Source: Planctomycetota bacterium (lineage in GTDB: Bacteria; Planctomycetota; Brocadiia; CAIUPP01). Taken from it: a DNA stretch of 64,000 bases. Positions 1 to 64,000 of this stretch are shown here, piece by piece. Made by a program: the position numbers and the translations under genes. The first letter of the stretch is position 1; every line of letters begins with the position of its first letter. The stretch covers positions 1-64,000 of the forward strand of contig JAKJEM010000004.1 in assembly GCA_022705425.1 (NCBI GenBank). Direction: 5' to 3'. The notes under the pieces were generated by a model. That model saw only the letters and a program-made list of their open reading frames with translations. It made no database searches and was not told the DNA's origin.

Positions 1-1
1 G

Positions 2-256
2 CTCGCGGGCAGCGAGTTCTCCTTCAGCTTCAAGCCGCTCCTCATCGGCTCCGCCTCCGAGTGCCACATCCGCCTCGAAGACCCCGCCATTGACCCGCGC
101 CAGGCCCGCGTCCGCCGGCAGGAGGGCGAGGTCATCGTCGAGGACCTCGGCCGCGCCGATGCCGTCTTCGTCAACGACCGCCAGGTTCTCCGCGCCCCCA
201 TCCGCCCCGGCGACATTCTCCGCGTCGGCGGCAGTGAATTCCTCGTCCATTTGTGA
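2..256 (+). CDS. FHA domain protein, C-terminal end (partial)
   Basis: The frame is open from the left edge and stops with TGA at 254-256, giving 84 residues. They read as most of a forkhead-associated (FHA) domain: an IGS turn near residue 15, an acidic middle, then a VEDLG...FVNDR segment and a final PGDILRVGGSEFLVHL strand pair. FHA domains bind phosphothreonine peptides and act in signalling or as scaffold modules. The usual SRxH motif is poor here (DPRQARV), so phosphopeptide binding may be weak. The N-terminal part lies outside the window, so any fused domains are unknown. The next gene starts 48 bases downstream and may be co-transcribed. Confidence 0.75.
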   Translation, partial: LAGSEFSFSFKPLLIGSASECHIRLEDPAIDPRQARVRRQEGEVIVEDLGRADAVFVNDRQVLRAPIRPGDILRVGGSEFLVHL

Positions 257-304
257 TATATAGACGGACGCGTTTACCCGCGCCCCTGCCAGGAAGGAGA
301 GATC

Positions 305-778
305 ATGCCGCCGAAACTGCTCGTGGACCTCAGCCAACTGGACCTCAACCGCGTCGAAGACACCCTCGAAGGCATCCGCAAGTACAACCGCCAGCGCTTT
401 GAGATGGAACTCCTCACCGGCATCATCCATTTCGACGCCGCCGGGCAGCACGTCGTGGCCTTCAAGGACGCCTCCCCGGAGGACTTCTGGGTGCGGGGTC
501 ATATCCCGGGCCGCCCGATCATGCCGGGCGTGCTGATCTGCGAATGCGCCGCCCAGACGTGCAGCTACTACTACGGACGCACCGCCGGCGCCGACCGCTT
601 CCTGGGCTTTGCCGGGCTCGAGGCCGTCAAGTTCCGCGGGCAGATCCTTCCCGGCGACCGCCTCATCATGGTCGCCAAGGTCCGCGAGATGAAGTCCCGC
701 ATTTCCACCTTCGACTGCCAGGGCTTCGTCAAGGGCGCCATGGTGTACGAAGGAACGATCAACGGCGTCGCGCTGTAA
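305..778 (+). CDS. FabZ-like (3R)-hydroxyacyl-ACP dehydratase (hotdog fold)
   Basis: The 157-residue product is close to the usual FabZ length. It has the family signature GHIPGRPIMPGVLICE with the catalytic His at residue 66 and the catalytic Glu at residue 80, followed by AAQ and a FRGQILPGD segment typical of the second half of the hotdog fold. FabZ removes water from 3-hydroxyacyl-ACP in the cytoplasmic fatty acid elongation cycle. ATG follows an AAGGAGA ribosome site. Neighbours are FHA proteins rather than other fab genes, so a specialised lipid or polyketide role is possible. The general FabZ fold is secure; that it is the housekeeping FabZ is not. Confidence 0.88.
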   Translation: MPPKLLVDLSQLDLNRVEDTLEGIRKYNRQRFEMELLTGIIHFDAAGQHVVAFKDASPEDFWVRGHIPGRPIMPGVLICECAAQTCSYYYGRTAGADRFLGFAGLEAVKFRGQILPGDRLIMVAKVREMKSRISTFDCQGFVKGAMVYEGTINGVAL

Positions 779-807
779 CGGATTGCCCCGCGTCCGAAGG
801 AGGCGTC

Positions 808-1692
808 GTGGCCGCCGAGCGCATCTTCACCATCTTTGAGGGCCCGGACAAAGGGTTCAGCTTCGTCGTCACCGACAAGGCCGTGGGCCTCGGTCGCGAG
901 GAGGGCCGCGACGTTGTCCTGCACGATGACCGCGCCTCGCGCCTGCACGCGCGCCTGACCCCCGACGCCGACGGCGTCACCCTGGCCGACAACAACAGCT
1001 CGAACGGGACCTTCGTGAACGGAGCCCTGGTGAAAAGCGCCCGACTCCAGCCGGGCGACGTGATCGCCATCGGCAACAACCGCATCGTCTTCGGCGTGGA
1101 GCCGCCGGAGGCGTCCGAGGAGGCCCGGCGTCGCCCGCGCGCGGGCGACGGTCCCCGCAGCGGCATCACCACGGAGTTCCTCATCGAGATGCCCGCCGTC
1201 GAGGTCCAGCGCGCCGAGGTCCGCCTCGGCGGGTTCGTCAAGGCCCTGGCGGAGGCCGCCGGGGAGCTGGCCGAATCCCGCGGCCTGGCCGTGTCCGTCG
1301 AGGCCGAAATGGACCCCGACGAGGTCCAGATTGACGCGAACAAGCTCTACGCGGGTGTCGCCGGCGCGCTCTGCGAACTGCTCAAGCTCCTGCCCACCAT
1401 CGAGGAGTTGAACTGCGGAACGCGAAACATCGGCATCCTGGCCCTGCGCTACGGCTACGATCCCGCGCGCCAGGGCTTCCAGATCGAGGCGCTCTGCATC
1501 GGGCCGGCGGCGCCGGCCGCGCGCATCGCCCCGCACCTGCACGAGAAGCCTTTCAACGACGCCCGCGAGGTCGCCCGCGCTCATGCCGGCACGGCGGAGT
1601 TCCTCCCGCGCGATTCGGCCGAAACGCTGTTGCGCATCCGCCTGCCCTATGGCCCCGAGATGTCCACCAGCCCCACCCTCATCCGCCCATGA
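808..1692 (+). CDS. FHA domain protein with degenerate histidine-kinase-type ATPase domain
   Basis: The GTG at 808 is chosen because AAGGAGG lies just upstream; an open frame runs further 5' but only as a shadow of the FabZ gene. Product is 294 residues. Residues 5-97 form an FHA domain with GLGRE (27-31), SRLH (44-47) and NNSSNGTFVNG (62-72), so all phosphothreonine-binding positions are present. Residues about 125-285 resemble an HATPase_c domain: a helix with DANKLYAGVAGALCELLK where the N-box would be and a C-terminal GTAEF...TLLRIRLP end. The N-box Asn and the DxGxG/G1 boxes are not recognisable, so ATP binding is doubtful. Stop overlaps the dprA start by four bases (ATGA). Confidence 0.8.
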   Translation: MAAERIFTIFEGPDKGFSFVVTDKAVGLGREEGRDVVLHDDRASRLHARLTPDADGVTLADNNSSNGTFVNGALVKSARLQPGDVIAIGNNRIVFGVEPPEASEEARRRPRAGDGPRSGITTEFLIEMPAVEVQRAEVRLGGFVKALAEAAGELAESRGLAVSVEAEMDPDEVQIDANKLYAGVAGALCELLKLLPTIEELNCGTRNIGILALRYGYDPARQGFQIEALCIGPAAPAARIAPHLHEKPFNDAREVARAHAGTAEFLPRDSAETLLRIRLPYGPEMSTSPTLIRP

Positions 1693-2846
1693 CCGACTGT
1701 CCCCCGCACGGCGAAGCCGCCCCGTTGCCGCCGATGACGGCGGAGGAACTGCTCGAAGCGCTGGCGATCCCGGAGATGGGCCCGAAGACCCTTCGGCTGT
1801 TGCTGCGGCACTTCGGCTCCTGGGCGGCCGCGCGCGGCGCGGCGCCCGCCGAACTCAAGGCGCTGGGGCTGAACGCGGAATTCGCCCGCGCGCTGAAGGA
1901 CGGCCGGGCGGCGGCCTTCGCCGCGGACGAGGTCCGCCGGGCTCGTGAAACCGGCATCCGCCTGATGGGCTATTCCGATCCGGCCTTCCCGCCGGCGCTC
2001 CGGCTGCATGACGACCTGCCGCCGCTGCTCTACGTGCGGGGCGAACTCCGGGCGCAGGACGCGCTGGCCGTCGCCATCGTCGGCTCGCGCCGGGCCTCCG
2101 TTTACGGGACGATGCACGCCGAGCGATTCGCCTTCGAGCTCGCCCAGGCCGGCTTCACCGTCGTCAGCGGCCTGGCCCAGGGCATTGACGCCGCCGCGCA
2201 TCGCGGCGCGCTGAAGGGGCGCGGACGCACGCTCGCCGTCCTTGGCAACGGCCTGCCGGGCATTTATCCCCCGGAGCACGAAGAGCTGGCCGCGCAGGTG
2301 GCCGCCTCCGGCGCGCTGGTCTCCGAACTCCCGATCGGCACGGCGCCCGCCGCGAAAAACTTCCCTGTCCGCAACCGCATTATCGCCGCCCTCGGGCTGG
2401 GCGTGCTGGTCGTGGAGGCCGCCCGCAAGAGCGGCGCGCTTATCACCGCCCGCCTGGCCAATGAGATGGGCAAGGAGGTCTTTGCCATCCCCGGCGACAT
2501 CGGGCGTCCGCAGACGCGCGGCCCCCACCTCCTCATCCGCGACGGCGCCACTCTCGTCGAGAGCGTGCAGGACCTCCTCGACCAACTCAACCCGGACGCG
2601 AGCGGATTCCGGAGCAAGGACGACGCCGACGCGCTGCCCGATCCCCGCGCCCTCAACTTGAATCCCGTCGAACGCGCCCTCTACGACTGTCTCGACTCCG
2701 TCCCCAAGGACATAGACACCCTCACGCGCGAAACCGGTCTTTCCCCCGCCAATGCCGCCAGCACCCTGCTGGTTCTCGAGCTGCGCAAGCTCGCCGTGCA
2801 GATGCCCGGCAAACGCTATGTGCGTCCGGGGACGTTGCAGCGATAG
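1689..2846 (+). CDS. dprA: DNA processing protein DprA (Smf)
   Basis: 385 residues, normal for DprA. Residues about 15-65 look like a helix-hairpin-helix region, 110-320 are the Rossmann-like DprA core with GSRRAS (132-137), SGLAQGID (160-167), NFPVRNRIIA and the IPGDIGRPQTRG loop, and the last 60 residues form the winged-helix domain seen in many long DprA proteins. DprA binds single-stranded DNA entering the cell and loads RecA on it; it is present in many bacteria that are not known to be competent. The start overlaps the stop of the upstream FHA gene (ATGA at 1689-1692), so translation is probably coupled. Confidence 0.95.
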   Translation: MTDCPPHGEAAPLPPMTAEELLEALAIPEMGPKTLRLLLRHFGSWAAARGAAPAELKALGLNAEFARALKDGRAAAFAADEVRRARETGIRLMGYSDPAFPPALRLHDDLPPLLYVRGELRAQDALAVAIVGSRRASVYGTMHAERFAFELAQAGFTVVSGLAQGIDAAAHRGALKGRGRTLAVLGNGLPGIYPPEHEELAAQVAASGALVSELPIGTAPAAKNFPVRNRIIAALGLGVLVVEAARKSGALITARLANEMGKEVFAIPGDIGRPQTRGPHLLIRDGATLVESVQDLLDQLNPDASGFRSKDDADALPDPRALNLNPVERALYDCLDSVPKDIDTLTRETGLSPANAASTLLVLELRKLAVQMPGKRYVRPGTLQR

Positions 2847-3091
2847 TCCGTCGCGCAGCCCCTATGCTCCGGTCAGCGCGCTTCGCACGCCGTCCACCAG
2901 CCGGGCGACCTCTGCGGTCATCGGGCCAGAATGCCGCCAGAGTGGACGTCTGACCACACCACCGCCAGACGGCCGCTTAGCCAGGCCGCGTGGGTACTAA
3001 GGAAAAAGGGAGTTGCCGCAGGACCCGCGAAGGTATTGCGGTCATGGACAGGGCTTCTTTCCGATGTCCGACTCTTTCTGAGGAGGTTGCG
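2847..3091. other. Intergenic stretch without convincing gene
   Basis: Between dprA and the DUF6951-type gene I see no recognisable protein, RNA or repeat. A short open frame on the minus strand ending at about 2859 (about 45 codons) has no ribosome site and no recognised motif. AGGAGG at 3081-3086 belongs to the next gene. Confidence 0.5.
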
Positions 3092-3424
3092 ATGAATGCA
3101 TCAGTAAAGATTCAGGCGGGCGTGTGCGGCTTTCAGACCAGCGCCCGCGTTCTCACCGAAGACAGTCAGAATGTGACCTTCGAGATCGAAAGTGACTGCG
3201 GCAAGATCAGGGCCTTGGGCGGGGTGCTCAAAAAGCGCGGAGCCATTGACGCCTTTCAAGAAATCCACCCCGAAGGCGAAAGCGTTCTCCTCTCCTGTGC
3301 CCGCGAGACGTTGACGGGTTGCTGCGCGGGATGCGCCGTGCCCGTGGGCCTGTTCAAAGGCATGCAGATCGCCGCCGGGTTAGCCTTGCCGCAGGATATC
3401 GCCATCGCGTTAGCGAGGGACTAA
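3092..3424 (+). CDS. DUF6951-type small cysteine-containing protein
   Basis: Start ATG at 3092 is preceded by a perfect AGGAGG five bases upstream; an open frame extends 102 bases further 5' but has no ribosome site. The product is 110 residues with a beta-rich N-terminus (KIQAGVCGF, VTFEIESDCGKI) and a LTGCCAGCAVPVGL motif near residue 75. I recognise the overall pattern of a small conserved family annotated as DUF6951 in archaea and anaerobic bacteria; the assignment is from memory of the pattern. The clustered Cys residues (CC..C) could bind metal. Function is unknown and the gene stands alone between dprA and a transposase element. Confidence 0.8.
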   Translation: MNASVKIQAGVCGFQTSARVLTEDSQNVTFEIESDCGKIRALGGVLKKRGAIDAFQEIHPEGESVLLSCARETLTGCCAGCAVPVGLFKGMQIAAGLALPQDIAIALARD

Positions 3425-3494
3425 CCTGTAGTGTTTTCCGCGAAGTGGGACAGATGGGAGGGTGAAAAGGATTCATCAGGGGACATGTTCATCA

Positions 3495-3596
3495 GATTCA
3501 TCAGGGGACATAAGACTTATATCGCTTGACAACGGCAGGCGGATTCATCAGGGGGATTCATCAGGGGACATAAGACTTATATCGCTTGACAACGGC
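3495..3596 (+). repeat. Direct repeat pair upstream of RAYT (period 60)
   Basis: Two 42-base copies starting GATTCATCAGGGGACATAAG occur at 3495-3536 and 3555-3596, exactly 60 bases apart and identical over their length. A third, partial GGACATGTTCATCAG-like piece precedes them. Each copy contains CTTGACA, which in the downstream copy serves as the -35 box of the transposase promoter. Confidence 0.9.
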
Positions 3597-3614
3597 GTGC
3601 GGCGGATGTAGAGT
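3586..3614 (+). promoter_or_regulatory. Promoter of the RAYT gene, likely leaderless transcript
   Basis: TTGACA at 3586-3591 and TAGAGT at 3609-3614 are 17 bases apart. A start point about seven bases after the -10 box falls on the ATG at 3621, and no ribosome site precedes that ATG, so the mRNA may be leaderless. The -35 box is inside the second copy of the flanking direct repeat. Confidence 0.55.
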
Positions 3615-3620
3615 CCTGGC

Positions 3621-4307
3621 ATGAGCAGAATGGCGCGAGTGGTGGTGCCCGAGGTGGCGCATCATGTCATCCAGCGCGGCGTGCGGTCCATGGACATCTT
3701 CCGCGACGACGCCGACCGGCGGGAGTATCTTCGCCTGATGGCGGAGGAATGCGCGCGCGGAGCGGTGCGGGTGCTGGCGTGGTGCCTGATGCGCAATCAC
3801 GTCCACCTGGTGCTGACGCCGCGCGAATCGGCGGGGCTGGCGCGCGCCGTGGGCGACGCACACCGGCGGTACACGCGATACCGGAACTTCTCCGAAGGCG
3901 TGCGCGGGTATCTCTTCCAGGGGCGGTTCTTCTCGTGCCCGCTCGACGAGCAGCATCTGATCGCAGCGGTGCGGTACGTCGAGCGCAACCCCGTGCGTGC
4001 GGGCCTCGTGGCGGAGGCGTGGGCGTATCCGTGGTCGAGCGCGGCGTACCGCGTGGGGGAGGCGGAGCGCGACGCGCTGGTGACGCAGCGCGAGATCGCC
4101 GGGGCGGAGGTGAACTGGCGCGCGCTGCTGAAGCGCGACCCGCGCGAAAGCTCCGACCTGCGCCGGCACACGCGCACGGGCCGGCCGCTCGGGGCCATTG
4201 GATTCGTGCAGTCCCTCGAATCGCTCACCGGACGTCGGCTCGTGCCGCGCCGCCCGGGCCGCCCGCCCAAGAAGCCGAAAGCGAAGCCGCGGAGGGGAAG
4301 GCAGTGA
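3621..4307 (+). CDS. REP-associated tyrosine transposase (Y1_Tnp / TnpA-REP family)
   Basis: 228 residues. The N-terminal part carries the HUH-type core: MRNHVHLVL with His60 and His62 as metal ligands, and AVRYVERNPVRAGLV with Tyr119 as the expected catalytic nucleophile, which are the signature blocks of the IS200-like/RAYT family. These enzymes cleave single-stranded DNA at REP hairpins through a phosphotyrosine link. The C-terminus is basic (RRPGRPPKKPKAKPRRGR) and AT-hook-like. All catalytic residues are intact. It starts at the ATG that directly follows the promoter; the decayed copy further on shares the first ten codons almost exactly. Confidence 0.93.
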   Translation: MSRMARVVVPEVAHHVIQRGVRSMDIFRDDADRREYLRLMAEECARGAVRVLAWCLMRNHVHLVLTPRESAGLARAVGDAHRRYTRYRNFSEGVRGYLFQGRFFSCPLDEQHLIAAVRYVERNPVRAGLVAEAWAYPWSSAAYRVGEAERDALVTQREIAGAEVNWRALLKRDPRESSDLRRHTRTGRPLGAIGFVQSLESLTGRRLVPRRPGRPPKKPKAKPRRGRQ

Positions 4308-4444
4308 AAACAGTCTTGTGTCCCCTGACTACCCCTGACTACCCCCTTTTCCGCCCCGTGTTTCCGCACCGCCGCGTCAAACTACCGCCGCGATATCCGG
4401 GAAACCACTTGCGCAAACAGCGAGCTTCGCGCTACCATATGCCT

Positions 4445-4503
4445 GTCTCCGGTTGGGCCGTGATGACACTATAACACGTCCCCTCATACGCCGAACCGGA
4501 GAC
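4445..4503. repeat. Perfect 10-bp inverted repeat with 39-base loop
   Basis: GTCTCCGGTT at 4445-4454 and AACCGGAGAC at 4494-4503 are perfect inverted copies. The loop contains an AT-rich ACACTATAACAC segment with a possible -10 (TATAAC, 4470-4475) but no good -35 at 17 bases. It lies between the RAYT element and the secreted protein gene and could be an operator or a leftover of the mobile element. Confidence 0.6.
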
Positions 4504-4598
4504 GACGCTCAACCGCTAATACGGCAACAGACTGTCCTGGACAAGAGTGCTTGCTTGTATGTCATTGTTGCCGGAAAGAAGAAAGGAGTCTCGAATAC

Positions 4599-5384
4599 AT
4601 GAAGACCTCTTCCAGGCTCGCCGCGCGGTTCATTGTTGCGGGTGCCATCGGCTTCTCTTTGCTGCTGCCGACTGCCGCAAGAGCCGCAGAAACGCCGGCA
4701 GCGGTGCGCCCCGCGCTGAAAGAGTTGGATTCGGACGTGACGCAATGTCGCCGCGAGATGCGCGCCTACTGCGCTATCGCCCAGGAACTCATGGCTGCAA
4801 AGGAACTTGCTCCAAAGAAGCAGGAGACGGCCATGAAACACCTGAAGGAGGCGCAGTCCCAGTGGGCGGCGATCCGCGCCAAGTATCAGGGCAATCCGCC
4901 ACTGGAATATGCCCGCGACGGGAGGTTCAAGGTCCGGCTCGTCGAGATCGCCGAGGCGATGGAGGATATGGCCGCCCACCTCGAAGCGGGTCGCGCTAAA
5001 CGCTCGTTCCAGGCTTGCGGTTTCGCATGCGGTCTATTCGTGAGCCTACACGAGGAGAACGGACTGACCTACTCTCTTGACAAGCTCTTCCACCTGCGCA
5101 AGTCGCTCAAGGCCGCTGTGGCCGTGAACAAGAACGTCGGACTGGATGGCATCAAGAGCGTGCTCCCCGACCTGATGATGCAGCGCAACCGCGCGCTCAT
5201 GGCTCCTTGTCCCTGTCCTGACGACGCGCAGCGCTGCCAGGAATATCAGGCGGCGCTGAAGGTCGTGTCGTCCCGGCTGGACGACTTGGCCGTAGCCATG
5301 GGCCGGAACGATGCCGAGACGGCAACACGGATTCTCGACGGCCTTCTCGAATCGTGCAACAAGGCTTATGGCCTTGCCCTTTAA
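4599..5384 (+). CDS. Secreted helical protein of unknown function, Cys-containing
   Basis: ATG at 4599 is preferred because GAAAGGAG lies just upstream and because the product then begins with a classical signal peptide: basic MKTSSRLAARF, hydrophobic core, and TAARA-AE cleavage site near residue 27. Total 261 residues. The mature part is rich in helix-forming residues and has paired cysteines (QACGFACG, APCPCPDDAQRC, ESCNKAY), so disulfides or a metal/haem site are possible, though there is no CxxCH. I do not recognise the family. The next gene, a SAP/Rho_N-like small protein, begins 11 bases after the stop, so the two probably formed an operon. Confidence 0.82.
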   Translation: MKTSSRLAARFIVAGAIGFSLLLPTAARAAETPAAVRPALKELDSDVTQCRREMRAYCAIAQELMAAKELAPKKQETAMKHLKEAQSQWAAIRAKYQGNPPLEYARDGRFKVRLVEIAEAMEDMAAHLEAGRAKRSFQACGFACGLFVSLHEENGLTYSLDKLFHLRKSLKAAVAVNKNVGLDGIKSVLPDLMMQRNRALMAPCPCPDDAQRCQEYQAALKVVSSRLDDLAVAMGRNDAETATRILDGLLESCNKAYGLAL

Positions 5385-5395
5385 GGAGGCGAACC

Positions 5396-5527
5396 GTGAA
5401 AATGGCGGATGTCAGAAAGAAGGCGCGGGAACTGAGCTTGAACGCCCACGGCATGCAGAAGCCGGGCTTGATCCGCGCGATTCAGACGGTGTGTATTCGG
5501 GACATTATTCGGGGGACATACGACTGA
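5396..5527 (+). pseudogene. SAP/Rho_N-like small protein, 3' end replaced by RAYT remnant
   Basis: A strong AAGGAGG at 5383-5389 precedes GTG at 5396 (ATG two codons later is an alternative). The first 30 residues read MADVRKKARELSLNAH..KPGLIRAIQ, the start of the small SAP/Rho-N-terminal-domain proteins known in many anaerobes, which normally continue with a short acidic, Cys-containing tail. Here the frame runs into VCIRDIIRGTYD and stops at 5525-5527. That tail is encoded by sequence resembling the RAYT left flank (GGGACATTATTCGGGGGACATAC), so the gene appears truncated by insertion of a RAYT element that later decayed. The short product may still be made. Confidence 0.6.
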
Positions 5528-5600
5528 TATCCCTTGTCCACCTCCGCCCACACGCGTCGGGTCTAGTCATGAGCAGAATGGCGCGCGTGGCAGTACCGAT
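5500..5600 (+). pseudogene. Decayed RAYT 5' end and left flank
   Basis: From about 5500 the sequence resembles the intact RAYT left flank: GGGGGACATACGACTGATAT against GGGGACATAAGACTTATAT. At 5570 ATGAGCAGAATGGCGCG is identical to the first 17 bases of the transposase gene at 3621 and the next codons are near-identical; similarity then vanishes after about 30 bases. No catalytic motifs follow. The stretch 5601-5779 holds nothing else I can identify. Confidence 0.75.
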
Positions 5601-5779
5601 CCACTCGTCGGGACCGCTTGCGACCTGCAGGCCGGTCATGGCCACGCCGACCCGTCACTTTGCGCCTGTGCTGCCGTTGGCGGCTGGCCGGGGCGTCGTG
5701 TGGCGATGGTCCTGCGCCGGGCGGGGAAGATCGGGCGCGCGAACTCGGCTTGATGCGCTCCCTTGCGCTTGATGCCGCC

Positions 5780-6745
5780 TCAACGCGCTGAGGCGGCGGA
5801 GAGGCCGCGCACGGCCTCCTCGCGCTCGCGCCAGCAGGCGGCGGTCTTGCGGACGAGTTCATCGAGCCGGCGCGGGTCGGGGCGGCCGAACATGGCGGGG
5901 TAGGGGTCGCCGCCGGGGCCGAGGGGCTCGGGGGTGACGTAGCATCCTTCGCGGTTATATCCCAGCAGATACAGGGCCATGATGAGCGTATCGAGGTCGA
6001 GCGCGCCCTCGCCGAGCGCGCAGCGGTTCGAGTCGGCGAGGTGCAGGTTCGTCAGGCGCTTGCCGGCCAGGAGCACGGCCTCGGCGATGTGGGCTTCCTC
6101 GGACTGCATGTGATAGACGTCGCCGTTGATGTGCTGGACGGCGGGGTGGGCGACGGCGGCGATGTAGTCGAGCGCGTCGCGGACGGTGTGGCAGAAGCTG
6201 ACCTCGGCGGAGCGGATCGGCTCGACGGCGGCCTTGAGACCGGCCTCGGCAAAGGCATCGGCGACGCGGCGCAGGGTCTCGACGGAGCGATGGAACTCGC
6301 TGTCGTCGCTCTTTCGGGGCCGCCCGACCGCGCCGGGGACGACCAGGAAGTACCCCGCGCCCGCCTCTCGCCCGAGGGCGAGGTTGCGGCGGATGTAGTC
6401 CACCGCGTTCTGGCGGATGATGCCGCGCGGACTGGAAAGATCGTTGTCGGCGGAGAACATGCCGCAGATTCCGGCGACGCGCAGTCCGTGGTCGCCCAGG
6501 ACGCGGCGGGCCCCGGCGGCGTCATAGCCCAGGTCGGGCCCGTAGCGGTTGCCGTGGAGCTCGATGAAGCGGATGCCGTGGCGTTCCAGCCGGCGGGCGG
6601 AGTCGGCCAGGGGCTCGATGCCGAAGCCCCAATTGCTCCAGGAGAGGTTCAGGCGCGCGCGCAGGCGCTCGGGATGCGCCTTCTTGAGGGTAAGGAACTT
6701 CCGACGGATGGCGAGGTTCTTCTGCTCGAAGTTCTGGGGTTTCAT
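5780..6745 (-). CDS. Sugar phosphate isomerase/epimerase (AP endonuclease 2 fold)
   Basis: 321 residues with the TIM-barrel pattern of the xylose-isomerase-like/AP2Ec family: FIELHGNRYG, GAGYFLVVPG, AVEPIRSAEVSFCH, HINGDVYHM, LTNLHLADSNRC and YVTPEPLG. The Glu, Asp, His and Glu in the last four blocks match the metal-binding set of D-psicose/tagatose 3-epimerases. A keto-sugar or inositol derivative is a likely substrate; the exact one cannot be read. Last gene of a minus-strand run after DUF116, AroA and an FAD oxidoreductase (48-base gap to the latter). A GCCGCCTCA/TGAGGCGGC hairpin at 5774-5797 covers the stop but lacks a T-run. Confidence 0.88.
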   Translation of the reverse strand: MKPQNFEQKNLAIRRKFLTLKKAHPERLRARLNLSWSNWGFGIEPLADSARRLERHGIRFIELHGNRYGPDLGYDAAGARRVLGDHGLRVAGICGMFSADNDLSSPRGIIRQNAVDYIRRNLALGREAGAGYFLVVPGAVGRPRKSDDSEFHRSVETLRRVADAFAEAGLKAAVEPIRSAEVSFCHTVRDALDYIAAVAHPAVQHINGDVYHMQSEEAHIAEAVLLAGKRLTNLHLADSNRCALGEGALDLDTLIMALYLLGYNREGCYVTPEPLGPGGDPYPAMFGRPDPRRLDELVRKTAACWREREEAVRGLSAASAR

Positions 6746-6793
6746 CGTTGATCTCCGAAGACAGGAAACGGGCGCGCCGTGTCGCGCGGACGA

Positions 6794-8125
6794 TTACCGC
6801 CAGCGCTCCGGTCCGGCGATGGGGCCGTCGGGCACCAGCCGGCGCTTCAGCGCGCGTCCGTCCACCGCGCGCGGAGCGACGCCGCCCTTGACGGCCAGCG
6901 CCGCCGCGAGCCCGGCCGCCGCACCGAGGGCGCAGCACGTCGGCATGATCCGCAGCGACGCCTGCGCCGGACGGTCCGCCGAAATGCACCGCCCGGCGGT
7001 GAGCAGGCCGTCCATGCCTTTGGGCACAAGGCAGCGGTAGGGGATTTCATACCAGTCGCCGAAGGCGGGCCGCGTCGAGCGCACGTAGGGCTCGGGGTAG
7101 GGGAGCGTCGTTCCCGGCGGCGGGTCGTGGAAGTCGAACCAGAAGGAGGCGCGCGCGATGCCGTCGGGGAACTTGGCGGCCTTCAGGACGTCGTCGGCGG
7201 TGAGGAGGTACTCGCCGAGGATGCGCCGGGATTCGCGCGTGCCGAGCAGCGCGGGCAGGCGCGCGGGCCGGCAGCGCGCATAGCCGGGCAGCCGCCGACG
7301 GCAGAAGAGGACCACCTCCAGCGCCGCCGCCTGGCACTCGACCAGAGCCGCGCTCAGCGCGACGGGGTCGGTCGGGTCAATCCCGGCCAGCTCCCAGTAC
7401 GTCAGGGCGAGCTTGCGCGAGCGGCGGTCGAAGGGAAAGCTCTCCGGCGTGGGCGCGAAGACGCCGCGCGGAGGATGCAGTTCCCCGGCGCGCTGCGCCT
7501 CGACGCACAAGCGCTCGATCTCCTCCGCCGGCATTCGGGCGGCCCCCCACGCCGCGGCGTCCGCCTCCTCGATCGCATAGCGGAAGTTGCACATCTGGAT
7601 GCGTCCGCCGTCGGGATCGCCCTGCATGATCGTCGCCCCCGCGCGGGCGGCGATGTCGCCGTCGGCGGTGGCGTCAATCACCACCGGCGCGCGCAGCGTC
7701 CGCGCGCCGCCCTTGTCCAGCACGGAGACGCCCTCGACGGCGCTCCCGCGCATCGCCGGCGCGCCGGCGACGCTCCCGAAAAGAACCTCGACGCCGGCTT
7801 GCCGCAGCTTGGAAACGGCGAGGCATTTGAAGATTTCCGCGTCGAAGCTGACGCGCCCCGGCAGGTGGAAGCGCGGCGGGTTCTCGTGGACCTGGGCCGC
7901 GCCGATGCGCAGCAGGTCGCGCACGATCTCGTCCATGACCGGACCGCCCTCGCCGTCGCACAGCAGGTTCACGTTCGCCGCCGTGGCCATTCCGCCGAGA
8001 CTGCCGAGCGCCTCGATCAGGAGCGTGCGCGCCCCCTCGCGCGCGGCAAGCAGGGCCGCGCCGATCCCCGCCGGCCCGCCGCCGCAGACGATGACGTCAT
8101 AGTTTCCGGTCATCCTGTTCTCCAT
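6794..8125 (-). CDS. FAD-dependent oxidoreductase (FAD_oxidored family)
   Basis: 443 residues. The N-terminus holds the dinucleotide motif CGGGPAGIG (residues 14-22), the acidic end of strand 2 (LLIEA, Glu38) and SLGGMATAANVNL, the hallmark of the PF12831 type FAD proteins. A second FAD block (VVIDATADGDIAARAG) and a C-terminal GLLTAGRCISADRPAQASLRIMPTCCALGAAAG region complete the fold. These proteins are often encoded near carbohydrate catabolism genes; substrate unknown. ATG at 8125 overlaps the aroA TAA by one base (TAATG); an internal ATG at 8113 with GGAGAACAGG in front is equally plausible. Lies between aroA and a sugar isomerase. Confidence 0.9.
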   Translation of the reverse strand: MENRMTGNYDVIVCGGGPAGIGAALLAAREGARTLLIEALGSLGGMATAANVNLLCDGEGGPVMDEIVRDLLRIGAAQVHENPPRFHLPGRVSFDAEIFKCLAVSKLRQAGVEVLFGSVAGAPAMRGSAVEGVSVLDKGGARTLRAPVVIDATADGDIAARAGATIMQGDPDGGRIQMCNFRYAIEEADAAAWGAARMPAEEIERLCVEAQRAGELHPPRGVFAPTPESFPFDRRSRKLALTYWELAGIDPTDPVALSAALVECQAAALEVVLFCRRRLPGYARCRPARLPALLGTRESRRILGEYLLTADDVLKAAKFPDGIARASFWFDFHDPPPGTTLPYPEPYVRSTRPAFGDWYEIPYRCLVPKGMDGLLTAGRCISADRPAQASLRIMPTCCALGAAAGLAAALAVKGGVAPRAVDGRALKRRLVPDGPIAGPERWR

Positions 8126-9396
8126 TACTCCCGCACTTTCATGCGCGCGCCGCAGCGCGTCATGAGCTCGACAAAGGTGGGGAAGGTGATGTTCATGGCC
8201 TCGGCGGTGTCCACCTCCACCGGACGCTCCGCCGCGAGGCCGGCCACGGCGCAGGCCATGACCACGCGGTGGTCGGCGTGTCCGCCGGCGCGCCCGCCGC
8301 GCAGCCCGCCGCCGTGGATGATGAGGCCGTCGGGCAGCTCTTCGGCGCGTCCGCCGAGGGCGGTGATGACCTCGTGCATCACGCGGATGCGGTCGGTCTC
8401 CTTGATACGGGCCTGGGGGACGTTGAGGAGGCGGGTGGTTCCCTCGGCGAAGCAGCCGGCGACGGCAAGGGCGGGCAGGGCGTCGGGGGTGGCGTTCAGG
8501 TCGAGGTCAGCCCCGCGAAGAGCGCCGCCGCGCAGGCGCACGGCTCGGGGAGCGATCTCGACGCGCGCGCCCATGCGTTCGAGCATCCCGACAACGGCCT
8601 TGTCCCCCTGCGAGTCGGCCATGTCGAGGTCGCTCAGCGTGAGGTCGGCCCCGGTGATGGCGGCGGCGCAGAGGAAGAAGGTGGCGGAGGAAAAGTCGGC
8701 CTTGATCCGCTCGCGGAAGGCCCGGTAGGCCTGCCCGCCGGGGATGGAAAACTCGAGGAAGTCCGGGCGCGCGGTCAGGCGGATCTCCTGCATCCGCAGC
8801 CAGTCCAGCGTCATCTGAACGTAGGGCGCTTCGTTGAGAAGGGAAACGGTCAGGCGCGTCTCGCCGCGCGCCAGGGGGGCGGCGATGAGAAGGCTGCTGA
8901 GGTACTGGCTGGTGGGGCAGGCGATGCGGGCCTCGCCCCCGCGCAACGGGCCGCGGACGATGAGGGGGGCGCAGCCGTTGCCGCGCGTACTCTCGGCGAA
9001 TGCGCCGAGGGCCTGGAGGGCCTCCAGGAGCGGCGCGGCGCTCCGGCGACGGCTTTGCGCGTCGCCGGTGAAGACGTTCCACCCCTCGCCGAGAGCGGCC
9101 ATGCCGAGCGCGATAAAGAGGGTGGTGCCGGAGTTCTTGACGTCAATGACGTCGGTGGCCGTGCCGACGCGCCCGGCCAAGCCGCGCACGCGCCAGAGGG
9201 CGTCGCTCTCGATGCGCGCGCCGAGCGCGCGGCAGACCTCCACGCACGCGCGCGTGTCGGCGGAGTCGAGGGGGTTGGCAATCTCGCTGTCGCCCTCGGC
9301 CAGGGTGGCCAGGGCCAGGGCGCGGATCGTGTGCGACTTCGAGGCGGGAATCTCCACCGATCCCGAGAGCGACGATCGTTCGGAGGTCAGTATCAT
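8125..9396 (-). CDS. aroA: 3-phosphoshikimate 1-carboxyvinyltransferase (EPSP synthase)
   Basis: 423 residues, standard for AroA. It transfers enolpyruvate from PEP to shikimate-3-phosphate in the shikimate pathway. Diagnostic blocks are present: PASKSHTIRALA with Lys20 and Arg25, NSGTTLF, SQYLSSLL, LNATPDALPALAVAGCFAEGTT with the catalytic Asp, and IKETDRI containing the Lys-Glu pair. The usual NAGTA(M/T)R appears as NSGTTLF, which departs from the textbook class I motif and fits the divergent class seen outside proteobacteria. Downstream FAD gene is coupled by TAATG; DUF116 lies 63 bases upstream across a heptanucleotide repeat. Confidence 0.95.
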   Translation of the reverse strand: MILTSERSSLSGSVEIPASKSHTIRALALATLAEGDSEIANPLDSADTRACVEVCRALGARIESDALWRVRGLAGRVGTATDVIDVKNSGTTLFIALGMAALGEGWNVFTGDAQSRRRSAAPLLEALQALGAFAESTRGNGCAPLIVRGPLRGGEARIACPTSQYLSSLLIAAPLARGETRLTVSLLNEAPYVQMTLDWLRMQEIRLTARPDFLEFSIPGGQAYRAFRERIKADFSSATFFLCAAAITGADLTLSDLDMADSQGDKAVVGMLERMGARVEIAPRAVRLRGGALRGADLDLNATPDALPALAVAGCFAEGTTRLLNVPQARIKETDRIRVMHEVITALGGRAEELPDGLIIHGGGLRGGRAGGHADHRVVMACAVAGLAAERPVEVDTAEAMNITFPTFVELMTRCGARMKVRE

Positions 9397-9412
9397 TCGG
9401 GCGATCCTTGTC

Positions 9413-9457
9413 GGGAGACGACGGACGGCGGACGACAGACGACGGACGACGGGAGAC
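9413..9457. repeat. Heptanucleotide repeat tract, about six units
   Basis: The spacer between aroA and the DUF116 gene is built from RGACGRC-like heptamers: AGACGAC GGACGGC GGACGAC AGACGAC GGACGAC followed by a degraded unit. The same unit forms the longer tract at 16875-16976 in the opposite orientation. Confidence 0.85.
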
Positions 9458-9459
9458 GG

Positions 9460-9927
9460 TCAGGTGTCCCGGCTTCCCTCGGGCGGCAGCAGCAGTTCGG
9501 CCAGTTCACGCTCCACGGCGGCAACGTCCACGTCGGTGTCCACGCAGGCGCCATGCGGCCAGGAATTGAGGACGCCGACGACGCGCTTGGGGAAGGCGCC
9601 GCGTATGCCCTCGGCCAGTTCCTTGGCGCAGGCAACAGCGAGGATCAGTTCAATGTCGGGGGCGAGAGCGCGCTTGAGGGCGTCGCGTCCGCCGCTGGCC
9701 ACGTGGGCTCGGATCCCGAGACGCCCGGCCATCTCCTTGAGTTCCTTCATCTTGCAGCGACCGCAGTCGCGGCAATTGCGGATATCCTCGCCGACGAGGG
9801 CGGCGCAACCCTTCTTCTGGAGGCAGTGCGGCAGAAGGAGCAGGATGCGCTCGGGGGGCAGGCGCTTGCGGTTCAGCCGCCGCCGCACGTTGTTGAGACG
9901 CAGCACCACATTTTCCAGGACGGTCAT
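9460..9927 (-). CDS. DUF116 family protein
   Basis: ATG at 9927 is chosen since the family begins with a short helix before ILLLLPHCLQ; an open frame continues far upstream but crosses the promoter region. Product 155 residues with LLPHCLQKKGC (Cys35, Cys41) and NCRDCGRC (Cys52, 55, 58), the cysteine pattern of DUF116, then ILAVACAKELAEGI and a VLNSWPHGACVDTDVD end. These cysteines probably bind a metal or Fe-S cluster; the biochemical role is not established. First gene of the minus-strand operon DUF116-aroA-FAD oxidoreductase-isomerase, transcribed away from etfB. Confidence 0.9.
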   Translation of the reverse strand: MTVLENVVLRLNNVRRRLNRKRLPPERILLLLPHCLQKKGCAALVGEDIRNCRDCGRCKMKELKEMAGRLGIRAHVASGGRDALKRALAPDIELILAVACAKELAEGIRGAFPKRVVGVLNSWPHGACVDTDVDVAAVERELAELLLPPEGSRDT

Positions 9928-9963
9928 TCGATTCTCCGCCGATAGCGCCGGAGGCGCATTTTC

Positions 9964-9992
9964 ATTGTACCCGGATGCGGCGCGAATCCCAA
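9964..9992 (-). promoter_or_regulatory. Promoter of DUF116-aroA operon
   Basis: On the minus strand TTGGGA (9987-9992) and TACAAT (9964-9969) are 17 bases apart, with the -10 one base from consensus. The predicted start lies about 30 bases before the DUF116 ATG. Confidence 0.55.
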
Positions 9993-10004
9993 GCGAAGGT
10001 CCGG

Positions 10005-10033
10005 TTGCAGTTCGGCCGCTGCCGCGGTATCCT
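10005..10033 (+). promoter_or_regulatory. Promoter of etfBA-dehydrogenase operon
   Basis: TTGCAG (10005-10010) and TATCCT (10028-10033) have a 17-base spacer and face the etfB start at 10082. The two divergent -35 boxes are only 12 bases apart, so one regulator could control both operons. Confidence 0.5.
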
Positions 10034-10081
10034 GCCTTCGGCGTTCCAACCGCGTCCAGGAATGGAGCAAGCCCGCGCCAC

Positions 10082-10879
10082 ATGGATATCATCGTCCCCA
10101 TCAAACAGGTGCCGGAGACGAGCAAGGTCCGCATGGACCCGAATACCGGCGTGATGATCCGCGAGGGGGTCGAGAGCATCATCAACCCCCTCGACCTCTA
10201 CGCCATCGAGGCGGCGCTGCAACTGGCCGAGGGCTGCGGCGGGCGGACGACGGCGCTGAGCATGGGGCCGGCCAAGGCCGAGGCGGCCGTCCGCGAGGCA
10301 ATCGCCATGGGCTGCACGGAGGGCGTGCTGCTGAGCCATCGCTCCTTTGCCGGCTCCGACACCTGGGCCACCTCCTTCGCCCTGTCCCTGGCGATCCGCA
10401 AGCGGGGCGCCTTCGACCTGATCCTGTGCGGCGAACGCGCCACCGACGGCGACACCGGCCAGGTCGGGCCGGGCATCGCGGCCTGGCTGGGACTGCCGGT
10501 GGTCACCTACGTCAGCCGCATCCTCGAGTGCGGCCCGCGCGCCGTCGTCGTCCGGCGGATGATCGAGGAGGGTTATGAGACGCTCGAGGCCGAGCTGCCC
10601 TGCGTGCTGACGGTGGTAAAGGAGGCGGCCTATCCGCGCCTGCCGACGCTGCGCGGCAAGCAGCGCGCCCGCGCCGCCACCGTGCCCGTGTGGGGGCCGG
10701 AGGACATCGGCGCGCCGGCGGAATCCCTCGGGCTCAAGGGCTCCCCGACGCGCGTGGTCAAGGTCGAGTCCCCCTCCCTGGCGCGCCACGGCGACGTGCG
10801 CACGCCGAAAGACCCCGCCGAACTCGAGCGCGCGGTGGACGGCATTGTGGACTACCTGGAAAGGCTGGGGTTGACATGA
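10082..10879 (+). CDS. etfB: Electron transfer flavoprotein, beta subunit
   Basis: ATG at 10082 gives 265 residues, the usual EtfB length; an open frame upstream crosses two other genes and is discarded. Blocks: MDIIVPIKQVPETSKVRMDP at the start, DLYAIEAALQLAE, LCGERATDGDTGQVGPGIAAWLGLP and LPCVLTVVKEAAYPRLPTLRGK. EtfB binds AMP or FAD and pairs with EtfA to carry electrons between flavoenzymes. It overlaps etfA by ATGA and is followed by a GlcD-type dehydrogenase, the gene set of electron-bifurcating lactate dehydrogenase (LctBCD) rather than a beta-oxidation ETF. Confidence 0.95.
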   Translation: MDIIVPIKQVPETSKVRMDPNTGVMIREGVESIINPLDLYAIEAALQLAEGCGGRTTALSMGPAKAEAAVREAIAMGCTEGVLLSHRSFAGSDTWATSFALSLAIRKRGAFDLILCGERATDGDTGQVGPGIAAWLGLPVVTYVSRILECGPRAVVVRRMIEEGYETLEAELPCVLTVVKEAAYPRLPTLRGKQRARAATVPVWGPEDIGAPAESLGLKGSPTRVVKVESPSLARHGDVRTPKDPAELERAVDGIVDYLERLGLT

Positions 10880-11928
10880 AGGAGACCGCCGCCCTCCCCG
10901 CCGCCGCGTCCGGAGTCTGGGTCTTCGCCGAACAACGCGCCGGCATCGTGCAGCCGATCTCCCACGAACTGCTCGCGCGCGGACGCCGGCTGGCCGATGC
11001 GCGCGGCGCGCCGTTGACGTCCGTGCTGCTCGGGCCCGCCGGCGACGACGGCCTCCGCGAGATGATCCGCCGCGGCGCCGACCGCGTCCTTCATGTCGCC
11101 GACCCCGCGCTCCAGGACTTCCTGCCGGAGCCCTATAGCGCGGTAACGGCCCACCTCGTCCGGGAACGCCGCCCGGACATCTTCATCGCCGGCGCCACGA
11201 CCACCGGACGGACCCTGATGCCGCTGCTGGCCGTCCTCTGCCACGCCGGGCTGACCGCCGACTGCACCCAGCTCGAAATAGACCCCGCCACGGGCGAGCT
11301 GCTGCAAATCCGCCCGGCCATCGGCGGCAACATCATGGCCACCATCCGCACCCCCCTCTGCCGTCCGCAGATGGCCACCGTGCGCCCGCGCTCGATGAAG
11401 CCCGCGCCCCCCGATCCCGGACGCGCCGGAGAGATCGAGCGGCTGACCGTTCCCCCCGAACTCCTGCGCAGCCGCGTGCGCCGGGTGGCCTTCGAGCCCG
11501 CCGACGACGAGGGGGGCGGCATCCAGAAGGCCGAGGTCGTCGTCGCCGCCGGGCGCGGCCTCAAAAAGGGCGCGAACTTCGACCTCGTCCGCCGCCTGGC
11601 GCGCGCCCTGAACGCCGGCGTAGGCGCCAGCCGCGACGCCGTGGACCGCGGCTGGATCGGCTATCCCCACCAGGTCGGGCTCAGCGGCAAGACCATCTCC
11701 CCCCGCCTCTACTTCTGCGCCGGCATCAGCGGCTCCGTCCAGCACCTTGCCGGCATCAAGACCGCCGAGCACATCATCGCCGTCAACCTCAACCCCGACG
11801 CCCAGATCTTCAAGGTCGCCGATTACGGCGTCGTTGCCGACCTCTTCGAACTCCTCCCGCTGCTGACGGAGAAGCTCGAGGCGCGGAAGAAGTCGGCGCG
11901 CGCGCCGGGCACGGAGGGAAGCGGGTGA
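10876..11928 (+). CDS. etfA: Electron transfer flavoprotein, alpha subunit
   Basis: 350 residues from ATG at 10876 (ATGA overlap with etfB). N-terminal half is the ETF domain (VWVFAEQRAGIVQPISHELLARGRRLAD). The C-terminal FAD domain is intact: GVGASRDAVDRGWIGYPHQVGLSGKTISP, YFCAGISGSVQHLAGIKTA and INPDA-type NLNPDAQIFKVADYGVV. There is no N-terminal ferredoxin-like extension, unlike Acetobacterium LctC, so any bifurcation would use ferredoxin directly on the ETF pair. Its stop overlaps the GTG of the next gene. Confidence 0.95.
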   Translation: MKETAALPAAASGVWVFAEQRAGIVQPISHELLARGRRLADARGAPLTSVLLGPAGDDGLREMIRRGADRVLHVADPALQDFLPEPYSAVTAHLVRERRPDIFIAGATTTGRTLMPLLAVLCHAGLTADCTQLEIDPATGELLQIRPAIGGNIMATIRTPLCRPQMATVRPRSMKPAPPDPGRAGEIERLTVPPELLRSRVRRVAFEPADDEGGGIQKAEVVVAAGRGLKKGANFDLVRRLARALNAGVGASRDAVDRGWIGYPHQVGLSGKTISPRLYFCAGISGSVQHLAGIKTAEHIIAVNLNPDAQIFKVADYGVVADLFELLPLLTEKLEARKKSARAPGTEGSG

Positions 11929-13352
11929 GCGCCCCCTGCCAACGCCTGACCCCCGCCCTGCTCGACGAACTGCGGCAGATCGTCGGCCCGCGCTTTGTCA
12001 TCGCCGGCGACCCGGAGCAGTTGCAGCCGTACTCCCACGACGAAGTCGCCGAGGAGGAATACCACGCCCTGCCGGAGGCCGTCGTCCGCCCGCAAAGCGC
12101 CGACGAAATCGCCCGCATCCTGAAGCTGGCCAACCGCGAGCGCATCCCCGTCACCCCGCGCGGCGGCGGCAGCGGCCTCTCCGGCGGCGCCGTGCCCGTC
12201 TGCGGCGGCATCGTCCTCAGCCTCGACCGGATGAACCGCATCCTCGAAATAGACGTCGAGAACCTCTGTGCCGTCGTCGAGCCCGGCGTCATCACGAACG
12301 ACCTCGACGCCGCCGCGCGCGAGCGCGGCCTCTTCTTTGCCGGCTACCCCATGAGCCTGCAAAGCTGCTTCATCGGCGGCAACGTCGCCGAAAACGCCGG
12401 CGGCGGCAAGGCCGTCAAGTACGGCGTCACCGGACGCTACATCCTCGGGTTGCAGGTCGTCACCCCCGAAGGCGAAATCGCCGAGTTCGGCGGGAAGCTC
12501 GTCAAGAACGTCACCGGATACGACATGATCGGCCTCCTCGTCGGCTCCGAGGGCACCCTGGGCGTCTTCACGAAGATCGTCGTCAAACTCCTGCCCCGGC
12601 CCACCCGCGTAGTGGACCTCCTCGCGCTCTTCCCCGACCCCGAGACGGCCATCCGCGCCGTGCCCGCGATCATGACCGGCGCGCGCATCATCCCCACCGC
12701 CATCGAGTTCATGGACCGCCTGTCCGCGCACACCGCCTGCCGCTATCTCAACGAACAGCTCCCCTACGAGCAGGCCGGCGCCATGCTCCTGATCGAGCTC
12801 GACGGCAACGACGCCGCCCAGCTCGAGGTCCAGTATCAGGCCGTCGGGGAGCTGTGCATGGAGAAGGGCGCCATCGAGGTGTACGTCGCCGACAACGCGA
12901 CGACGCAGGAGCGCATCTGGAGCGTCCGGCGCAACATTGCCGAGGCGTTCATGGTCGTCAGCCCGCACCAGAGCCTCGAGGACATCACCGTCCCCGTAGC
13001 CGCCATCCCCGCAATCATGCCCGTCCTCGAAGACCTCTCCCGCCGGTACGACATTTCGATACCCTGCTACGGCCACGCCGGTGACGGCAACCTGCACGTC
13101 ACCCCCGTCAAGAACCCGGCGCACACCCTGGAGCAGTGGCACGCCATGCTGCCGCGCATCCTGGCGGAACTCTACCGCGCCGCCCACGACCTCGGCGGCG
13201 TCATCAGCGGCGAGCACGGCATCGGCCACAAGCGCAAGGCCTACCTCCACTACTCCCTGGACCCGGCCTCGGTGGACCTCATGAAGCGCGTCAAACGCGC
13301 CCTGGACCCCAACAACATCCTGAATCCGGGGAAGATCTTCGACCTGCCCTGA
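11925..13352 (+). CDS. FAD-binding (S)-2-hydroxyacid dehydrogenase, GlcD/LctD type
   Basis: 475 residues from GTG at 11925, which overlaps the etfA stop (GTGA) after GGAGGG. Residues about 40-220 are the PCMH-type FAD domain with TPRGGGSGLSGGAVP and SCFIGGNVAENAGGGKAVKYG; the C-terminal FAD-oxidase_C domain shows GHAGDGNLHVTPV and GGVISGEHGIGHKRK. These enzymes oxidise glycolate or lactate in the cytoplasm. Together with EtfBA the operon matches lactate dehydrogenase/Etf complexes that drive lactate oxidation by NAD with ferredoxin. Glycolate is an equally possible substrate; no lactate permease gene is next to it. Confidence 0.92.
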   Translation: MSAPCQRLTPALLDELRQIVGPRFVIAGDPEQLQPYSHDEVAEEEYHALPEAVVRPQSADEIARILKLANRERIPVTPRGGGSGLSGGAVPVCGGIVLSLDRMNRILEIDVENLCAVVEPGVITNDLDAAARERGLFFAGYPMSLQSCFIGGNVAENAGGGKAVKYGVTGRYILGLQVVTPEGEIAEFGGKLVKNVTGYDMIGLLVGSEGTLGVFTKIVVKLLPRPTRVVDLLALFPDPETAIRAVPAIMTGARIIPTAIEFMDRLSAHTACRYLNEQLPYEQAGAMLLIELDGNDAAQLEVQYQAVGELCMEKGAIEVYVADNATTQERIWSVRRNIAEAFMVVSPHQSLEDITVPVAAIPAIMPVLEDLSRRYDISIPCYGHAGDGNLHVTPVKNPAHTLEQWHAMLPRILAELYRAAHDLGGVISGEHGIGHKRKAYLHYSLDPASVDLMKRVKRALDPNNILNPGKIFDLP

Positions 13353-13383
13353 ACGCGCCCCCCCCGCGCGCCGGGCGACCGCG

Positions 13384-14379
13384 TCAGGCACGCCGGTCCT
13401 TCAAGGGGCGAAGCGCCGAGGGCGCAAAGTCTATCGCCGGCTCGAACCGCTCACCGCCCTCGATGCGCCCCAGCGCCGCCGCCGCCTCCTCCAGGTCGCG
13501 CGCCACCGGATAACCGGAATAGACCCAATCCAGCCCGTCCTCCGACGCCGGCGGCCCGAACTGCCAGGCCACCCCGCCCCCGCGGAACATGGCCCACGCC
13601 GAGAAGGTGCTCATCGGGCCGAGGACGAACTTGAGGCGGGACATGCGGCACAGGTCCTCGATGGCGCTGCCTCCGGAGACGACGACGTCGAAACCGGAGA
13701 AGAACTCCGCCCGGCAGGGCGCGTCGGAAAAGAGAACGAACCCCACTCGGCGCGGCCCCAGGCGCTCCGCCACGCGACGCATCTCCGCCCGATATCGCTC
13801 CACCGGGTGATAGTGCTTGCCCCCCAGGTATTGCGCATAGTCCGTGCCGCGCACATGAACGCCCACCCACAACCGCCCTGTGCCCAGTCCGGCGGCGAAA
13901 CCGTCCGCGTCGCGCTCCACCTCCGGCTGCGCGCGCGTGGCTGCCAGGATCGCCTCGCGATACTTGCGGATCCCCGCCGGGTTGAAGAACCGCCACGCCA
14001 GCATGAAGAGGCGCTTCCGCCGCCGAAGCGCCGGCGGCGGGAAGTCCTCCTGCGTCGGAGGAAGGGCGATGGCAATGTGCCCCGAGGGCTTCCGCACCAC
14101 GCCCGGCAGCAGCCGCAGCCGCGCGAGCAACCGAAGTCCCGTCGCCAGCCGTTGCTGGCGCGCCGCGCGCCGCTCGTAAGGCCACGCCACCGGCGTCGGG
14201 GCGTTCGGCGAAATCAGCCGCTGCCCGGCCAGCGCCGGGAAGAGCTCCGCGTATTTGAACAGCGTCGGCCAGTGGAGCGTCGCGCCCTCCTCCAGGCACC
14301 ACGCATAGGCCGCCGCAAAGAACATCAACCGGTTGCCGAGCTGCCCCTTGTGCCGGTCCACAATCCACAATTCGCGCAT
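13384..14379 (-). CDS. Fucosyltransferase-like glycosyltransferase (GT11-related)
   Basis: 331 residues. The order of motifs follows alpha-1,2-fucosyltransferases: GQLGNRLMFFAAAYAWCLEEG (12-32; compare GGLGNQLFQYA), VGVHVRGTDY at 172-181 (compare VHIRRGDY), FVLFSDAP (215-221) and EDLCRMSRLKFVLGPMSTFSAWA (231-253; compare the family's MS.C...I..STFSWW). These enzymes take GDP-fucose and decorate surface glycans. The HVRGTDY variant and an extra 30-residue linker make the donor uncertain. Convergent with the dehydrogenase operon (31 bases between stops) and divergent from the Gfo/Idh gene. Confidence 0.75.
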   Translation of the reverse strand: MRELWIVDRHKGQLGNRLMFFAAAYAWCLEEGATLHWPTLFKYAELFPALAGQRLISPNAPTPVAWPYERRAARQQRLATGLRLLARLRLLPGVVRKPSGHIAIALPPTQEDFPPPALRRRKRLFMLAWRFFNPAGIRKYREAILAATRAQPEVERDADGFAAGLGTGRLWVGVHVRGTDYAQYLGGKHYHPVERYRAEMRRVAERLGPRRVGFVLFSDAPCRAEFFSGFDVVVSGGSAIEDLCRMSRLKFVLGPMSTFSAWAMFRGGGVAWQFGPPASEDGLDWVYSGYPVARDLEEAAAALGRIEGGERFEPAIDFAPSALRPLKDRRA

Positions 14380-14448
14380 GGGGCCTCCCCGACGAGGAAC
14401 GCCGCTCCACCCGAAACCCGGCCCGATCGGGCCTTGCGACGCGGCGAC

Positions 14449-14477
14449 ATCATTTCATCTTCGCCGGAGACGGTCAA
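14449..14477 (-). promoter_or_regulatory. Possible promoter of the fucosyltransferase-like gene
   Basis: TTGACC (14472-14477) and AATGAT (14449-14454) on the minus strand with a 17-base spacer; the -10 is weak. Confidence 0.35.
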
Positions 14478-14493
14478 GCGTCGCCGGGCCGTC

Positions 14494-14522
14494 TTGCCGC
14501 ACCGCACCCGATAGGCTATCAT
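14494..14522 (+). promoter_or_regulatory. Promoter of Gfo/Idh-glycosyltransferase pair
   Basis: TTGCCG (14494-14499), 17 bases, TATCAT (14517-14522); predicted start is about 40 bases before the ATG at 14572. The same TATCAT -10 is used by the GntR gene. Confidence 0.5.
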
Positions 14523-14571
14523 GCGAGCCGTTCACGAAGGGTCCTCCGAACCAACGCACGGGAGAACGCAC

Positions 14572-15570
14572 ATGAAGATCGCCGTCAGCGGATTCCGCCA
14601 CGGGCACATCGGCGCCATCGTCAAGGAAATGCGCCATTACCCGCAAATCGAGATCGTGGCCGCCTGCGAGGCCCAGCCGGAAAAGGCCGAAAACGTCATC
14701 AAGGCCGCCGGCGTGACGATCACCCACCGCGACTTCGACGAGATGCTCCGGAGCGTCGCCTTCGACGCGCTGGCCGTCGGAGACGTGTACGCCGACCGCG
14801 GAGCGCAAGTCATCAAGGCCCTCGAAGCCGGCAAGCACGTCCTCGGCGACAAACCCCTCTGCACGCGCCCCGATGAAATCCGCCGCATTCGCGCCCTGAC
14901 CCAGACCGGCGACCGGAAGGTGATCGTCGCCCTGACACTGCGCTACACCGCCGCCTGGCAGACCGCCCGACGCCTCATTCGAGAGGGCGCCATCGGCGAA
15001 GTCTGCACCGCCACCGTCCACGGACAGCACCCCCTCAACTACAAGGCCGGGCGCCCGGAGTGGTATTTCGAGCAGGGTCGCCACGGCGGCACCGTCTGCG
15101 ACCTGATGATCCACGGCATTGACAGCCTCCTCTACCTGACCGGCTCGCCGGTGGCCGAAGTGGTCGCCGCCCGCGCCTGGCACAAAGAGCCGGCCGAGGC
15201 CCCCTGCTTCCAGGACTGCGCGCAGGCGCTGTTGCGCCTCGCAAACAACGCCGGCGTGATGATGGAGGCTTCCTACAAGGTCCCCAAGGGCCACCCCGCG
15301 CCCTGGTCGGCGCAGTTCTGGGGCACCCTCGGCGCTCTCGATGTCAACACCGCCGGCGTCATCACCCTCAAACGCGCCGGCGAGGCCGCCCGCACGGTCG
15401 AGGCTGTCCTCGAACGGAAGGGCAACTGCGTCGAGGACTTCCTGGCCGCCTGCGGCGAAATGCCGGGGCGCACGCCCGAACTGACGACCTCCGACAGCCT
15501 CGACGCCGCCGAGAAGGCCGTGCTGACCCAGGCCGCCGCCGACGAAGGCCGCGCCCACCAGCGCGTCTGA
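14572..15570 (+). CDS. Gfo/Idh/MocA family oxidoreductase
   Basis: ATG at 14572 is used (GGGAGA upstream; the earlier in-frame ATG at 14521 lies inside the promoter). 332 residues. The N-terminus MKIAVSGFRHGHIGAI is the NAD(P)-binding turn with GxxHxxxI replacing the usual GxGxxG, as in many members of this family. GDKPLCTRPDEI (92-103) carries the conserved Lys of the E/DKP motif, and the later GGTVCDLMIHGIDSLLYLTG block supplies the catalytic-site Asp and His. These enzymes oxidise or reduce sugars and inositols. A glycosyltransferase gene follows 48 bases downstream. Confidence 0.9.
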   Translation: MKIAVSGFRHGHIGAIVKEMRHYPQIEIVAACEAQPEKAENVIKAAGVTITHRDFDEMLRSVAFDALAVGDVYADRGAQVIKALEAGKHVLGDKPLCTRPDEIRRIRALTQTGDRKVIVALTLRYTAAWQTARRLIREGAIGEVCTATVHGQHPLNYKAGRPEWYFEQGRHGGTVCDLMIHGIDSLLYLTGSPVAEVVAARAWHKEPAEAPCFQDCAQALLRLANNAGVMMEASYKVPKGHPAPWSAQFWGTLGALDVNTAGVITLKRAGEAARTVEAVLERKGNCVEDFLAACGEMPGRTPELTTSDSLDAAEKAVLTQAAADEGRAHQRV

Positions 15571-15618
15571 GGCCCCGAGGACGCCCGCCGTCGCTCCTGC
15601 GAGGAGAGGACCGCCCCC

Positions 15619-16839
15619 ATGCCCCGCGTCCTGCACGTCCTGTCGCTCAACGTCGTCGGCGGGGTCGAGCGCCTCTTCGACGGCTGGATGAGCCACCCCG
15701 CCGCCGGGGCCTTCGAGCAGAGCGTCCTCTCCCTGAGGCGCGAACTCCACCCGCGTTTCGCCGCCACCCTGCGCGCCCGCGAGACGCCGGTCCTCGCCGC
15801 AAATCACTGGGCCGGGCTGCGCCTGCCGCGACGCCCGGCGTGGCTGCGCTCCGCGCGGCTGAACCGCCTGCTGGCGCAGGCGCACCCCGACGCCGCGCTC
15901 CTCTGGAACGCCCTCGGCGACGGGGAACGGCTGGAACTCCTGCGCCGCCGCGGCATTGCACGATGCTACTACGAGCACGGCGCCGCCTTGATGCGTCGGG
16001 CCGGCGACCCGGCGGGCCGCGAACTGGCGCACTTGGACGGCATCCTCTGCGGCTGTCACGCTTCGCGGCGCATCATCGAAATCCGTTTCGGCGTCCCCGC
16101 CGGACGAACGCGCGTGGTCCTCAACCCCGTCGTCGGCGCGGCGGTCTCTCCCCCCGAGGAAGTGCTCCCCCCGCCGGCAACGCGCCCGTTGCGCCTGGGC
16201 TTCGCCGGACGCCTGACCCCGCTCAAGGGCCTTCCCCTGGCCCTCCACGCCATGCGCCGAATCCTGGACGCGGGCACAGACTGCGAAATGCGCATCGCCG
16301 GAACGGGCGCGGACCTGGCCGCCATGCAGCGCCTGGCGGAAAGCCTTCGCCTCGGCGGCAAGGCCCGTTTCCTCGGCGTCGTGCAGGACATGCCCGGTTT
16401 CTACCGCGAGATAGACATCCTCCTCTGCCCCAGCCTCCGCGAAACGATGCCTCTGGTCTGCGTCGAGGCGGCCTGTGCCGGCCGGCCGGCCATCGCTGCC
16501 GCCATTAACGGCGTGCCGGAAATCGTGCTCGACGGGAAGACGGGCTATGCGATCGCGCCCCGCCTGCCCCTGAGCGACTATGCGCGCTTCGGGGGCGTGT
16601 CACTCGAAGGGGTGGGGCCGGAGTACTACGACCCCGCCTCGGACACCCTGCGCCCCTCCGCGCTGGTCAGTCCCGACGACCTGGCGGAGAAGGCGCTCGC
16701 CCTCCGCCGGAACCCGGAGGAGTACGTCCGCCTCGGCCGCGCGGCCGCGCTCCGGGCGCGGGAGTTGTTCGACATGAACCGCTATGCCGCGGCCTTCAGC
16801 GGCGTACTGCGCGAGTTCTGCGATACCCCCGGCCGCTGA
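15619..16839 (+). CDS. Glycosyltransferase, GT-B fold (GT4-like)
   Basis: 406 residues. N-terminus MPRVLHVLSLNVVGGVERLF has the glycine loop typical of GT4 enzymes. The C-terminal domain contains LGFAGRLTPLKGLPLALHAM, the nucleotide-sugar contact region, RIAGTGAD, RFLGVVQDMPGFYREIDILLCPS and ETMPLVCVEAACAGRPAIAA with the E-x7-E pair. It should transfer a sugar from a nucleotide donor to a lipid- or surface-linked glycan in the cytoplasm. It has a GT-like acceptor domain without a membrane anchor. Probably co-transcribed with the upstream Gfo/Idh gene. Confidence 0.9.
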   Translation: MPRVLHVLSLNVVGGVERLFDGWMSHPAAGAFEQSVLSLRRELHPRFAATLRARETPVLAANHWAGLRLPRRPAWLRSARLNRLLAQAHPDAALLWNALGDGERLELLRRRGIARCYYEHGAALMRRAGDPAGRELAHLDGILCGCHASRRIIEIRFGVPAGRTRVVLNPVVGAAVSPPEEVLPPPATRPLRLGFAGRLTPLKGLPLALHAMRRILDAGTDCEMRIAGTGADLAAMQRLAESLRLGGKARFLGVVQDMPGFYREIDILLCPSLRETMPLVCVEAACAGRPAIAAAINGVPEIVLDGKTGYAIAPRLPLSDYARFGGVSLEGVGPEYYDPASDTLRPSALVSPDDLAEKALALRRNPEEYVRLGRAAALRARELFDMNRYAAAFSGVLREFCDTPGR

Positions 16840-16874
16840 CGCCGCAGCACAATGCCCCATCTCTGTAGCGCAGG

Positions 16875-16976
16875 CGTCCGTCGTTCGCCGTCTGCCGTCC
16901 ACCGTCCGTCGTCCGTCGTCTGTGGTCCGTCGTCTATCGTCCGTCGTCCGTCGTCTGCCGTCTATCGTTGCCGTCC
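16875..16976. repeat. Heptanucleotide repeat tract, about 14 units
   Basis: Read on the minus strand the tract consists of RGACGRY heptamers such as GGACGAC, AGACGAC, GGACGAT and AGACGGC. Its right half overlaps the 3' end of the zinc-ribbon gene, whose last residues (DRRQTTDDGR) are encoded by the repeat. Same unit as the tract at 9413-9457. Confidence 0.85.
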
Positions 16977-17770
16977 TTCACCGCAGGACGCGCGCGTCGG
17001 ACCTCCTCCGGACTGAACTTCAGGTACACCCGTTCTCCCGGCCACCCCTCCGCCCGCAGCCCAAGGGCCACGACCTGATCGTTCAACGCCTGATGCTCCT
17101 CGCGCCCGATCCTGGGCAGACGCAGGAGGAATCGTTCCACTCTCCCGGAAGGGTCGAGGATCAGCTCGATGCGAAGGGTGTCCTCGCCGCGCAGCTGCGC
17201 AGCCACCAGCGGCAGCGCCTGCCGCTCGAAGTCGGCTCGGACAGCGGCGACTTGTTCGGGAGTCGGCTCACGGGTCGAGCATGCGGCGGCCGCCATCAGC
17301 GCCGCAACGCACAAGGCTGCGCCGGAAGCGCGCGTGGCCGATGCGGCCCGGTTCGTCTCGCGCCGGGCGCCGGGCGCGGTGGGAAGCACGTTCGACGGCG
17401 GCAGCGGAAGGGCCGTGCCGCACTCGGCGCAGAAGTTCGCCTCCGGCCCGCTCACTTTGCCGCAGTGCGGGCAAACCAGCCGCACGGGCGTCTGGACCGG
17501 TCCGGGCGGACGCGACTTCAACCGGAACCCGAACAGCGCCAGAATCTCCCGGGCATACCCGACCTGGCAAAGAACCAACCCCGTAAAGCCCACGCCGATC
17601 CCCGCAAAGAGCGCCCAGTAGTGGTCCGGGGGGCGTCCGTGGTCCGCCGCTTCGATGAAATCCGTCATCCCCAACAGGCCCAGAGCCATGCCGCCCAGCA
17701 GAAGCAAGGGGCCGCCCACGCGCAACGCCGCCGTGATGCGGCGGACACCCTGCGGCGCCAGGTTCTCCAT
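16934..17770 (-). CDS. Zinc-ribbon membrane protein of unknown function
   Basis: 278 residues. Two membrane segments at about 20-38 and 51-72 are followed by a CPHC...CAEC zinc ribbon (Cys100, 103, 114, 117). A third hydrophobic stretch near 146-165 ends in AAAACSTREP, which looks like a lipoprotein signal inside the protein, and the rest (RIELILDPSGRVERFLLRLP) resembles a small secreted domain. It may therefore be a fusion of a zinc-ribbon membrane protein with a lipoprotein. The final ten residues come from the heptanucleotide repeat, so the true ancestral stop has probably been lost. I do not recognise the family. Confidence 0.7.
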   Translation of the reverse strand: MENLAPQGVRRITAALRVGGPLLLLGGMALGLLGMTDFIEAADHGRPPDHYWALFAGIGVGFTGLVLCQVGYAREILALFGFRLKSRPPGPVQTPVRLVCPHCGKVSGPEANFCAECGTALPLPPSNVLPTAPGARRETNRAASATRASGAALCVAALMAAAACSTREPTPEQVAAVRADFERQALPLVAAQLRGEDTLRIELILDPSGRVERFLLRLPRIGREEHQALNDQVVALGLRAEGWPGERVYLKFSPEEVRRARPAVKDGNDRRQTTDDGR

Positions 17771-17806
17771 GGACGCCTGTTCCCTCGGGGTCTGAACGTG
17801 CCGAGC

Positions 17807-18601
17807 CTACTCCCGCTCGTAGGCCTTCATCGCCGCCAGTTCGCGCGGCAGGTGCGTCTCCCACGGCTCCCATTGAATCCATTCGCCGCTCAGGAAGCCC
17901 GCGTACCCGGCCCCCTTCAGGCATTGGACCGCCTGGCGGTGGTCAATCTCCCCGGCGCCGATGGGCTTCATGTGCAGCCGCCCGTCGGCGGTGATACCGT
18001 CGTGGAAATGGACGTGCTTGATCCACGTCTTCAGCGTGTCAAAGGAGTCCTGGATCGTCTTCTTCGCCACGCGAACGGGGTGCATGATGTCCCAGTTCAC
18101 CCCGACGTTGGGGAGGCCGACCCGCTTGACCACTTCCGCCACGTCGTCCGGGTCGCACCAGTCGTCGTGCGTTTCCAGGCAGAGGACCACGCCCGTCTCG
18201 CGGCCTTCGCGCGCCGCGGTGCGCAGCGCGTCCACCAGCGAGTCCTGCGCCTGGCGGCGTCCGATGCCCACGGGAATCTTCCCGCCGAAAACGCGAAGGC
18301 ACGGCGCACCCACGTCGGCGGCCAGGGTCATCTTGCGAACCGTCTCGGCCACCTGCTGCCGCGCCGTTTCGGGGTTGGCATAGCTGTGCGAGGTTGCCAG
18401 GCAGGAAAGGAAGATGCCGCTGTCGGCCACCTTCTTCCGAATGTCGCGCCGCTGCGCACGCGTCAGGTCCGCTTCGATGCCGTGCGCGTGCTTGGCATCC
18501 AGCCGCGGCTCGACGGCGTCGTAACCGAACCGCTTCGCCGTCGCCAGGACTTGGTCCAGCGTCAGTTCCGGACAGGAGAACGTCATGAAGGAGTACTTCA
18601 T
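17807..18601 (-). CDS. Sugar phosphate isomerase/epimerase (AP endonuclease 2 fold)
   Basis: 264 residues, compact TIM barrel. Recognisable blocks are FGYDAVEPRLDAKHAHGIEADL, APCLRVFGGKIP, VVLCLETHDDWCDP, GVNWDIMHPVRV, IKHVHFHDG and GFLSGEWIQWEPW. The Glu of LETH, Asp of NWDIMHP, His of VHFHD and Glu of SGEW form the expected divalent-metal site of xylose-isomerase-like epimerases. Substrate not readable. It starts at ATG 18601 and is followed 36 bases later by the zinc-ribbon gene on the same strand. A second member of this family lies at 5780-6745 but shares only the fold-level motifs. Confidence 0.9.
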   Translation of the reverse strand: MKYSFMTFSCPELTLDQVLATAKRFGYDAVEPRLDAKHAHGIEADLTRAQRRDIRKKVADSGIFLSCLATSHSYANPETARQQVAETVRKMTLAADVGAPCLRVFGGKIPVGIGRRQAQDSLVDALRTAAREGRETGVVLCLETHDDWCDPDDVAEVVKRVGLPNVGVNWDIMHPVRVAKKTIQDSFDTLKTWIKHVHFHDGITADGRLHMKPIGAGEIDHRQAVQCLKGAGYAGFLSGEWIQWEPWETHLPRELAAMKAYERE

Positions 18602-18717
18602 CGCTGCCCTCCCATAAAAACGGCGGTCACGCCGGGCATTCTACCCGCTCCGGCGGCGGAATGCCACAAGATTTGAGGGCACTTGAGATACAGAGGCCGC
18701 TCCGCCGTCACACCGTG

Positions 18718-18848
18718 ATCCGTCAATCTTCGGGGGGTGTGGCACAGCCGCCCTCGGCTGTGGGAACGTCCTGCTGCAACAACCACGGGCGAGGGCGCCC
18801 ATGCCACACAGGGCACACTCGGTGTGTCCCCCTGAAGACGGACCGGAT
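18718..18848. mobile_element. MITE-like palindromic element, copy 1
   Basis: A 131-base non-coding element with imperfect terminal inverted repeats (ATCCGTCAATCTTCGGGG at the left against the reverse complement of CCCCCTGAAGACGGACCGGAT at the right). Near the left end is a perfect stem CACAGCCG-CCCT-CGGCTGTG (18743-18762), followed by GCGAGGGCGCCC and GCCACACA. Copy 2 at 45973-46129 shares these landmarks in the same order. No ORF. It fills much of the 457-base gap 18602-19058. Confidence 0.75.
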
Positions 18849-18965
18849 ATGTCACGCCGCAAGCGCCTCCTGCAAGACGTCGCGCGCCTCATCGCCGATG
18901 CGTTTCTTGGGCGGACGACGTTAGGGAGGACGCGGCTACCGCTTCTGGACTTGTCGAAAAAGAGC

Positions 18966-18994
18966 TTGACAGCAGCCCCGGCAGAGGCTATCAT
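18966..18994 (+). promoter_or_regulatory. Near-consensus promoter of the GntR gene
   Basis: TTGACA (18966-18971), 17-base spacer, TATCAT (18989-18994). This is the best -35 box in the window. The predicted start is near 19001, directly in front of the operator. Confidence 0.75.
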
Positions 18995-19004
18995 CTTCAT
19001 GGCG

Positions 19005-19021
19005 TATCAGACTGTCTGATA
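19005..19021 (+). promoter_or_regulatory. Operator: perfect 17-bp palindrome
   Basis: TATCAGACTGTCTGATA has two perfect eight-base arms around a central T. It begins four bases after the predicted transcription start and ends 37 bases before the GntR start codon, the right place for autorepression by the regulator it precedes. Confidence 0.7.
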
Positions 19022-19058
19022 TACCTGCCCTCTCCACGCTGTGCGAAGGGACGCGGAA

Positions 19059-20180
19059 ATGAGCGGAACCGCGGCGCCATTCAAGACCCATGGGAAACCT
19101 GAAGGGGCGGGCGTACCCTACAGCCGGATCAGCCAGAACCTCCGTCGCCAGATCGAGGCGGGCGACCTCAAACCCGGCGAACGTCTGCCGACGATCCGCG
19201 AGATGGCCCGCGCCTGCGGCGTCAGTCCCTTTACCGTGGGCCGCGCGCTGAGTGAACTCGCTCGCGACGGCCTTGTGATCGCGCGCACCGGCTCCGGCAC
19301 CTATGTCGCCGAGACGCAGGAGGCCACGGTCGAAGTGGTGATCTCCTACCCGGCGAGCGCATGGCCCGAAGCGCCGGCGGAAACGCTGTACTTCGGCCAG
19401 ATTCTCCGGGGGATCGAGACGGCCGCCTCGCCGGCGCCGCGCTGCTTCACCTCCTTCATGGACGAGGAACACGCGCGGGCCGAAGAAATCCTGGCCGTCT
19501 GCCGCGCGCGGCGGGCAAAACGCCTGCTCGTGTACCGTCCGCGCGGGCGCATGGCGCGCGAACTGGCCGCCGTCGTCGAGCACATCCCCACCGTGACGCT
19601 CATCGCGCCCCTGCCGGGAACGCCTTCCGGCTGCGCCACGATAGACCCCTACGACGCCTTCCGGCGGCTGCTCCTGGAACGCATCGCCGCCGGTCGCCGC
19701 GAGTTCTACTATGCCGCCGTCGTCACCGACATCGCCGATGAATTCTCCCCCTATGCGCGCATGTATCAGTGCTTCCTCCGGGTGATGGCCGAGGCGGGCA
19801 TCCGGCCGATGATCTTCCCGGTGAACCGCTTCGCCGCGGAAGGGGTGCAGCAGTTGTCCGCCATGGCGCCCGAAGTGCCCGACGGCGTCGTCTTCATCGC
19901 GTCCTATCCCGGCCTCTTCGACGCGGTGAAGATGAACCGGCCCCAGGTGGACCTGATCTCCTACACCGAACGCGGCGAGACTCTCGACCGGCTGAAGGGC
20001 CGGGTGACGCTCCTGCACGGCGGCATGGACCGGTGCGCCGCCGCCGCGATGGAGTTGTTCCGCCGCCCCTTCAATGCCGAGGGCGCGCCGCGGCCCGTTG
20101 TCGCCCGCGTTGCGCCCGACGTCTTCCCCGCCGGGACCTGCCCGGCCGCATCCCCTGTGTCGAAAGGAGAAGGACGATGA
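19059..20180 (+). CDS. GntR-type transcriptional regulator with sugar-sensor domain
   Basis: ATG at 19059 follows GAAGGG by eight bases; GTG at 19041 is an in-frame alternative. 373 residues. Residues about 21-84 are a GntR winged helix: [62 protein letters not shown]. The rest (about 100-365) looks like a periplasmic-binding-protein fold as in LacI or AraR-type sensors ([33 protein letters not shown]), though repeats are weak. It probably binds the palindrome just upstream and responds to a sugar. Its stop overlaps the pseudopilin start (ATGA). Confidence 0.88.
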
Positions 20181-21382
20181 AACGGCTCATCCACGGCCTG
20201 CGTCGCGGCGCGTTCACCCTGATTGAACTGCTGGTCGTCATCGCGATCATTGCGATTCTGGCCGCCATGCTCCTGCCCGCCCTGGCCAGCGCGCGGGAGA
20301 AGAGCCGACGAAGCAGTTGTATGAACAACCTCAAGCAGACGGGGCTGGGGTTGGAGAGTTATTCGAGCGACTACAATGAATACCTGCCGTGCTGGGTGGG
20401 CTGGCACAATGAGACGGCCGCCGGGTACAAGCCCAACGGCGTGGACGGGCTGTATTCGCGGCCGACCGGCGGCACGACGCAGACGATCAAAGCGACAGGG
20501 CGGGTCTTTACGGACACCGGACGCGGAGCCCAGGCCCTCGAGCTGTGGTGGTGCGACAAGATCGGACAGGGCAGCAAAGGACCCACGGATTCCTGGGCCA
20601 AAGGACAACTGAATCTCACCCCGATCGGCCTGGGGTTCCTGCTCGACGGCAGTTACATTCAGGACGGGCGGTCGTACTACTGCCCCAGCATGAATGAAAC
20701 GTGTTCGGATGCCGACTACAAGGCCGCCTGTCAGCGGCAGAATGCGGCGGTGACTCCCGCCACGGCCCGAGGGATGCGCTCTGCCAGCGCCATGCAGCGG
20801 CGGGGCGGTTTCGATGCGGAATCGTTCTTCACAGGCGCGGCCTCCACTCTGGCGTACACCTATGGGGGTGCGGCGGCGTCTCTGTTCGCGGTGGCCTCGG
20901 CCTATGCGTACCGCAACAATCCCTGGGACGCGAACCACAACTCGCCCTTCACCTTCACCTCGGGTCCCACCGGCGCGCTGCCGGTCAAGAACTGGGACTC
21001 CGGGTTCTCCAACGCGTCCAACCCGAAAGGGCGCGACGTTCTTTGCGACGGCCCGATGTTCCCGACGCGCAAGCAGCTCGGTACCCGGTGCATCGTCTCC
21101 GACACCTTCTTTCGCGGCTTCAGCTACACGTCCTGGCCCAGGACCATGCCGGCCATTGGCGGATGGGTCCACGGCGACGGCTACAATGTGCTGTATGGCG
21201 ACGGGCACACCCGCTGGTACGGCGACCCCGAGCAGAAGATTGCGTACATGACGGACAAGCAGACCGCCACGTGGCAAGGTTCCATCGGAAGCCACATGTC
21301 CGCCAGCGTGTGGAACACCATTCCTTCCGCCGCATACGTCTATGCCCTGTTCGACAATGCCGAAGGGATTGACTTGCCGTAA
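20177..21382 (+). CDS. Type II pseudopilin-like protein with prepilin N-terminus
   Basis: 401 residues; ATG at 20177 overlaps the GntR stop and follows AAGGAGAAGGAC. The N-terminus [21 protein letters not shown] carries the prepilin cleavage site and E+5, then the 20-residue hydrophobic helix [24 protein letters not shown]. Ala, not Gly, would be at -1 if Phe is +1. [25 protein letters not shown] is typical of the large pseudopilin families of Lentisphaerota and Planctomycetota, and [17 protein letters not shown] near the C-terminus stands for their H-X9-DG motif. Usually many copies exist per genome. Coupling to a GntR sensor suggests substrate-induced expression. Confidence 0.92.
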
Positions 21383-21490
21383 ACGCCCGCTCTGAAGACA
21401 CGGTACGGCGGCGCAGAATGCCACACCGTGTCTCGACGTAAGCCTCGTTCATCGCGCTTGGTCTCCCGTAGAGACCTGAGCGACGCCTGT

Positions 21491-21521
21491 AAGAGGATCC
21501 GGATCCCGCCCGGATCCTCTT
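21491..21521 (+). terminator. Strong 12-bp hairpin after the pseudopilin gene
   Basis: AAGAGGATCCGG (21491-21502) and CCGGATCCTCTT (21510-21521) are perfect inverted arms with a seven-base loop, followed by CTTCCC. A smaller hairpin GGTCTC-ccgta-GAGACC lies just before at 21460-21476. The T-run is poor, so it may act as an attenuator or processing site between the regulator/pilin genes and the downstream enzymes. Confidence 0.6.
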
Positions 21522-21595
21522 CTTCCCTCACGACTGACGGTATCCGGATGACAGGGATCGCGACACCGGGGCCCGTGAAGCCATCAGGAGGAGAA

Positions 21596-23692
21596 ATGGC
21601 GAACAAACGCCAGCGCACCGAGCCGTGGGTTTCCCTGTGCCTGTTCCTTGGTCTGGCCGCACATGGCGCCGTTCCCGACCGAATTGAGCCGGCCACGGAG
21701 CGCGCGGTCACCGCCGAGTTCCTCGTCTCCCCCGTCGTTTCCGCGCGTTCATGGGGCTCGGCGCTGACGCCCAATGCCCGCGGCGGCTTCAGCCTGATCA
21801 CCTCCTTCTGGGAGTTCGGCACGCGGAAGCCGACGGAGCACGTCATCGTGGACATCGAAACCGGCGAATGCCGGGTCACCGAGGACAAGCCCGACCACTT
21901 TATCAACACCTTCAACTACACCGTGCAGACCCGAGCGAAGAATGGACGCATCTTCTTCCCGCAGGGGCGGCAGAACAACGACCTCTCCTACTACGACCCC
22001 GCCACCGAGACGATCCGGTCGCTCGGAAGCCTGCTCGACGGCAGCAAGGGCGACCGCGATTTCTACCAGCGTGTGATCGGCCCGGACGACATGCTCTACT
22101 GCGCCACGCATTCCTATCAGAACCCCGCCGTGGTGCGGATCAACCCCGACACGCTGGAGGTCAAGGTCCTCGGCAAGGTGGGGGTGAAGGACCGGCCCAT
22201 CTACTGCTATCCCTATCACATGACGGTTGACCCGCCGTGGGTCTATGTGGCCATCGGCAAGAAGCCCTTCGAACTGGCCGCCATCAACGCGGAGACGGGC
22301 GAATCGCGAATCCTGATGACGCGCGACGACCCGGATAACTGGCTGAGCGTCGGCGAAGGCTGGGCGGGCGTTCGCGCCGTGTACACCGTCCATCGCGGCC
22401 AGAAGGACAAGGAGAAGCACGAGTTCTACTGGTGCGCCGACGGCGCGATCTACCCCTGTTCCAGCCCCTGGAAGGACGACAAGAAGCCCCTGCCCTTCGT
22501 TCCACGCCAGGTCAAGGCCCCGGCCTACCCGGTCACGGGCGCGCCGGAGCTGAACCTCAACGACCTGAACCCCGACTCCGCGGGCGTCTGCCGCATCTAC
22601 TGGCGGCCCCAGGGCACCAAGGACCCCTGGAAGGAAACCCGCTTCAAGATCAAGCACCTCTCCCCGGTGGAGATCGAGTCGCTGATCGCCCTGCCGGACG
22701 GAACGCTCTTCGGCAACGGGCGGCAGTATCACGGCTTCTTCCGCTACGACCCGAAGACGGGCGCGAACCAGGTCTTCGGTCGGTACGGCGTCAGCCGAGG
22801 ACCGCGCCTCGTGCATGACGGGCTCGTTTACATCAGCGGCTACCCGACCAGCAACCTCTCCGTTTACGACCCCGGCCGGCCGTGGACGGCGAACCGCCGT
22901 CCGGACGGCATCCAGGCCGCCGATGACGCGCCGCCGCCCCCCGCCGAGATCAACCCCCGCCTCCTGGGGAACTTCTACGCCTACACGGCCACCGAATACT
23001 CCGTCTTCCTGGCCCCCGGCAGGAACGGGCGCATCTACTTCCTGGGCCGGCGCGAGCGCACCGGCGTCGGCAGCGGAATCGGCTACTACGACCTCGCCGC
23101 CAAGGCCTTCGGCGGGCACCACGAGAACCTGAACTTCCTGGAGCCGCGCGGCCTGGTCGTGGCGGACGAACTCGGGCGCGTGGTCCTCTCCGGCGCGTTG
23201 CGCCAGGACCCCTCCTCCGCCGTGCCGCCCCCGGACGAAGCCCAACTGGTCCTCTACGACATGGACCTGAAAGAGGTCGAGCGCCTGACCGTCAAGCCGG
23301 GAATCAAACACACCGGCCGGATCTTCCTGACGTCGGACGCCGGCAAATCCAACGTGATCGTCGGAGTGATCCCGCCGGAAAGAGCGATCTACCGGTACGA
23401 TCTGGCACAGAAGAAGTTGCTGGACTGGGTCGAAATCAACGGCGGGATTGACAACATCGCCTGCCGGGAGACGGACGGCGCCATCTGGATCGCGACCACC
23501 GACCCCGCCACCCGAGCGCGTCACCTCGGCTGCCTGGACCCGGCAACGCTGAAGTGGACAACCTTCGGCAAACTCCCCGCCGCCATCAACCATCTGGCCT
23601 GGTCCGGCGACGACCTCTACGTGACCATGACCGCCGAGTCTGGCGGCGAGACCAAATCCGGCCTGTGGCGGTTGACGCCGCCCGACAAATGA
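21596..23692 (+). CDS. Secreted beta-propeller-like protein of unknown function
   Basis: ATG at 21596 follows AGGAGGAGAA; an open frame upstream crosses the terminator and is not used. 698 residues with an N-terminal signal peptide (WVSLCLFLGLAAHGA). The rest is made of repeated short beta strands with GxxYxxDPxT-type turns (LSYYDPATETIRSLGSL, AVVRINPDTLEVKVLG, HGFFRYDPKTGANQVFG, GIGYYDLAAKAFGG, RYDLAQKKLLDWV), the look of a seven- or eight-bladed propeller related to SMP-30/PQQ-type repeats. No catalytic motif is clear. It is followed 13 bases later by the giant heparinase-like gene, so a role in binding or cutting a polysaccharide is inferred from context. Confidence 0.85.
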   Translation: MANKRQRTEPWVSLCLFLGLAAHGAVPDRIEPATERAVTAEFLVSPVVSARSWGSALTPNARGGFSLITSFWEFGTRKPTEHVIVDIETGECRVTEDKPDHFINTFNYTVQTRAKNGRIFFPQGRQNNDLSYYDPATETIRSLGSLLDGSKGDRDFYQRVIGPDDMLYCATHSYQNPAVVRINPDTLEVKVLGKVGVKDRPIYCYPYHMTVDPPWVYVAIGKKPFELAAINAETGESRILMTRDDPDNWLSVGEGWAGVRAVYTVHRGQKDKEKHEFYWCADGAIYPCSSPWKDDKKPLPFVPRQVKAPAYPVTGAPELNLNDLNPDSAGVCRIYWRPQGTKDPWKETRFKIKHLSPVEIESLIALPDGTLFGNGRQYHGFFRYDPKTGANQVFGRYGVSRGPRLVHDGLVYISGYPTSNLSVYDPGRPWTANRRPDGIQAADDAPPPPAEINPRLLGNFYAYTATEYSVFLAPGRNGRIYFLGRRERTGVGSGIGYYDLAAKAFGGHHENLNFLEPRGLVVADELGRVVLSGALRQDPSSAVPPPDEAQLVLYDMDLKEVERLTVKPGIKHTGRIFLTSDAGKSNVIVGVIPPERAIYRYDLAQKKLLDWVEINGGIDNIACRETDGAIWIATTDPATRARHLGCLDPATLKWTTFGKLPAAINHLAWSGDDLYVTMTAESGGETKSGLWRLTPPDK

Positions 23693-23705
23693 GGTCGCGG
23701 GTATC

Positions 23706-26700
23706 ATGAACAACCATCGCAATGCCCTGTCGCTCTCTGTCACCGCTTCCCTCCTCCTCCTTGCCGGCGCCGTGACCGCCGCCGAGACGGTTCCCCTGAA
23801 ACCGGCCGATCCGAAGACACTGCGGGCCGCCCCGCATCCGTCAACGCTGACGGTATTTCCGAGCACTCCCGTGCCCGGCCATCCCGGCGCGGATCCCGAC
23901 GCCGAGAAGAAACGTCCGCCTCATGGCAAGCCGGAGTACCTGAACTACCCGGGCTCTATCGAACACTACCGGACGACCGACCAGAAGTATATCTACGCGC
24001 TCAACCCGTTCAACGAGCGCACGCGGGTGAGGAACTTCATCGCCGTCGAGATGCCGACCGTCGCTCCGACGATGAAGGAGACCTTCGCCGAGCCGGTCGA
24101 GTATGTCGTGCCGCTGTTCGACAAGCGATGGTACGTGATGACCGGCGAGGCGCGTCCGCCCGCGCCCGTTGTCCGCCTCAAGCCCGGCGGTCCGCGGTTC
24201 GCCTTCGACCTCAGAGGACTTGAGAACGGCTTGCACTGCGTGCGGCTCATCGCCGCCATCGAGCCGAAGAACCAGCGCAACGGCTATCCCCTCGACCTGA
24301 TCGTGGACATGAAGATAAACGATGGACCGAAGGGGGAGGTGAACCACTACGTCCTGCGCCAGCGCGGCGCGCAGAACTTCTACTCCATGGGCGAGTTCTG
24401 GTTCCACGTCGAGGACGACCGTACGTTCCACATGGACATCGGGCTTCATCCCGACTCGAAGATTGACCTCCTCGTCCACAACCTTGACGTGCACTACATG
24501 TTCGCCGAGTTGGCGCGCCGCGGGGCGAAGACCCGGAGCGTTCTGGTGACGCCCGAAGCGCTGAAGGCGAACTGGGCGACGCCCGAAGCCGAGAAGATGC
24601 GCGCCCAGTACCAGGCCGCGGTGGGCAAGACGATCGCCGCGCTGCGCAAGGAGTTCCCCGACAAGACCGACGAGGAACTTCGCGCCATCCGCCGCGAGCG
24701 CAAGGACCAGGCGCTGTGGGACTTCATGCCGCCGATCAACAGCCATTACTACCAGGCGATGGGCCCGCTCATTCACTCGCGACCCGATCCGCAAACGGAG
24801 CAGGAACTCAAGGAGAAGGGGCTGCTGCCGGACGACAATTCCGTCGCCCGCGGCTGGGTCGGCCGCAAGTGGAATCCGAAGGCCGCGTGGCGTCCGGACG
24901 TGATCATCCCCGAGCGCGCCTACGAAAACGAATGGGGCCAGGTGGACTGGCAGTTGCCCTGGCGACTGGTTTACGACGCGCCCGACGGCACAAGGGAGTA
25001 CTACACCCTCGACGACCTGCGGGCGAACAAGCCCCTGCCCCGCCTGCCCTTCCCGGTCCCCCCCTGGGGCACGCGCCACGAGGTGGAAGGAGAGGAGAAC
25101 GCCCGTTTCTTCACTCCCATCGCGCAGGCGAATGGCCAGGCCGTGCATCGCGCGCTGTCCTGGCTGCAGCGCGATTCCGCCCCCGTGCGGAAGTACTACG
25201 TGCAGGGCGGCATCGAAGACTGCGCTCGTGACGCCGCCATGCTCCTGTGCCGCGTGGCTTACGACCTGCCCTCCTACACCTCCATGCACGCCATGAACAT
25301 CATCCTTCAAGGTCCCATGGACACGGTCCACAGGTGCGACTACCTCCACCGCCACCGCGCGACTCGCTCCTACCAGATGATCGAGTGGGACGAGCTGGCC
25401 AAGACCTACGACTACATCTTCCCTTACCTGAAGGACAATCAGGAGTTCGCCACAGCCCTCGGTCGCCACATCCCGTGGGTCAAGACCCCTCAGGATGTGA
25501 TCGCCTACCTTGACACGTACGTCCTCCAGTATGGCGCGCGGGAGACGATGTACTACAACCACTACCTCGGACAGCGGCAGCCGGAGTTCCTGGCCGCCTT
25601 TGCCGCCCTGCAAGGCGACGCGGAGATTTCGCGACCGTGGATGGAGACGCTCTTCTCGCACGTCTGGATCTACTCGCAACCCTTCGCCGGCATCCAGGAC
25701 CTGGTCTATCAGACCACCCAGCGCGACGGAACCTATTCGATCGGCTCCTACTCCTACACCCTGGGCGGGCCCAGCTCCATTCACGTCGCCCGATGGATTG
25801 AGCACTATCTGGCGCAAGGCGGGGAACAACGCTTCAATATCCTTGATCCGAAGCGGTTCCCGCGCATGACCGAGTTCCCGTACTTCGTGATCGAAGCCGC
25901 CGTGGCGGGCGGGCACGCCCTGCACATCGGGGATGTCGGCGGCCTGACCCAGGGCTACGGGTCCGGTCGTCACGAAACGCATCCCCTTCTCCGCGACGGC
26001 TGGCGATGGACGAAAGACCCCCAGTTCGCCTGGTGTCTGGCGAACCACAGCGCACGCCTCACCGAAACGGACGAAGAGTGGCAGGGCATTCAAGAAGCGG
26101 CGAAGCGGACGCCCCGTAACCCCTTCACCGCCCAACGGTCGCGTGTGCTGAGCGACTGGGCCGGGATTCTCGAAGGCAACCCCGACGCGCAGGATTTCCG
26201 ATACCGCAGCGCCGCGCGCCTCCGCGTCGGCTGGGGCTGGGGCCACTCCCATCGCGACTCGCTCGACCTCAACCTGTGGGCCATGGGAATGCCTGTCTCC
26301 GGCGACCACGGCAATCGCCCCGGATACGGCTTCCCCGACGTCGTCAAGTCCATGCTCCACAATGTGGTTACCATTGACCATCGTGACTTTGACGGGAACT
26401 GCTGGGTCGCCGACCTGAGCGACATGGCGGGCTGCCGCTACCTCCGAGGACGGGCGACCTATGATGCCACCGCCGGCACGCCGGGAACCTTTGAGCGGCA
26501 GGTCGCCCTCATCGAACTGGATCCGGGCGTCCTGCCCGACGCTCCGTTGAACCCGAAGCGACCCCTCCCGCCCGGCGCGCGCCTGCCGCGCACCTACGTC
26601 GTGGATTTCTTCCGTGTGGCCGGCGGCAAGGTCCATACCTACAACTTCCACGCCGCGCCGGAGGACGAATTCGTCATCAACCTGCCGCGCGAGGACCTGA

Positions 26701-28040
26701 CAGCCGACGAGAAGGAGTTGATGAAGGGCTACAAGATCGCGGGCGAGCAGTGGGCGGCCACGGTTCAGGCCGACCTGACGGCCACCTGGCGCCTGTCGCG
26801 CGAGGCGCGGGAATTCGAGATCGCCGGACGAGGACCGCGTAAGACGGTCGCTGCCGAGCAGGCCATGCTCGGAGCGGCGTTCGACCCCCAGTCCCCGCGA
26901 AAGTATCTGCGCGTCCACCTGCCCGGACAGCCGGGAACGCGGCTTCTGACGGGCCTCTGGACAGCCGCTTCGTACCAGGCCGACTCCCGGCAAGGCGACA
27001 TGGCCCGGCAGGCGCACCTCGTCCGCCCCGCCGCCGAACGCATAGCGCAGTCCACCTTTGCAGCGGTCTGGGAGCCCTTCGCGGGCGAGTCCTTTGTCGA
27101 GTCCGTCCGGATCGAGGGAGACACCGGCCGCTCCGATGGGCCCGTCGCCCTGCACATCCGGCTGAAAGACGGCGTGCAGGACCTGTGCTTCACCGACAGC
27201 GCCCCCGCGCTGCGCACGCTCGCCGACGGCACTCGCGTGCAGGGGCGGTTCGCCTACCTGTCGCGCGACGACCAGGGCATTCGGCGGGCGAGCCTCGCCG
27301 GCGGCGCCTTGTTGCAGACAGCCACTCTGACGGTGAAGCCTCTTCGTGAGGAGTGGAAGATCCAGGTTGCCGAGGCCGACTACCTCGAAAAGCGGCTGAC
27401 CTTCAAGGGCCGCCTCCCCGAGCGCGTCCTCGACGGCGCATTCTTCGAGGTCGGCCTTCCCGACGCTCCCGGGTTTCGACGGGCGAACTGGACCAGCTTC
27501 CAGGCCCGGCGCGTGCAGTGCGACGGCGAGAAAGGGAGCCTGACGTGGCGCAAGGACGCGGGGGTGTACACCGGGGCCATTGACGCGGTCCAGCGGACAC
27601 CCGGAAACGCGGTCCAGGCCACGCTGGACATGGCGATTCGCCCCAATCTCAAGGAAGGCCAGTCACAGCAACTCGTCGTGCCCAGCCCGCGCACGAACCG
27701 GTCATGGCGCGGCAACGTCGCCGGCGACAAGATTCATCTGTTCGGCGACGACGTAACGGAGAAGGATTTTGCCGCAGGCGACCGGATCATGGTGTACCAG
27801 TTCGGACCGGGGAGCTTCTGGCGGGCGCCCACGCAGGTCTCGCTGTGCCGGAATGCCGATGCCGGCTACGCGATCGAGGCCAACACCGGATTTGAGCTCT
27901 CGCTGAGAGCCCAAGCCGCCGCGTGGTCGCGCGACGGGCAGACGTGGACGACGCTCACGCCCGCCGCCGGGGCTGTGCGCTGGACGGTGCAGGACAGCGA
28001 CCTGGGCGACGGGCGCTTCCTGCTGAAGCTGGACCCCTGA
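23706..28040 (+). CDS. Giant secreted heparinase II/III-like protein
   Basis: 1444 residues, about twice the length of known heparinase II. A signal peptide (ALSLSVTASLLLLAGAVTA-AE) is followed by a beta-rich domain (about 60-270), an alpha-rich region (about 420-850; many aromatic and His residues as in the alpha/alpha barrel of polysaccharide lyases) and the signature block GWGWGHSHRDSLDLNLWAMGMPVSGDHG near 845-875, then MLHNVVTIDHRDFDG. This matches the heparinase II/III fold, where the His and Tyr of these regions act on uronic acids. The last 450 residues are beta-rich. Exact substrate unknown. Operon partner of the propeller protein. Confidence 0.82.
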   Translation: MNNHRNALSLSVTASLLLLAGAVTAAETVPLKPADPKTLRAAPHPSTLTVFPSTPVPGHPGADPDAEKKRPPHGKPEYLNYPGSIEHYRTTDQKYIYALNPFNERTRVRNFIAVEMPTVAPTMKETFAEPVEYVVPLFDKRWYVMTGEARPPAPVVRLKPGGPRFAFDLRGLENGLHCVRLIAAIEPKNQRNGYPLDLIVDMKINDGPKGEVNHYVLRQRGAQNFYSMGEFWFHVEDDRTFHMDIGLHPDSKIDLLVHNLDVHYMFAELARRGAKTRSVLVTPEALKANWATPEAEKMRAQYQAAVGKTIAALRKEFPDKTDEELRAIRRERKDQALWDFMPPINSHYYQAMGPLIHSRPDPQTEQELKEKGLLPDDNSVARGWVGRKWNPKAAWRPDVIIPERAYENEWGQVDWQLPWRLVYDAPDGTREYYTLDDLRANKPLPRLPFPVPPWGTRHEVEGEENARFFTPIAQANGQAVHRALSWLQRDSAPVRKYYVQGGIEDCARDAAMLLCRVAYDLPSYTSMHAMNIILQGPMDTVHRCDYLHRHRATRSYQMIEWDELAKTYDYIFPYLKDNQEFATALGRHIPWVKTPQDVIAYLDTYVLQYGARETMYYNHYLGQRQPEFLAAFAALQGDAEISRPWMETLFSHVWIYSQPFAGIQDLVYQTTQRDGTYSIGSYSYTLGGPSSIHVARWIEHYLAQGGEQRFNILDPKRFPRMTEFPYFVIEAAVAGGHALHIGDVGGLTQGYGSGRHETHPLLRDGWRWTKDPQFAWCLANHSARLTETDEEWQGIQEAAKRTPRNPFTAQRSRVLSDWAGILEGNPDAQDFRYRSAARLRVGWGWGHSHRDSLDLNLWAMGMPVSGDHGNRPGYGFPDVVKSMLHNVVTIDHRDFDGNCWVADLSDMAGCRYLRGRATYDATAGTPGTFERQVALIELDPGVLPDAPLNPKRPLPPGARLPRTYVVDFFRVAGGKVHTYNFHAAPEDEFVINLPREDLTADEKELMKGYKIAGEQWAATVQADLTATWRLSREAREFEIAGRGPRKTVAAEQAMLGAAFDPQSPRKYLRVHLPGQPGTRLLTGLWTAASYQADSRQGDMARQAHLVRPAAERIAQSTFAAVWEPFAGESFVESVRIEGDTGRSDGPVALHIRLKDGVQDLCFTDSAPALRTLADGTRVQGRFAYLSRDDQGIRRASLAGGALLQTATLTVKPLREEWKIQVAEADYLEKRLTFKGRLPERVLDGAFFEVGLPDAPGFRRANWTSFQARRVQCDGEKGSLTWRKDAGVYTGAIDAVQRTPGNAVQATLDMAIRPNLKEGQSQQLVVPSPRTNRSWRGNVAGDKIHLFGDDVTEKDFAAGDRIMVYQFGPGSFWRAPTQVSLCRNADAGYAIEANTGFELSLRAQAAAWSRDGQTWTTLTPAAGAVRWTVQDSDLGDGRFLLKLDP

Positions 28041-28173
28041 CGGGCGCGCCGGAGTCCGCGTCCGGGGGCATGGATGCCTTGCCGTAGAGCACGCACCCCG
28101 CCTCGCCCGGCGCGCACGGCTTGCGGCGCAGGCGGCAATGGTCGCGGTCATTGTGCGGGCAGGTCCAGGACAT
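27955..28173 (-). CDS. Small cysteine-rich protein (tentative)
   Basis: ATG at 28173 with TAGGAG upstream, ten bases beyond the stop of the GH95-like gene on the same strand. 72 residues: the first 32 (MSWTCPH.., then Cys13, Cys20, Cys27 with GxxGCVLYGK) look like a conserved zinc-binding or Fe-S mini-domain that I have a weak memory of from planctomycete-like genomes. The tail is Pro/Arg-rich and overlaps, in antisense, the last 86 bases of the heparinase-like gene, so the true domain may be only the N-terminal part. Confidence 0.55.
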   Translation of the reverse strand: MSWTCPHNDRDHCRLRRKPCAPGEAGCVLYGKASMPPDADSGAPVRGPASAGSARRPGRCPAPSSAQPRRRA

Positions 28174-28182
28174 GGCCGACTC

Positions 28183-31100
28183 CTACCGGGTCTTCCGCGG
28201 GCGCAGGGCATTCAACAGCGTGTCCATCCGCGCCAGAAGACGTCGGCGGTTCAACGCCTTGGCCCCTTCGCGGCGAAGGTAGCCCGGCGGCAACCTCCGA
28301 AGCAACCGGGCCAGCGCCGCGTCGGACTCCGGCCGGTTGTGCGCCGCCAGGGAGACAAGGGCCGTTGCGGCGACGATGGTAACGCCGTCGCCGGCCAATG
28401 TCTCCAGCGCGCGGACGGACGGCGCGCCGGGGTGGCGCCCGAGAACGCGCGCCGCCGTCTGGCGCAGGCGCGGGTCAGCGTCGGCGGCGTGGCGAAGGGC
28501 CCCAGCCTGCCCCCAGGCGGGCTTGGCCGGGCGCGGCGGACGCGCCGGAAGGCCGATGTGCAGATGGCCGTTGATCGGGACCTGCCCGTGGGGGAGGTCC
28601 TCGGGGTAATACAAGACGTCGGGCGAATGCGGGTCGGTCCGAGGCACGGGGATGGCCACCGGGCGCGTCGCGGGGCGCGCGCGTTCGCGCCAGGAGCGTT
28701 CCCGCAGATTCCCCCGGTCCTGCGCCAGGATGACCGTTTCCCCCTTGCGCAGGCGTAGCGCGCCGCGCCATGTCTCGACACCGCCCGCGCGACGCACCCG
28801 GACCGTCCGCCCGGAAGCCCACGGCGCGCGAAGCTCCAGCCGCCCGCCGGTGAGCGCATGCGCCGCAACGAAAGACACGCGCCGGCCCGTCCATTCCCCG
28901 CTGAGGACGAAGCCGCCCATGGCCCGCAGCCCCGCAAAGCGCGCCGGACGACCCGCCTCCGCGCAGGGAAAGACCTCCACCCGGTCCGGCCAGGATTGCA
29001 GCAGCCGCTCGGCCAGCGCGGCGCTCTGGCCGGAACTGGCCTCGATGATCCCCATGCGCTCGAGCTCGCGCGAGTGGCGCGGGTCCGCAATCGAACGCAG
29101 CCCGTTCGTCTTCAACTGCCGGCCCAGAACCAGGGCGTCGAAAAGCCGGTCGAAATCCCTGGGCCGCCTCAGCCGCGCCGCGAAGGCCAGCAGGAAGGAC
29201 GTCGCGTGGCCGTTCGGCTCGATGCCGCCCTCGTGCCCGACGATCGTGCGATGGCGGTCCTCATAATGGAAGCCGAAGAGGTTCGTGACGACGTCGAAGG
29301 TCCGCTGCGCCATCGCCCACTCCGGCATCCCGGCGCGCCAGAGGTTCAGCGGGTAGAGCCCCATCAGCACCACGGGATGGCAGCGGTAGGGGTGTGGATT
29401 GGAGGCCGTCTCGAAGATCGTGCGTCCGTCCGAGGGGAGGGGGAAGAGGCGGCGCAGCGCCGCTTCATTGAGCCGGCGCTCCCGCGCGTCCAGGCGCAGA
29501 ATCCCGGCAGCGCGGATCGCCGCGCGCAGACACGCCTCCACGCAGACGCGGTCGTACACGTTATCCACGGCGGTGTCCGCCTGTTCCGCGGAGGCGCTGT
29601 CGAGGCAGTGCAGGAGGCCGCCGCGCGGAGTCATCGTGCGGCGCAGGGCCTCGGCGCAGGCGCGCAGGACGGGGTAGGCCGCCCGCCGGAGGAAATCCCG
29701 ATCGCCGGAATAGAGATAGTCGTGCCAGTAGTCCAGCGCGTGCCAGGCCGGGGAGCCGAAGGGGTACTCATCGCGCGGCCCCGGCGCCAGCGAGGCGTGC
29801 CCGCCCCCCTCCATCGGCTGGAACCAGTGCGTGGACTTGGCGCCCGGCGCCGGGGTGTGCTCGGCGTGCTCCTTCCAGCATTCCAGGTAGCCCGCCAGCA
29901 GGGGGGCCGTCAGGGCCAGGTGGTTCGAGGCATAGGCCCCCCAGGTCAGCATCTCCGTCTGCGCGTCGGTCACGTGGCAATCGAGCCAGGTGCGGTGGTC
30001 CACCGGCTGCGTCAGCCCGAAGAACCCTGGCGCGCGGTCGCCCGCAAAGGAGCACGCCATTTGATAGAGGCCCTGGTAATAGAGGTTCTCCTGGACGGGG
30101 TCGGACAGGCGCAGGAAGGACCGCTGCCAGAAGGCGCGCCAGTCGGCGGCGTGGTCGGCGTGAGAGCGGCGCAACGCCTCGTCGGCGGCGCGCGCGGCCT
30201 CCGCGCGGAGGGCCGATTCCTCCCGTCCGACGGCGGCGGTCACGGCCAGACGCGCCACCCGGCCCGGCTTCACGCGAAGCTCCGCCGTCAGGCGGCCGCC
30301 GACGCTCTCCAAACGCGCCTCCGGCGCAACGCGCAGGAAGGAGAGAACGGAGAGGTTCGGCCCCCGGCAGACCAACGCGCCCTCCGCCGCCACGATCTCG
30401 GCGCGCGGCGCGGCGCGAAGCAGGCGCTTGAGCGCGGCGATCTCGCGCCCGCTCGTCACGCGCGCCCAGCTCCCGTTCAGCAGCGAGGGGCGTCCCCGCG
30501 CCGTCAGCGGCAGCGCCCGGCGTGAGAGGGTCAGCCGCACGACGGCGGGGCGCCGCGCGCGGAGCTCCAGCACGGCGGCATGGGTCTTCCGGTCAAACCA
30601 CGTAAGGATGCCCAGGGCGCCATGCCGGGTGCGGAGCGTGCCGTTGCCGATCGAGAGGCGCTGCCGAAAGGCCCCGGAGGGCGCGTACTCCAGGCAGAGG
30701 TCGGCGGCGTAGCCGCGCCCCAGCGGACGACCCTCGGGGGTGGCCCACCAGATGCCGGCATGATCGAGCCCGAGATGGAAGCGCCCGTCGGACGACCCGG
30801 TGACGCTGCCGCCGAGGATGCCGCTGCCGAGGTAGAGCCCGTCGGTCCAGTGCGCGGCGGGGCGTTCGTAGAGGATGTCGTACCGGCGGAGCCAGGCGCT
30901 GACGTCGAAGCCCCGGCGCACTCCCGGCCAGAGGTCGGCGGCCCGCTCGCGGGCGTCGAGGCGTTCATGAAGCGCGGACGGCGGATCATAGGGCGCGGCG
31001 GGCGCGGGCGCGCGCCCCAGGCGCACAGCGCGCGTCTCCGGCCGTTCACCGGGGCGCTCAATGCGAATCCGCAGCGGCCTCTTCAGGGCTGCCGGAGGAA

Positions 31101-31332
31101 TCCAGAAGCCGCAGCCCCAGGGGAAGCGGGTGTCCGGGTGGACCTCCTCCGTGTCGAGCGCCGCGCCGCCGGAATCGAGCAGTTGCAGCGTGGTTCCACC
31201 GGGCAGCGGCTCGCGAACGATCGTCTTGACCAGGCGCAACGTCCTTCCGCCGACGCGCCACTGCTGCCGATCGGCGAAGAATCGCGCAGGGGCGCCCGGG
31301 CTGTCCGCGGTCTTCGAAGAGGGGCGGTTCAT
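28183..31332 (-). CDS. GH95-like glycoside hydrolase with C-terminal HEAT-type repeats
   Basis: ATG at 31332 overlaps the TrmH stop (ATGA); longer frames run inside that gene. 1049 residues. After an N-terminal beta domain comes AAHWTDGLYLGSGILGGSVTGSSDGRFHLGLDHAGIWW, like the start of GH95 fucosidase/galactosidase catalytic units, a beta-sandwich, and an alpha/alpha toroid with LTQPVDHRTWLDCHVTDAQTEMLTWGAYASNHLALTAPLL and GHEGGIEPNGHA. A GLRAMGGFVLSGEWTGRRVSFV tail also fits GH95. The last 120 residues hold HEAT-like helices. No signal peptide is seen, so it may act in the cytoplasm on imported oligosaccharides. Confidence 0.75.
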   Translation of the reverse strand: MNRPSSKTADSPGAPARFFADRQQWRVGGRTLRLVKTIVREPLPGGTTLQLLDSGGAALDTEEVHPDTRFPWGCGFWIPPAALKRPLRIRIERPGERPETRAVRLGRAPAPAAPYDPPSALHERLDARERAADLWPGVRRGFDVSAWLRRYDILYERPAAHWTDGLYLGSGILGGSVTGSSDGRFHLGLDHAGIWWATPEGRPLGRGYAADLCLEYAPSGAFRQRLSIGNGTLRTRHGALGILTWFDRKTHAAVLELRARRPAVVRLTLSRRALPLTARGRPSLLNGSWARVTSGREIAALKRLLRAAPRAEIVAAEGALVCRGPNLSVLSFLRVAPEARLESVGGRLTAELRVKPGRVARLAVTAAVGREESALRAEAARAADEALRRSHADHAADWRAFWQRSFLRLSDPVQENLYYQGLYQMACSFAGDRAPGFFGLTQPVDHRTWLDCHVTDAQTEMLTWGAYASNHLALTAPLLAGYLECWKEHAEHTPAPGAKSTHWFQPMEGGGHASLAPGPRDEYPFGSPAWHALDYWHDYLYSGDRDFLRRAAYPVLRACAEALRRTMTPRGGLLHCLDSASAEQADTAVDNVYDRVCVEACLRAAIRAAGILRLDARERRLNEAALRRLFPLPSDGRTIFETASNPHPYRCHPVVLMGLYPLNLWRAGMPEWAMAQRTFDVVTNLFGFHYEDRHRTIVGHEGGIEPNGHATSFLLAFAARLRRPRDFDRLFDALVLGRQLKTNGLRSIADPRHSRELERMGIIEASSGQSAALAERLLQSWPDRVEVFPCAEAGRPARFAGLRAMGGFVLSGEWTGRRVSFVAAHALTGGRLELRAPWASGRTVRVRRAGGVETWRGALRLRKGETVILAQDRGNLRERSWRERARPATRPVAIPVPRTDPHSPDVLYYPEDLPHGQVPINGHLHIGLPARPPRPAKPAWGQAGALRHAADADPRLRQTAARVLGRHPGAPSVRALETLAGDGVTIVAATALVSLAAHNRPESDAALARLLRRLPPGYLRREGAKALNRRRLLARMDTLLNALRPRKTR

Positions 31333-32108
31333 CGTTCGGCGCTCGCCAGGAGGATCCCGGCGGTGACGGCCACATTGAGCGACTCCCCCGCGCCGCGCCG
31401 GGGGATGGCGATTCGGACGTCGGCCTGGGCCAGGAGGGACGGCTCGATGCCGCGCGCTTCGCCGCCGAGCAGAAGCGCGACGCGCGGAGAGGCCGCCCAG
31501 CTCCGCCATTCGGGCGCGCCGTCCACGTCGGCGGCGGCGATACGGAACCCGGCGCGCCGCAGCGCCGGAAGCGCGGCGCCCAGGTCCACGTCGCGGCAGA
31601 CGGGCAGGTGAAAGATGCCGCCCATCGTGGCGCGGACGACCTTGGGGTTCAGCGGGTCCGCGCCGCCGCGTCCGGCGAGCACCGCGTCCGCCCCGAACCA
31701 CGCCGCCGTGCGGATGACCGTGCCGACGTTCCCGGGGTCCGCCACGGCATCCAGGGCGACGACGACAGCGCGCGCGCCGAAGGACAGCGCCTCCGGGGAC
31801 GTCTCGCGCCGGCGCGCGGCGGCCACGATCCCCTGGCTGTGGACGGTGTCGCTCACGCGCTCGACGTCGTGCGGTTCGCCCAGGACGACCGCCGTTCCGG
31901 CGGCCTCGAAACGCGCCAGGACGGCGGCGACTTCCGGCTTGGCGCGCGCCGCCTCCGTCGTCAGCACGAGTTCCGCCGGCGCGCCCGCCGAGGCCATCTC
32001 CGCGCAGAGCCGCAGTCCCTCCGCCAGGAACAGGCCCGTCTCGTCGCGGCCCCGGCGCGTGTCGAGGGAGCGGAGCAGGGCCAACTGCTTCTTCGTGACG
32101 CGCGTCAT
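31329..32108 (-). CDS. TrmH/SpoU family RNA 2'-O-methyltransferase
   Basis: 259 residues from ATG at 32108, which overlaps the PqqD-like stop (ATGA). The N-terminal third is the RNA-binding substrate domain (LLRSLDTRRGRDETGLFLAEGLRL). The SpoU domain shows ALDAVADPGNVGTVIRTAAWFGADAVL, NPKVVRATMGGIFHLPV, VALLLGGEARGI and IAIPRRGAGESLNVAVTAGILL, the three motifs of the knotted SAM-binding fold with the catalytic Arg in motif 1. It probably methylates a ribose in 23S rRNA or tRNA. Its place inside the transporter operon is unexplained. Confidence 0.93.
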   Translation of the reverse strand: MTRVTKKQLALLRSLDTRRGRDETGLFLAEGLRLCAEMASAGAPAELVLTTEAARAKPEVAAVLARFEAAGTAVVLGEPHDVERVSDTVHSQGIVAAARRRETSPEALSFGARAVVVALDAVADPGNVGTVIRTAAWFGADAVLAGRGGADPLNPKVVRATMGGIFHLPVCRDVDLGAALPALRRAGFRIAAADVDGAPEWRSWAASPRVALLLGGEARGIEPSLLAQADVRIAIPRRGAGESLNVAVTAGILLASAER

Positions 32109-32503
32109 TCGCGGGCTCCCTTCGCGTTCTGCTCCTCGGGGGTAAGGAAGAGGATGAGGTTGCGCCGGGAGAGCAGGCGGAGGTAGGAAAGGATCATGGC
32201 CCGCGCCTCGAAGAAGGTGAGCTTCCACTCGCTCTGATGCATCTCGACGATCTCCTCGACGGTGCGGCGGCCGTCGCACAGGCCGTAGAGATGCGCGCCC
32301 AGCGCGTCCAGCTCAATGCGCCGGACGTCCGAAAGACGCAGCAGGAAGCGCAGGCGTTGCGCCAGGCCGCGATGCGTCAGAGGAATCGTCAGCTCCAGTC
32401 CGCCCAGCCCGGTCCGGCGGGCGGAGACGCCCTCCGTGCGCAGAGGGATAGAGCGCATCTGCGCTTCAATCCACGCCGCCACGGCCCGGGGGGAATCGCT
32501 CAT
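32105..32503 (-). CDS. PqqD-like protein (RRE-type winged helix)
   Basis: 132 residues from ATG at 32503 (ATGA overlap with the upstream gene). The C-terminal 90 residues match the PqqD/RiPP-recognition-element pattern: LELTIPLTHRGLAQRLRFLLRLSDVRRIELDALGAHLYGLCDGRRTVEEIVEMH...FFEARAMILSYLRLLSRRNLILF. Members of this fold bind leader peptides of ribosomally made peptides or act as partner domains. No radical SAM enzyme is in the window. Sits between an unknown 288-residue protein and TrmH, downstream of an ABC ATPase. Confidence 0.8.
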   Translation of the reverse strand: MSDSPRAVAAWIEAQMRSIPLRTEGVSARRTGLGGLELTIPLTHRGLAQRLRFLLRLSDVRRIELDALGAHLYGLCDGRRTVEEIVEMHQSEWKLTFFEARAMILSYLRLLSRRNLILFLTPEEQNAKGARE

Positions 32504-33366
32504 CGGACCCTCACGCGGTCGGGAAAACCGGCGATGTGGTTCTTCTCCGGAGCGTGATGATCGAGGATGTACAGCCGCTTCGAATCGTCGCACCGCCAGA
32601 CCCAGATGCGCCCCAGCCAGATGCGCGCCAGCAGGGAGTCCAGCCCCCCCTTGCCTCGGGTGGTGTATTCCAGGATGACGCCGTCGTGCCGGTCGTCCTT
32701 GCGAAAATGCCCGGCGCGGTGCAGGGCGGTTCGGCGGCCCTTGATGCGAGCGCAGAAGCCGGCGAGATCGTCGCCGCCGAGAATGAGCGGGACCATGCCG
32801 TACCGGTGAAGCGCAACGACCTCCTCGCGCTTGTTCTCGAAGGTGAGCACCTGCGCGGCGGGCATGGCGCTGACGCCGTCCAGGCGCATGGCCTCGGGAA
32901 GGGTGACGTCGAGTCCGAAGGCGGCCCAGCGGCGCTCGGGGCCGTCATTGGGCCGCCACGAGCGCAGGATGCGGCGGATCAGGCCGCGGTCGGCCGTGTC
33001 CGGATGCGGCGGAAAGGTCAGATTGAGCAGCGCCTGCGCGGGAGGATGGTAGTACGCCGCGAAGCAGGGCAGCTCCCGCTCGCGCGGAAGGAAAGCGAGC
33101 CAGTCCCCGATCTCCACCAGGCGGCGGCGGATCTCGGTCTTGTCGAGGGCGATCTCCTCCTGCGCGGCAATGAGGTCAATGAGGGGGGGCTTGAGGACGG
33201 GGCGATTCTGCATCACGCGCCAGAAGGCGCGCAGGGCCTCGCCGGCCCGGTCGGCAAGGGCGATCTCCCCGTTGCGGGGGTCCTTGCGGTAGGCGACGAC
33301 CTCCCAGTGCCCCGGCAGGTCCAGTTGCAGATGATGCCAGGCCACAGGAGCAAAGGAGGTGGCCAT
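32500..33366 (-). CDS. Unknown 288-residue protein in the ABC/PqqD operon
   Basis: No family recognised with confidence. The N-terminus (LQLDLPGHWEVVAYRKDPRNGEIALADRAGEALRAFW) has the strand-loop look of PsbP/DcrB/Mog1-type folds, and a second similar unit may follow (WAAFGLDVTLPEAMRL...AQVLTFENKREEVVALHRYG). The middle is followed by a conserved-looking HRAGHFRKDDRHDGVILEYTTRGKGG...RIWVWRCDDSKRLYIL end. No signal peptide or membrane segment. Its four-base overlap with the PqqD-like gene suggests a joint function. Starts three bases after the 24-codon ORF. Confidence 0.75.
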   Translation of the reverse strand: MATSFAPVAWHHLQLDLPGHWEVVAYRKDPRNGEIALADRAGEALRAFWRVMQNRPVLKPPLIDLIAAQEEIALDKTEIRRRLVEIGDWLAFLPRERELPCFAAYYHPPAQALLNLTFPPHPDTADRGLIRRILRSWRPNDGPERRWAAFGLDVTLPEAMRLDGVSAMPAAQVLTFENKREEVVALHRYGMVPLILGGDDLAGFCARIKGRRTALHRAGHFRKDDRHDGVILEYTTRGKGGLDSLLARIWLGRIWVWRCDDSKRLYILDHHAPEKNHIAGFPDRVRVR

Positions 33367-33369
33367 GGC

Positions 33370-33440
33370 TCAGCCCCCGACGGGAACCGCGCACCGCCAG
33401 GGGCGCGCGGCAAGGCGGACACCGCGGGCGCTCTGCGTGC

Positions 33441-33444
<4 letters not shown>
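33370..33444 (-). CDS. 24-codon ORF coupled to the ABC ATPase stop (tentative)
   Basis: ATG at 33444 overlaps the ABC ATPase TGA (ATGA, 33441-33444) and the ORF ends with TGA at 33370-33372, three bases before the next start codon. It encodes a 24-residue basic peptide (6 Arg, 1 Cys, C-terminal PVGG). This fills the only gap in an otherwise overlapping gene run. It could be a translational bridge, a small peptide substrate for the PqqD-like protein, or chance; PqqA-type Glu and Tyr are absent. Confidence 0.35.
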
Positions 33445-34169
<725 letters not shown>

Positions 34170-34203
34170 GGGGGCCTCGGTGAAGAGGACGAACGGCGAA
34201 CGA

Positions 34204-36165
34204 TCAGAAGGGCAACTTGAAGACGGACTTCGAAAGGAACGTGATGCCGATGCAGAACATGGTGATCAGGCCGGCGCCGCAGAAGAACCCGGCGCTGACG
34301 ACGGGGGCGTACTGACGCCACTTGAGACCCATCTTCTTCTCCAGGTAGTAGCGGGCCAGCAGCGCCCCGGCGAACTCGACGACGAGGGTATGCGGGATGC
34401 TCTGGTTCAGCCCCCGCACCGCGCCGTAGAGCAGCATCGTCGGGGCCGCCATCCACTTGAGGATGACGAAGAGCCCCAGCCCCGCCGCCAGGCCGATGAA
34501 GATAAGCCACGGACGGAAGGCCTCCATGAACTGCGAGTAGCCGCCCGTGGTGGCGGAGTACAGGAGCGTCTGGTTCTTGGCCTGAAGCTCCCACAGCGCG
34601 TCGGCAAAGGGATAGTTGCTCGACGGGATCGGCCCCATCGCCCAGATGAACTGCGCAAAGAAGATCGAGCAGAGAATGATGAAGGGCACCACCGTCAGCA
34701 CCGTCTTCCAGATCGAGGTGAACTTCGTTCCCGTCAGTTCGGCCTGCCGGTAGAAGACCGTCGCCACGCCGTAGTTGTGCAGCGGGAAGGGCAGGAACCA
34801 GCAGGCCACCCCCTTGTACCCGGAGAGGATCATCCCGGCCTCGCGGACGAAGGGAATGGACAGCGCCTGCCCCGCGATCCCCTCGAGCCGCGCGGTGACG
34901 TAGCTGATGACCGGCGTGTAAACAAACCCATACACCAGCAGCACGACCATGACCCCGGTATGCCAGCCGATCAGGTAGCCGCTGACGACCAGGTACGAGG
35001 CCGTCGTCAGGAGGTAGGAGCCGACGACGATCCACGTGGGGATGTCGCCCCGGTCCTTGGGAACCTCGACAATGGCGGCGTCGCCCTGGTGCCGGCGCAG
35101 CTTGCGGATGCCGGCGAAGACCGCCGAAAAGCCGATGACGGCGACGGCCAGCGAAATCCCGAGCCCGAAGCTGAAGTAGAAGTCCACCGTGTTCTTGAAG
35201 AGCGTCTCCACGGTGCTGTCGCCGGACTGCCACGAGGGCAGCATGTTGTAGTGGTAGAGAACGGGATTCATGATGAAGGTGACGATCAGCCCGAAGAAGG
35301 CGCCGACGATGGCCCAGAAGGGGATCACCATGCCGATGATAAAGGCGCCCAGGTTGTAGGAAAGCCCCGTCGCCACGGCGGGCAGGAATTTCTCCGTGCG
35401 CCCGGTCCAGTCGGAGAACGGGATCGGAAGAATCTGAAGTTTCTTGCCGAGGAGGGCGGGCGAAAGCGTGGGGATGCCCATGTAGATGAAGCCGAAGACG
35501 AGCCCGATGGCCCCGCCGATGGCGAAGGCGCGCCACCGCCAGCTCGTCACCTTCTTGTCGTCCACGTCCTCCAGGTCCTCCGCCAGCGCCATGATCCCCT
35601 GCGCGCCGATGGGCGCCATCGGGAAGGGGAGCTTCTCCCGGTCGCTGGCGAGCTTGAAGAGGCCGTAGCTCAGAACGTTGTTGTCAATCTGGGAGACGAT
35701 GGTCTTGAAGAGAATCAGCCCGATCGCCGGCAACCAGGCGACGTGCAGGAAGTTCCGCTCGGCCAGGACGGCCGGGTCGCTGGGCGCATACCAGATGGGG
35801 ATGAGCTCGCGCATCCCCTGCCCGGCCACGGCCTGGCTCTGAACAAAGAATTGATGCCAGACCAGACCCTCGAAGGGCACGCTCAGGACGGCGCCGGCCA
35901 TGTAGAAGAGGATGAAGATCTCGGCGCGCTTCATGCTCTTGTGCGCGCGCTTGGCGATTTCGATAAAGAGGATGACGGTCACCCACTGGGCGGCTGGCCC
36001 GACGCCGATGCCCGCCAGCAGGCCCATGTAGATGGAGCCGGGCACCATCAGAAAGCCGATGAACATCGCCCCGAAGACGGCCGTCCACGAGAAGCCTTCC
36101 TCGTAGGTGCCCGGGGGCTCCATCAGCTTTCGATAAACTTCCAGGTCCTTGTCACCGCCCAGCAT
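34204..36165 (-). CDS. OPT-like giant membrane protein (second)
   Basis: ATG at 36165 (internal to a longer frame) gives 653 residues and overlaps the stop of the upstream permease by 14 bases. The protein is almost wholly hydrophobic with some 14-16 membrane segments (for example FSWTAVFGAMFIGFLMVPGSIYMGLLAG, AFAIGGAIGLVFGFIYMGI, IIGMVIPFWAIVGAFFGLIV). Blocks such as GIPT, NYPFAD and GLSYNLGAF recall the OPT (oligopeptide transporter) superfamily and the DUF6785/DUF6784 proteins. Transport of an oligopeptide or metal chelate is an inference from the fold only. Confidence 0.8.
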   Translation of the reverse strand: MLGGDKDLEVYRKLMEPPGTYEEGFSWTAVFGAMFIGFLMVPGSIYMGLLAGIGVGPAAQWVTVILFIEIAKRAHKSMKRAEIFILFYMAGAVLSVPFEGLVWHQFFVQSQAVAGQGMRELIPIWYAPSDPAVLAERNFLHVAWLPAIGLILFKTIVSQIDNNVLSYGLFKLASDREKLPFPMAPIGAQGIMALAEDLEDVDDKKVTSWRWRAFAIGGAIGLVFGFIYMGIPTLSPALLGKKLQILPIPFSDWTGRTEKFLPAVATGLSYNLGAFIIGMVIPFWAIVGAFFGLIVTFIMNPVLYHYNMLPSWQSGDSTVETLFKNTVDFYFSFGLGISLAVAVIGFSAVFAGIRKLRRHQGDAAIVEVPKDRGDIPTWIVVGSYLLTTASYLVVSGYLIGWHTGVMVVLLVYGFVYTPVISYVTARLEGIAGQALSIPFVREAGMILSGYKGVACWFLPFPLHNYGVATVFYRQAELTGTKFTSIWKTVLTVVPFIILCSIFFAQFIWAMGPIPSSNYPFADALWELQAKNQTLLYSATTGGYSQFMEAFRPWLIFIGLAAGLGLFVILKWMAAPTMLLYGAVRGLNQSIPHTLVVEFAGALLARYYLEKKMGLKWRQYAPVVSAGFFCGAGLITMFCIGITFLSKSVFKLPF

Positions 36166-39100
36166 CGCTCTTCTCTTCCTCCTTCGCCGCGGCGTCGGCA
36201 GGGTCCGGCAGGGCGATGCCCATGCCGGCCTCGACCTCCTCCGCAAGGGTCAGGTAATGCTCGCGCACGTCGGCGGCCAGGGTGCGCCACAGCAGGAACT
36301 GTGAGCGCATGTCCTCCAGGAACAAGGTGTTCGAGCGACGCCAGGCCGCCGGCGGCCCGGACAGACGCTCGATGCGCAGGTGAACGTCGCACACCTCCGG
36401 GATGTCCGAGGGGCGCGCGGTAATCTCGAAACGCTGGCTGATCCCCTGGTCGAACGGCTGAAGCCAGATCGTTGCCCGCAGCGAGGCCATGCCGTGCGTC
36501 TCCTCCTTCACCAGCGAGATGTGGTCCGCCGCAAAGGCGCCGACAGTCCGGTCGGCGTGGTTGTTGAAGTGCTCCCGGATGAAGCAGATGATCCCCGTGA
36601 TGTCGTAGCGCGAGATCGTGAAGGGGAAATCAAAGTCCAGCACGTCCCCCTTGGGCGCCGGAATCTTCCAGCGCCGCGCCGTCTCCGCCGTGGCCTTCTG
36701 CGCGGCCTGGAGGGCGGGATAGATGGTCGAAACGATCACCGTCGCCATGACGATGAGGATCGTGGTGATGGCCGTGCTCGAGGAATAGTTCATCTCCGGC
36801 GCGCGGAAGAGACCGTAGGAGGCCAGAACCTCCATCACGCGCGTAACGACCTGACCCAGCATGTAGCCGCCGAAACCGCCGATGACGGCGTAGATGCCGG
36901 CCTCGACGAAGAAGAGCATGGCGATATTCCGCGGCGCCAGACCCAATGCCGAGAAGGTGTAAATCTCCTTCTCGCGGTCAATCACCGAGCCCAGCAGCGT
37001 CGAGAAGACAATCAGCCCGCCGAGAATGAGCGGCAGGATGATGTCGCGCGCGCCCGAGACGCCGACCTTGTCGCCGTACAGGAAGAAGGTCGTTTCGCCC
37101 CCCTTGTTGAGATAGACGCCGTCGTCGTTGAGGAGGGCCAGGTTGTGGGCGAGCTTGTCCAGGTCCTGGCCTTCCTTCTTCGGGTAGATCATCAGCCCGC
37201 GCAGCCCCATCGTCAGCGGCTCGGCCAGGGCGGTCGGCGCGATGATGACGGAGTCGGGCGAAACCGGCTCCAGGGCCTCCGCGCCGAGCGCGGCCAGCTC
37301 GTTCTCGAGGTCTTCCAGCGGATTCACCGCCCCCGAAGCGCTGCCCTTGCGCTCGAAGCCGCCGATCGCCATCTTCGTCATGGCGAAGTTGATCGGCAGC
37401 ATGGGCGAGCCGTCGAGATGCCGCGCCGCGAGCAGGGCGCGCGAGTTGAACGCGCCGAGGAAGACGAGATCCAGCCCTTCGATCCGGATCGGGTCGCCCG
37501 GCTTGAGCTTCAACTCGCCGGCGACAACCTCGGAGAGATAGACGCCGCGCCCCGCGTTGAAGTCCTCGGTGCGGCCCGGCAGCACCTCGCGCAGCGCGGC
37601 GGCGTTGCGCAGCTCGAGCGCGTCCAGACTCATGATGGCCGAAGCGTTGGCGGTGCGCTCCCCGGCGCGGATCGGCAGCCGCAGTTCCTCGGTCGTCGCC
37701 TGCTCTGTCAGCTCATAGACGCGCCAGTAGATGCCGTGCGACTCGAACCGGTCGGCGAGGTAGCCGCGCAGGTCCGGCAGCGTCCCTGCGTCCATCGTGT
37801 GCCACACCTTGCGGTGCAGGAGCAAGCGGCTGTTGGGGTCGCCCTCGGTCGAGCCGCGGTAGAACTCGTTGATGCCCCGCTCGGACTGGAACGCCGCGAA
37901 GGAAAGGATGGTGAAGGTCAGGAGGAGCACCGTCACGATCGTCAGAGCCGTCCGCACGGGCCGGCGCCGCATGGTCGAGAAAGCCAACGCCACCGCCGAC
38001 CCGAGATGCCCGAAGAAGCTCTTCTCGAAGGTGTGCGCGGCGGCCGCCAGCCCTTGCAGCTTCTTCACCTCGTAGAAGAACTTCCCGGAAATGATGTAGA
38101 TCACCACGCCGCTCATCACGATGATGAAGAAGGCCAGGAAGATGATGATGGGCGTGGCCGCAAAGGAAAAGGCCGGGTGGGTCAGGTAGAGGATGATGAA
38201 GGCGGGGATGAAGAAGGCGATGAACCCGAAGATCTTCTTGTAGATGTTGTACGTCGCCAGCAGCAGATTCTGAAGGCTGAAGGCGAAGGGCAGGGTCAGG
38301 ATGAGCAGGACCGTGACGGCCACGATCATGTCGTTCATCGTCTGCATGATCGGCACGTACACGCGGCGCTCGTAGGCCGCCGCCGTCCCGGCGGCGATCT
38401 CGGCGTCGGCGTGGCGCGCCTGTGCGCGGGCCGCGTGGAACCGTTCGAGCAGCGCGTTCGTCTGGACGTGCAGGTCCTCGTAGAAGTTCAGAATGATGTT
38501 CTTGCGGCGCAGCGATTCCAGGCGCACTTCGTTCAGGCGGTACATGTCCTCCGCCAGGGCGGTGCGCAGGTCGAGCGTATAGACGGGCGCCTCCATGTTG
38601 CCCTGCACCCCCGGCGGGTAGCCGACGCCCATCGGCTGCCCTTCCTGCGGGTTGATGTACAGCGCGACTTCGTCCTGCCGGCGCGGGTCGCGATAGAGCA
38701 ACTTCACGCCCAGGGGCCGCTCGACGAAGTACACCCCGGCCCCCATGTGGGCATCGTAGCGGAAGTGCACGCGCGGGTAGAGCGAGTTCGCCAGCCCGTT
38801 GAGCAGGCTGAAGGACCCCTGCTGGAAGGTGTCGCCGAAGGGCAGGAGGCGTCCGACGACCTGCCCCTTCTGGCCGTTGAACATGGTGCTGATGCCGTAC
38901 CAGCCGGTAATCGCCTTGGGCGAGATGAAACTGGCCTTGTCCCAGCCGGTCTGCACGGAGGCGCCCACGTTGCGGGGCGTCGAGGTGCTGATCATCGTGA
39001 TCCGGCCGTCGGCATCGAAACGCGCGGCCTCGACGCCGAACGCCCGGTAGGCGCGGTTGACGGCCACCAGCGGGAAGACGCCGTTGCCGTCCGAGTACAG

Positions 39101-41206
39101 GTAGTAGTCCGGGAACTCGAACGGCTTGCCGCTGTTGTGGATGTGCAGCAGGCAGTACGGTTCGGAGCGGATGGCCGAGGTCTGGCCGTAGGGGAAGCTT
39201 CTGACGCGATGCCCGTCCGCCTCATGCGACCCGTCATTCCACTGGTATTCTTCGATGAACGGCTTGCGGTCCTGGGTGATGTTGTTCTTGACGGACGCCG
39301 TCTCCGCCGAGGCGAAATGCTCAATGAAGGGAAGGAAGTGCGAGGCATGGAGCCGGACACGATCCAGCTCGGCGGGGGTGAAGCGCGCGTCGGGCATGCC
39401 CCATCGCGAGGCGCGGTCCTGCTCGGTGAGCAACTCCATCGCCGGAATCTCGAAAGCCTCGGCCAGGAAAGATTCCTCGTGCGAGGCCAGGGGGCTGTAC
39501 ACGTTGGCCGTGCCGCTGCCCGATTCCCACGTGGCGCGCGATTCCCAGACAAACTTCAACGCCGCTCGGTCCTTGCCGAGGGCCGCGGAAACCTGGTTGA
39601 GACAGCTGGTGAAGAACTTGGAGTGCAGCGTGCCGCGCGGGCTGAGAACCCATCGCTCCCCCCCGGCGGTGAAGCGATAAGCCGCGTGCGCGACAGGCGT
39701 GCCGCGCTCCAGGGCGTCGGTGACGGCCACGGCGTCCTGAAGCTGCGCCTCGATCTCGTCGAGCTCCGCCCGACGCGCCTCGACGTCCGCGCGCAACGTG
39801 GCCACGGCCGCGGCGAAGTTCTTCTTCATGCGCTCCGCCGTCTGCCGTCCGGCTTCGAGGTCTGCCGCTTCTTCAGAGGTCAGATCGCGCTTCGAGGCCA
39901 GCTTGCGGACGTCCTTCGGCAGGTCGGGGGCGCGCCGGTCGCGGATGCACTCGCGCACGGCCTGCCAGGCCCGCTGGTCGCCCTGCACGCGTTCGATCTC
40001 CGCTTCCAGCGCAGACACGTCCTTCTTCTCCGCCTTCAGCCGGTCGCGCTTCAGGCGCATGTCCGCCAGGCGCTGGAGACGGTCGTCGTACTGGAACCGC
40101 GTCTCCTGGCCCAGCCGGAAGAAGACTTCATCCTTCAGCTTCGATCCGGGTGTCTCGAAGAGATCGGTCTGGCCGAGGTATTCCGACAGCGTGCCGAGGT
40201 AGGCGCGCTCCTCGGCCACGAACCGCAGCCGCACCGGCAGCGGGTCGGGCAGCCCCTCGGGAATGCTCCGGCGCAGCGCGGCGAAGAAGCGCCGTCCGCC
40301 GTCCAGGTAGTTGTTGTGGTTGTCGAAGAAGGCCACCAGCACCGAGCGGCGCGGCGGGTTCTCCGAGAGCAGGCGCGCGGTCTCCAGCAGCGCCGCGCAG
40401 TTGGCGGCCGGCTCCTCGCACGGCGAGTTGCCGGGCACCAGGCCGACGCTGTCGTACCAGGCGGAGAGGATGACGTACTCATCCTGGCTGCTCTTGGGAA
40501 AACGCGGGGCGGTCCCCGGAATCCACAGGAAGAGGTTGCGTCCGGCGCGCTTCTCCCAGCGCGCGCGGGAAATCAGCGTCGCCTCCGCCGCCCCCCGCGC
40601 GGGCGCCTGCAACAGGCCGGCCTTGGCGGCCGCCTCGCGGGAGAGATAGAAGCGCGGCGCGTCGAAGCTCACGTAGCTGCGCTTGGCGCGGGCGTCGGAC
40701 CGGTCTATCGGGTCCACACCCACAAAGATGATCGCCCGAACCCCCAGGCGGAAGAGCGCGGCAACGGCGTTGCGCGCGTCGAGGTCCACCACGGCGATCG
40801 CGCCGTCCAGACGAAGACCCGCGAGCTCCGCGTCGCCGGCCTTGCCGACGTAGTACACCGGTCCGCGAAGGCCCTCCGGCGGGGTGACGCAAAGCTGGAC
40901 GCCGTTGGCGGCCAGGGGCTCAAGCGGAACGACCACGCCGGCGCCCAGGCGCAGTTCGGCGCGCTCGATGATCTGCTGCGGGAAACTGAAGCGCTGCGAC
41001 AGCGCCCGCCCCTTCATCGCGGAGAGCTGCGCCTCGATGTAGTCGCCCGCCCGGACGCCCTCGGGCGTGCCCGACAGGCGGTGGCCGTCGGCGGTGAGGG
41101 CCTTCAGGTGCGCGGCGAAGCGGGCCGCATCGAGCTCCTGCGGCGCAGCCGCTGCCGCCGCCGCCCAGAGCGCGCCGATCCAGAATGTCAGTGCCAGACG
41201 CTTCAA
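36152..41206 (-). CDS. FtsX-type permease fused to an M28-like domain lacking zinc ligands
   Basis: 1684 residues. A signal peptide precedes a PA-like insert and an M28 aminopeptidase-like domain (about 25-330). Where M28 enzymes read AHYDS this protein reads SAWYDSVG with Trp250, the Asp-ligand loop reads PCEEPAANCAALLE, and the GEE block reads FFDNHNN (293-299), so all zinc ligands are replaced. A long coiled-coil-rich region (about 390-470) and an extracytoplasmic part follow, then several membrane segments (about 970-1080), an FtsX core with HLGSAVALAFSTMRRRPVRTALTIVTVLLL and three late TMs (about 1400-1530). A soluble C-terminal domain of about 150 residues ends the protein. Confidence 0.82.
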   Translation of the reverse strand: MKRLALTFWIGALWAAAAAAAPQELDAARFAAHLKALTADGHRLSGTPEGVRAGDYIEAQLSAMKGRALSQRFSFPQQIIERAELRLGAGVVVPLEPLAANGVQLCVTPPEGLRGPVYYVGKAGDAELAGLRLDGAIAVVDLDARNAVAALFRLGVRAIIFVGVDPIDRSDARAKRSYVSFDAPRFYLSREAAAKAGLLQAPARGAAEATLISRARWEKRAGRNLFLWIPGTAPRFPKSSQDEYVILSAWYDSVGLVPGNSPCEEPAANCAALLETARLLSENPPRRSVLVAFFDNHNNYLDGGRRFFAALRRSIPEGLPDPLPVRLRFVAEERAYLGTLSEYLGQTDLFETPGSKLKDEVFFRLGQETRFQYDDRLQRLADMRLKRDRLKAEKKDVSALEAEIERVQGDQRAWQAVRECIRDRRAPDLPKDVRKLASKRDLTSEEAADLEAGRQTAERMKKNFAAAVATLRADVEARRAELDEIEAQLQDAVAVTDALERGTPVAHAAYRFTAGGERWVLSPRGTLHSKFFTSCLNQVSAALGKDRAALKFVWESRATWESGSGTANVYSPLASHEESFLAEAFEIPAMELLTEQDRASRWGMPDARFTPAELDRVRLHASHFLPFIEHFASAETASVKNNITQDRKPFIEEYQWNDGSHEADGHRVRSFPYGQTSAIRSEPYCLLHIHNSGKPFEFPDYYLYSDGNGVFPLVAVNRAYRAFGVEAARFDADGRITMISTSTPRNVGASVQTGWDKASFISPKAITGWYGISTMFNGQKGQVVGRLLPFGDTFQQGSFSLLNGLANSLYPRVHFRYDAHMGAGVYFVERPLGVKLLYRDPRRQDEVALYINPQEGQPMGVGYPPGVQGNMEAPVYTLDLRTALAEDMYRLNEVRLESLRRKNIILNFYEDLHVQTNALLERFHAARAQARHADAEIAAGTAAAYERRVYVPIMQTMNDMIVAVTVLLILTLPFAFSLQNLLLATYNIYKKIFGFIAFFIPAFIILYLTHPAFSFAATPIIIFLAFFIIVMSGVVIYIISGKFFYEVKKLQGLAAAAHTFEKSFFGHLGSAVALAFSTMRRRPVRTALTIVTVLLLTFTILSFAAFQSERGINEFYRGSTEGDPNSRLLLHRKVWHTMDAGTLPDLRGYLADRFESHGIYWRVYELTEQATTEELRLPIRAGERTANASAIMSLDALELRNAAALREVLPGRTEDFNAGRGVYLSEVVAGELKLKPGDPIRIEGLDLVFLGAFNSRALLAARHLDGSPMLPINFAMTKMAIGGFERKGSASGAVNPLEDLENELAALGAEALEPVSPDSVIIAPTALAEPLTMGLRGLMIYPKKEGQDLDKLAHNLALLNDDGVYLNKGGETTFFLYGDKVGVSGARDIILPLILGGLIVFSTLLGSVIDREKEIYTFSALGLAPRNIAMLFFVEAGIYAVIGGFGGYMLGQVVTRVMEVLASYGLFRAPEMNYSSSTAITTILIVMATVIVSTIYPALQAAQKATAETARRWKIPAPKGDVLDFDFPFTISRYDITGIICFIREHFNNHADRTVGAFAADHISLVKEETHGMASLRATIWLQPFDQGISQRFEITARPSDIPEVCDVHLRIERLSGPPAAWRRSNTLFLEDMRSQFLLWRTLAADVREHYLTLAEEVEAGMGIALPDPADAAAKEEEKSDAGR

Positions 41207-41255
41207 CGTGGCTTCTCGCTTCTTCGACAGGGAGCGGACGACGCCGCTCCGGCGC

Positions 41256-42053
41256 TCAATGCGGGATCCCGATGGTCCCGAGGTTGATCTTCACGTCCTT
41301 GCGTTCCCAGACCTTCTCGATCAGACCGTCCCGAATCCAGAAGATGCGGTCGGACTTGTCGAGCATTCGATAGTCGTGGGTCGAGCAGATCACCGTCACG
41401 CCCTGCTCCTTGTTCAGCTCCACCAGCAGGTTGATGATCTCCTGCCCCGTGTGCAGGTCCAGGTTGGCCGTCAGCTCGTCGCAGAGAAGAATCTTGGGCT
41501 CGTTGGCCAGCGCGCGGGCAATGGCCACGCGCTGCTGCTGGCCGCCCGAAAGCTCCTTCGGCAGGTGGAACCAGCGCTCCTTCAGGCCCACGCGGTCGAG
41601 GATGCGCATGCTGCGCTTGCGCGCCTCGTCCGCGATGACGCCGGCGAAGAGCATGGCCGTCATCACGTTCTCCTGCGCCGTCATCGCCTGCACCAGGTTG
41701 TAGGACTGGAAGATGTAGCCGATCTTCTTGCACCGGACGTAGGCCAGTTCGTCGTTGTTGAGCTGGGCCACGTCCACCTCGTCAATCAGCACGCGCCCGG
41801 CGGTGGGGGTGGACAGCGCGCCGATGGTATTGAACAACGTCGTCTTGCCGCTGCCGCTCGGGCCCATGATCGAAATGAACTCGCCGCGGCGGACCTCGCA
41901 GGTGATGCCGCGAAGGGCGCGCGTGACGACGTCCCCCTTGCGGTATTCCTTGGTGACGTTGACGGCGCGGATGATGACGGGGCTGATCCGCCGGCGGCGC
42001 GGCGTCGCCTCCTGTTCCGTTCCGTTCTGCGTCGTCGCTTCTGCGTTCTGCAT
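41256..42053 (-). CDS. ABC transporter ATP-binding protein, LolD/MacB type (first copy)
   Basis: 265 residues with a 27-residue polar N-terminal extension. Walker A GPSGSGKTT, Q-loop FQSYNLVQAMTA, signature LSGGQQQRVAIA, Walker B ILLCDELTANLD and H-loop STHDY are complete; the usual DEPT is DELT. It sits between a 523-residue FtsX permease (18 bases upstream) and the 1684-residue FtsX fusion, so the two permeases may form a heterodimer on this ATPase, as LolC and LolE do on LolD. The C-terminus carries a short WERKDVKINLGTIG tail also seen, in altered form, in the second ATPase. Confidence 0.95.
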   Translation of the reverse strand: MQNAEATTQNGTEQEATPRRRRISPVIIRAVNVTKEYRKGDVVTRALRGITCEVRRGEFISIMGPSGSGKTTLFNTIGALSTPTAGRVLIDEVDVAQLNNDELAYVRCKKIGYIFQSYNLVQAMTAQENVMTAMLFAGVIADEARKRSMRILDRVGLKERWFHLPKELSGGQQQRVAIARALANEPKILLCDELTANLDLHTGQEIINLLVELNKEQGVTVICSTHDYRMLDKSDRIFWIRDGLIEKVWERKDVKINLGTIGIPH

Positions 42054-42071
42054 GGTCCGTCCGCTCGTCCG

Positions 42072-43643
42072 TCAATCCACCCGCATGGCTTCCATGGGGG
42101 CCATCCGCGACGCCACGCGCGCCGGGTAAATGGCCGCCACGCCCGACAGCACCAGGCTGCACGCCAGACACATCAGGAAGGTGTACCAGATGCTCTCGTA
42201 AGGGAAGCGCTCGTAGAGCATCCCCCCGTACGTCCACGACATGCGCCCGAGCACGATCAGGAAGCCCAGCACCATCCCGATGACGCCGCCGATGATGCCC
42301 ATGATCGTGGATTCGGTGATGAAAAGGAAACCGATCGTGCCGTTGCGCGCCCCCAGGCACTTCATCGTCGCGATCTCCTTGAAACGCTCCAGCACGCTCA
42401 TGAGCATGGCGTTCGCGATGCCGACCACGCACACGACAAAGGAGACCAGGATCAGCCAGACGGCCTTCTCGCTCAGGCCGGCAGTGCGCCCGTAGCGGTT
42501 CAGGAGGGCCTGCTCCGCTTCGAGAAGCTCCGCCTGCGCGGCGTACTCGCGCGCAATGCGCGTAAAGCGTTCCGCCTCAAAGCCTTCCGACCAGCTCTTC
42601 GGCTCCGGCGGCAGCTTCGGCGTCTGCCCCTCCGGGGTACGGGCCAGAATGCGCGCCTTCTCCTTCTCCCAGCGCGCGCGGTCGGCGGCGTCGCCCTTCG
42701 CCAGCGCCCCGGCAATCCACGACACGCGGGCGGGGGAGTCCGCCGCAGCCCGAAGGGCCAGCGTCGGACTGAAGCGCTCCTGCCACTCGCGGTTCCACGT
42801 CGTCCGCACCGGTTGTTTGCGGAGCTGCTCGATCGCCCAGTTGAACTCGCGCTGATAACGGATGCCGGCCAGAATGTCCGGAATCTCCTTCGGGTCCGTG
42901 CGCAGCCCGGCGGCGCGCACCTGCGCAAAGAAGGCCTCCGTCCGGTTCTCCGCCGCCGCCGCCGCCAGGGCCGCGCCCACGCCGCCGGGACCGCTCAGGG
43001 CCGCAATCCGATGCACCGTGTCCTGGTAGCCGGCGCGGCACGCCTCGAGCTGCCGGCGCGTCGCGGGCCAGTCGGCGATGAACGCATCGAATTCCCCCGG
43101 CGCGCCCGGCAGCTTCAACGAGCGCTGCTTGGACAGATGCTCGTGGAAAGACTCCCGGTTCCTGGCGTCCGTCAGCCAGTCGAAGATCGCCAGGTCGCGT
43201 TCGCCGCGCACCAGCAACGCCCGCCGCCCGACCGAGAGCCCCTCGAAGAAGTCCAGGTACCGCCCCGCCGTGCGCGTGCGCTTCAAGAAGGCCGCCGCCT
43301 GCGCGTCGGTCTTCACCCCCGCCCAGGCCATGTAGTTGTCGTAGTCCGTCGTCCCCGGACGCAGCGCGTTGATCGAGGCCAGGAGCGACTCGATGGACTC
43401 CACGTGCCCGGCCCGCACCATGAAGCGGCTGTAGGCCGTGCGGCGGAGCGTCTTGCCGACCACCGTATCGCGCACCGACCGCCCCAGGTACCCTTCGACC
43501 ATGATGCTGGCCAGGAAGGCGATCGCCAGGACGATGATCACCACCGTCACCGCCGAGCGGAAGAGACGGTACGAGATCGTATCCAGGCAGAGGTCGAGCA
43601 TCCGCCGGAAGGGCAATCGGGCTTGTTCGCGCACGTCGAGCAT
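42072..43643 (-). CDS. FtsX-type ABC permease
   Basis: 523 residues. One membrane segment near the N-terminus (LFRSAVTVVIIVLAIAFLASIMV, about 26-48), a large extracytoplasmic domain of about 320 residues, and three more segments at the C-terminus (AVWLILVSFVVCVVGIANAML; GIIGGVIGMVLGFLIVL; TFLMCLACSLVLSGVAAIYPARVASRMAPMEAMR). This is the MacB/FtsX layout. The periplasmic part is unusually long and helical, with many Glu/Arg heptads, so it probably reaches out to a partner. ATPase gene follows 18 bases later. Confidence 0.9.
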   Translation of the reverse strand: MLDVREQARLPFRRMLDLCLDTISYRLFRSAVTVVIIVLAIAFLASIMVEGYLGRSVRDTVVGKTLRRTAYSRFMVRAGHVESIESLLASINALRPGTTDYDNYMAWAGVKTDAQAAAFLKRTRTAGRYLDFFEGLSVGRRALLVRGERDLAIFDWLTDARNRESFHEHLSKQRSLKLPGAPGEFDAFIADWPATRRQLEACRAGYQDTVHRIAALSGPGGVGAALAAAAAENRTEAFFAQVRAAGLRTDPKEIPDILAGIRYQREFNWAIEQLRKQPVRTTWNREWQERFSPTLALRAAADSPARVSWIAGALAKGDAADRARWEKEKARILARTPEGQTPKLPPEPKSWSEGFEAERFTRIAREYAAQAELLEAEQALLNRYGRTAGLSEKAVWLILVSFVVCVVGIANAMLMSVLERFKEIATMKCLGARNGTIGFLFITESTIMGIIGGVIGMVLGFLIVLGRMSWTYGGMLYERFPYESIWYTFLMCLACSLVLSGVAAIYPARVASRMAPMEAMRVD

Positions 43644-43679
43644 GGTCGTCCTGTATGCGGGCGCCTCGCGCCCCGGCGC

Positions 43680-45800
43680 TCAGATGAGCGGCGGCGGCGC
43701 TTCGGGCGGCACGCCCTTGACCAGATAGTAGATGATGCCGACGAGAATCCAGAACACGATCGTCACGAGCTGGCCGACAATGACGCCGATGAAGAACGGC
43801 TTCGCCCGCGTGAAGAAGCGCCCCCCGCCGATGCGAAGAAGCGCCAGCTTGATGACCCAGGCGACGAAGAAGGACGCGTACAACCGCGAAAGACACCACG
43901 TGTCAATCAACAGGAACGGCAGGGGGTGGAAGGGCCACCATGTGAAACGAAGACGCATAAAGGCGCACCCGGCCACAACCGCCGCCCCCACGAAAAAGAA
44001 GCTCCAGAAGTTCGTGTCCGGTCGCACCGCCGCCCACGTCCGGCGGAAACGCTCGCCCGACGGCAGCCCGCTCAGGTCCGCGTCCTTGCCCTCGCTGCGC
44101 AGGCGGCTGATCTCCGAGCTGGCGCTCTCCATCGCGTTCGCCACGCTCTGGCGCAGGTGCCCCTCCTTGCGCGAGCCGAAGCTGTAGTTATCCCAGAAGG
44201 CCGCGTAGGTTCCCGCCCCCAGGGCCGTCACCAGCGCCGCCAGCAGGAAAAGGTTGAAGGCCCAGCGCGGCAGCCCGCCCTGCTTTTCCTCGAGCTTGCG
44301 GCACGTCGTCTCCGCAGCGGCAATGCTGTGCGACGTGTTGGCCGTCAGCACCGCCCCCACCACGGCCATGAACGCCAGCCCCTTCGGCCCCATGGCCACC
44401 GAACCGAGCAGCTTCAGCGGGATGCTCGTCGCCGCGCCGCTGAAACTCACCAGCCACGGAATGCCGATCTCCGCCGTCATGCGCGCAATCAGGATGACCA
44501 CCAGGGCGAAGGTCGCCGCCAGCGTCACGGCAACGAACCAGTACAGCCCCGCCCACACCAGCAGCCCCACCAGCGCCGCAAAGGACAAAACGAACAGCCG
44601 GCAGGCGTGCACGGCCGAACGCAGCGCCGGGTCCTCCGCCCGGCGGAAGGTGACGGCGTGCCGCAGGATGCTCCAATACTCCTTGCGACCGATCACCACA
44701 ATCGCCCCGAACATCGCCACGTACATCCCCAACTGCATCGAGCTCGTCTCCGGCCCCGTCACGATGTGCCCGGAGAACAGGTAGTAGAAGCCGGGAATGA
44801 TGACCATCAGCACCCAGCCCGCCCAGCAGGTAAAGGAAATCTCCGTCGGCAGCAGCACCGCCAGCGCCACCACGGAAACGTAAATCCAGCCCCGGAAAAA
44901 GGAGTACGCCTCCCGTCCGCAGTACTTGCTCAGGAAGGGGAACTCCCGCATGATGTCAATTTCCATGAAATTCAACGGGATTTCGATCATCAGCGGCGCC
45001 CACGCCCGCAGCCCGTTGACCATGAAAACGAACCCGGTCAGCCCGAAGGCAATCCAGAAAACCTTGTCGTAGAAGACGTCCGGCAGCCGCCGGTCCGGCC
45101 GATGCTCGAGCAGGGAATCGGCGAAACCGGCGATCGGGTAGGTCAACAGCTCGTGCTTGGACCACTGGCGATGGACCATCTGCACCAGCGACGAGGCGAA
45201 AACCGCCGCCACGATCAGGAAAGGAAGCCAGAAGACCAGCACAGGCCGCCACAACGCCCACGGGATCTCCCCGGCGGGGATGTGGCTCATCATGTCCGAG
45301 GAGAGGCCGGCATCGTACACCTCGGCCGCCTCCGGCGCCAGGAAGAGCCGGGGGTTCACCAGCTTGTCGAACTCCATCCGCTTCGTCGTGGCCTTCTGGA
45401 TCGCCCGGTTCTGGACGTTCCCGGCGGAATGGAGGGCCGGATGGAGGAGGTTCTCCGAACCGGCCACAACGCCGATCAACCACATGCACAGCACCAGCAG
45501 CAGTTCGCGCCGCCCCAGGGCCAGCCACGGAAAGAAGCGCTTGAGCAGGGGGTTGACCGCCAGCACCAGCAGCACGACCATGACAAAGACCATCGGCGCC
45601 AGGGCGCTGATGTTCAGTTGCGTCTGAGGACTGTACGCGTTGTTCAGCGGCGCCACGCCCACCCAGTGCGTCGCGAACGCGATGAAGGCCACCCCACCCA
45701 GGCCGAGAATCGCCGCCAGGATCAGCGCCAGGGGGCTCCCCGCCTGAGGCGAAACCGCCGGCGGCGCGGAAGACGTCTGCGGTGGGGCCAGGGGAGGCAT
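43680..45800 (-). CDS. OPT-like giant membrane protein (DUF6785/DUF6784 type)
   Basis: 706 residues, first gene of the run. It has about 14 membrane segments (LALILAAILGLGGVAFIAFATHWVGV at the start). Landmarks such as SENLLHPALHSAGNVQNRAIQ, WSKHELLTYPIAGFADSLL, LLPTEISFTCWAGWVL, ARMTAEIGIPWLVSF and FTWWPFHPLPFLL fit the paired DUF6785/DUF6784 domains of uncharacterised PVC-group proteins, distantly like OPT transporters. Family assignment is from remembered patterns. The 116-base leader follows a strong promoter at 45924-45952. The start codon lacks a strong ribosome site. Confidence 0.82.
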   Translation of the reverse strand: MPPLAPPQTSSAPPAVSPQAGSPLALILAAILGLGGVAFIAFATHWVGVAPLNNAYSPQTQLNISALAPMVFVMVVLLVLAVNPLLKRFFPWLALGRRELLLVLCMWLIGVVAGSENLLHPALHSAGNVQNRAIQKATTKRMEFDKLVNPRLFLAPEAAEVYDAGLSSDMMSHIPAGEIPWALWRPVLVFWLPFLIVAAVFASSLVQMVHRQWSKHELLTYPIAGFADSLLEHRPDRRLPDVFYDKVFWIAFGLTGFVFMVNGLRAWAPLMIEIPLNFMEIDIMREFPFLSKYCGREAYSFFRGWIYVSVVALAVLLPTEISFTCWAGWVLMVIIPGFYYLFSGHIVTGPETSSMQLGMYVAMFGAIVVIGRKEYWSILRHAVTFRRAEDPALRSAVHACRLFVLSFAALVGLLVWAGLYWFVAVTLAATFALVVILIARMTAEIGIPWLVSFSGAATSIPLKLLGSVAMGPKGLAFMAVVGAVLTANTSHSIAAAETTCRKLEEKQGGLPRWAFNLFLLAALVTALGAGTYAAFWDNYSFGSRKEGHLRQSVANAMESASSEISRLRSEGKDADLSGLPSGERFRRTWAAVRPDTNFWSFFFVGAAVVAGCAFMRLRFTWWPFHPLPFLLIDTWCLSRLYASFFVAWVIKLALLRIGGGRFFTRAKPFFIGVIVGQLVTIVFWILVGIIYYLVKGVPPEAPPPLI

Positions 45801-45923
45801 CGGGGGTCGCTAGTTCCTCAGCGGTTCAGAACGCGCGAAATGCGGCGCAGGGCGTCCGACCGCGCAACGCGACGCCGTCATGAGACCTCCGCCGTTAAGA
45901 GCCGATTAGCCCAAGGGTAAAGC

Positions 45924-45952
45924 ATTGTAATCGCACGATAGAACGGAATCAA
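45924..45952 (-). promoter_or_regulatory. Strong promoter of the OPT-like/ABC operon
   Basis: On the minus strand TTGATT (45947-45952), 17 bases, TACAAT (45924-45929). Predicted start is near 45917, leaving a leader of about 115 bases before the first gene. The next 17 kb have no other clear promoter on this strand. Confidence 0.6.
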
Positions 45953-45972
45953 GCGCTTTTTGTCGGCCGCGC

Positions 45973-46129
45973 AATCGGTCAGTCTCTCGGGGATGTGGCA
46001 CAGCCGCCCGCGGCTGTGGGCGCGGCTCCATCAGGTCGGCACAGGCGAGGGCGCCACAGGCGCTGCGCCGCGCCGCAACCGGTGTGCCACACACGGCCAG
46101 TTGCCGAGTCCCCCCAAGAGTGACCGATT
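45973..46129. mobile_element. MITE-like palindromic element, copy 2
   Basis: 157 bases bounded by AATCGGTCA and TGACCGATT, a perfect nine-base inverted pair within about 20-base imperfect ends. The stem CACAGCCGC-CC-GCGGCTGTG lies at 45999-46018, followed by GGCGAGGGCGCC and TGCCACACA as in copy 1 (18718-18848). No ORF. Confidence 0.75.
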
Positions 46130-46199
46130 ACTCGGCCGCACAGGCGTATGGACACCCGCAATCCACCGCGCCCGGCAACGCGATTCGCGCCGGTCAACG

Positions 46200-47525
46200 T
46201 CAACGACCGGGCCCCGACCGCGGCGCCGGCACAGCCGGTTTGGCTGCCGCCTCCTCAATAATGAAGAGACACTTCCCCACCCGCAGGGTGTCGCCGGGAC
46301 GCAACGCGGCGGCGTTCTGGCGCGTGCCGTTGACGTAGATGCCGTTGCGGCTGCCCAGGTCCCGCACCTCCGCGCGGTCGGTCTCGAAAACGACCTCGGC
46401 ATGACGCCGCGATACGGACGTATCCAGAATGGCGATGTCCGTCTCGGGCTCGCGCCCGATGAGATTCACGCGCCGACCGAGCGGGAACTTGCGGCTCTCC
46501 AACGGCCCCTCGATACAGTTGAGCACCAGTTGCCCCGGACGGTAGGTGCGCGGCGCGGGCCGTCGCAAGGTGGGGTTGTCCGCCCCCAGGAGCTGTTTGC
46601 GGATCTTCATGTCCGTCGAGAGCTCGACCTCCGCCTCGCTCTCGTTGGGCAGAGCGAAGTCCTCCTCGGCGGGGGAGGGCGCGGGAGCGGCGGGCGTCGG
46701 AACCGGAGCGACCGCCGGGCTCTCGAGGGCCACCGTGGGGCGGAGCATCCGGACGCCCAGGGTGAACCCGCCGACCGTGATGACGTCCCCCGACTTGAGC
46801 AAATGGTGCGCAACCGCGACGCCGTTGACGCGTGTGCCGCCCGCGCTCCTCAGATCGAGCACTCGGGGGCCGCCTTCCGTCACGGCAATGTGGCAATGGA
46901 AATCCGAGACCGCCGGATCGTCCAGGCGCACGTTGGCGAAGGCGTGCCGTCCGACGACGACGGGGCGCGCGCCCAGGAGAAAGGCGTCACCCTGGCGCGG
47001 CCCGGCGGTGTGCGTCAGCCGCGCCACCGGCTGCCCCTCGATGAAGCTGCCCGTCGCTTGCGGCGCGGGCTGCCGACCGTGGTCGGGCAGAACCAGCAGC
47101 AGCGCGCCCCCCAGTTGAAGGAGGTCGTAGGGGGCCAGCGGCGCGCGCGCCATCCGCCGGTCGTTGACGGCCACAGCCGTCGCGCCCTGGCTTTCGACGA
47201 CGTAGCCGCCGCCGGCGTAGCGCAACCGGGCGTGCTGGGGGGCGACCTCCGGGCCGCTGACCGGCAGGTCGCAGTCGGCGGCGCTCCCGAGCGTCAACAG
47301 GCGCGGCGGCAGCCGGTCCACGCGCGCCTTGCCGCCGCGTTCCAGCCGGGCAAGCGCCCACCCCTCCGTGCGCCCGGACGCCACGGGCACGGACTCCGCC
47401 GTTTCCTCGTCCGCCTCCGGCGGCAGCGCCGGCGTCCCTTCGCCGGACACCGCAGGCGCGCCGGGGGGAAGCCGGCGCAGGCGCGCCACGGCCTCCTCCG
47501 TCATGTAGCCCTTGCGCGCCACCAC
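46200..47525 (-). CDS. Triple FHA domain protein (main part, after amber codon)
   Basis: 441 residues from the GTG that follows an in-frame TAG. An N-terminal short helix (ARKGYMTEEAVARLRRL) matches the motif in the separated 43-residue piece upstream. Three FHA-like domains follow: about 70-150 (degenerate), about 175-265 (VVVGRHAFANVRLDDPAVSDFHCHI...GTRVNGV) and about 345-425 (NLIGREPETDIAILDTSVSRRHAEV...SRNGIYVNGTRQ), the last with all binding residues. A Pro/Ala-rich linker separates the second and third. Likely a phosphothreonine-dependent scaffold. Whether translation can start here or needs read-through of the TAG is open. Confidence 0.82.
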   Translation of the reverse strand: MVARKGYMTEEAVARLRRLPPGAPAVSGEGTPALPPEADEETAESVPVASGRTEGWALARLERGGKARVDRLPPRLLTLGSAADCDLPVSGPEVAPQHARLRYAGGGYVVESQGATAVAVNDRRMARAPLAPYDLLQLGGALLLVLPDHGRQPAPQATGSFIEGQPVARLTHTAGPRQGDAFLLGARPVVVGRHAFANVRLDDPAVSDFHCHIAVTEGGPRVLDLRSAGGTRVNGVAVAHHLLKSGDVITVGGFTLGVRMLRPTVALESPAVAPVPTPAAPAPSPAEEDFALPNESEAEVELSTDMKIRKQLLGADNPTLRRPAPRTYRPGQLVLNCIEGPLESRKFPLGRRVNLIGREPETDIAILDTSVSRRHAEVVFETDRAEVRDLGSRNGIYVNGTRQNAAALRPGDTLRVGKCLFIIEEAAAKPAVPAPRSGPGR

Positions 47526-47528
47526 GTC

Positions 47529-47660
47529 CTACAGCCGCTTCCGGCTGCCCACGCGCTCGAGCGCCACCAGAACCTCGATGCACTCCTCGAGGCGCTCCTG
47601 GCTCAACTGGCCGGAGGCCACGGCGCTTTTTCCGAACTCGTAGTCGGCTTCCAGGGGCAT
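47529..47660 (-). pseudogene. N-terminal fragment of the FHA protein, ended by in-frame TAG
   Basis: ATG at 47660 has GGGAG six bases upstream. 43 residues: EFGKSAVASGQLSQERLEECIEVLVAL is the small two-helix motif (G-x-(S/T)-x-E-x-(L/V)) that recurs just after the stop as RKGYMTEEAVARLRR. TAG at 47529-47531 is followed in the same frame by GAC GTG GTG GCG, so the two halves look like one protein broken by a single codon, such as CAG to TAG. Confidence 0.7.
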
Positions 47661-47700
47661 GAAGACTCCCGCCATCGAGGAAAGGACAAAGGACGCGCTG

Positions 47701-47729
47701 ATTATAGTCCCCCTTCCGAGGGCCTTCAA
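47701..47729 (-). promoter_or_regulatory. Consensus-like promoter of the split FHA gene
   Basis: On the minus strand TTGAAG (47724-47729), 17 bases, perfect TATAAT (47701-47706). Start predicted near 47694, about 34 bases before the ATG at 47660. A well-kept promoter argues that the gene is not simply decaying. Confidence 0.65.
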
Positions 47730-47759
47730 GGTCGTATTTCGCAAGCCGATCGGTCCGGG

Positions 47760-47788
47760 TTGACTCCCGTCCGCCCGTGGAATAAGCT
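47760..47788 (+). promoter_or_regulatory. Promoter of purL
   Basis: TTGACT (47760-47765), 17 bases, TAAGCT (47783-47788); the start codon of PurL is about 37 bases downstream of the predicted start. Diverges from the FHA promoter. Confidence 0.5.
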
Positions 47789-47831
47789 GAGGGCGCTCGG
47801 AATCCGCGTCCCCTGACTTCCAGGAAGGCCC

Positions 47832-50711
47832 ATGAAGACCCCGACCCGCGAGTGGCGCATCGAAGTCGCCGTCCGCCCCGAATACCCCGACCCGGACGGA
47901 CACGGCGCGCTGGACTCCATCGCCGACCTCCACATCGCCGGCATCAAGGACGTCCGGCTGGTGAACGTATATCTCATCACCGGCCCGCTGACGCCGCCGC
48001 AGATCGAGCGCGTGGCGTCGAAGCTGCTGGCCGACCCGGTGACGCAATACTACGCCGCGCGCGGACCCATCGCCCCGCCGCTCAAGGGCCGCCATGCCGT
48101 GGCGCAGGTCTTCCGCAAGCCGGGCGTGATGGACCCCGTTGAAGCCAGCGTTCGCAAGGGGATCGCGGACATGGGCCTGCGCGCCGACGCCGTGCGAACG
48201 GGGCGCAAGTTCCTGATCTACGGCGCGCCCACGAAGACGGAGCTGCGCCTCATCTGCGACGAAGCGCTCCACAACGCCGCGATCGAGGACGTCTTCATCG
48301 GCGATGTCGAAATCCCGCATTCGCCCGCCGCGCCGGAGTACAAGTTCCAGCGGCGCGAGGTGGCCCTCCTGGGCGTCAGCGACGCCCGCCTGATGCAGAT
48401 CAGCAAGGAGTGGACGCTGAGCCTGAACCTGGAGGAGATGCGCGCCGTCCAGCGCCATTTCGCCGAGCAGGAGCGCAACCCCACCGACGTCGAGCTGGAG
48501 TCCATCGCGCAGACCTGGTCCGAACACTGCGTTCACAAAACCCTCCGCGGCAAGATCGAGTTCGAGGGGCGGGTCATAGACAACCTCCTCAAGACGACCA
48601 TCTTTGCCGCAACGGCGGAGATGAAGAAGCCCTGGTGCGTCAGCGTCTTCCGCGATAATGCCGGCGTCATCCGCTTCGACGCCAGGCACAACGTCTGCTT
48701 CAAGGTCGAAACGCACAACCATCCCTCGGCCATCGAGCCCTACGGCGGGGCCGGGACGGGCATCGGCGGAGTCATCCGCGACCCCCTCGGCACCGGCCTG
48801 GGCGCCAAACCCATCCTCAACACCGACGTCTTCTGCTTCGGGCCGCCGGACCTGCCGCTCAACCGCGTGCCGCCCGGCGCCCTCCACCCCAAGCGCGTGA
48901 TGAAAGGCGTCGTGGCCGGCGTGCGCGACTACGGCAACCGCATGGGCATCCCCACCGCCAACGGCGCCGTGCTCTTCGACGAACGCTACGTCGGAAACCC
49001 GCTGGTGTACTGCGGGAACGTGGGCCTCATCCCGCGCGACAAATGCCGCAAGGGCGCCCGCAGCGGCGACCTCGTCCTGGTCGTCGGCGGACGCACCGGG
49101 CGCGACGGTATCCACGGCGCAACCTTCTCCTCCGTCGAGCTGACGGAGGAATCCGAGGTCGTCAGCTCCGGCGCGGTTCAGATCGGCAACGCCATCGAAG
49201 AGAAGCGCGTGACCGACACGATCCTCCAGGCCCGCGACAAGGGCCTGTACACCTGCATCACCGACTGCGGCGCCGGCGGCCTCTCGAGCGCCGTGGGGGA
49301 GATGGGCGCCGAACTCGGCGCGGAGGTGCATCTCGACCGCGTCCCCCTGAAGTACCAGGGGCTCTCATACGCCGAAATCTGGATCTCCGAAGCCCAGGAG
49401 CGCATGGTCCTGTCCGTGCCGCCGAAGAACCTCAAGGCCATCATGAAGATCTTCCGGGGAGAGAATGTCGAGGCCACCGTCATCGGACGCTTCATGCGCG
49501 ACCGGCGGCTGCGCCTCTTCTATCACGGGCATCCGGTGGCGGACCTGAGCATGGACTTCCTCCACGAAGGCGTGCCGCGCCTCGTGCGCCGCGCAACGTG
49601 GCAGAAGCAGAGCCACCTCGAACCGAAGGCCAAGGAGCGCGCGGAATACGGCGCGGTCCTTCAGGCCTTGCTCGGCGCCTGGAACATCTGCTCCAAGGAA
49701 TGGATCATCCGCCAGTACGACCACGAGGTGCAGGGGGCCAGCGTGCTGAAACCCCTGGTGGGCGCGGCGAATGACGGCCCCGGCGACGCGGCGGTCATCG
49801 CGCCCGTTTACGGCTCGCGGCGCGGCCTCGCCGTGGCCAACGGCATCAACCCGCGCTACGGCGACATTGACCCCTACGCCATGGCCGCCTCCGCCATTGA
49901 CGAGGCCGTGCGGCAGATCATCTCCGTGGGCGGCGCGCCTGATCGCATCGCCCTGCTGGACAACTTCTGCTGGGGGAACACCGACAAGCCCGACCGCCTC
50001 GGCTCGCTGGTGAAGGCCGCCCAGGCCTGCTACGACATCGCCAAAGCCTACGGCACACCCTTCATCAGCGGCAAGGACAGCCTGAACAACGAGTTCCGCG
50101 TGGGCGACCGGACGATCGCCATCCCGCCGACACTCCTCATCAGCGCCATCGGCATCGTCGAGGACGTGCGCCGCTGCGTCAGCATGGACGCCAAGCGCGC
50201 CGGGAACATCCTCTACATCGTGGGAACGACCTACGCCGAACTCGGCGGCTCGCACTACTACGCCCACCTGGGCTACCTCGGCAACGCCTGCCCGATCGTC
50301 CGCCCGACCGAGGCGCCGGCAACCTTCCGCGCCCTGGCCGCTGCCATCGCCCGCGGACTCGTCCGCGCCTGCCATGACTGCTCCGAAGGCGGCCTGGCCG
50401 TCGCCGCGGCCGAGATGGCCTTCGCCGGCGGGTTGGGAATGGACCTCTACACCATGACCGCCCCTCGCCCGGCAGAGGTGGACCGCGACGACACCATCCT
50501 CTTCAGCGAGTCGAACTCGCGCTTCCTGGTCGAGGTCGAGCCGGAACGAACCGACGCCTTCGAGGCCGCCCTGAAGGGCGTGGCATGCGCCCCGCTGGGC
50601 CGAATCACCGCCGAACCGGTCTTCCATGTCCGCGGCCTCAAGGGCCGGACGATCATTCGCGAGAACATCGCCGCCCTCAAAGAGGCGTGGCAGAAGACAC
50701 TGAGGTGGTAA
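47832..50711 (+). CDS. purL: Phosphoribosylformylglycinamidine synthase PurL with two N-terminal PurS domains
   Basis: 959 residues. Residues about 8-80 and 90-165 are two PurS-like modules (RIEVAVRPEYPDPDGHGALDS...LLADPVTQYY; AVAQVFRKPGVMDPVEASVRKGI...NAAIEDVFIGD). The PurL core starts near 190 with the catalytic SEHCVHKTLRGKIEF, the ATP-site VETHNHPSAIEPYGGAGTGIGGVIRD, TDCGAGGLSSAVGEMGAE and a second half with GDIDPYAMAASAIDEA and SGKDSLNNEF. It makes FGAM from FGAR in purine synthesis; the glutaminase PurQ must be encoded elsewhere, since no class I amidotransferase domain follows. Start has GGAAGG upstream. Confidence 0.95.
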   Translation: MKTPTREWRIEVAVRPEYPDPDGHGALDSIADLHIAGIKDVRLVNVYLITGPLTPPQIERVASKLLADPVTQYYAARGPIAPPLKGRHAVAQVFRKPGVMDPVEASVRKGIADMGLRADAVRTGRKFLIYGAPTKTELRLICDEALHNAAIEDVFIGDVEIPHSPAAPEYKFQRREVALLGVSDARLMQISKEWTLSLNLEEMRAVQRHFAEQERNPTDVELESIAQTWSEHCVHKTLRGKIEFEGRVIDNLLKTTIFAATAEMKKPWCVSVFRDNAGVIRFDARHNVCFKVETHNHPSAIEPYGGAGTGIGGVIRDPLGTGLGAKPILNTDVFCFGPPDLPLNRVPPGALHPKRVMKGVVAGVRDYGNRMGIPTANGAVLFDERYVGNPLVYCGNVGLIPRDKCRKGARSGDLVLVVGGRTGRDGIHGATFSSVELTEESEVVSSGAVQIGNAIEEKRVTDTILQARDKGLYTCITDCGAGGLSSAVGEMGAELGAEVHLDRVPLKYQGLSYAEIWISEAQERMVLSVPPKNLKAIMKIFRGENVEATVIGRFMRDRRLRLFYHGHPVADLSMDFLHEGVPRLVRRATWQKQSHLEPKAKERAEYGAVLQALLGAWNICSKEWIIRQYDHEVQGASVLKPLVGAANDGPGDAAVIAPVYGSRRGLAVANGINPRYGDIDPYAMAASAIDEAVRQIISVGGAPDRIALLDNFCWGNTDKPDRLGSLVKAAQACYDIAKAYGTPFISGKDSLNNEFRVGDRTIAIPPTLLISAIGIVEDVRRCVSMDAKRAGNILYIVGTTYAELGGSHYYAHLGYLGNACPIVRPTEAPATFRALAAAIARGLVRACHDCSEGGLAVAAAEMAFAGGLGMDLYTMTAPRPAEVDRDDTILFSESNSRFLVEVEPERTDAFEAALKGVACAPLGRITAEPVFHVRGLKGRTIIRENIAALKEAWQKTLRW

Positions 50712-50980
50712 GGACGCGCCCATGCCAAACTCGGACGACCGGACAACGGCGGCCACGTTTCACTTGCCTGCCGCCGTGGGCACCCGGAGGCCGCGAGCGT
50801 AACCGGGGTAGGCCCTGGCCTCGGGGCGGTCCTCGGGAGCCCGAGCACGCGTGCGGCGGGGCTGCATCCATCGCCCCCGGAGTTCCGGCTGCGAACCGCG
50901 CCGGAGACGCCTGACCGCGCACACCGTGACGTGCCGAAGATGTCCCCGTGGACCCACAGAGCAAGAAGGCGCCGGCGTCC
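50712..50980. other. Intergenic stretch without recognised feature
   Basis: 268 bases between purL and the RND operon. A 26-codon ORF at 50721 lacks any recognisable feature, and I see no good sigma-70 promoter, riboswitch-like fold or repeat. Confidence 0.5.
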
Positions 50981-52537
50981 ATGAAACCATTCCTTTCGAC
51001 GCTCCTCGCCGCGGCGGGACTGCTGGCGACCGCGTCCTGCATGGTCGGCCCCGACTACCGCGCGCCGGAGGCCGACGTGGCGGAAGCGTGGTCCGGCCCG
51101 GACGACGCCCCCGGACGCCGGAGCGGCGACCCCAGCCCCCGCTGGTGGAGCGAACTCGGCGACCCGACTCTCGACCAGCTAATTGACGCCGCCTGCCGGA
51201 GCAACCTCTCCCTCCAGGAGGCGGGCGTGCGCGTCCTCGAAGCGCGCGCGCGCCTGAACCGCTCGATCGGCGACCTCTTCCCCCAACAGCAGGGCATCGG
51301 CGGCCAGGTGGCCCATGCCCGCCAGAGCGGCGCTCTGACGCCGCCCGGCGTGGCGGCGGATTCCACCACGAGCCAGGCGCTCTTCTCCGCGTCATGGGAG
51401 ATTGACTTCTGGGGCCGGTACCGGCGCGCCATCGAAGCCGACCGGGCGGCCTTCCTGGGGTCGGTGGCCGCCTATGACGACGCGCGGGTGACGTTGATCG
51501 CCGATGTGGCCTCCAGCTACGTCCGTCTGCGCACGCTCGAAGAGCGCCTGCGCGTGGCGCGGCAGAATGTCGAGGCGCAACGCGAGAGCCTCCGCATCGT
51601 CTCCGTGCAGTTCAAGAGCGGCGCAACGGGGGAACGCGACGTGCGGCAGGCCACGACGCAACTCGCCCAGACGCAGGCGCAAATCCCGAAGTTCGAGGAG
51701 TCCCTCCGGCAGACGCGCCACGCCCTCGCCGTTCTCCTGGGCGAAACTCCCGACCGCATCGAAGCCCGGCTGACAAGCCCCGGACGCATCCCCCTCGCCC
51801 CGGAGGGCATCGCAACAGGCATTCCGCGCGACCTGCTGCGCCGCCGGCCCGACGTGCGCGCGGCAGAGCTGGCCGCCGCGTCCGCCTCGGCCCTGATCGG
51901 CGTGGCCCGCGCCGACCTCTACCCCGCCTTCTCCCTCTCCGGAACCTTCGGCTTCGCCTCCACCCGCGCGGGCGGCCACTCGCTGACCGACCTCGCCGAC
52001 TGGCCCAATCGCGCCTACGGCCTCACCGGCGGCTTCTTCATGCCGCTGTTCAACTACGGCCGCCTGACCAACCAGGTGCGCGTGCAGGACGCCCGCTTCC
52101 AGGCCGCCGCCCTGCGCTACCGAAATGCCGTCCTCAACGCCCAGCGCGAGGTGGAGGACGGACTGGCAACCTTCCAGTGCCGCCGCCAGGCCGCCGCCCT
52201 GCTGGCGCAGGCCGTCGAGGCCGCGCGCCGCTCGACGGCTCTGGCGACCTCGCAATACCAGGGCGGCCAGACGGACTACACGACCGTCATCCTCGCGGAG
52301 CAGACGCAGCTCGACGTCGAGGACGCCCTGGCCGAGGCGCAGGGCGGCGTGGCGCAGGGGATCATTGCCGTCTATCGCGCCCTCGGCGGCGGATGGCAGA
52401 CGCGCCAGGAACGCGACGTGGTCTCCGACGACATCAAGGCGGAAATGGCGCGCCGGACGAACTGGGGCCGCCTGCTCGAACCGTCGGAGCATCTCCCCGA
52501 GACCCCCGGCGCGGAGAACGGAGGAACGAACCCATGA
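50981..52537 (+). CDS. Outer membrane efflux lipoprotein (NodT/OprM family)
   Basis: ATG at 50981 gives 518 residues beginning with a lipoprotein signal (LLATASC at the lipobox) and the family start CMVGPDYRAPEADVAEAW. Two OEP repeats follow with helical hairpins (LRTLEERLRVARQNVEAQRESLRIVSVQFKSGATGERDVRQATTQLAQTQAQIPKFEESLRQTRHALAVLLG), a GIPRDLLRRRPDVRAAE block at the repeat junction and SQYQGGQTDYTTVILAEQTQL near the end. It forms the trimeric outer membrane channel of a tripartite pump. GTG at 50948 is an upstream alternative but would lack a signal start. Stop overlaps the adaptor start (ATGA). Confidence 0.93.
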   Translation: MKPFLSTLLAAAGLLATASCMVGPDYRAPEADVAEAWSGPDDAPGRRSGDPSPRWWSELGDPTLDQLIDAACRSNLSLQEAGVRVLEARARLNRSIGDLFPQQQGIGGQVAHARQSGALTPPGVAADSTTSQALFSASWEIDFWGRYRRAIEADRAAFLGSVAAYDDARVTLIADVASSYVRLRTLEERLRVARQNVEAQRESLRIVSVQFKSGATGERDVRQATTQLAQTQAQIPKFEESLRQTRHALAVLLGETPDRIEARLTSPGRIPLAPEGIATGIPRDLLRRRPDVRAAELAAASASALIGVARADLYPAFSLSGTFGFASTRAGGHSLTDLADWPNRAYGLTGGFFMPLFNYGRLTNQVRVQDARFQAAALRYRNAVLNAQREVEDGLATFQCRRQAAALLAQAVEAARRSTALATSQYQGGQTDYTTVILAEQTQLDVEDALAEAQGGVAQGIIAVYRALGGGWQTRQERDVVSDDIKAEMARRTNWGRLLEPSEHLPETPGAENGGTNP

Positions 52538-53649
52538 CGCGGAACGAACTGGCGGCGCTCGCGTGCGTCGCACTGCTCGCCACAGCGACCGGCGCGTGCG
52601 ACAAGGCGCGCAAGACCCCCGACGCCGCACCGCCCGCCGTCACCGTCCGCCGGCCCGACCGGGAGCCGGTGATCGAGTACGTCCAGGCCACCGGGACCGC
52701 CGCGGCCTCGCAAAGCGTGGACCTGGTGGCCCGCGTGACCGGCTACCTGCGCTCGATCCACTTCGAGGACGGCGTTCGCGTTCAGGCGGGGCAGTTGCTC
52801 ATGGTCATCGAGCCCGAGCCCTACGAGCAGCAGGTGCGCCTGAACGAAGCGGCCCTGCTCATGGCGCAGGCGGAGTACGACCGCCAGGTCGAGATGGCCA
52901 AACAGAACGCCACGGCGGCGGCGAACGTCGAGAAGTGGCGCTGCCAGCGCGACCAGGCGGCGGCCCAGGTCGAGCTGGCCAGGCTCAACCTCAGCTACAC
53001 CCGCATCACCGCCCCCTTCAGCGGGCGCATCGGGCGGCGACTGGCCGACCCGGGCAATCTGGTGGGCCCGGGAGCCGCCGTCAAGCTGGCAACACTCGAC
53101 CAGTTGACGCCGATCTACGTCTACTTCAGCCTCGGCGAGCGCGACGTGCTCCGCCTGCGCGACAGGCTGCGACAGGAGGGCATCACCCCCCAGGCGGCCG
53201 TAGGCAAGACTCCGGTCTTCGTCGGGTTGCAGGATGAGGAGGACTATCCGCACGAAGGCGTGATGGACTTCGTGGACAGCGCCATCAGCCCCGCCACCGG
53301 CACCCTCCTGATGCGCGCCAAGCTGAAGAACGAGGATGCGCGCCTCTTTCCGGGGGTCTTTGCACGCGTGCGAATTCCCCTCTCCGAGCCGCGCCCGATG
53401 CTCGTGACGCCGCAGAGCGCCATCGGCAACGACCAGCAGGGCGACTACGTTCTGGTCGCCGACGCGGACAACGTCGTCGTCCGCCGCAGCGTCGTCAAGG
53501 GGCCGCTGACTCCGCGCGGCTGCGCCATCCGCAGCGGCCTCAAGCCCGAAGACCGCGTCATCGTCAAGGGAATGCTCAAGGCCCGGCCCGGCGAAAAGGT
53601 CGCCCCCGCAGCGGACACCGAGCCCGCGCCGCCCCGTCCCAGCCGCTGA
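52534..53649 (+). CDS. RND efflux periplasmic adaptor (membrane fusion protein)
   Basis: 371 residues from ATG at 52534. A lipoprotein signal (LLATATGAC) anchors it. The barrel-sandwich/lipoyl halves are clear: VDLVARVTGYLRSIHFEDGVRVQAGQLLMVIEPEPYEQQV and LNLSYTRITAPFSGRIGRRLADPGNLVGPG, with a short alpha hairpin between. SLGERDVLRLRDRL, ISPATGTLLMRAKLKNEDARLFPGVFARVRIPL and a C-terminal membrane-proximal domain (KGLKPEDRVIVKGM) complete the AcrA-like order. It links the inner-membrane pump with the outer channel encoded on either side. Confidence 0.95.
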   Translation: MTRNELAALACVALLATATGACDKARKTPDAAPPAVTVRRPDREPVIEYVQATGTAAASQSVDLVARVTGYLRSIHFEDGVRVQAGQLLMVIEPEPYEQQVRLNEAALLMAQAEYDRQVEMAKQNATAAANVEKWRCQRDQAAAQVELARLNLSYTRITAPFSGRIGRRLADPGNLVGPGAAVKLATLDQLTPIYVYFSLGERDVLRLRDRLRQEGITPQAAVGKTPVFVGLQDEEDYPHEGVMDFVDSAISPATGTLLMRAKLKNEDARLFPGVFARVRIPLSEPRPMLVTPQSAIGNDQQGDYVLVADADNVVVRRSVVKGPLTPRGCAIRSGLKPEDRVIVKGMLKARPGEKVAPAADTEPAPPRPSR

Positions 53650-53673
53650 CGCCCTCTTCGCGAAAGGCCCGGC

Positions 53674-56600
53674 ATGATTGCCAAGTTCTTCATCGAGCGC
53701 CCCGTCCTGGCAAACGTGATCGCCCTCGTCATCGTCCTCGTGGGCGCGGTCGCCCTCTTCCACCTGCCCGTAACCCAGTACCCGCCCATCGTCCCCCCCA
53801 CCGTGCAGGTGACGGCCGTCTATCCCGGCGCCAGCGCCAGGACGCTGGTCGAAACCGTGGCGCTCCCCATCGAGCAGCAGGTCAACGGCGTCGAAAAGAT
53901 GCTCTACATGCAGTCCACCTGCTCCGCCGACGGCGCCTACAACCTGACGATCACCTTCGAGGTCGGCACGGACCTGAACTTCGCCCAGGTGCTCGTGCAG
54001 AACCGCGTGGCCGCCGCGATGTCGCAGTTGCCGCCGTCGGTGCAGCAGCAGGGCGTCGTGACGAAGAAGAAATCCACCGCCATCCTCCAGATCGTGACGC
54101 TCACCTCGACGAACCCGGCGCACGACGCCCTCTTCCTCAGCAATTTCGCCACCATCGAACTGCGCGACCGCCTGGCGCGGCTGCCCGGCGTCGGCGACGC
54201 GACGGTCTTCGGCATCGGCGAGTACGCCATGCGCGTCTGGCTCGACCCCGAACGCATGCGCCAGCGCGCCCTGACGCCGCGCGACATCATCGCCGCCATC
54301 CAGGCGCAGAACGCCAAGGTCGCCGCCGGCCAGCTCGGCATGCCGCCCGCCCCGCCCGGACAGGAGTTCCAACTCACGGTGAATGTCCAGGCCGCGCTGA
54401 CGGACGTCCGCGAGTTCGAGGAGATTATCGTCAAGGCCGCGCCCGACTCCGGCGGAAGGATCACCCGCCTGCGCGACGTCGGCCGCGTCGAACTCGGCGC
54501 CAAGACCGCCAGTCAGTTCTTCAAAGTGGACGGCCGGGCGGCCGGCGGCATCCTGATCTACCAACGGCCCGAAGCCAACGCCCTCGATACCGCGCGCGGC
54601 GTGCGCGAAGCCATGACGGCGCTCTCGAAGAACTTCCCCCAGGGCGTCCAGTACGCCATCCCCTTCGACGTCACCGCCTTCGTCCGCCAGTCCGTCAACG
54701 AGGTTTACAAGACCCTCTTCGAAGCCGGCTTCCTGGTGCTGCTGGTCATCATGGTCTTCCTGCAGGACTGGCGCGCCACGCTCGTGCCGGCCACGACCGT
54801 GCCCGTAACGATCATCGGCGCCTTCGCGGGCATGGCCCTGATGGGCTTCACCGTGAACCTCCTCACCCTCTTCGCCGTGGTGCTGGCCATCGGCATCGTT
54901 GTGGACGACGCCATCGTGGTGGTCGAGGGCGCGGCCAAGCACATCGAACGCGGCCGGACGCCGCGCCAGGCCGCCATAGACGCCATGCGCGAGCTCTTCG
55001 GCCCCATCATCGGCATCACGCTGGTGCTGATGTCCGTCTTCCTCCCGCCGGCCTTCATGCCGGGCATCACCGGCCAGATGTACCGCCAGTTCGCCCTGGT
55101 CATCGCCGTCACCGCCGTCATCAGCGCCCTCAACGCGCTCACACTCAAGCCCACGCAGTGCGCCCTGTGGCTGCGCCCCCCGGATACCTCGCGCCGCAAG
55201 AACCTCTTCTTCCGCGCCTTCAACGCGCTCTATGAACCCTCCGAGCGCCTCTACGCCCGCCTCATCCGCCGCATGGTCGAAAGCAGCGCCCGAATGGTCG
55301 CCGTGGCGCTGGTCCTGGTCGGACTCGCCGGTTGGGGACTCGCGCGCGTGCCCACGGGCTTCATCCCCACCGAGGACCAGGGCTACGTCATGGTCGCCGT
55401 CCAACTCCCCGACGCCGCCTCCCTGCAACGCACCGAGCGCGTGATGGACGAGGTGACGCGCCTCGGTCGCCAGGTGCCCGGCGTCGAGCGCGCCATCGCC
55501 ATCGGCGGCATGTCCCCACTCGACAACAACGCCTCCCTCGCCAACGGCGGGATCGTTTACTTCATGCTCAAGGACTGGGACGAGCGCGGAAAGGGCCAGG
55601 ACTTGCGCTCCATCTACCGGGCGATGGCCGAGCGCATGGCCGCGATCCCGGAGGCGCGACTCCTCACACTCGTGCCCCCGCCGATCCAGGGGCTCGGCCT
55701 CGCCGGCGGCTTCCAGATGCAGCTCGAACTGACCGACGGCAGCTACGATTACCCGCGCCTGCAGGAGACCGCCGACGCGCTGGTCGCCGCCGCCGCAACC
55801 GACCCGGCGATCCGCATGGTCTCCACCCCCATCCGCGCCCGCGCCCCGCAGCTCTCCGTCGTCGTGGACCGCGCCCAGGCCGAAACGTTGAACGTCGCCG
55901 TCGGCGACATCTACAACACGATCCAGTCCTACCTCGGCTCCACCTACGTCAACCTCTTCACGCGCTTCGGCCACAACTTCATGGTCTTCATCCAGGCCGA
56001 CGCCCCGCACCGCCTGAAGCCGGAGGACATCGGCGCGCTCTACGTCCGCAGCCAGAGCGGCGGCATGGTGCCCCTCGACGCCCTGGCCGAGGTCCGCTCC
56101 GACCACGGGCCCGCCGTCATCTCCCTCTACAACCTCTTCCCCACCGCCACGGTGAACGGCGTCACGGCCCCGGGCTTCAGCTCCGGCCAGGGACTTGACG
56201 TCATGGAGGCCGTCGCCGAACGAACGCTCGGGCGCGGCGTGCAATATGAATGGACGGCCATGTCCTTCCAGGAAAAACTCGTCGGCGGCTCCGCCGGGTT
56301 CGTCTTTGCCCTGGCCATCCTGCTGGTGTATTTCGTGCTGGCGGGGCAGTATGAAAGCTGGATCACGCCCGTGGCGGTGATCCTGGCCGTGCCGCTGGCG
56401 CTGCTGGGCACCGTGGCCGCGCTGCTGGCGCTCGGGGCGGACAACAACATCTACGTGCAGATCGGCCTCGTGCTGCTCATCGCCCTCTCGGCCAAGAACG
56501 CCATCCTGATCGTCGAGATGGCGCGCGAGGCCCGCGCCGCGGGCAAGGAGATCGTCGAGGCGGCCGTCGAAGCGGCCCAGGCGCGCTTCCGCCCCATCCT

Positions 56601-56832
56601 GATGACCTCCTTCGTCTTCATCCTCGGCGCACTGCCCCTGGTCTTGGCCACCGGCGCCGGCGCAAGCGCGCGCAAGTCTCTCGGCATCGCCGTCGTCTCC
56701 GGAATGCTCGCGTCCACCTGCCTGGCCGTCCTCTTTGTCCCCGCCTTCTACGTCGTCCTCCAGCGCTTTGCCGAGCGCCGGCGCAGCCGGCCGCCCGCGC
56801 GCGAGCCGGCTCCCGGGGAAAAGGAAGCATAG
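53674..56832 (+). CDS. RND family multidrug efflux pump (HAE1, AcrB-like)
   Basis: 1052 residues, standard AcrB length. N-terminus MIAKFFIERPVLANVIALVIVLVGAVAL with the family's FFIxRP; PAVSARTLVETVALPIEQQVNGV porter segment; TM4 carries the proton-relay pair in GIVVDDAIVVVEGAAKHIERG; later IPTEDQGYVMVAVQLPDAASL, GSAGFVFALAILLVYFVLAGQYESW and LLIALSAKNAILIVEMAREAR. It should use proton entry to extrude lipophilic compounds through the upstream adaptor and channel. Typical HAE1 pumps have ENVER after the DD pair; here EGAAKH replaces it. Last gene of the operon; no regulator gene adjacent. Confidence 0.95.
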   Translation: MIAKFFIERPVLANVIALVIVLVGAVALFHLPVTQYPPIVPPTVQVTAVYPGASARTLVETVALPIEQQVNGVEKMLYMQSTCSADGAYNLTITFEVGTDLNFAQVLVQNRVAAAMSQLPPSVQQQGVVTKKKSTAILQIVTLTSTNPAHDALFLSNFATIELRDRLARLPGVGDATVFGIGEYAMRVWLDPERMRQRALTPRDIIAAIQAQNAKVAAGQLGMPPAPPGQEFQLTVNVQAALTDVREFEEIIVKAAPDSGGRITRLRDVGRVELGAKTASQFFKVDGRAAGGILIYQRPEANALDTARGVREAMTALSKNFPQGVQYAIPFDVTAFVRQSVNEVYKTLFEAGFLVLLVIMVFLQDWRATLVPATTVPVTIIGAFAGMALMGFTVNLLTLFAVVLAIGIVVDDAIVVVEGAAKHIERGRTPRQAAIDAMRELFGPIIGITLVLMSVFLPPAFMPGITGQMYRQFALVIAVTAVISALNALTLKPTQCALWLRPPDTSRRKNLFFRAFNALYEPSERLYARLIRRMVESSARMVAVALVLVGLAGWGLARVPTGFIPTEDQGYVMVAVQLPDAASLQRTERVMDEVTRLGRQVPGVERAIAIGGMSPLDNNASLANGGIVYFMLKDWDERGKGQDLRSIYRAMAERMAAIPEARLLTLVPPPIQGLGLAGGFQMQLELTDGSYDYPRLQETADALVAAAATDPAIRMVSTPIRARAPQLSVVVDRAQAETLNVAVGDIYNTIQSYLGSTYVNLFTRFGHNFMVFIQADAPHRLKPEDIGALYVRSQSGGMVPLDALAEVRSDHGPAVISLYNLFPTATVNGVTAPGFSSGQGLDVMEAVAERTLGRGVQYEWTAMSFQEKLVGGSAGFVFALAILLVYFVLAGQYESWITPVAVILAVPLALLGTVAALLALGADNNIYVQIGLVLLIALSAKNAILIVEMAREARAAGKEIVEAAVEAAQARFRPILMTSFVFILGALPLVLATGAGASARKSLGIAVVSGMLASTCLAVLFVPAFYVVLQRFAERRRSRPPAREPAPGEKEA

Positions 56833-56916
56833 CGGCTGCGCAGGCTCGACGGCGGTTTGCGGCATCCGCACGGCGATGCGGACGACCTCGCCGGCCGCCC
56901 CCGACGACGCGCCGGC

Positions 56917-57945
56917 TCAGCGCACGATCTCGAAGGCCACGTCCCAGACGAACCGCCCGCCCGCCGGCAGGGCCAGTCCCGCCCGCCGGTCATTCAGTCC
57001 GTTCGGCAGGCCCACCCACGGTTCCGGGCAGAAGTACCGGTGCGTCGGCGTGCCCCACGTGACAAAGAGGAGTTGGCCGTCCGACGCGATACGGCGCGGA
57101 CTGCTCTCGCGCTGCGTGACGCGCAGGGTGAAGGCGCGGGGGTCGCGCAGCTCGAACCACGCCGCCTCGTTCCGCAGGCCCGCAAGAACGGTGTCGCACA
57201 GCTCCGGACGCGACAGGGGCTGCGGGCGCGAGAGGTCCACCGGCGCGCGCTCGCCGGAGAGCAGACACAACGCGTTCTGACGCAGAATCGTGTCCGCGCT
57301 CGATCGGATGGCGCAGTCCTCGAACTTGCCGCGCCCCGTGAAGGGAAGGTTCAAGGAAATGTGGTTGCCGAGGGTGAAGGGCATGGCGCGCGCGTTGTCG
57401 CCGGCCTCGATCTCGTAGCGCAGGCCGACGACGCCCCCGGCGAGGGTGTAACGCACCGAGGCGGTGAAGTCGAAGGGATAGCAGGCGCGCGTCTCCGGGC
57501 CGCTGCGCAGGACAAGCTTCAGCCAGGCTTCGCCGAGACCGTAGCCGTACTCCTCGACACTCCACGGCGCGTGCCGCGCGAAGCCGTGGCCGGGAATGGC
57601 GTACTCGCGCCCGCCGCAGCGGTAACTGTTGCGGCGCGGCTTGCGCCCCGTCCGACGCCACGCCGCCAGCCGGGCTCGAGTGAAGGACCGTCCGGCGCAC
57701 GGCCACAGCAACGGCGCGCGCCCGTCCCAGCCGTCCGGCGGCATCGAAACGTAATCCAGCGCGCGGTAGAGAATCTCGTGCCGGCGCGCGCCCAGCCGCA
57801 CCTGCCAGCTCACGATCTCCCCGCCGTCCTCGGGCAGAACCACCAGCCGCACCCCTGCGCCCGCGTCCTCCAGACGCCACGCCTCCGCGCGGGGATTCGA
57901 CCGGAAGGGAACGAACGCGCGCGAACAGACCACGGCCTCGGGCAT
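56917..57945 (-). CDS. Aldose 1-epimerase-like protein (galactose mutarotase fold)
   Basis: ATG at 57945 follows AGGAGG by seven bases; a TTG two codons earlier is an alternative start. 342 residues. The fold is shown by LVVLPEDGGEIVSWQVRLG, APLLWPCAGRSF, YAIPGHGFARHAPWSVEEYG with the catalytic His, LRYEIEAGDNARAMPFTLGNHISLNLPF and CPEPWVGLPNGLN with the putative catalytic Glu. Such proteins interconvert sugar anomers or bind sugars. It lies 40 bases after tadC on the same strand and is convergent with the RND operon. Confidence 0.88.
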   Translation of the reverse strand: MPEAVVCSRAFVPFRSNPRAEAWRLEDAGAGVRLVVLPEDGGEIVSWQVRLGARRHEILYRALDYVSMPPDGWDGRAPLLWPCAGRSFTRARLAAWRRTGRKPRRNSYRCGGREYAIPGHGFARHAPWSVEEYGYGLGEAWLKLVLRSGPETRACYPFDFTASVRYTLAGGVVGLRYEIEAGDNARAMPFTLGNHISLNLPFTGRGKFEDCAIRSSADTILRQNALCLLSGERAPVDLSRPQPLSRPELCDTVLAGLRNEAAWFELRDPRAFTLRVTQRESSPRRIASDGQLLFVTWGTPTHRYFCPEPWVGLPNGLNDRRAGLALPAGGRFVWDVAFEIVR

Positions 57946-57985
57946 CGGCAAACCTCCTGGTCCGGCGTCGGACGGACCCCGGCGC

Positions 57986-58918
57986 TCAGTCGTTCATCAC
58001 CTTCAGCACGATCGGCCCGAAGAGCATGATGAAGATGGTGGGGAAGATGAAGAAGATGAGGGGCAGCAGGATCTTGACCGGCGCCTCCATGGCGGTCTTC
58101 TCGGCCATCTGCGAGCGCCGCGTGCGCAGCTGCTCCGCCTGAATGCGCAGGATGGGGCCCAGGCTCGAACCGAGCTCGTCGGCCTGGATGAGAGAGGTGA
58201 CGATGCTGTTGAGCTCGGGGACGTCCACGCGCCGGCTGAGCTCGCGCAGCGCCTGGGGACGCGTGCGCCCGAGCTGAATGTCGCGCACGGTCTGCCCCAG
58301 TTCCACCGCCAGCGCGCCGCGCCCCAGCTTCTTGACGATGCGCGACAGCGCCTGCGTGAAGTCCAGCCCGGCCTCGACCGACAGCGTCAGCAGGTCCAGC
58401 GCATAAGGCAGGCCCTTGCGGATCTCGTCCTGCCGCGCCTGGACGCGCCCGCGCAGCCACACCAGCGGCATGTACATCCCCACCAGGATGAAGACCAGAA
58501 TGATCGGGCCGAACTGCATGCGCACGTTGACGCCCACGCCGAAGAGCCCGAAACCGATTCCGCCCAGGATCATCAGCCCGATGAACTCATCGGGCGTGAC
58601 CCCCTCGGGATACGCCGCACAGCGGAGGCGCTTCTCGATCCAGTCGCGGAAGGGCGTCAGGTTCGATTTCGCCGGCGGCCGGCCCGCGGCCTTCTCGGTG
58701 CGCAGCCAGAGGCCCACCGTCACCGCCCCCAGCACCCGCCCGATGGGGCGCACGATGCGGAAGAGCAGCGACGCCGCCCGAGGCGCCCCGGTCGTCACCA
58801 CGCGCTGCGCTTCCTCGCGCGCCGCCTGCAGCATGGTCACCAGCGCATAGCCGAAACAGCCCGCGCTGACGCCCGCCGCCAACGACCACAACGCCATGTC
58901 GCCCGACGCCAGAACCAT
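57986..58918 (-). CDS. tadC: Tad pilus assembly membrane protein TadC (T2SSF)
   Basis: 310 residues. One N-terminal membrane segment, a cytosolic region with WIEKRLRCAAYPEGVTPDEFIG, two central segments (GLMILGGIGFGLFGVGV; IILVFILVGMYMPLVWLRGR), the T2SSF domain (DEIRKGLPYALDLLTLSVEAGLDFTQALSRIVKKLGRGALAVELGQTVRDIQLGRTRPQALRELSRR) and a final LLPLIFFIFPTIFIMLFGPIVL. It forms the inner-membrane platform of the Flp pilus with TadB, whose gene precedes it by four bases. Confidence 0.93.
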   Translation of the reverse strand: MVLASGDMALWSLAAGVSAGCFGYALVTMLQAAREEAQRVVTTGAPRAASLLFRIVRPIGRVLGAVTVGLWLRTEKAAGRPPAKSNLTPFRDWIEKRLRCAAYPEGVTPDEFIGLMILGGIGFGLFGVGVNVRMQFGPIILVFILVGMYMPLVWLRGRVQARQDEIRKGLPYALDLLTLSVEAGLDFTQALSRIVKKLGRGALAVELGQTVRDIQLGRTRPQALRELSRRVDVPELNSIVTSLIQADELGSSLGPILRIQAEQLRTRRSQMAEKTAMEAPVKILLPLIFFIFPTIFIMLFGPIVLKVMND

Positions 58919-58922
58919 TGCC

Positions 58923-59789
58923 TCAGACCTTGATCGAAACGATCTTCCAGATCATATAGACGCCCAGGGCCTCCATAACCACCACCGCCCCGCACATGAG
59001 AAGCCCTCGCCAGTCCGTGTACATCGGCTGCATCAGCTCCGGACTCCAGGCGTTCAGGAATATCCCGATGAGCACCGGCAGCATGGCGATGATCGCCCCC
59101 TGGAGCTTCCCCTGCGCCGTCAGCGCCGCCACCTTGCCCTGGATGCGGTGGCGCTCCCGGATGGTGTGGGCGATGTTGTCGAAGACCTCGGCCAGGTTGC
59201 CGCCGACCTCGCGCGAAATGGCGATGGAGGTGATAAGAATGTCCAGGTCCTCGCTCGGCATGCGCCGCAGCAGGTGCGCCAGCGCGTCGTCCATCGTCAC
59301 GCCCAGGCGCATCTCCTGCACCACCAGGCGCATCTCCTGGCCCATCGGGTTGTCTATCTCGCGCGCCAGCATCTCGAAGGCCGCCGGCAGACTGTGCCCC
59401 GCGCGAAGGGCGTTGCCCAACGACGTCAACGCGTCCACGAGCTGCTGCCCGAACCGCTTGTCGCGACGCCACTTCAGGAACCGGATCGTCACCACCGGCG
59501 CCAGGAAGGCCACCCCGCCCACGATCAACCCCAGCGTCACCTTCATCGTCGAGAGCCCGACCAGCACGAAGACGATCAGCGTGCTGAGGAAGGACAGATA
59601 GAGCACCTGCGTGGGCGTCATCGTCAGGTACATGGCGTCGAGGGTGCGCGTTGCCCCGGTGACATACTTCTCCTCGTACGTCTTCAGCCCCCGCGTCATC
59701 ACGTCGAAAAGCCCGTAGGTCATCATGACCACGGCCAGGAAGGCCGCCGTCAGCACCATCGGAACAAGGGGGTCCACCGGCCAGGACAC
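58923..59789 (-). CDS. tadB: Tad pilus assembly membrane protein TadB (T2SSF)
   Basis: 288 residues with membrane segments near 12-30, two in the middle (VLYLSFLSTLIVFVLVGLS; LGLIVGGVAFLAPVVTIRFL) and one at the C-terminus. The T2SSF stretch FGQQLVDALTSLGNALRAGHSLPAAFEMLAREIDNPMGQEMRLVVQEMRLGVTMDDALAHLLRRMPSEDLDILITSIAISREVGGNLAEVFDNI is complete. Three bases separate it from the TadA stop, so translation is likely coupled. It is the first of the two platform proteins typical of Tad systems. Confidence 0.94.
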   Translation of the reverse strand: MSWPVDPLVPMVLTAAFLAVVMMTYGLFDVMTRGLKTYEEKYVTGATRTLDAMYLTMTPTQVLYLSFLSTLIVFVLVGLSTMKVTLGLIVGGVAFLAPVVTIRFLKWRRDKRFGQQLVDALTSLGNALRAGHSLPAAFEMLAREIDNPMGQEMRLVVQEMRLGVTMDDALAHLLRRMPSEDLDILITSIAISREVGGNLAEVFDNIAHTIRERHRIQGKVAALTAQGKLQGAIIAMLPVLIGIFLNAWSPELMQPMYTDWRGLLMCGAVVVMEALGVYMIWKIVSIKV

Positions 59790-59792
59790 GGG

Positions 59793-61415
59793 TCAGTCCT
59801 CCCTCGGCGTGAAGATGCTCATGTCCACCTTGATGCCGCGCTCCCGGATTTCGTGAACGAACTTCGGCACGGCCCCGGTCGCGGTGAAGTAGCCCGACAC
59901 CTTCCCCTGCGCGTCGAAGCCCGTCTGTTTGAACTCGAAGATCGTCTGCATGGTGATCGTGTCGCCCTCCATGCCCGTGATCTCCGAGATGTCCACGATC
60001 TTGCGCGTGCCGTCCACCAGGCGCGCGCCGTGGCAGATGATGCTGACAGCGCTCGATATCTGCTCGCGGATGGCCCGCGAGGGCAGGTCCAGCCCGGCCA
60101 TCAGGACGAGGGTCTCCAGGCGCCCGAGCACGTCGCGCGGGCTGTTGGCGTGCAGCGTGGTCAGCGAACCGTCGTGGCCCGTATTCATGGCCTGGAGCAT
60201 GTCGAGCGCCTCGCCGCCGCGGCATTCGCCGACGACGATGCGGTCCGGCCGCATACGCAAGGCGTTGATGACAAGCTTGCGGATCGGCACCTCGCCCTTC
60301 CCCTCGATGCTCGGCGGCTTGCTTTCCAGCGAGACGACGTGCTCCTGCGCGAGCTGAAGTTCCGCCGCGTCTTCGATGGTCACAATGCGTTCCGTCGGGG
60401 GAATGAAGTTGCTCAGGATGTTCAGCAGCGTCGTCTTGCCGGAGCCCGTCCCCCCGGAGATGATGCAATTCTTGCGGTACAGGACGGCCAGGCGCATCAG
60501 CTCCGCCATCGGCTGGATGAGGGAGCCGAAGCGAACCAGGTCCGGAACCTGGAAGGGCACGCGCGCAAACTTCCGGATGGTGATCGTCGGCCCCGTCAGG
60601 CACAGCGGCGGAATGATGGCGTTCACGCGCGAGCCGTCCGCCAGGCGGGCGTCCACCATCGGGCTCGATTCGTCAATCCGCCGGCCGATCGGCGCCAGGA
60701 TGCGCCGGATGACCGCCAGCACCTGCTCGTTGCTGGTGAACTGCTTCTCGGTCAGCGCCAGCTTGCCGTGGCGCTCGACATACACCTTGCTCCAGCCGTT
60801 GACCATGATCTCGTCCACGTCCTTCTCGGCCAGCAAGTCCTCGAGCGGGCCGAGCCCCACCGCCTCGTCCACCACCTCCTTGACGAGGGCCTCCGGCGCC
60901 AGCCACTCCGGGCGGTCGGCGTCGAATTTCTTCACCGCCGCGCGCGCGGCGGCCATGGCCTTGGCGCGGACCTCCGCGTGGCTCTTCTCCGAAAGATCGC
61001 TGTGCTTCAGGTCGAGCGTGGCGAGGAGTTCCTCGTGGAGCTTCTTCTTGAGCGGCACGGGCGTGCGGCGGCGCGCCGGCTCCTCCGAGCCCGGCGCCTC
61101 GCGCGGCATGGTCGGGTCGTCCAGAATGAACATCAGCGTGAACGGCCCCACGCGAATGATCGCCTTGTCCTCGAGCTCCGGCGCCTGCTGCGCCGTCAGG
61201 CACCGGGCGTTCAGAAACGTCCCGTTGCGGCTGCCGAGGTCCTGGACGGTGTAGCCCTCGCCCTTCGGCGCGATGACGCAGTGCTCGCGGGAAACGCTCT
61301 GATGGTCGAGCACCAGGTGGTTGATCCCCGCCTTCTTGCCGACCTTGAAGGGCAGCGGCGTCACGGGCACCTTGCGCTCGGCCCCGGCTTCATCTTTGAC
61401 GATCAAAACAGGCAT
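59793..61415 (-). CDS. tadA: Tad secretion ATPase TadA/CpaF with N-terminal FHA domain
   Basis: 540 residues. Residues 1-115 form an FHA domain (VSREHCVIAPKGEGY...DLGSRNGTFLNARCL) with SREH and the SRNGT turn intact. The rest is a CpaF-type ATPase: a helical N-domain, NGWSKVYVERHGKL, Walker A IISGGTGSGKTTLLN, the Asp box ERIVTIEDAAELQL, and Walker B VGECRGGEALDMLQAMNTGHDGSLTTLHANS. It powers Flp pilus assembly. Fusion to FHA suggests control by a phosphothreonine protein; the same pattern is known from some actinobacteria but is not standard in Tad loci. ATG at 61415 is preceded by an AGAGG site. Confidence 0.94.
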   Translation of the reverse strand: MPVLIVKDEAGAERKVPVTPLPFKVGKKAGINHLVLDHQSVSREHCVIAPKGEGYTVQDLGSRNGTFLNARCLTAQQAPELEDKAIIRVGPFTLMFILDDPTMPREAPGSEEPARRRTPVPLKKKLHEELLATLDLKHSDLSEKSHAEVRAKAMAAARAAVKKFDADRPEWLAPEALVKEVVDEAVGLGPLEDLLAEKDVDEIMVNGWSKVYVERHGKLALTEKQFTSNEQVLAVIRRILAPIGRRIDESSPMVDARLADGSRVNAIIPPLCLTGPTITIRKFARVPFQVPDLVRFGSLIQPMAELMRLAVLYRKNCIISGGTGSGKTTLLNILSNFIPPTERIVTIEDAAELQLAQEHVVSLESKPPSIEGKGEVPIRKLVINALRMRPDRIVVGECRGGEALDMLQAMNTGHDGSLTTLHANSPRDVLGRLETLVLMAGLDLPSRAIREQISSAVSIICHGARLVDGTRKIVDISEITGMEGDTITMQTIFEFKQTGFDAQGKVSGYFTATGAVPKFVHEIRERGIKVDMSIFTPRED

Positions 61416-61424
61416 GCGGTCCTC

Positions 61425-62255
61425 TCAGGGATTGCTCGATGCCGGCGGCTGGCGGATCAGCGGCTCGATGGGACCGCGCTCGCGCAGGCGCTTCTCGCGG
61501 TCGGCCTGGATGCGGTTGACGACGTCGAACCCGCCGGTGGCCGTATCGGCCGGCGGACGCAACGCCATCGTCAGCGTGCCGAGCTGCTGAGCATAGATGA
61601 GGGCGGTCGCCTCGGAGGGCGTGACCGCGATCGTGACGGAACTGTAGTTGCGCGAGCGCGTGCCGGTGACGGCGGTGTACTCCTCGTCGCGCACGCGGCT
61701 GTCCACGGCGATAACCTTGACGTTCGGCAGCAGGAGCATGGTGTGATTGCTGGCCGCGCCCGCGCCCGCCGGACGCGCCCCCGCCGCCGGACCCGAGGGG
61801 CTGAGGGGGAAGGTGCCGATGATGTCTATCCGCGCGCCGGGGGCCAGGTTCCCCGCCACGCCGGTGATCGCGTCCACCCGCAGCGCAATCGCCCGCTCGC
61901 CCGGCTCCAGGCGCACGTCCAGCTTCTCGATCGGCTGGCGCACGTAACTGACCAGGATCGGCTCATCCGCCTCGACGCTCCGGTTGATCACCTGCCCGAC
62001 GAGCAGACGCGACTGGTCGGTCACCGGGACGTGGTCGGCCGTCACCGCCCCCTCGGAAATCTCCTTGCCCTCGGGCTTGAGCATGGCCGGCTGGATGATC
62101 GTGCCGGCGCGGATGTAGCCCTTGGCCACGGCCACGCCCACGGTGCGGTGCGTCTCCTGCACCTTCGACTCGACGCGGTTGATGTAGCTGTGCATGCCGT
62201 ACACGGCGATGAGACCGAGCACGACGGCGACGATCAACGCCAGCTTGTTCTTCAC
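61425..62255 (-). CDS. cpaB: Flp pilus assembly protein CpaB/RcpC
   Basis: GTG at 62255 follows GGAGGAG by five bases and overlaps the stop of the upstream gene (GTGA). 276 residues: a signal-anchor (KNKLALIVAVVLGLIAVYGMHSYI), then the SAF domain VGVAVAKGYIRAGTIIQPAMLKPEG with VGQVINRSVEADEPIL, and the RcpC domain ERAIALRVDAITGVAGNLAPGARIDIIGTF. CpaB lies at the periplasmic side and stabilises the secretin. A stretch of Ala/Pro/Gly (about residues 150-165) is a flexible insertion. Confidence 0.92.
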   Translation of the reverse strand: MKNKLALIVAVVLGLIAVYGMHSYINRVESKVQETHRTVGVAVAKGYIRAGTIIQPAMLKPEGKEISEGAVTADHVPVTDQSRLLVGQVINRSVEADEPILVSYVRQPIEKLDVRLEPGERAIALRVDAITGVAGNLAPGARIDIIGTFPLSPSGPAAGARPAGAGAASNHTMLLLPNVKVIAVDSRVRDEEYTAVTGTRSRNYSSVTIAVTPSEATALIYAQQLGTLTMALRPPADTATGGFDVVNRIQADREKRLRERGPIEPLIRQPPASSNP

Positions 62256-62761
62256 GTGGACTCCTCCTTCGCGGGGCGCTCCGGCGCGCGCGGACGCGGG
62301 GGCGCGCCGCGCATCTTCAGGATGGTGACGCCGACGCCACCCTCCACCATACGGGATATTGTAATCATGCACCAGCTTCCTGCAAGGGTGCTGAAGCCGA
62401 GAATCGCGCCGGGGTAGCCGGCCTGGGCCGCCTGAACGTCCATCGGACGCCACCCGCGCGACGGCATCTCGCGGCGGTAGAAGTCCGCCACCTCCGCCAC
62501 GCCGGCCTGCGAGGTGTAGCGCAGCAGCACCCGGTGCGGGTCGCCGGCGGCGTCGCCCGAGGCGAAAAGCTCCGAGCGCGGCGGCCGCGGAATGTCCCGC
62601 GCCGCCGTCAGGCGCGTCTCGTCCGGCGCGCGCGGCGGCGCGGCCACCCCCTCGGCCAGCGGACGCAGGCCGTAGCGGCCGATCGCGAAGGTCAGGACAA
62701 TGACCCCCCCGATCGCCAGCGCCCGGCCCGTCACCGGCTCGCGCTTCGCCTCTTCCGCCAT
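62252..62761 (-). CDS. Small single-pass membrane protein in the Tad operon
   Basis: ATG at 62761 gives 169 residues; an upstream in-frame start lies inside the spacer. One membrane segment (ALAIGGVIVLTFAIGRYGL, about 15-33) then a periplasmic domain with the pattern RVLLRYTSQAGVAEVADFYRREMPSRGWRPMD, like the small domains with a tyrosine-rich helix that use "FY...L...GW" to recognise partners in several secreted proteins. No family named with confidence. Sits between the TadE-like gene and cpaB and is translationally coupled to cpaB. Confidence 0.78.
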   Translation of the reverse strand: MAEEAKREPVTGRALAIGGVIVLTFAIGRYGLRPLAEGVAAPPRAPDETRLTAARDIPRPPRSELFASGDAAGDPHRVLLRYTSQAGVAEVADFYRREMPSRGWRPMDVQAAQAGYPGAILGFSTLAGSWCMITISRMVEGGVGVTILKMRGAPPRPRAPERPAKEEST

Positions 62762-62787
62762 CCGTGTTCCCCGCGCTCCTCGCGCGC

Positions 62788-63810
62788 CTATTGCCGCCGC
62801 CACGCGTCCTTCAGCGATACCGTCGTCCCCGTCGCCGGGTCAATGCTCAGCGGCGTGTCGTCCAGCTCGCCGCCGTCGGCCAGCGGCTGGGCGCGCCGTG
62901 TCAGGGCGAAAAGGTCCGCCAGCACCGCCGCCCGTCCGCCGCCGTCGTCGCCGGAGGCCAGCCGCGTCGCCGTACCCCGACCGGTGACGTCGAACTCCAT
63001 CCGGCCCGTCGGTTTGTAAGTCGGTTCCGCGTAGCGGCCGGCGAAATACGTCCCGCCGCGCGTCGCCGGAGCGTCCGCCTCCGCGTACACCATGCGGAAG
63101 AAGGGGGGTTGATAGGTGGCGTCCACCGTCGCCTGCCGTCGTTCGAGCCAGCGCCCCGAACCGAAACCGTTGAGCATGTCGGACACCATGGACTCGTAGC
63201 GCCCGATCTGCGGCGGCGAGGATTCATCGGCGGCGATGAACCCGCCCCCCTGCCGCACGCCGGAGGCCGAAAGGGCGTTGAGATAGACGCCGTAGGGACC
63301 GAAGGTCCGGTCGAACTGCTGCACGATTCCCGATCCGGTCTGCCAGACGAAGCGCTGCGTCGTCTTGCCCAGGGCGAGGTTCCACAGGCTGACGGCAATG
63401 CGCTCGAGGTCAAAGGTGTCCTCCCCACGACCGCCCAGGCTGTTTGCCCCGGACACCAGCTGGGTACGGATGATCGTGCCGTAGTAGGGATCGTTCAGCC
63501 GCACGCGCTCGATAATGTTCAGTTCGTGATCGTTGCTGGTGGCGCCCGAGACGCCGGGCTGGGCCACGCCCGCCGGCGGCTGGAGCGGGTTCACCGCCCA
63601 CGGCCAGAAACGCTCCAGCGTCCGGTCGGCGCGCTGGTCCCCCGGCAGCCATGCCGAGTACGCCGCCGCCATCGTCTGGCGCTGACGCGTCAACGTGGCG
63701 TAGCCGAAGTACAGCAGCCCGAAGATCACGAGCAGATAGAGCGGCAGCACGATCGCCGTCTCGATCACCGCCGTGCCGCCGCACGCTGCGTTGCGTTGGC
63801 GCATTCTCAT
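62788..63810 (-). CDS. TadE/TadG-like pilus-associated protein
   Basis: 340 residues. The N-terminus carries the TadE signature: a short basic MRMRQRNAACGGTAVIETAIVLPLYLLVIFGLLYFGY with Glu at the position conserved in pseudopilins of the TadE family, then an extracellular part of about 290 residues (much longer than typical 150-residue TadE). It contains DYGT-like tyrosine-rich regions but no recognised domain. TadE and TadF are minor pilins processed by TadV. ATG at 63810 or at 63804 is possible. Confidence 0.85.
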   Translation of the reverse strand: MRMRQRNAACGGTAVIETAIVLPLYLLVIFGLLYFGYATLTRQRQTMAAAYSAWLPGDQRADRTLERFWPWAVNPLQPPAGVAQPGVSGATSNDHELNIIERVRLNDPYYGTIIRTQLVSGANSLGGRGEDTFDLERIAVSLWNLALGKTTQRFVWQTGSGIVQQFDRTFGPYGVYLNALSASGVRQGGGFIAADESSPPQIGRYESMVSDMLNGFGSGRWLERRQATVDATYQPPFFRMVYAEADAPATRGGTYFAGRYAEPTYKPTGRMEFDVTGRGTATRLASGDDGGGRAAVLADLFALTRRAQPLADGGELDDTPLSIDPATGTTVSLKDAWRRQ

Positions 63811-63843
63811 AACCCACCGCCTTCCTGCCGGGCCTGGCGTCCT

Positions 63844-63999
63844 CTAGTGCTGAAGGACCTGCGAAATCCTGTCGCTGCCGTAGTCGAAACGATTTCCCTG
63901 GCGGTTGCGCATGTTTCGCAGGGCATCCGCCACCCGCGGATCCGAACGTCCTTCGTACCGATCGAGCCAGGTGCTCGAATCAAAGGGGCAGTTGTATGA
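63844..63999 (-). CDS. Partial protein in the Tad operon (C-terminal 51 residues)
   Basis: A minus-strand open frame enters from the right edge and stops with TAG at 63844-63846. The visible 51 residues are polar (SSTWLDRYEGRSDPRVADALRN, then DYGSDRISQVLQH) and contain one Cys. It lies 33 bases upstream of the TadE-like gene, so it is probably another secreted Tad component such as a TadG-like protein; the fragment is too short to name. Confidence 0.6.
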   Translation of the reverse strand, partial: SYNCPFDSSTWLDRYEGRSDPRVADALRNMRNRQGNRFDYGSDRISQVLQH

Positions 64000-64000
64000 C

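Follow-up and report, generated by a model that had tools for sequence, protein, structure and literature searches.

The perfect 17-bp palindrome TATCAGACTGTCTGATA, located in the analysed stretch of 64 kb (the window), probably serves as operator for the neighbouring GntR/LacI-type regulator, which would repress its own gene and a coupled pseudopilin gene until it is released by a ligand. Judged from the sequence, a private autorepression operator appears to be the most likely role of the palindrome because parallel cassettes occur in the genome, inverted repeats are enriched immediately downstream of the -10 boxes and related regulators show a tendency towards shared dyads.

The palindrome (19005-19021, strand-neutral, centre at about +12) follows a plus-strand promoter whose -35 element TTGACA (18966-18971) and -10 element TATCAT (18989-18994) are separated by a spacer of 17 nt. 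Matching the consensus in 11 of 12 positions, this promoter (18966-18994) is the top sigma-70-like site in the whole window. Since transcription is likely to start near 19001, as predicted from the promoter, the palindrome begins about 4 nt past the start. Promoter and palindrome had been described in this arrangement by the first-pass annotation, and both were recovered at these positions. For the minus-strand gene at 17807-18601 a divergent promoter was also considered, and was rejected as only a 9/12 site distant from the palindrome was found. Furthermore, an intergenic inverted repeat, CACAGCCG..CGGCTGTG, recurs at positions 18737-18763 and 45999-46018 of the window and upstream of the C250 cassette (L014), and perhaps represents a dispersed repeat family.

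The window contains six perfect palindromes with arms of at least 8 nt and at most one central base (centre of 0-1 nt), including TATCAGACTGTCTGATA, so that a palindrome of that size is not rare per se. It may thus be a chance sequence next to a regulator whose binding site lies elsewhere or which does not act on its own gene; this would also agree with the lack of a second site in the genome and with the missing GntR core. However, the G+C content of the window is 68% and the other five palindromes are G+C-rich, TATCAGACTGTCTGATA being the sole exception and lying at the window's top-scoring promoter. According to dinucleotide shuffles it is also unusual in its own promoter-proximal stretch of 53 nt (p = 0.0047), and the same stretch is enriched for repeats in the parallel cassettes. 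Taking this into account, a coincidental palindrome seems rather improbable, even though it is the strongest of the alternatives.

The search for TATCAGACTGTCTGATA in the 4.35-Mb genome (92% complete) revealed no second copy with up to three mismatches, and again none when the centre was varied from 0 to 4 nt. With the palindrome being single-copy, nothing points to a regulon. Further copies across the genome had been envisaged by the first-pass annotation, which had named their lack, jointly with a lack of binding in vitro, as speaking against its proposal; the wider regulon is accordingly not supported, and one half of that combination was found. The single copy argues against a regulon, not against local autoregulation. 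Taken by itself, the site would be an ordinary operator of a GntR autorepressor. The centre of TATCAGACTGTCTGATA reads AC-T-GT and thus does not correspond to the GntR-type core NyGTNxACNy (GT-Nx-AC), which is common, yet not universal, in operators of the GntR family (PMC4494728); this deviation had not been noted by the first-pass annotation.

The regulator gene (19059-20180, plus strand) is predicted to encode a protein of 373 aa, with the ATG at 19059 as the preferred start and a GTG at 19041 as a possible one. Based on Pfam, profiles and a structure model the protein combines a winged helix with a divergent LacI/PBP1-type sensor. The N-terminal winged helix matches PF00392 with 67.5 bits (cut-off 27, E = 8e-19), in agreement with the GntR assignment of the first-pass annotation. 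The C-terminal part has no Pfam match of its own; a profile made from it and from its three nearest paralogues matches LacI and CcpA, and a Foldseek search with the predicted structure (mean pLDDT 79) led to LacI-family repressor structures with E ~1e-12. Peripla_BP_3 was matched by 24 of 31 related regulators. The combination of a GntR winged helix with a LacI-type sensor corresponds to an AraR-like architecture, and from the fold of the sensor a sugar may reasonably be inferred as the inducer.

The arginine position that contacts G in the recognition helix of FadR and AraR is occupied by proline in the regulator (VSPFTVG), which would fit a different operator core. Over the regulator set no association of the recognition-helix arginine with the GT..AC core was detected, and the substitution is therefore not counted as evidence. 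A search of 75 genomes from the class (E<1e-25) revealed no relatives of the regulator subfamily outside its own genome, nor were any found in named genomes, which leaves no orthologues for a footprinting comparison of the operator. Among the other GntR regulators, L047, L058 and L138 are about 440-490 aa long and are followed by a pilin gene. In two of the 31 regulators scanned an ABC-type solute-binding domain (SBP_bac_8/SBP_bac_1) replaces the LacI-type sensor; these are probably L047 and L058.

The stop codon of the regulator gene overlaps with the start codon of the pseudopilin gene (ATGA, 20177-20180). The encoded pseudopilin-like protein (20177-21382, plus strand, 401 aa) comprises a prepilin cleavage/methylation motif at its N-terminus (PF07963, 29 bits) and the start of DUF1559 (PF07596, 38.8 bits), both matches exceeding the cut-off. 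Pfam gives no function for the DUF1559 family, and a link of its members with GntR/LacI regulators was not found in the open-access literature searched. A stem-loop of 13 pairs followed by the poor T-tract CTTCCCTC (21491-21521, plus strand) lies 3' of the pilin gene and may act as a weak terminator or attenuator.

Two plus-strand genes behind this hairpin are possible read-through targets. The first (21596-23692) encodes a protein of 698 aa with an apparent signal peptide and propeller-like repeats, for which the Pfam and PDB sequence searches gave no match. The second (23706-28040) encodes a putative secreted lyase of 1444 aa which likewise lacks matches in the Pfam and PDB sequence searches; its resemblance to heparinase II/III consists of a motif only (HSHRDSLDL, recognised by eye). 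Roughly 20 long paralogues of the latter protein were detected in its own genome and none in a relative of the same family, so that, going by sequence comparison, large putative lyases lacking a Pfam family appear to have expanded specifically in this lineage.

Apart from the promoter at 18966 no plus-strand sigma-70-like promoter was found ahead of the run of genes ending at 28040, so that read-through seems possible despite the hairpin. The pilin gene of two sister cassettes (C88 and C258) is immediately followed by a paralogous lyase gene, with a hairpin similar to 21491-21521 between the two in C88, which makes a control of lyase genes by such operators plausible. The possible control of the lyase genes suggested by the first-pass annotation is thus only partly supported, with the lack of another such promoter and the two sister cassettes in its favour and the 13-bp hairpin after the pilin gene against it. 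Genes of carbohydrate-active enzymes are found nearby (GH28, sulfatase, rhamnogalacturonan-lyase-like). Elsewhere in the window (47832-56832) a gene for a PurL-type FGAM synthase precedes an RND efflux set consisting of an outer membrane protein and of HlyD-type and AcrB-type proteins.

The regulator-pilin arrangement is repeated across the genome and in the relative of the same family. In the own genome 28 GntR domains exceed the Pfam cut-off, and DUF1559 matches number 57 there and 63 in the relative. A pilin gene lies directly downstream of 17 of the 28 GntR genes (plus one divergent) and, in the relative, of 14 of 41 (plus eight divergent); nearly all of these 17 are preceded by a near-consensus promoter. 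GntR matches were few in four genomes of the class that are more distantly related. A promoter score of 10.5 or higher was reached ahead of 20/28 GntR genes in the own genome and 29/41 in the relative, compared with 0.3% of random 250-nt windows, and in 223 kb of loci around GntR genes only 24 sites score at least 10, most of which precede GntR genes. Inverted repeats are enriched from the -10 element to about +40 (combined p = 5.6e-4 in the own genome and 0.049 in the relative) and not in the control stretches upstream of the -35 element (p = 0.99 and 0.95, respectively). Individually significant inverted repeats were identified at 6 of 26 promoters in the own genome and at 6 of 35 in the relative.

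LacI paralogues possess CG-centred LacI-type sites at the same place of the promoter, e.g. GCAAACGTTTGC and GCTAACGTTAGC. Only 3 of 1830 promoter pairs agree exactly in a 5-bp dyad and in its spacing. Regulator identity reaches 45% or more in 25 pairs, and two of the three belong to these; the hypergeometric test of dyad sharing against regulator identity, calculated by hand on pairs that are not independent, gave p ~5e-4. One of the latter two pairs, L051 and L136, spans two genera (TATCC-N3-GGATA), and regulators related to these two were found only in their own family among 392 genomes of the phylum. Taken together, the enrichment of promoters and repeats, the LacI-type sites and the dyads shared by related regulators indicate that the dyads at the GntR-cassette promoters are mostly cognate operators, with individual cases uncertain. 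Two promoters of related regulators in the relative (L143 and L160 in G001) carry direct repeats and not palindromes, namely two copies of CACAAGGTAAC at a distance of about 21 nt and repeats of GTGACAC. The short YtrA-like GntR genes L060 and L065 seem to have the operator-like promoter dyad GTNCTAT..ATAGNAC in common.

The tendency of sister-promoter dyads to follow the linked regulator also bears on the assumption that the cassette is controlled via the palindrome by some other regulator encoded elsewhere. Such a regulator would be compatible with a motif that lacks the usual GntR core, but it would usually have further sites, of which none with up to three mismatches exists, and we therefore regard its involvement as quite unlikely. 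Slightly less likely still is a function as an mRNA hairpin that affects stability or translation from the 5' end, since the transcribed palindrome does form a stem of 8 bp where the 5' end is presumed to lie but the stability of the leader does not exceed that of shuffles (z = -1.2), and several repeats of the sister cassettes overlap the -10 box and would thus be transcribed only in part.

The autorepression via the palindrome and the coupling to the pseudopilin, as predicted by the first-pass annotation, are well supported by the anatomy of the locus and by the parallel cassettes throughout the genome, and we consider its main line to be right with moderate to high confidence. In the proposed autorepression a dimer of the regulator at about +4 to +20 would block the strong sigma-70-type promoter, so that little of the regulator and of the translationally coupled pseudopilin is made. 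Once the LacI-type domain binds a small ligand, which is probably a sugar or an oligosaccharide derived from a polysaccharide, the repressor would be released and a burst of pseudopilin would follow, and read-through past the weak hairpin may provide some of the propeller-like and lyase-like proteins. As most of the approximately 17 cassettes of one plan have a different site of their own as presumed operator, each sensor would mainly control its own pilin.

An array of sensor-pilin cassettes with private operators was not found in the open-access literature searched. It is conceivable, albeit doubtful, that the genome operates a one-sensor, one-pilin system. Each of about 17 GntR-type and several LacI-type sugar sensors would then act through a private operator on one dedicated pseudopilin, in some cases also on a lyase, so that the make-up of a surface or secretion pilus is adapted to whichever polysaccharide is available. 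Both the own genome and the relative harbour dozens of DUF1559 pseudopilins without a known function, and their tight coupling to individual sugar-type sensors suggests a role as substrate-specific components in the uptake or secretion of polysaccharides. The set of promoter-proximal operators offers a testable route to the assignment of a ligand to each cassette.

Among known systems the regulator resembles the AraR subfamily (Bacillus subtilis AraR) in the combination of a GntR winged helix with a LacI/PBP1-type sensor, in the logic of a sugar-responsive repressor and in palindromic operators. AraR boxes keep the GT..AC core and serve several ara operons (PMC4218819). In contrast, the palindrome of the cassette lacks the GT..AC core and occurs once in the genome, and the linked gene encodes a pseudopilin. 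With the lac-type negative autoregulation of the LacI/GalR family the cassette has a sensor domain in common that profile and fold identify as LacI-like, whereas the DNA-binding domain of the regulator belongs to GntR and not to LacI. The placement of the palindrome, with a centre near +11/+12, recalls that of lac O1. The protein encoded behind the regulator shares the prepilin N-terminus and the start of DUF1559 with the prepilin-like proteins of this family (PF07596). The presence of a local regulator with carbohydrate-active enzymes nearby is reminiscent of polysaccharide utilisation loci, from which the cassette differs in that the immediate partner gene of the regulator encodes a pseudopilin.
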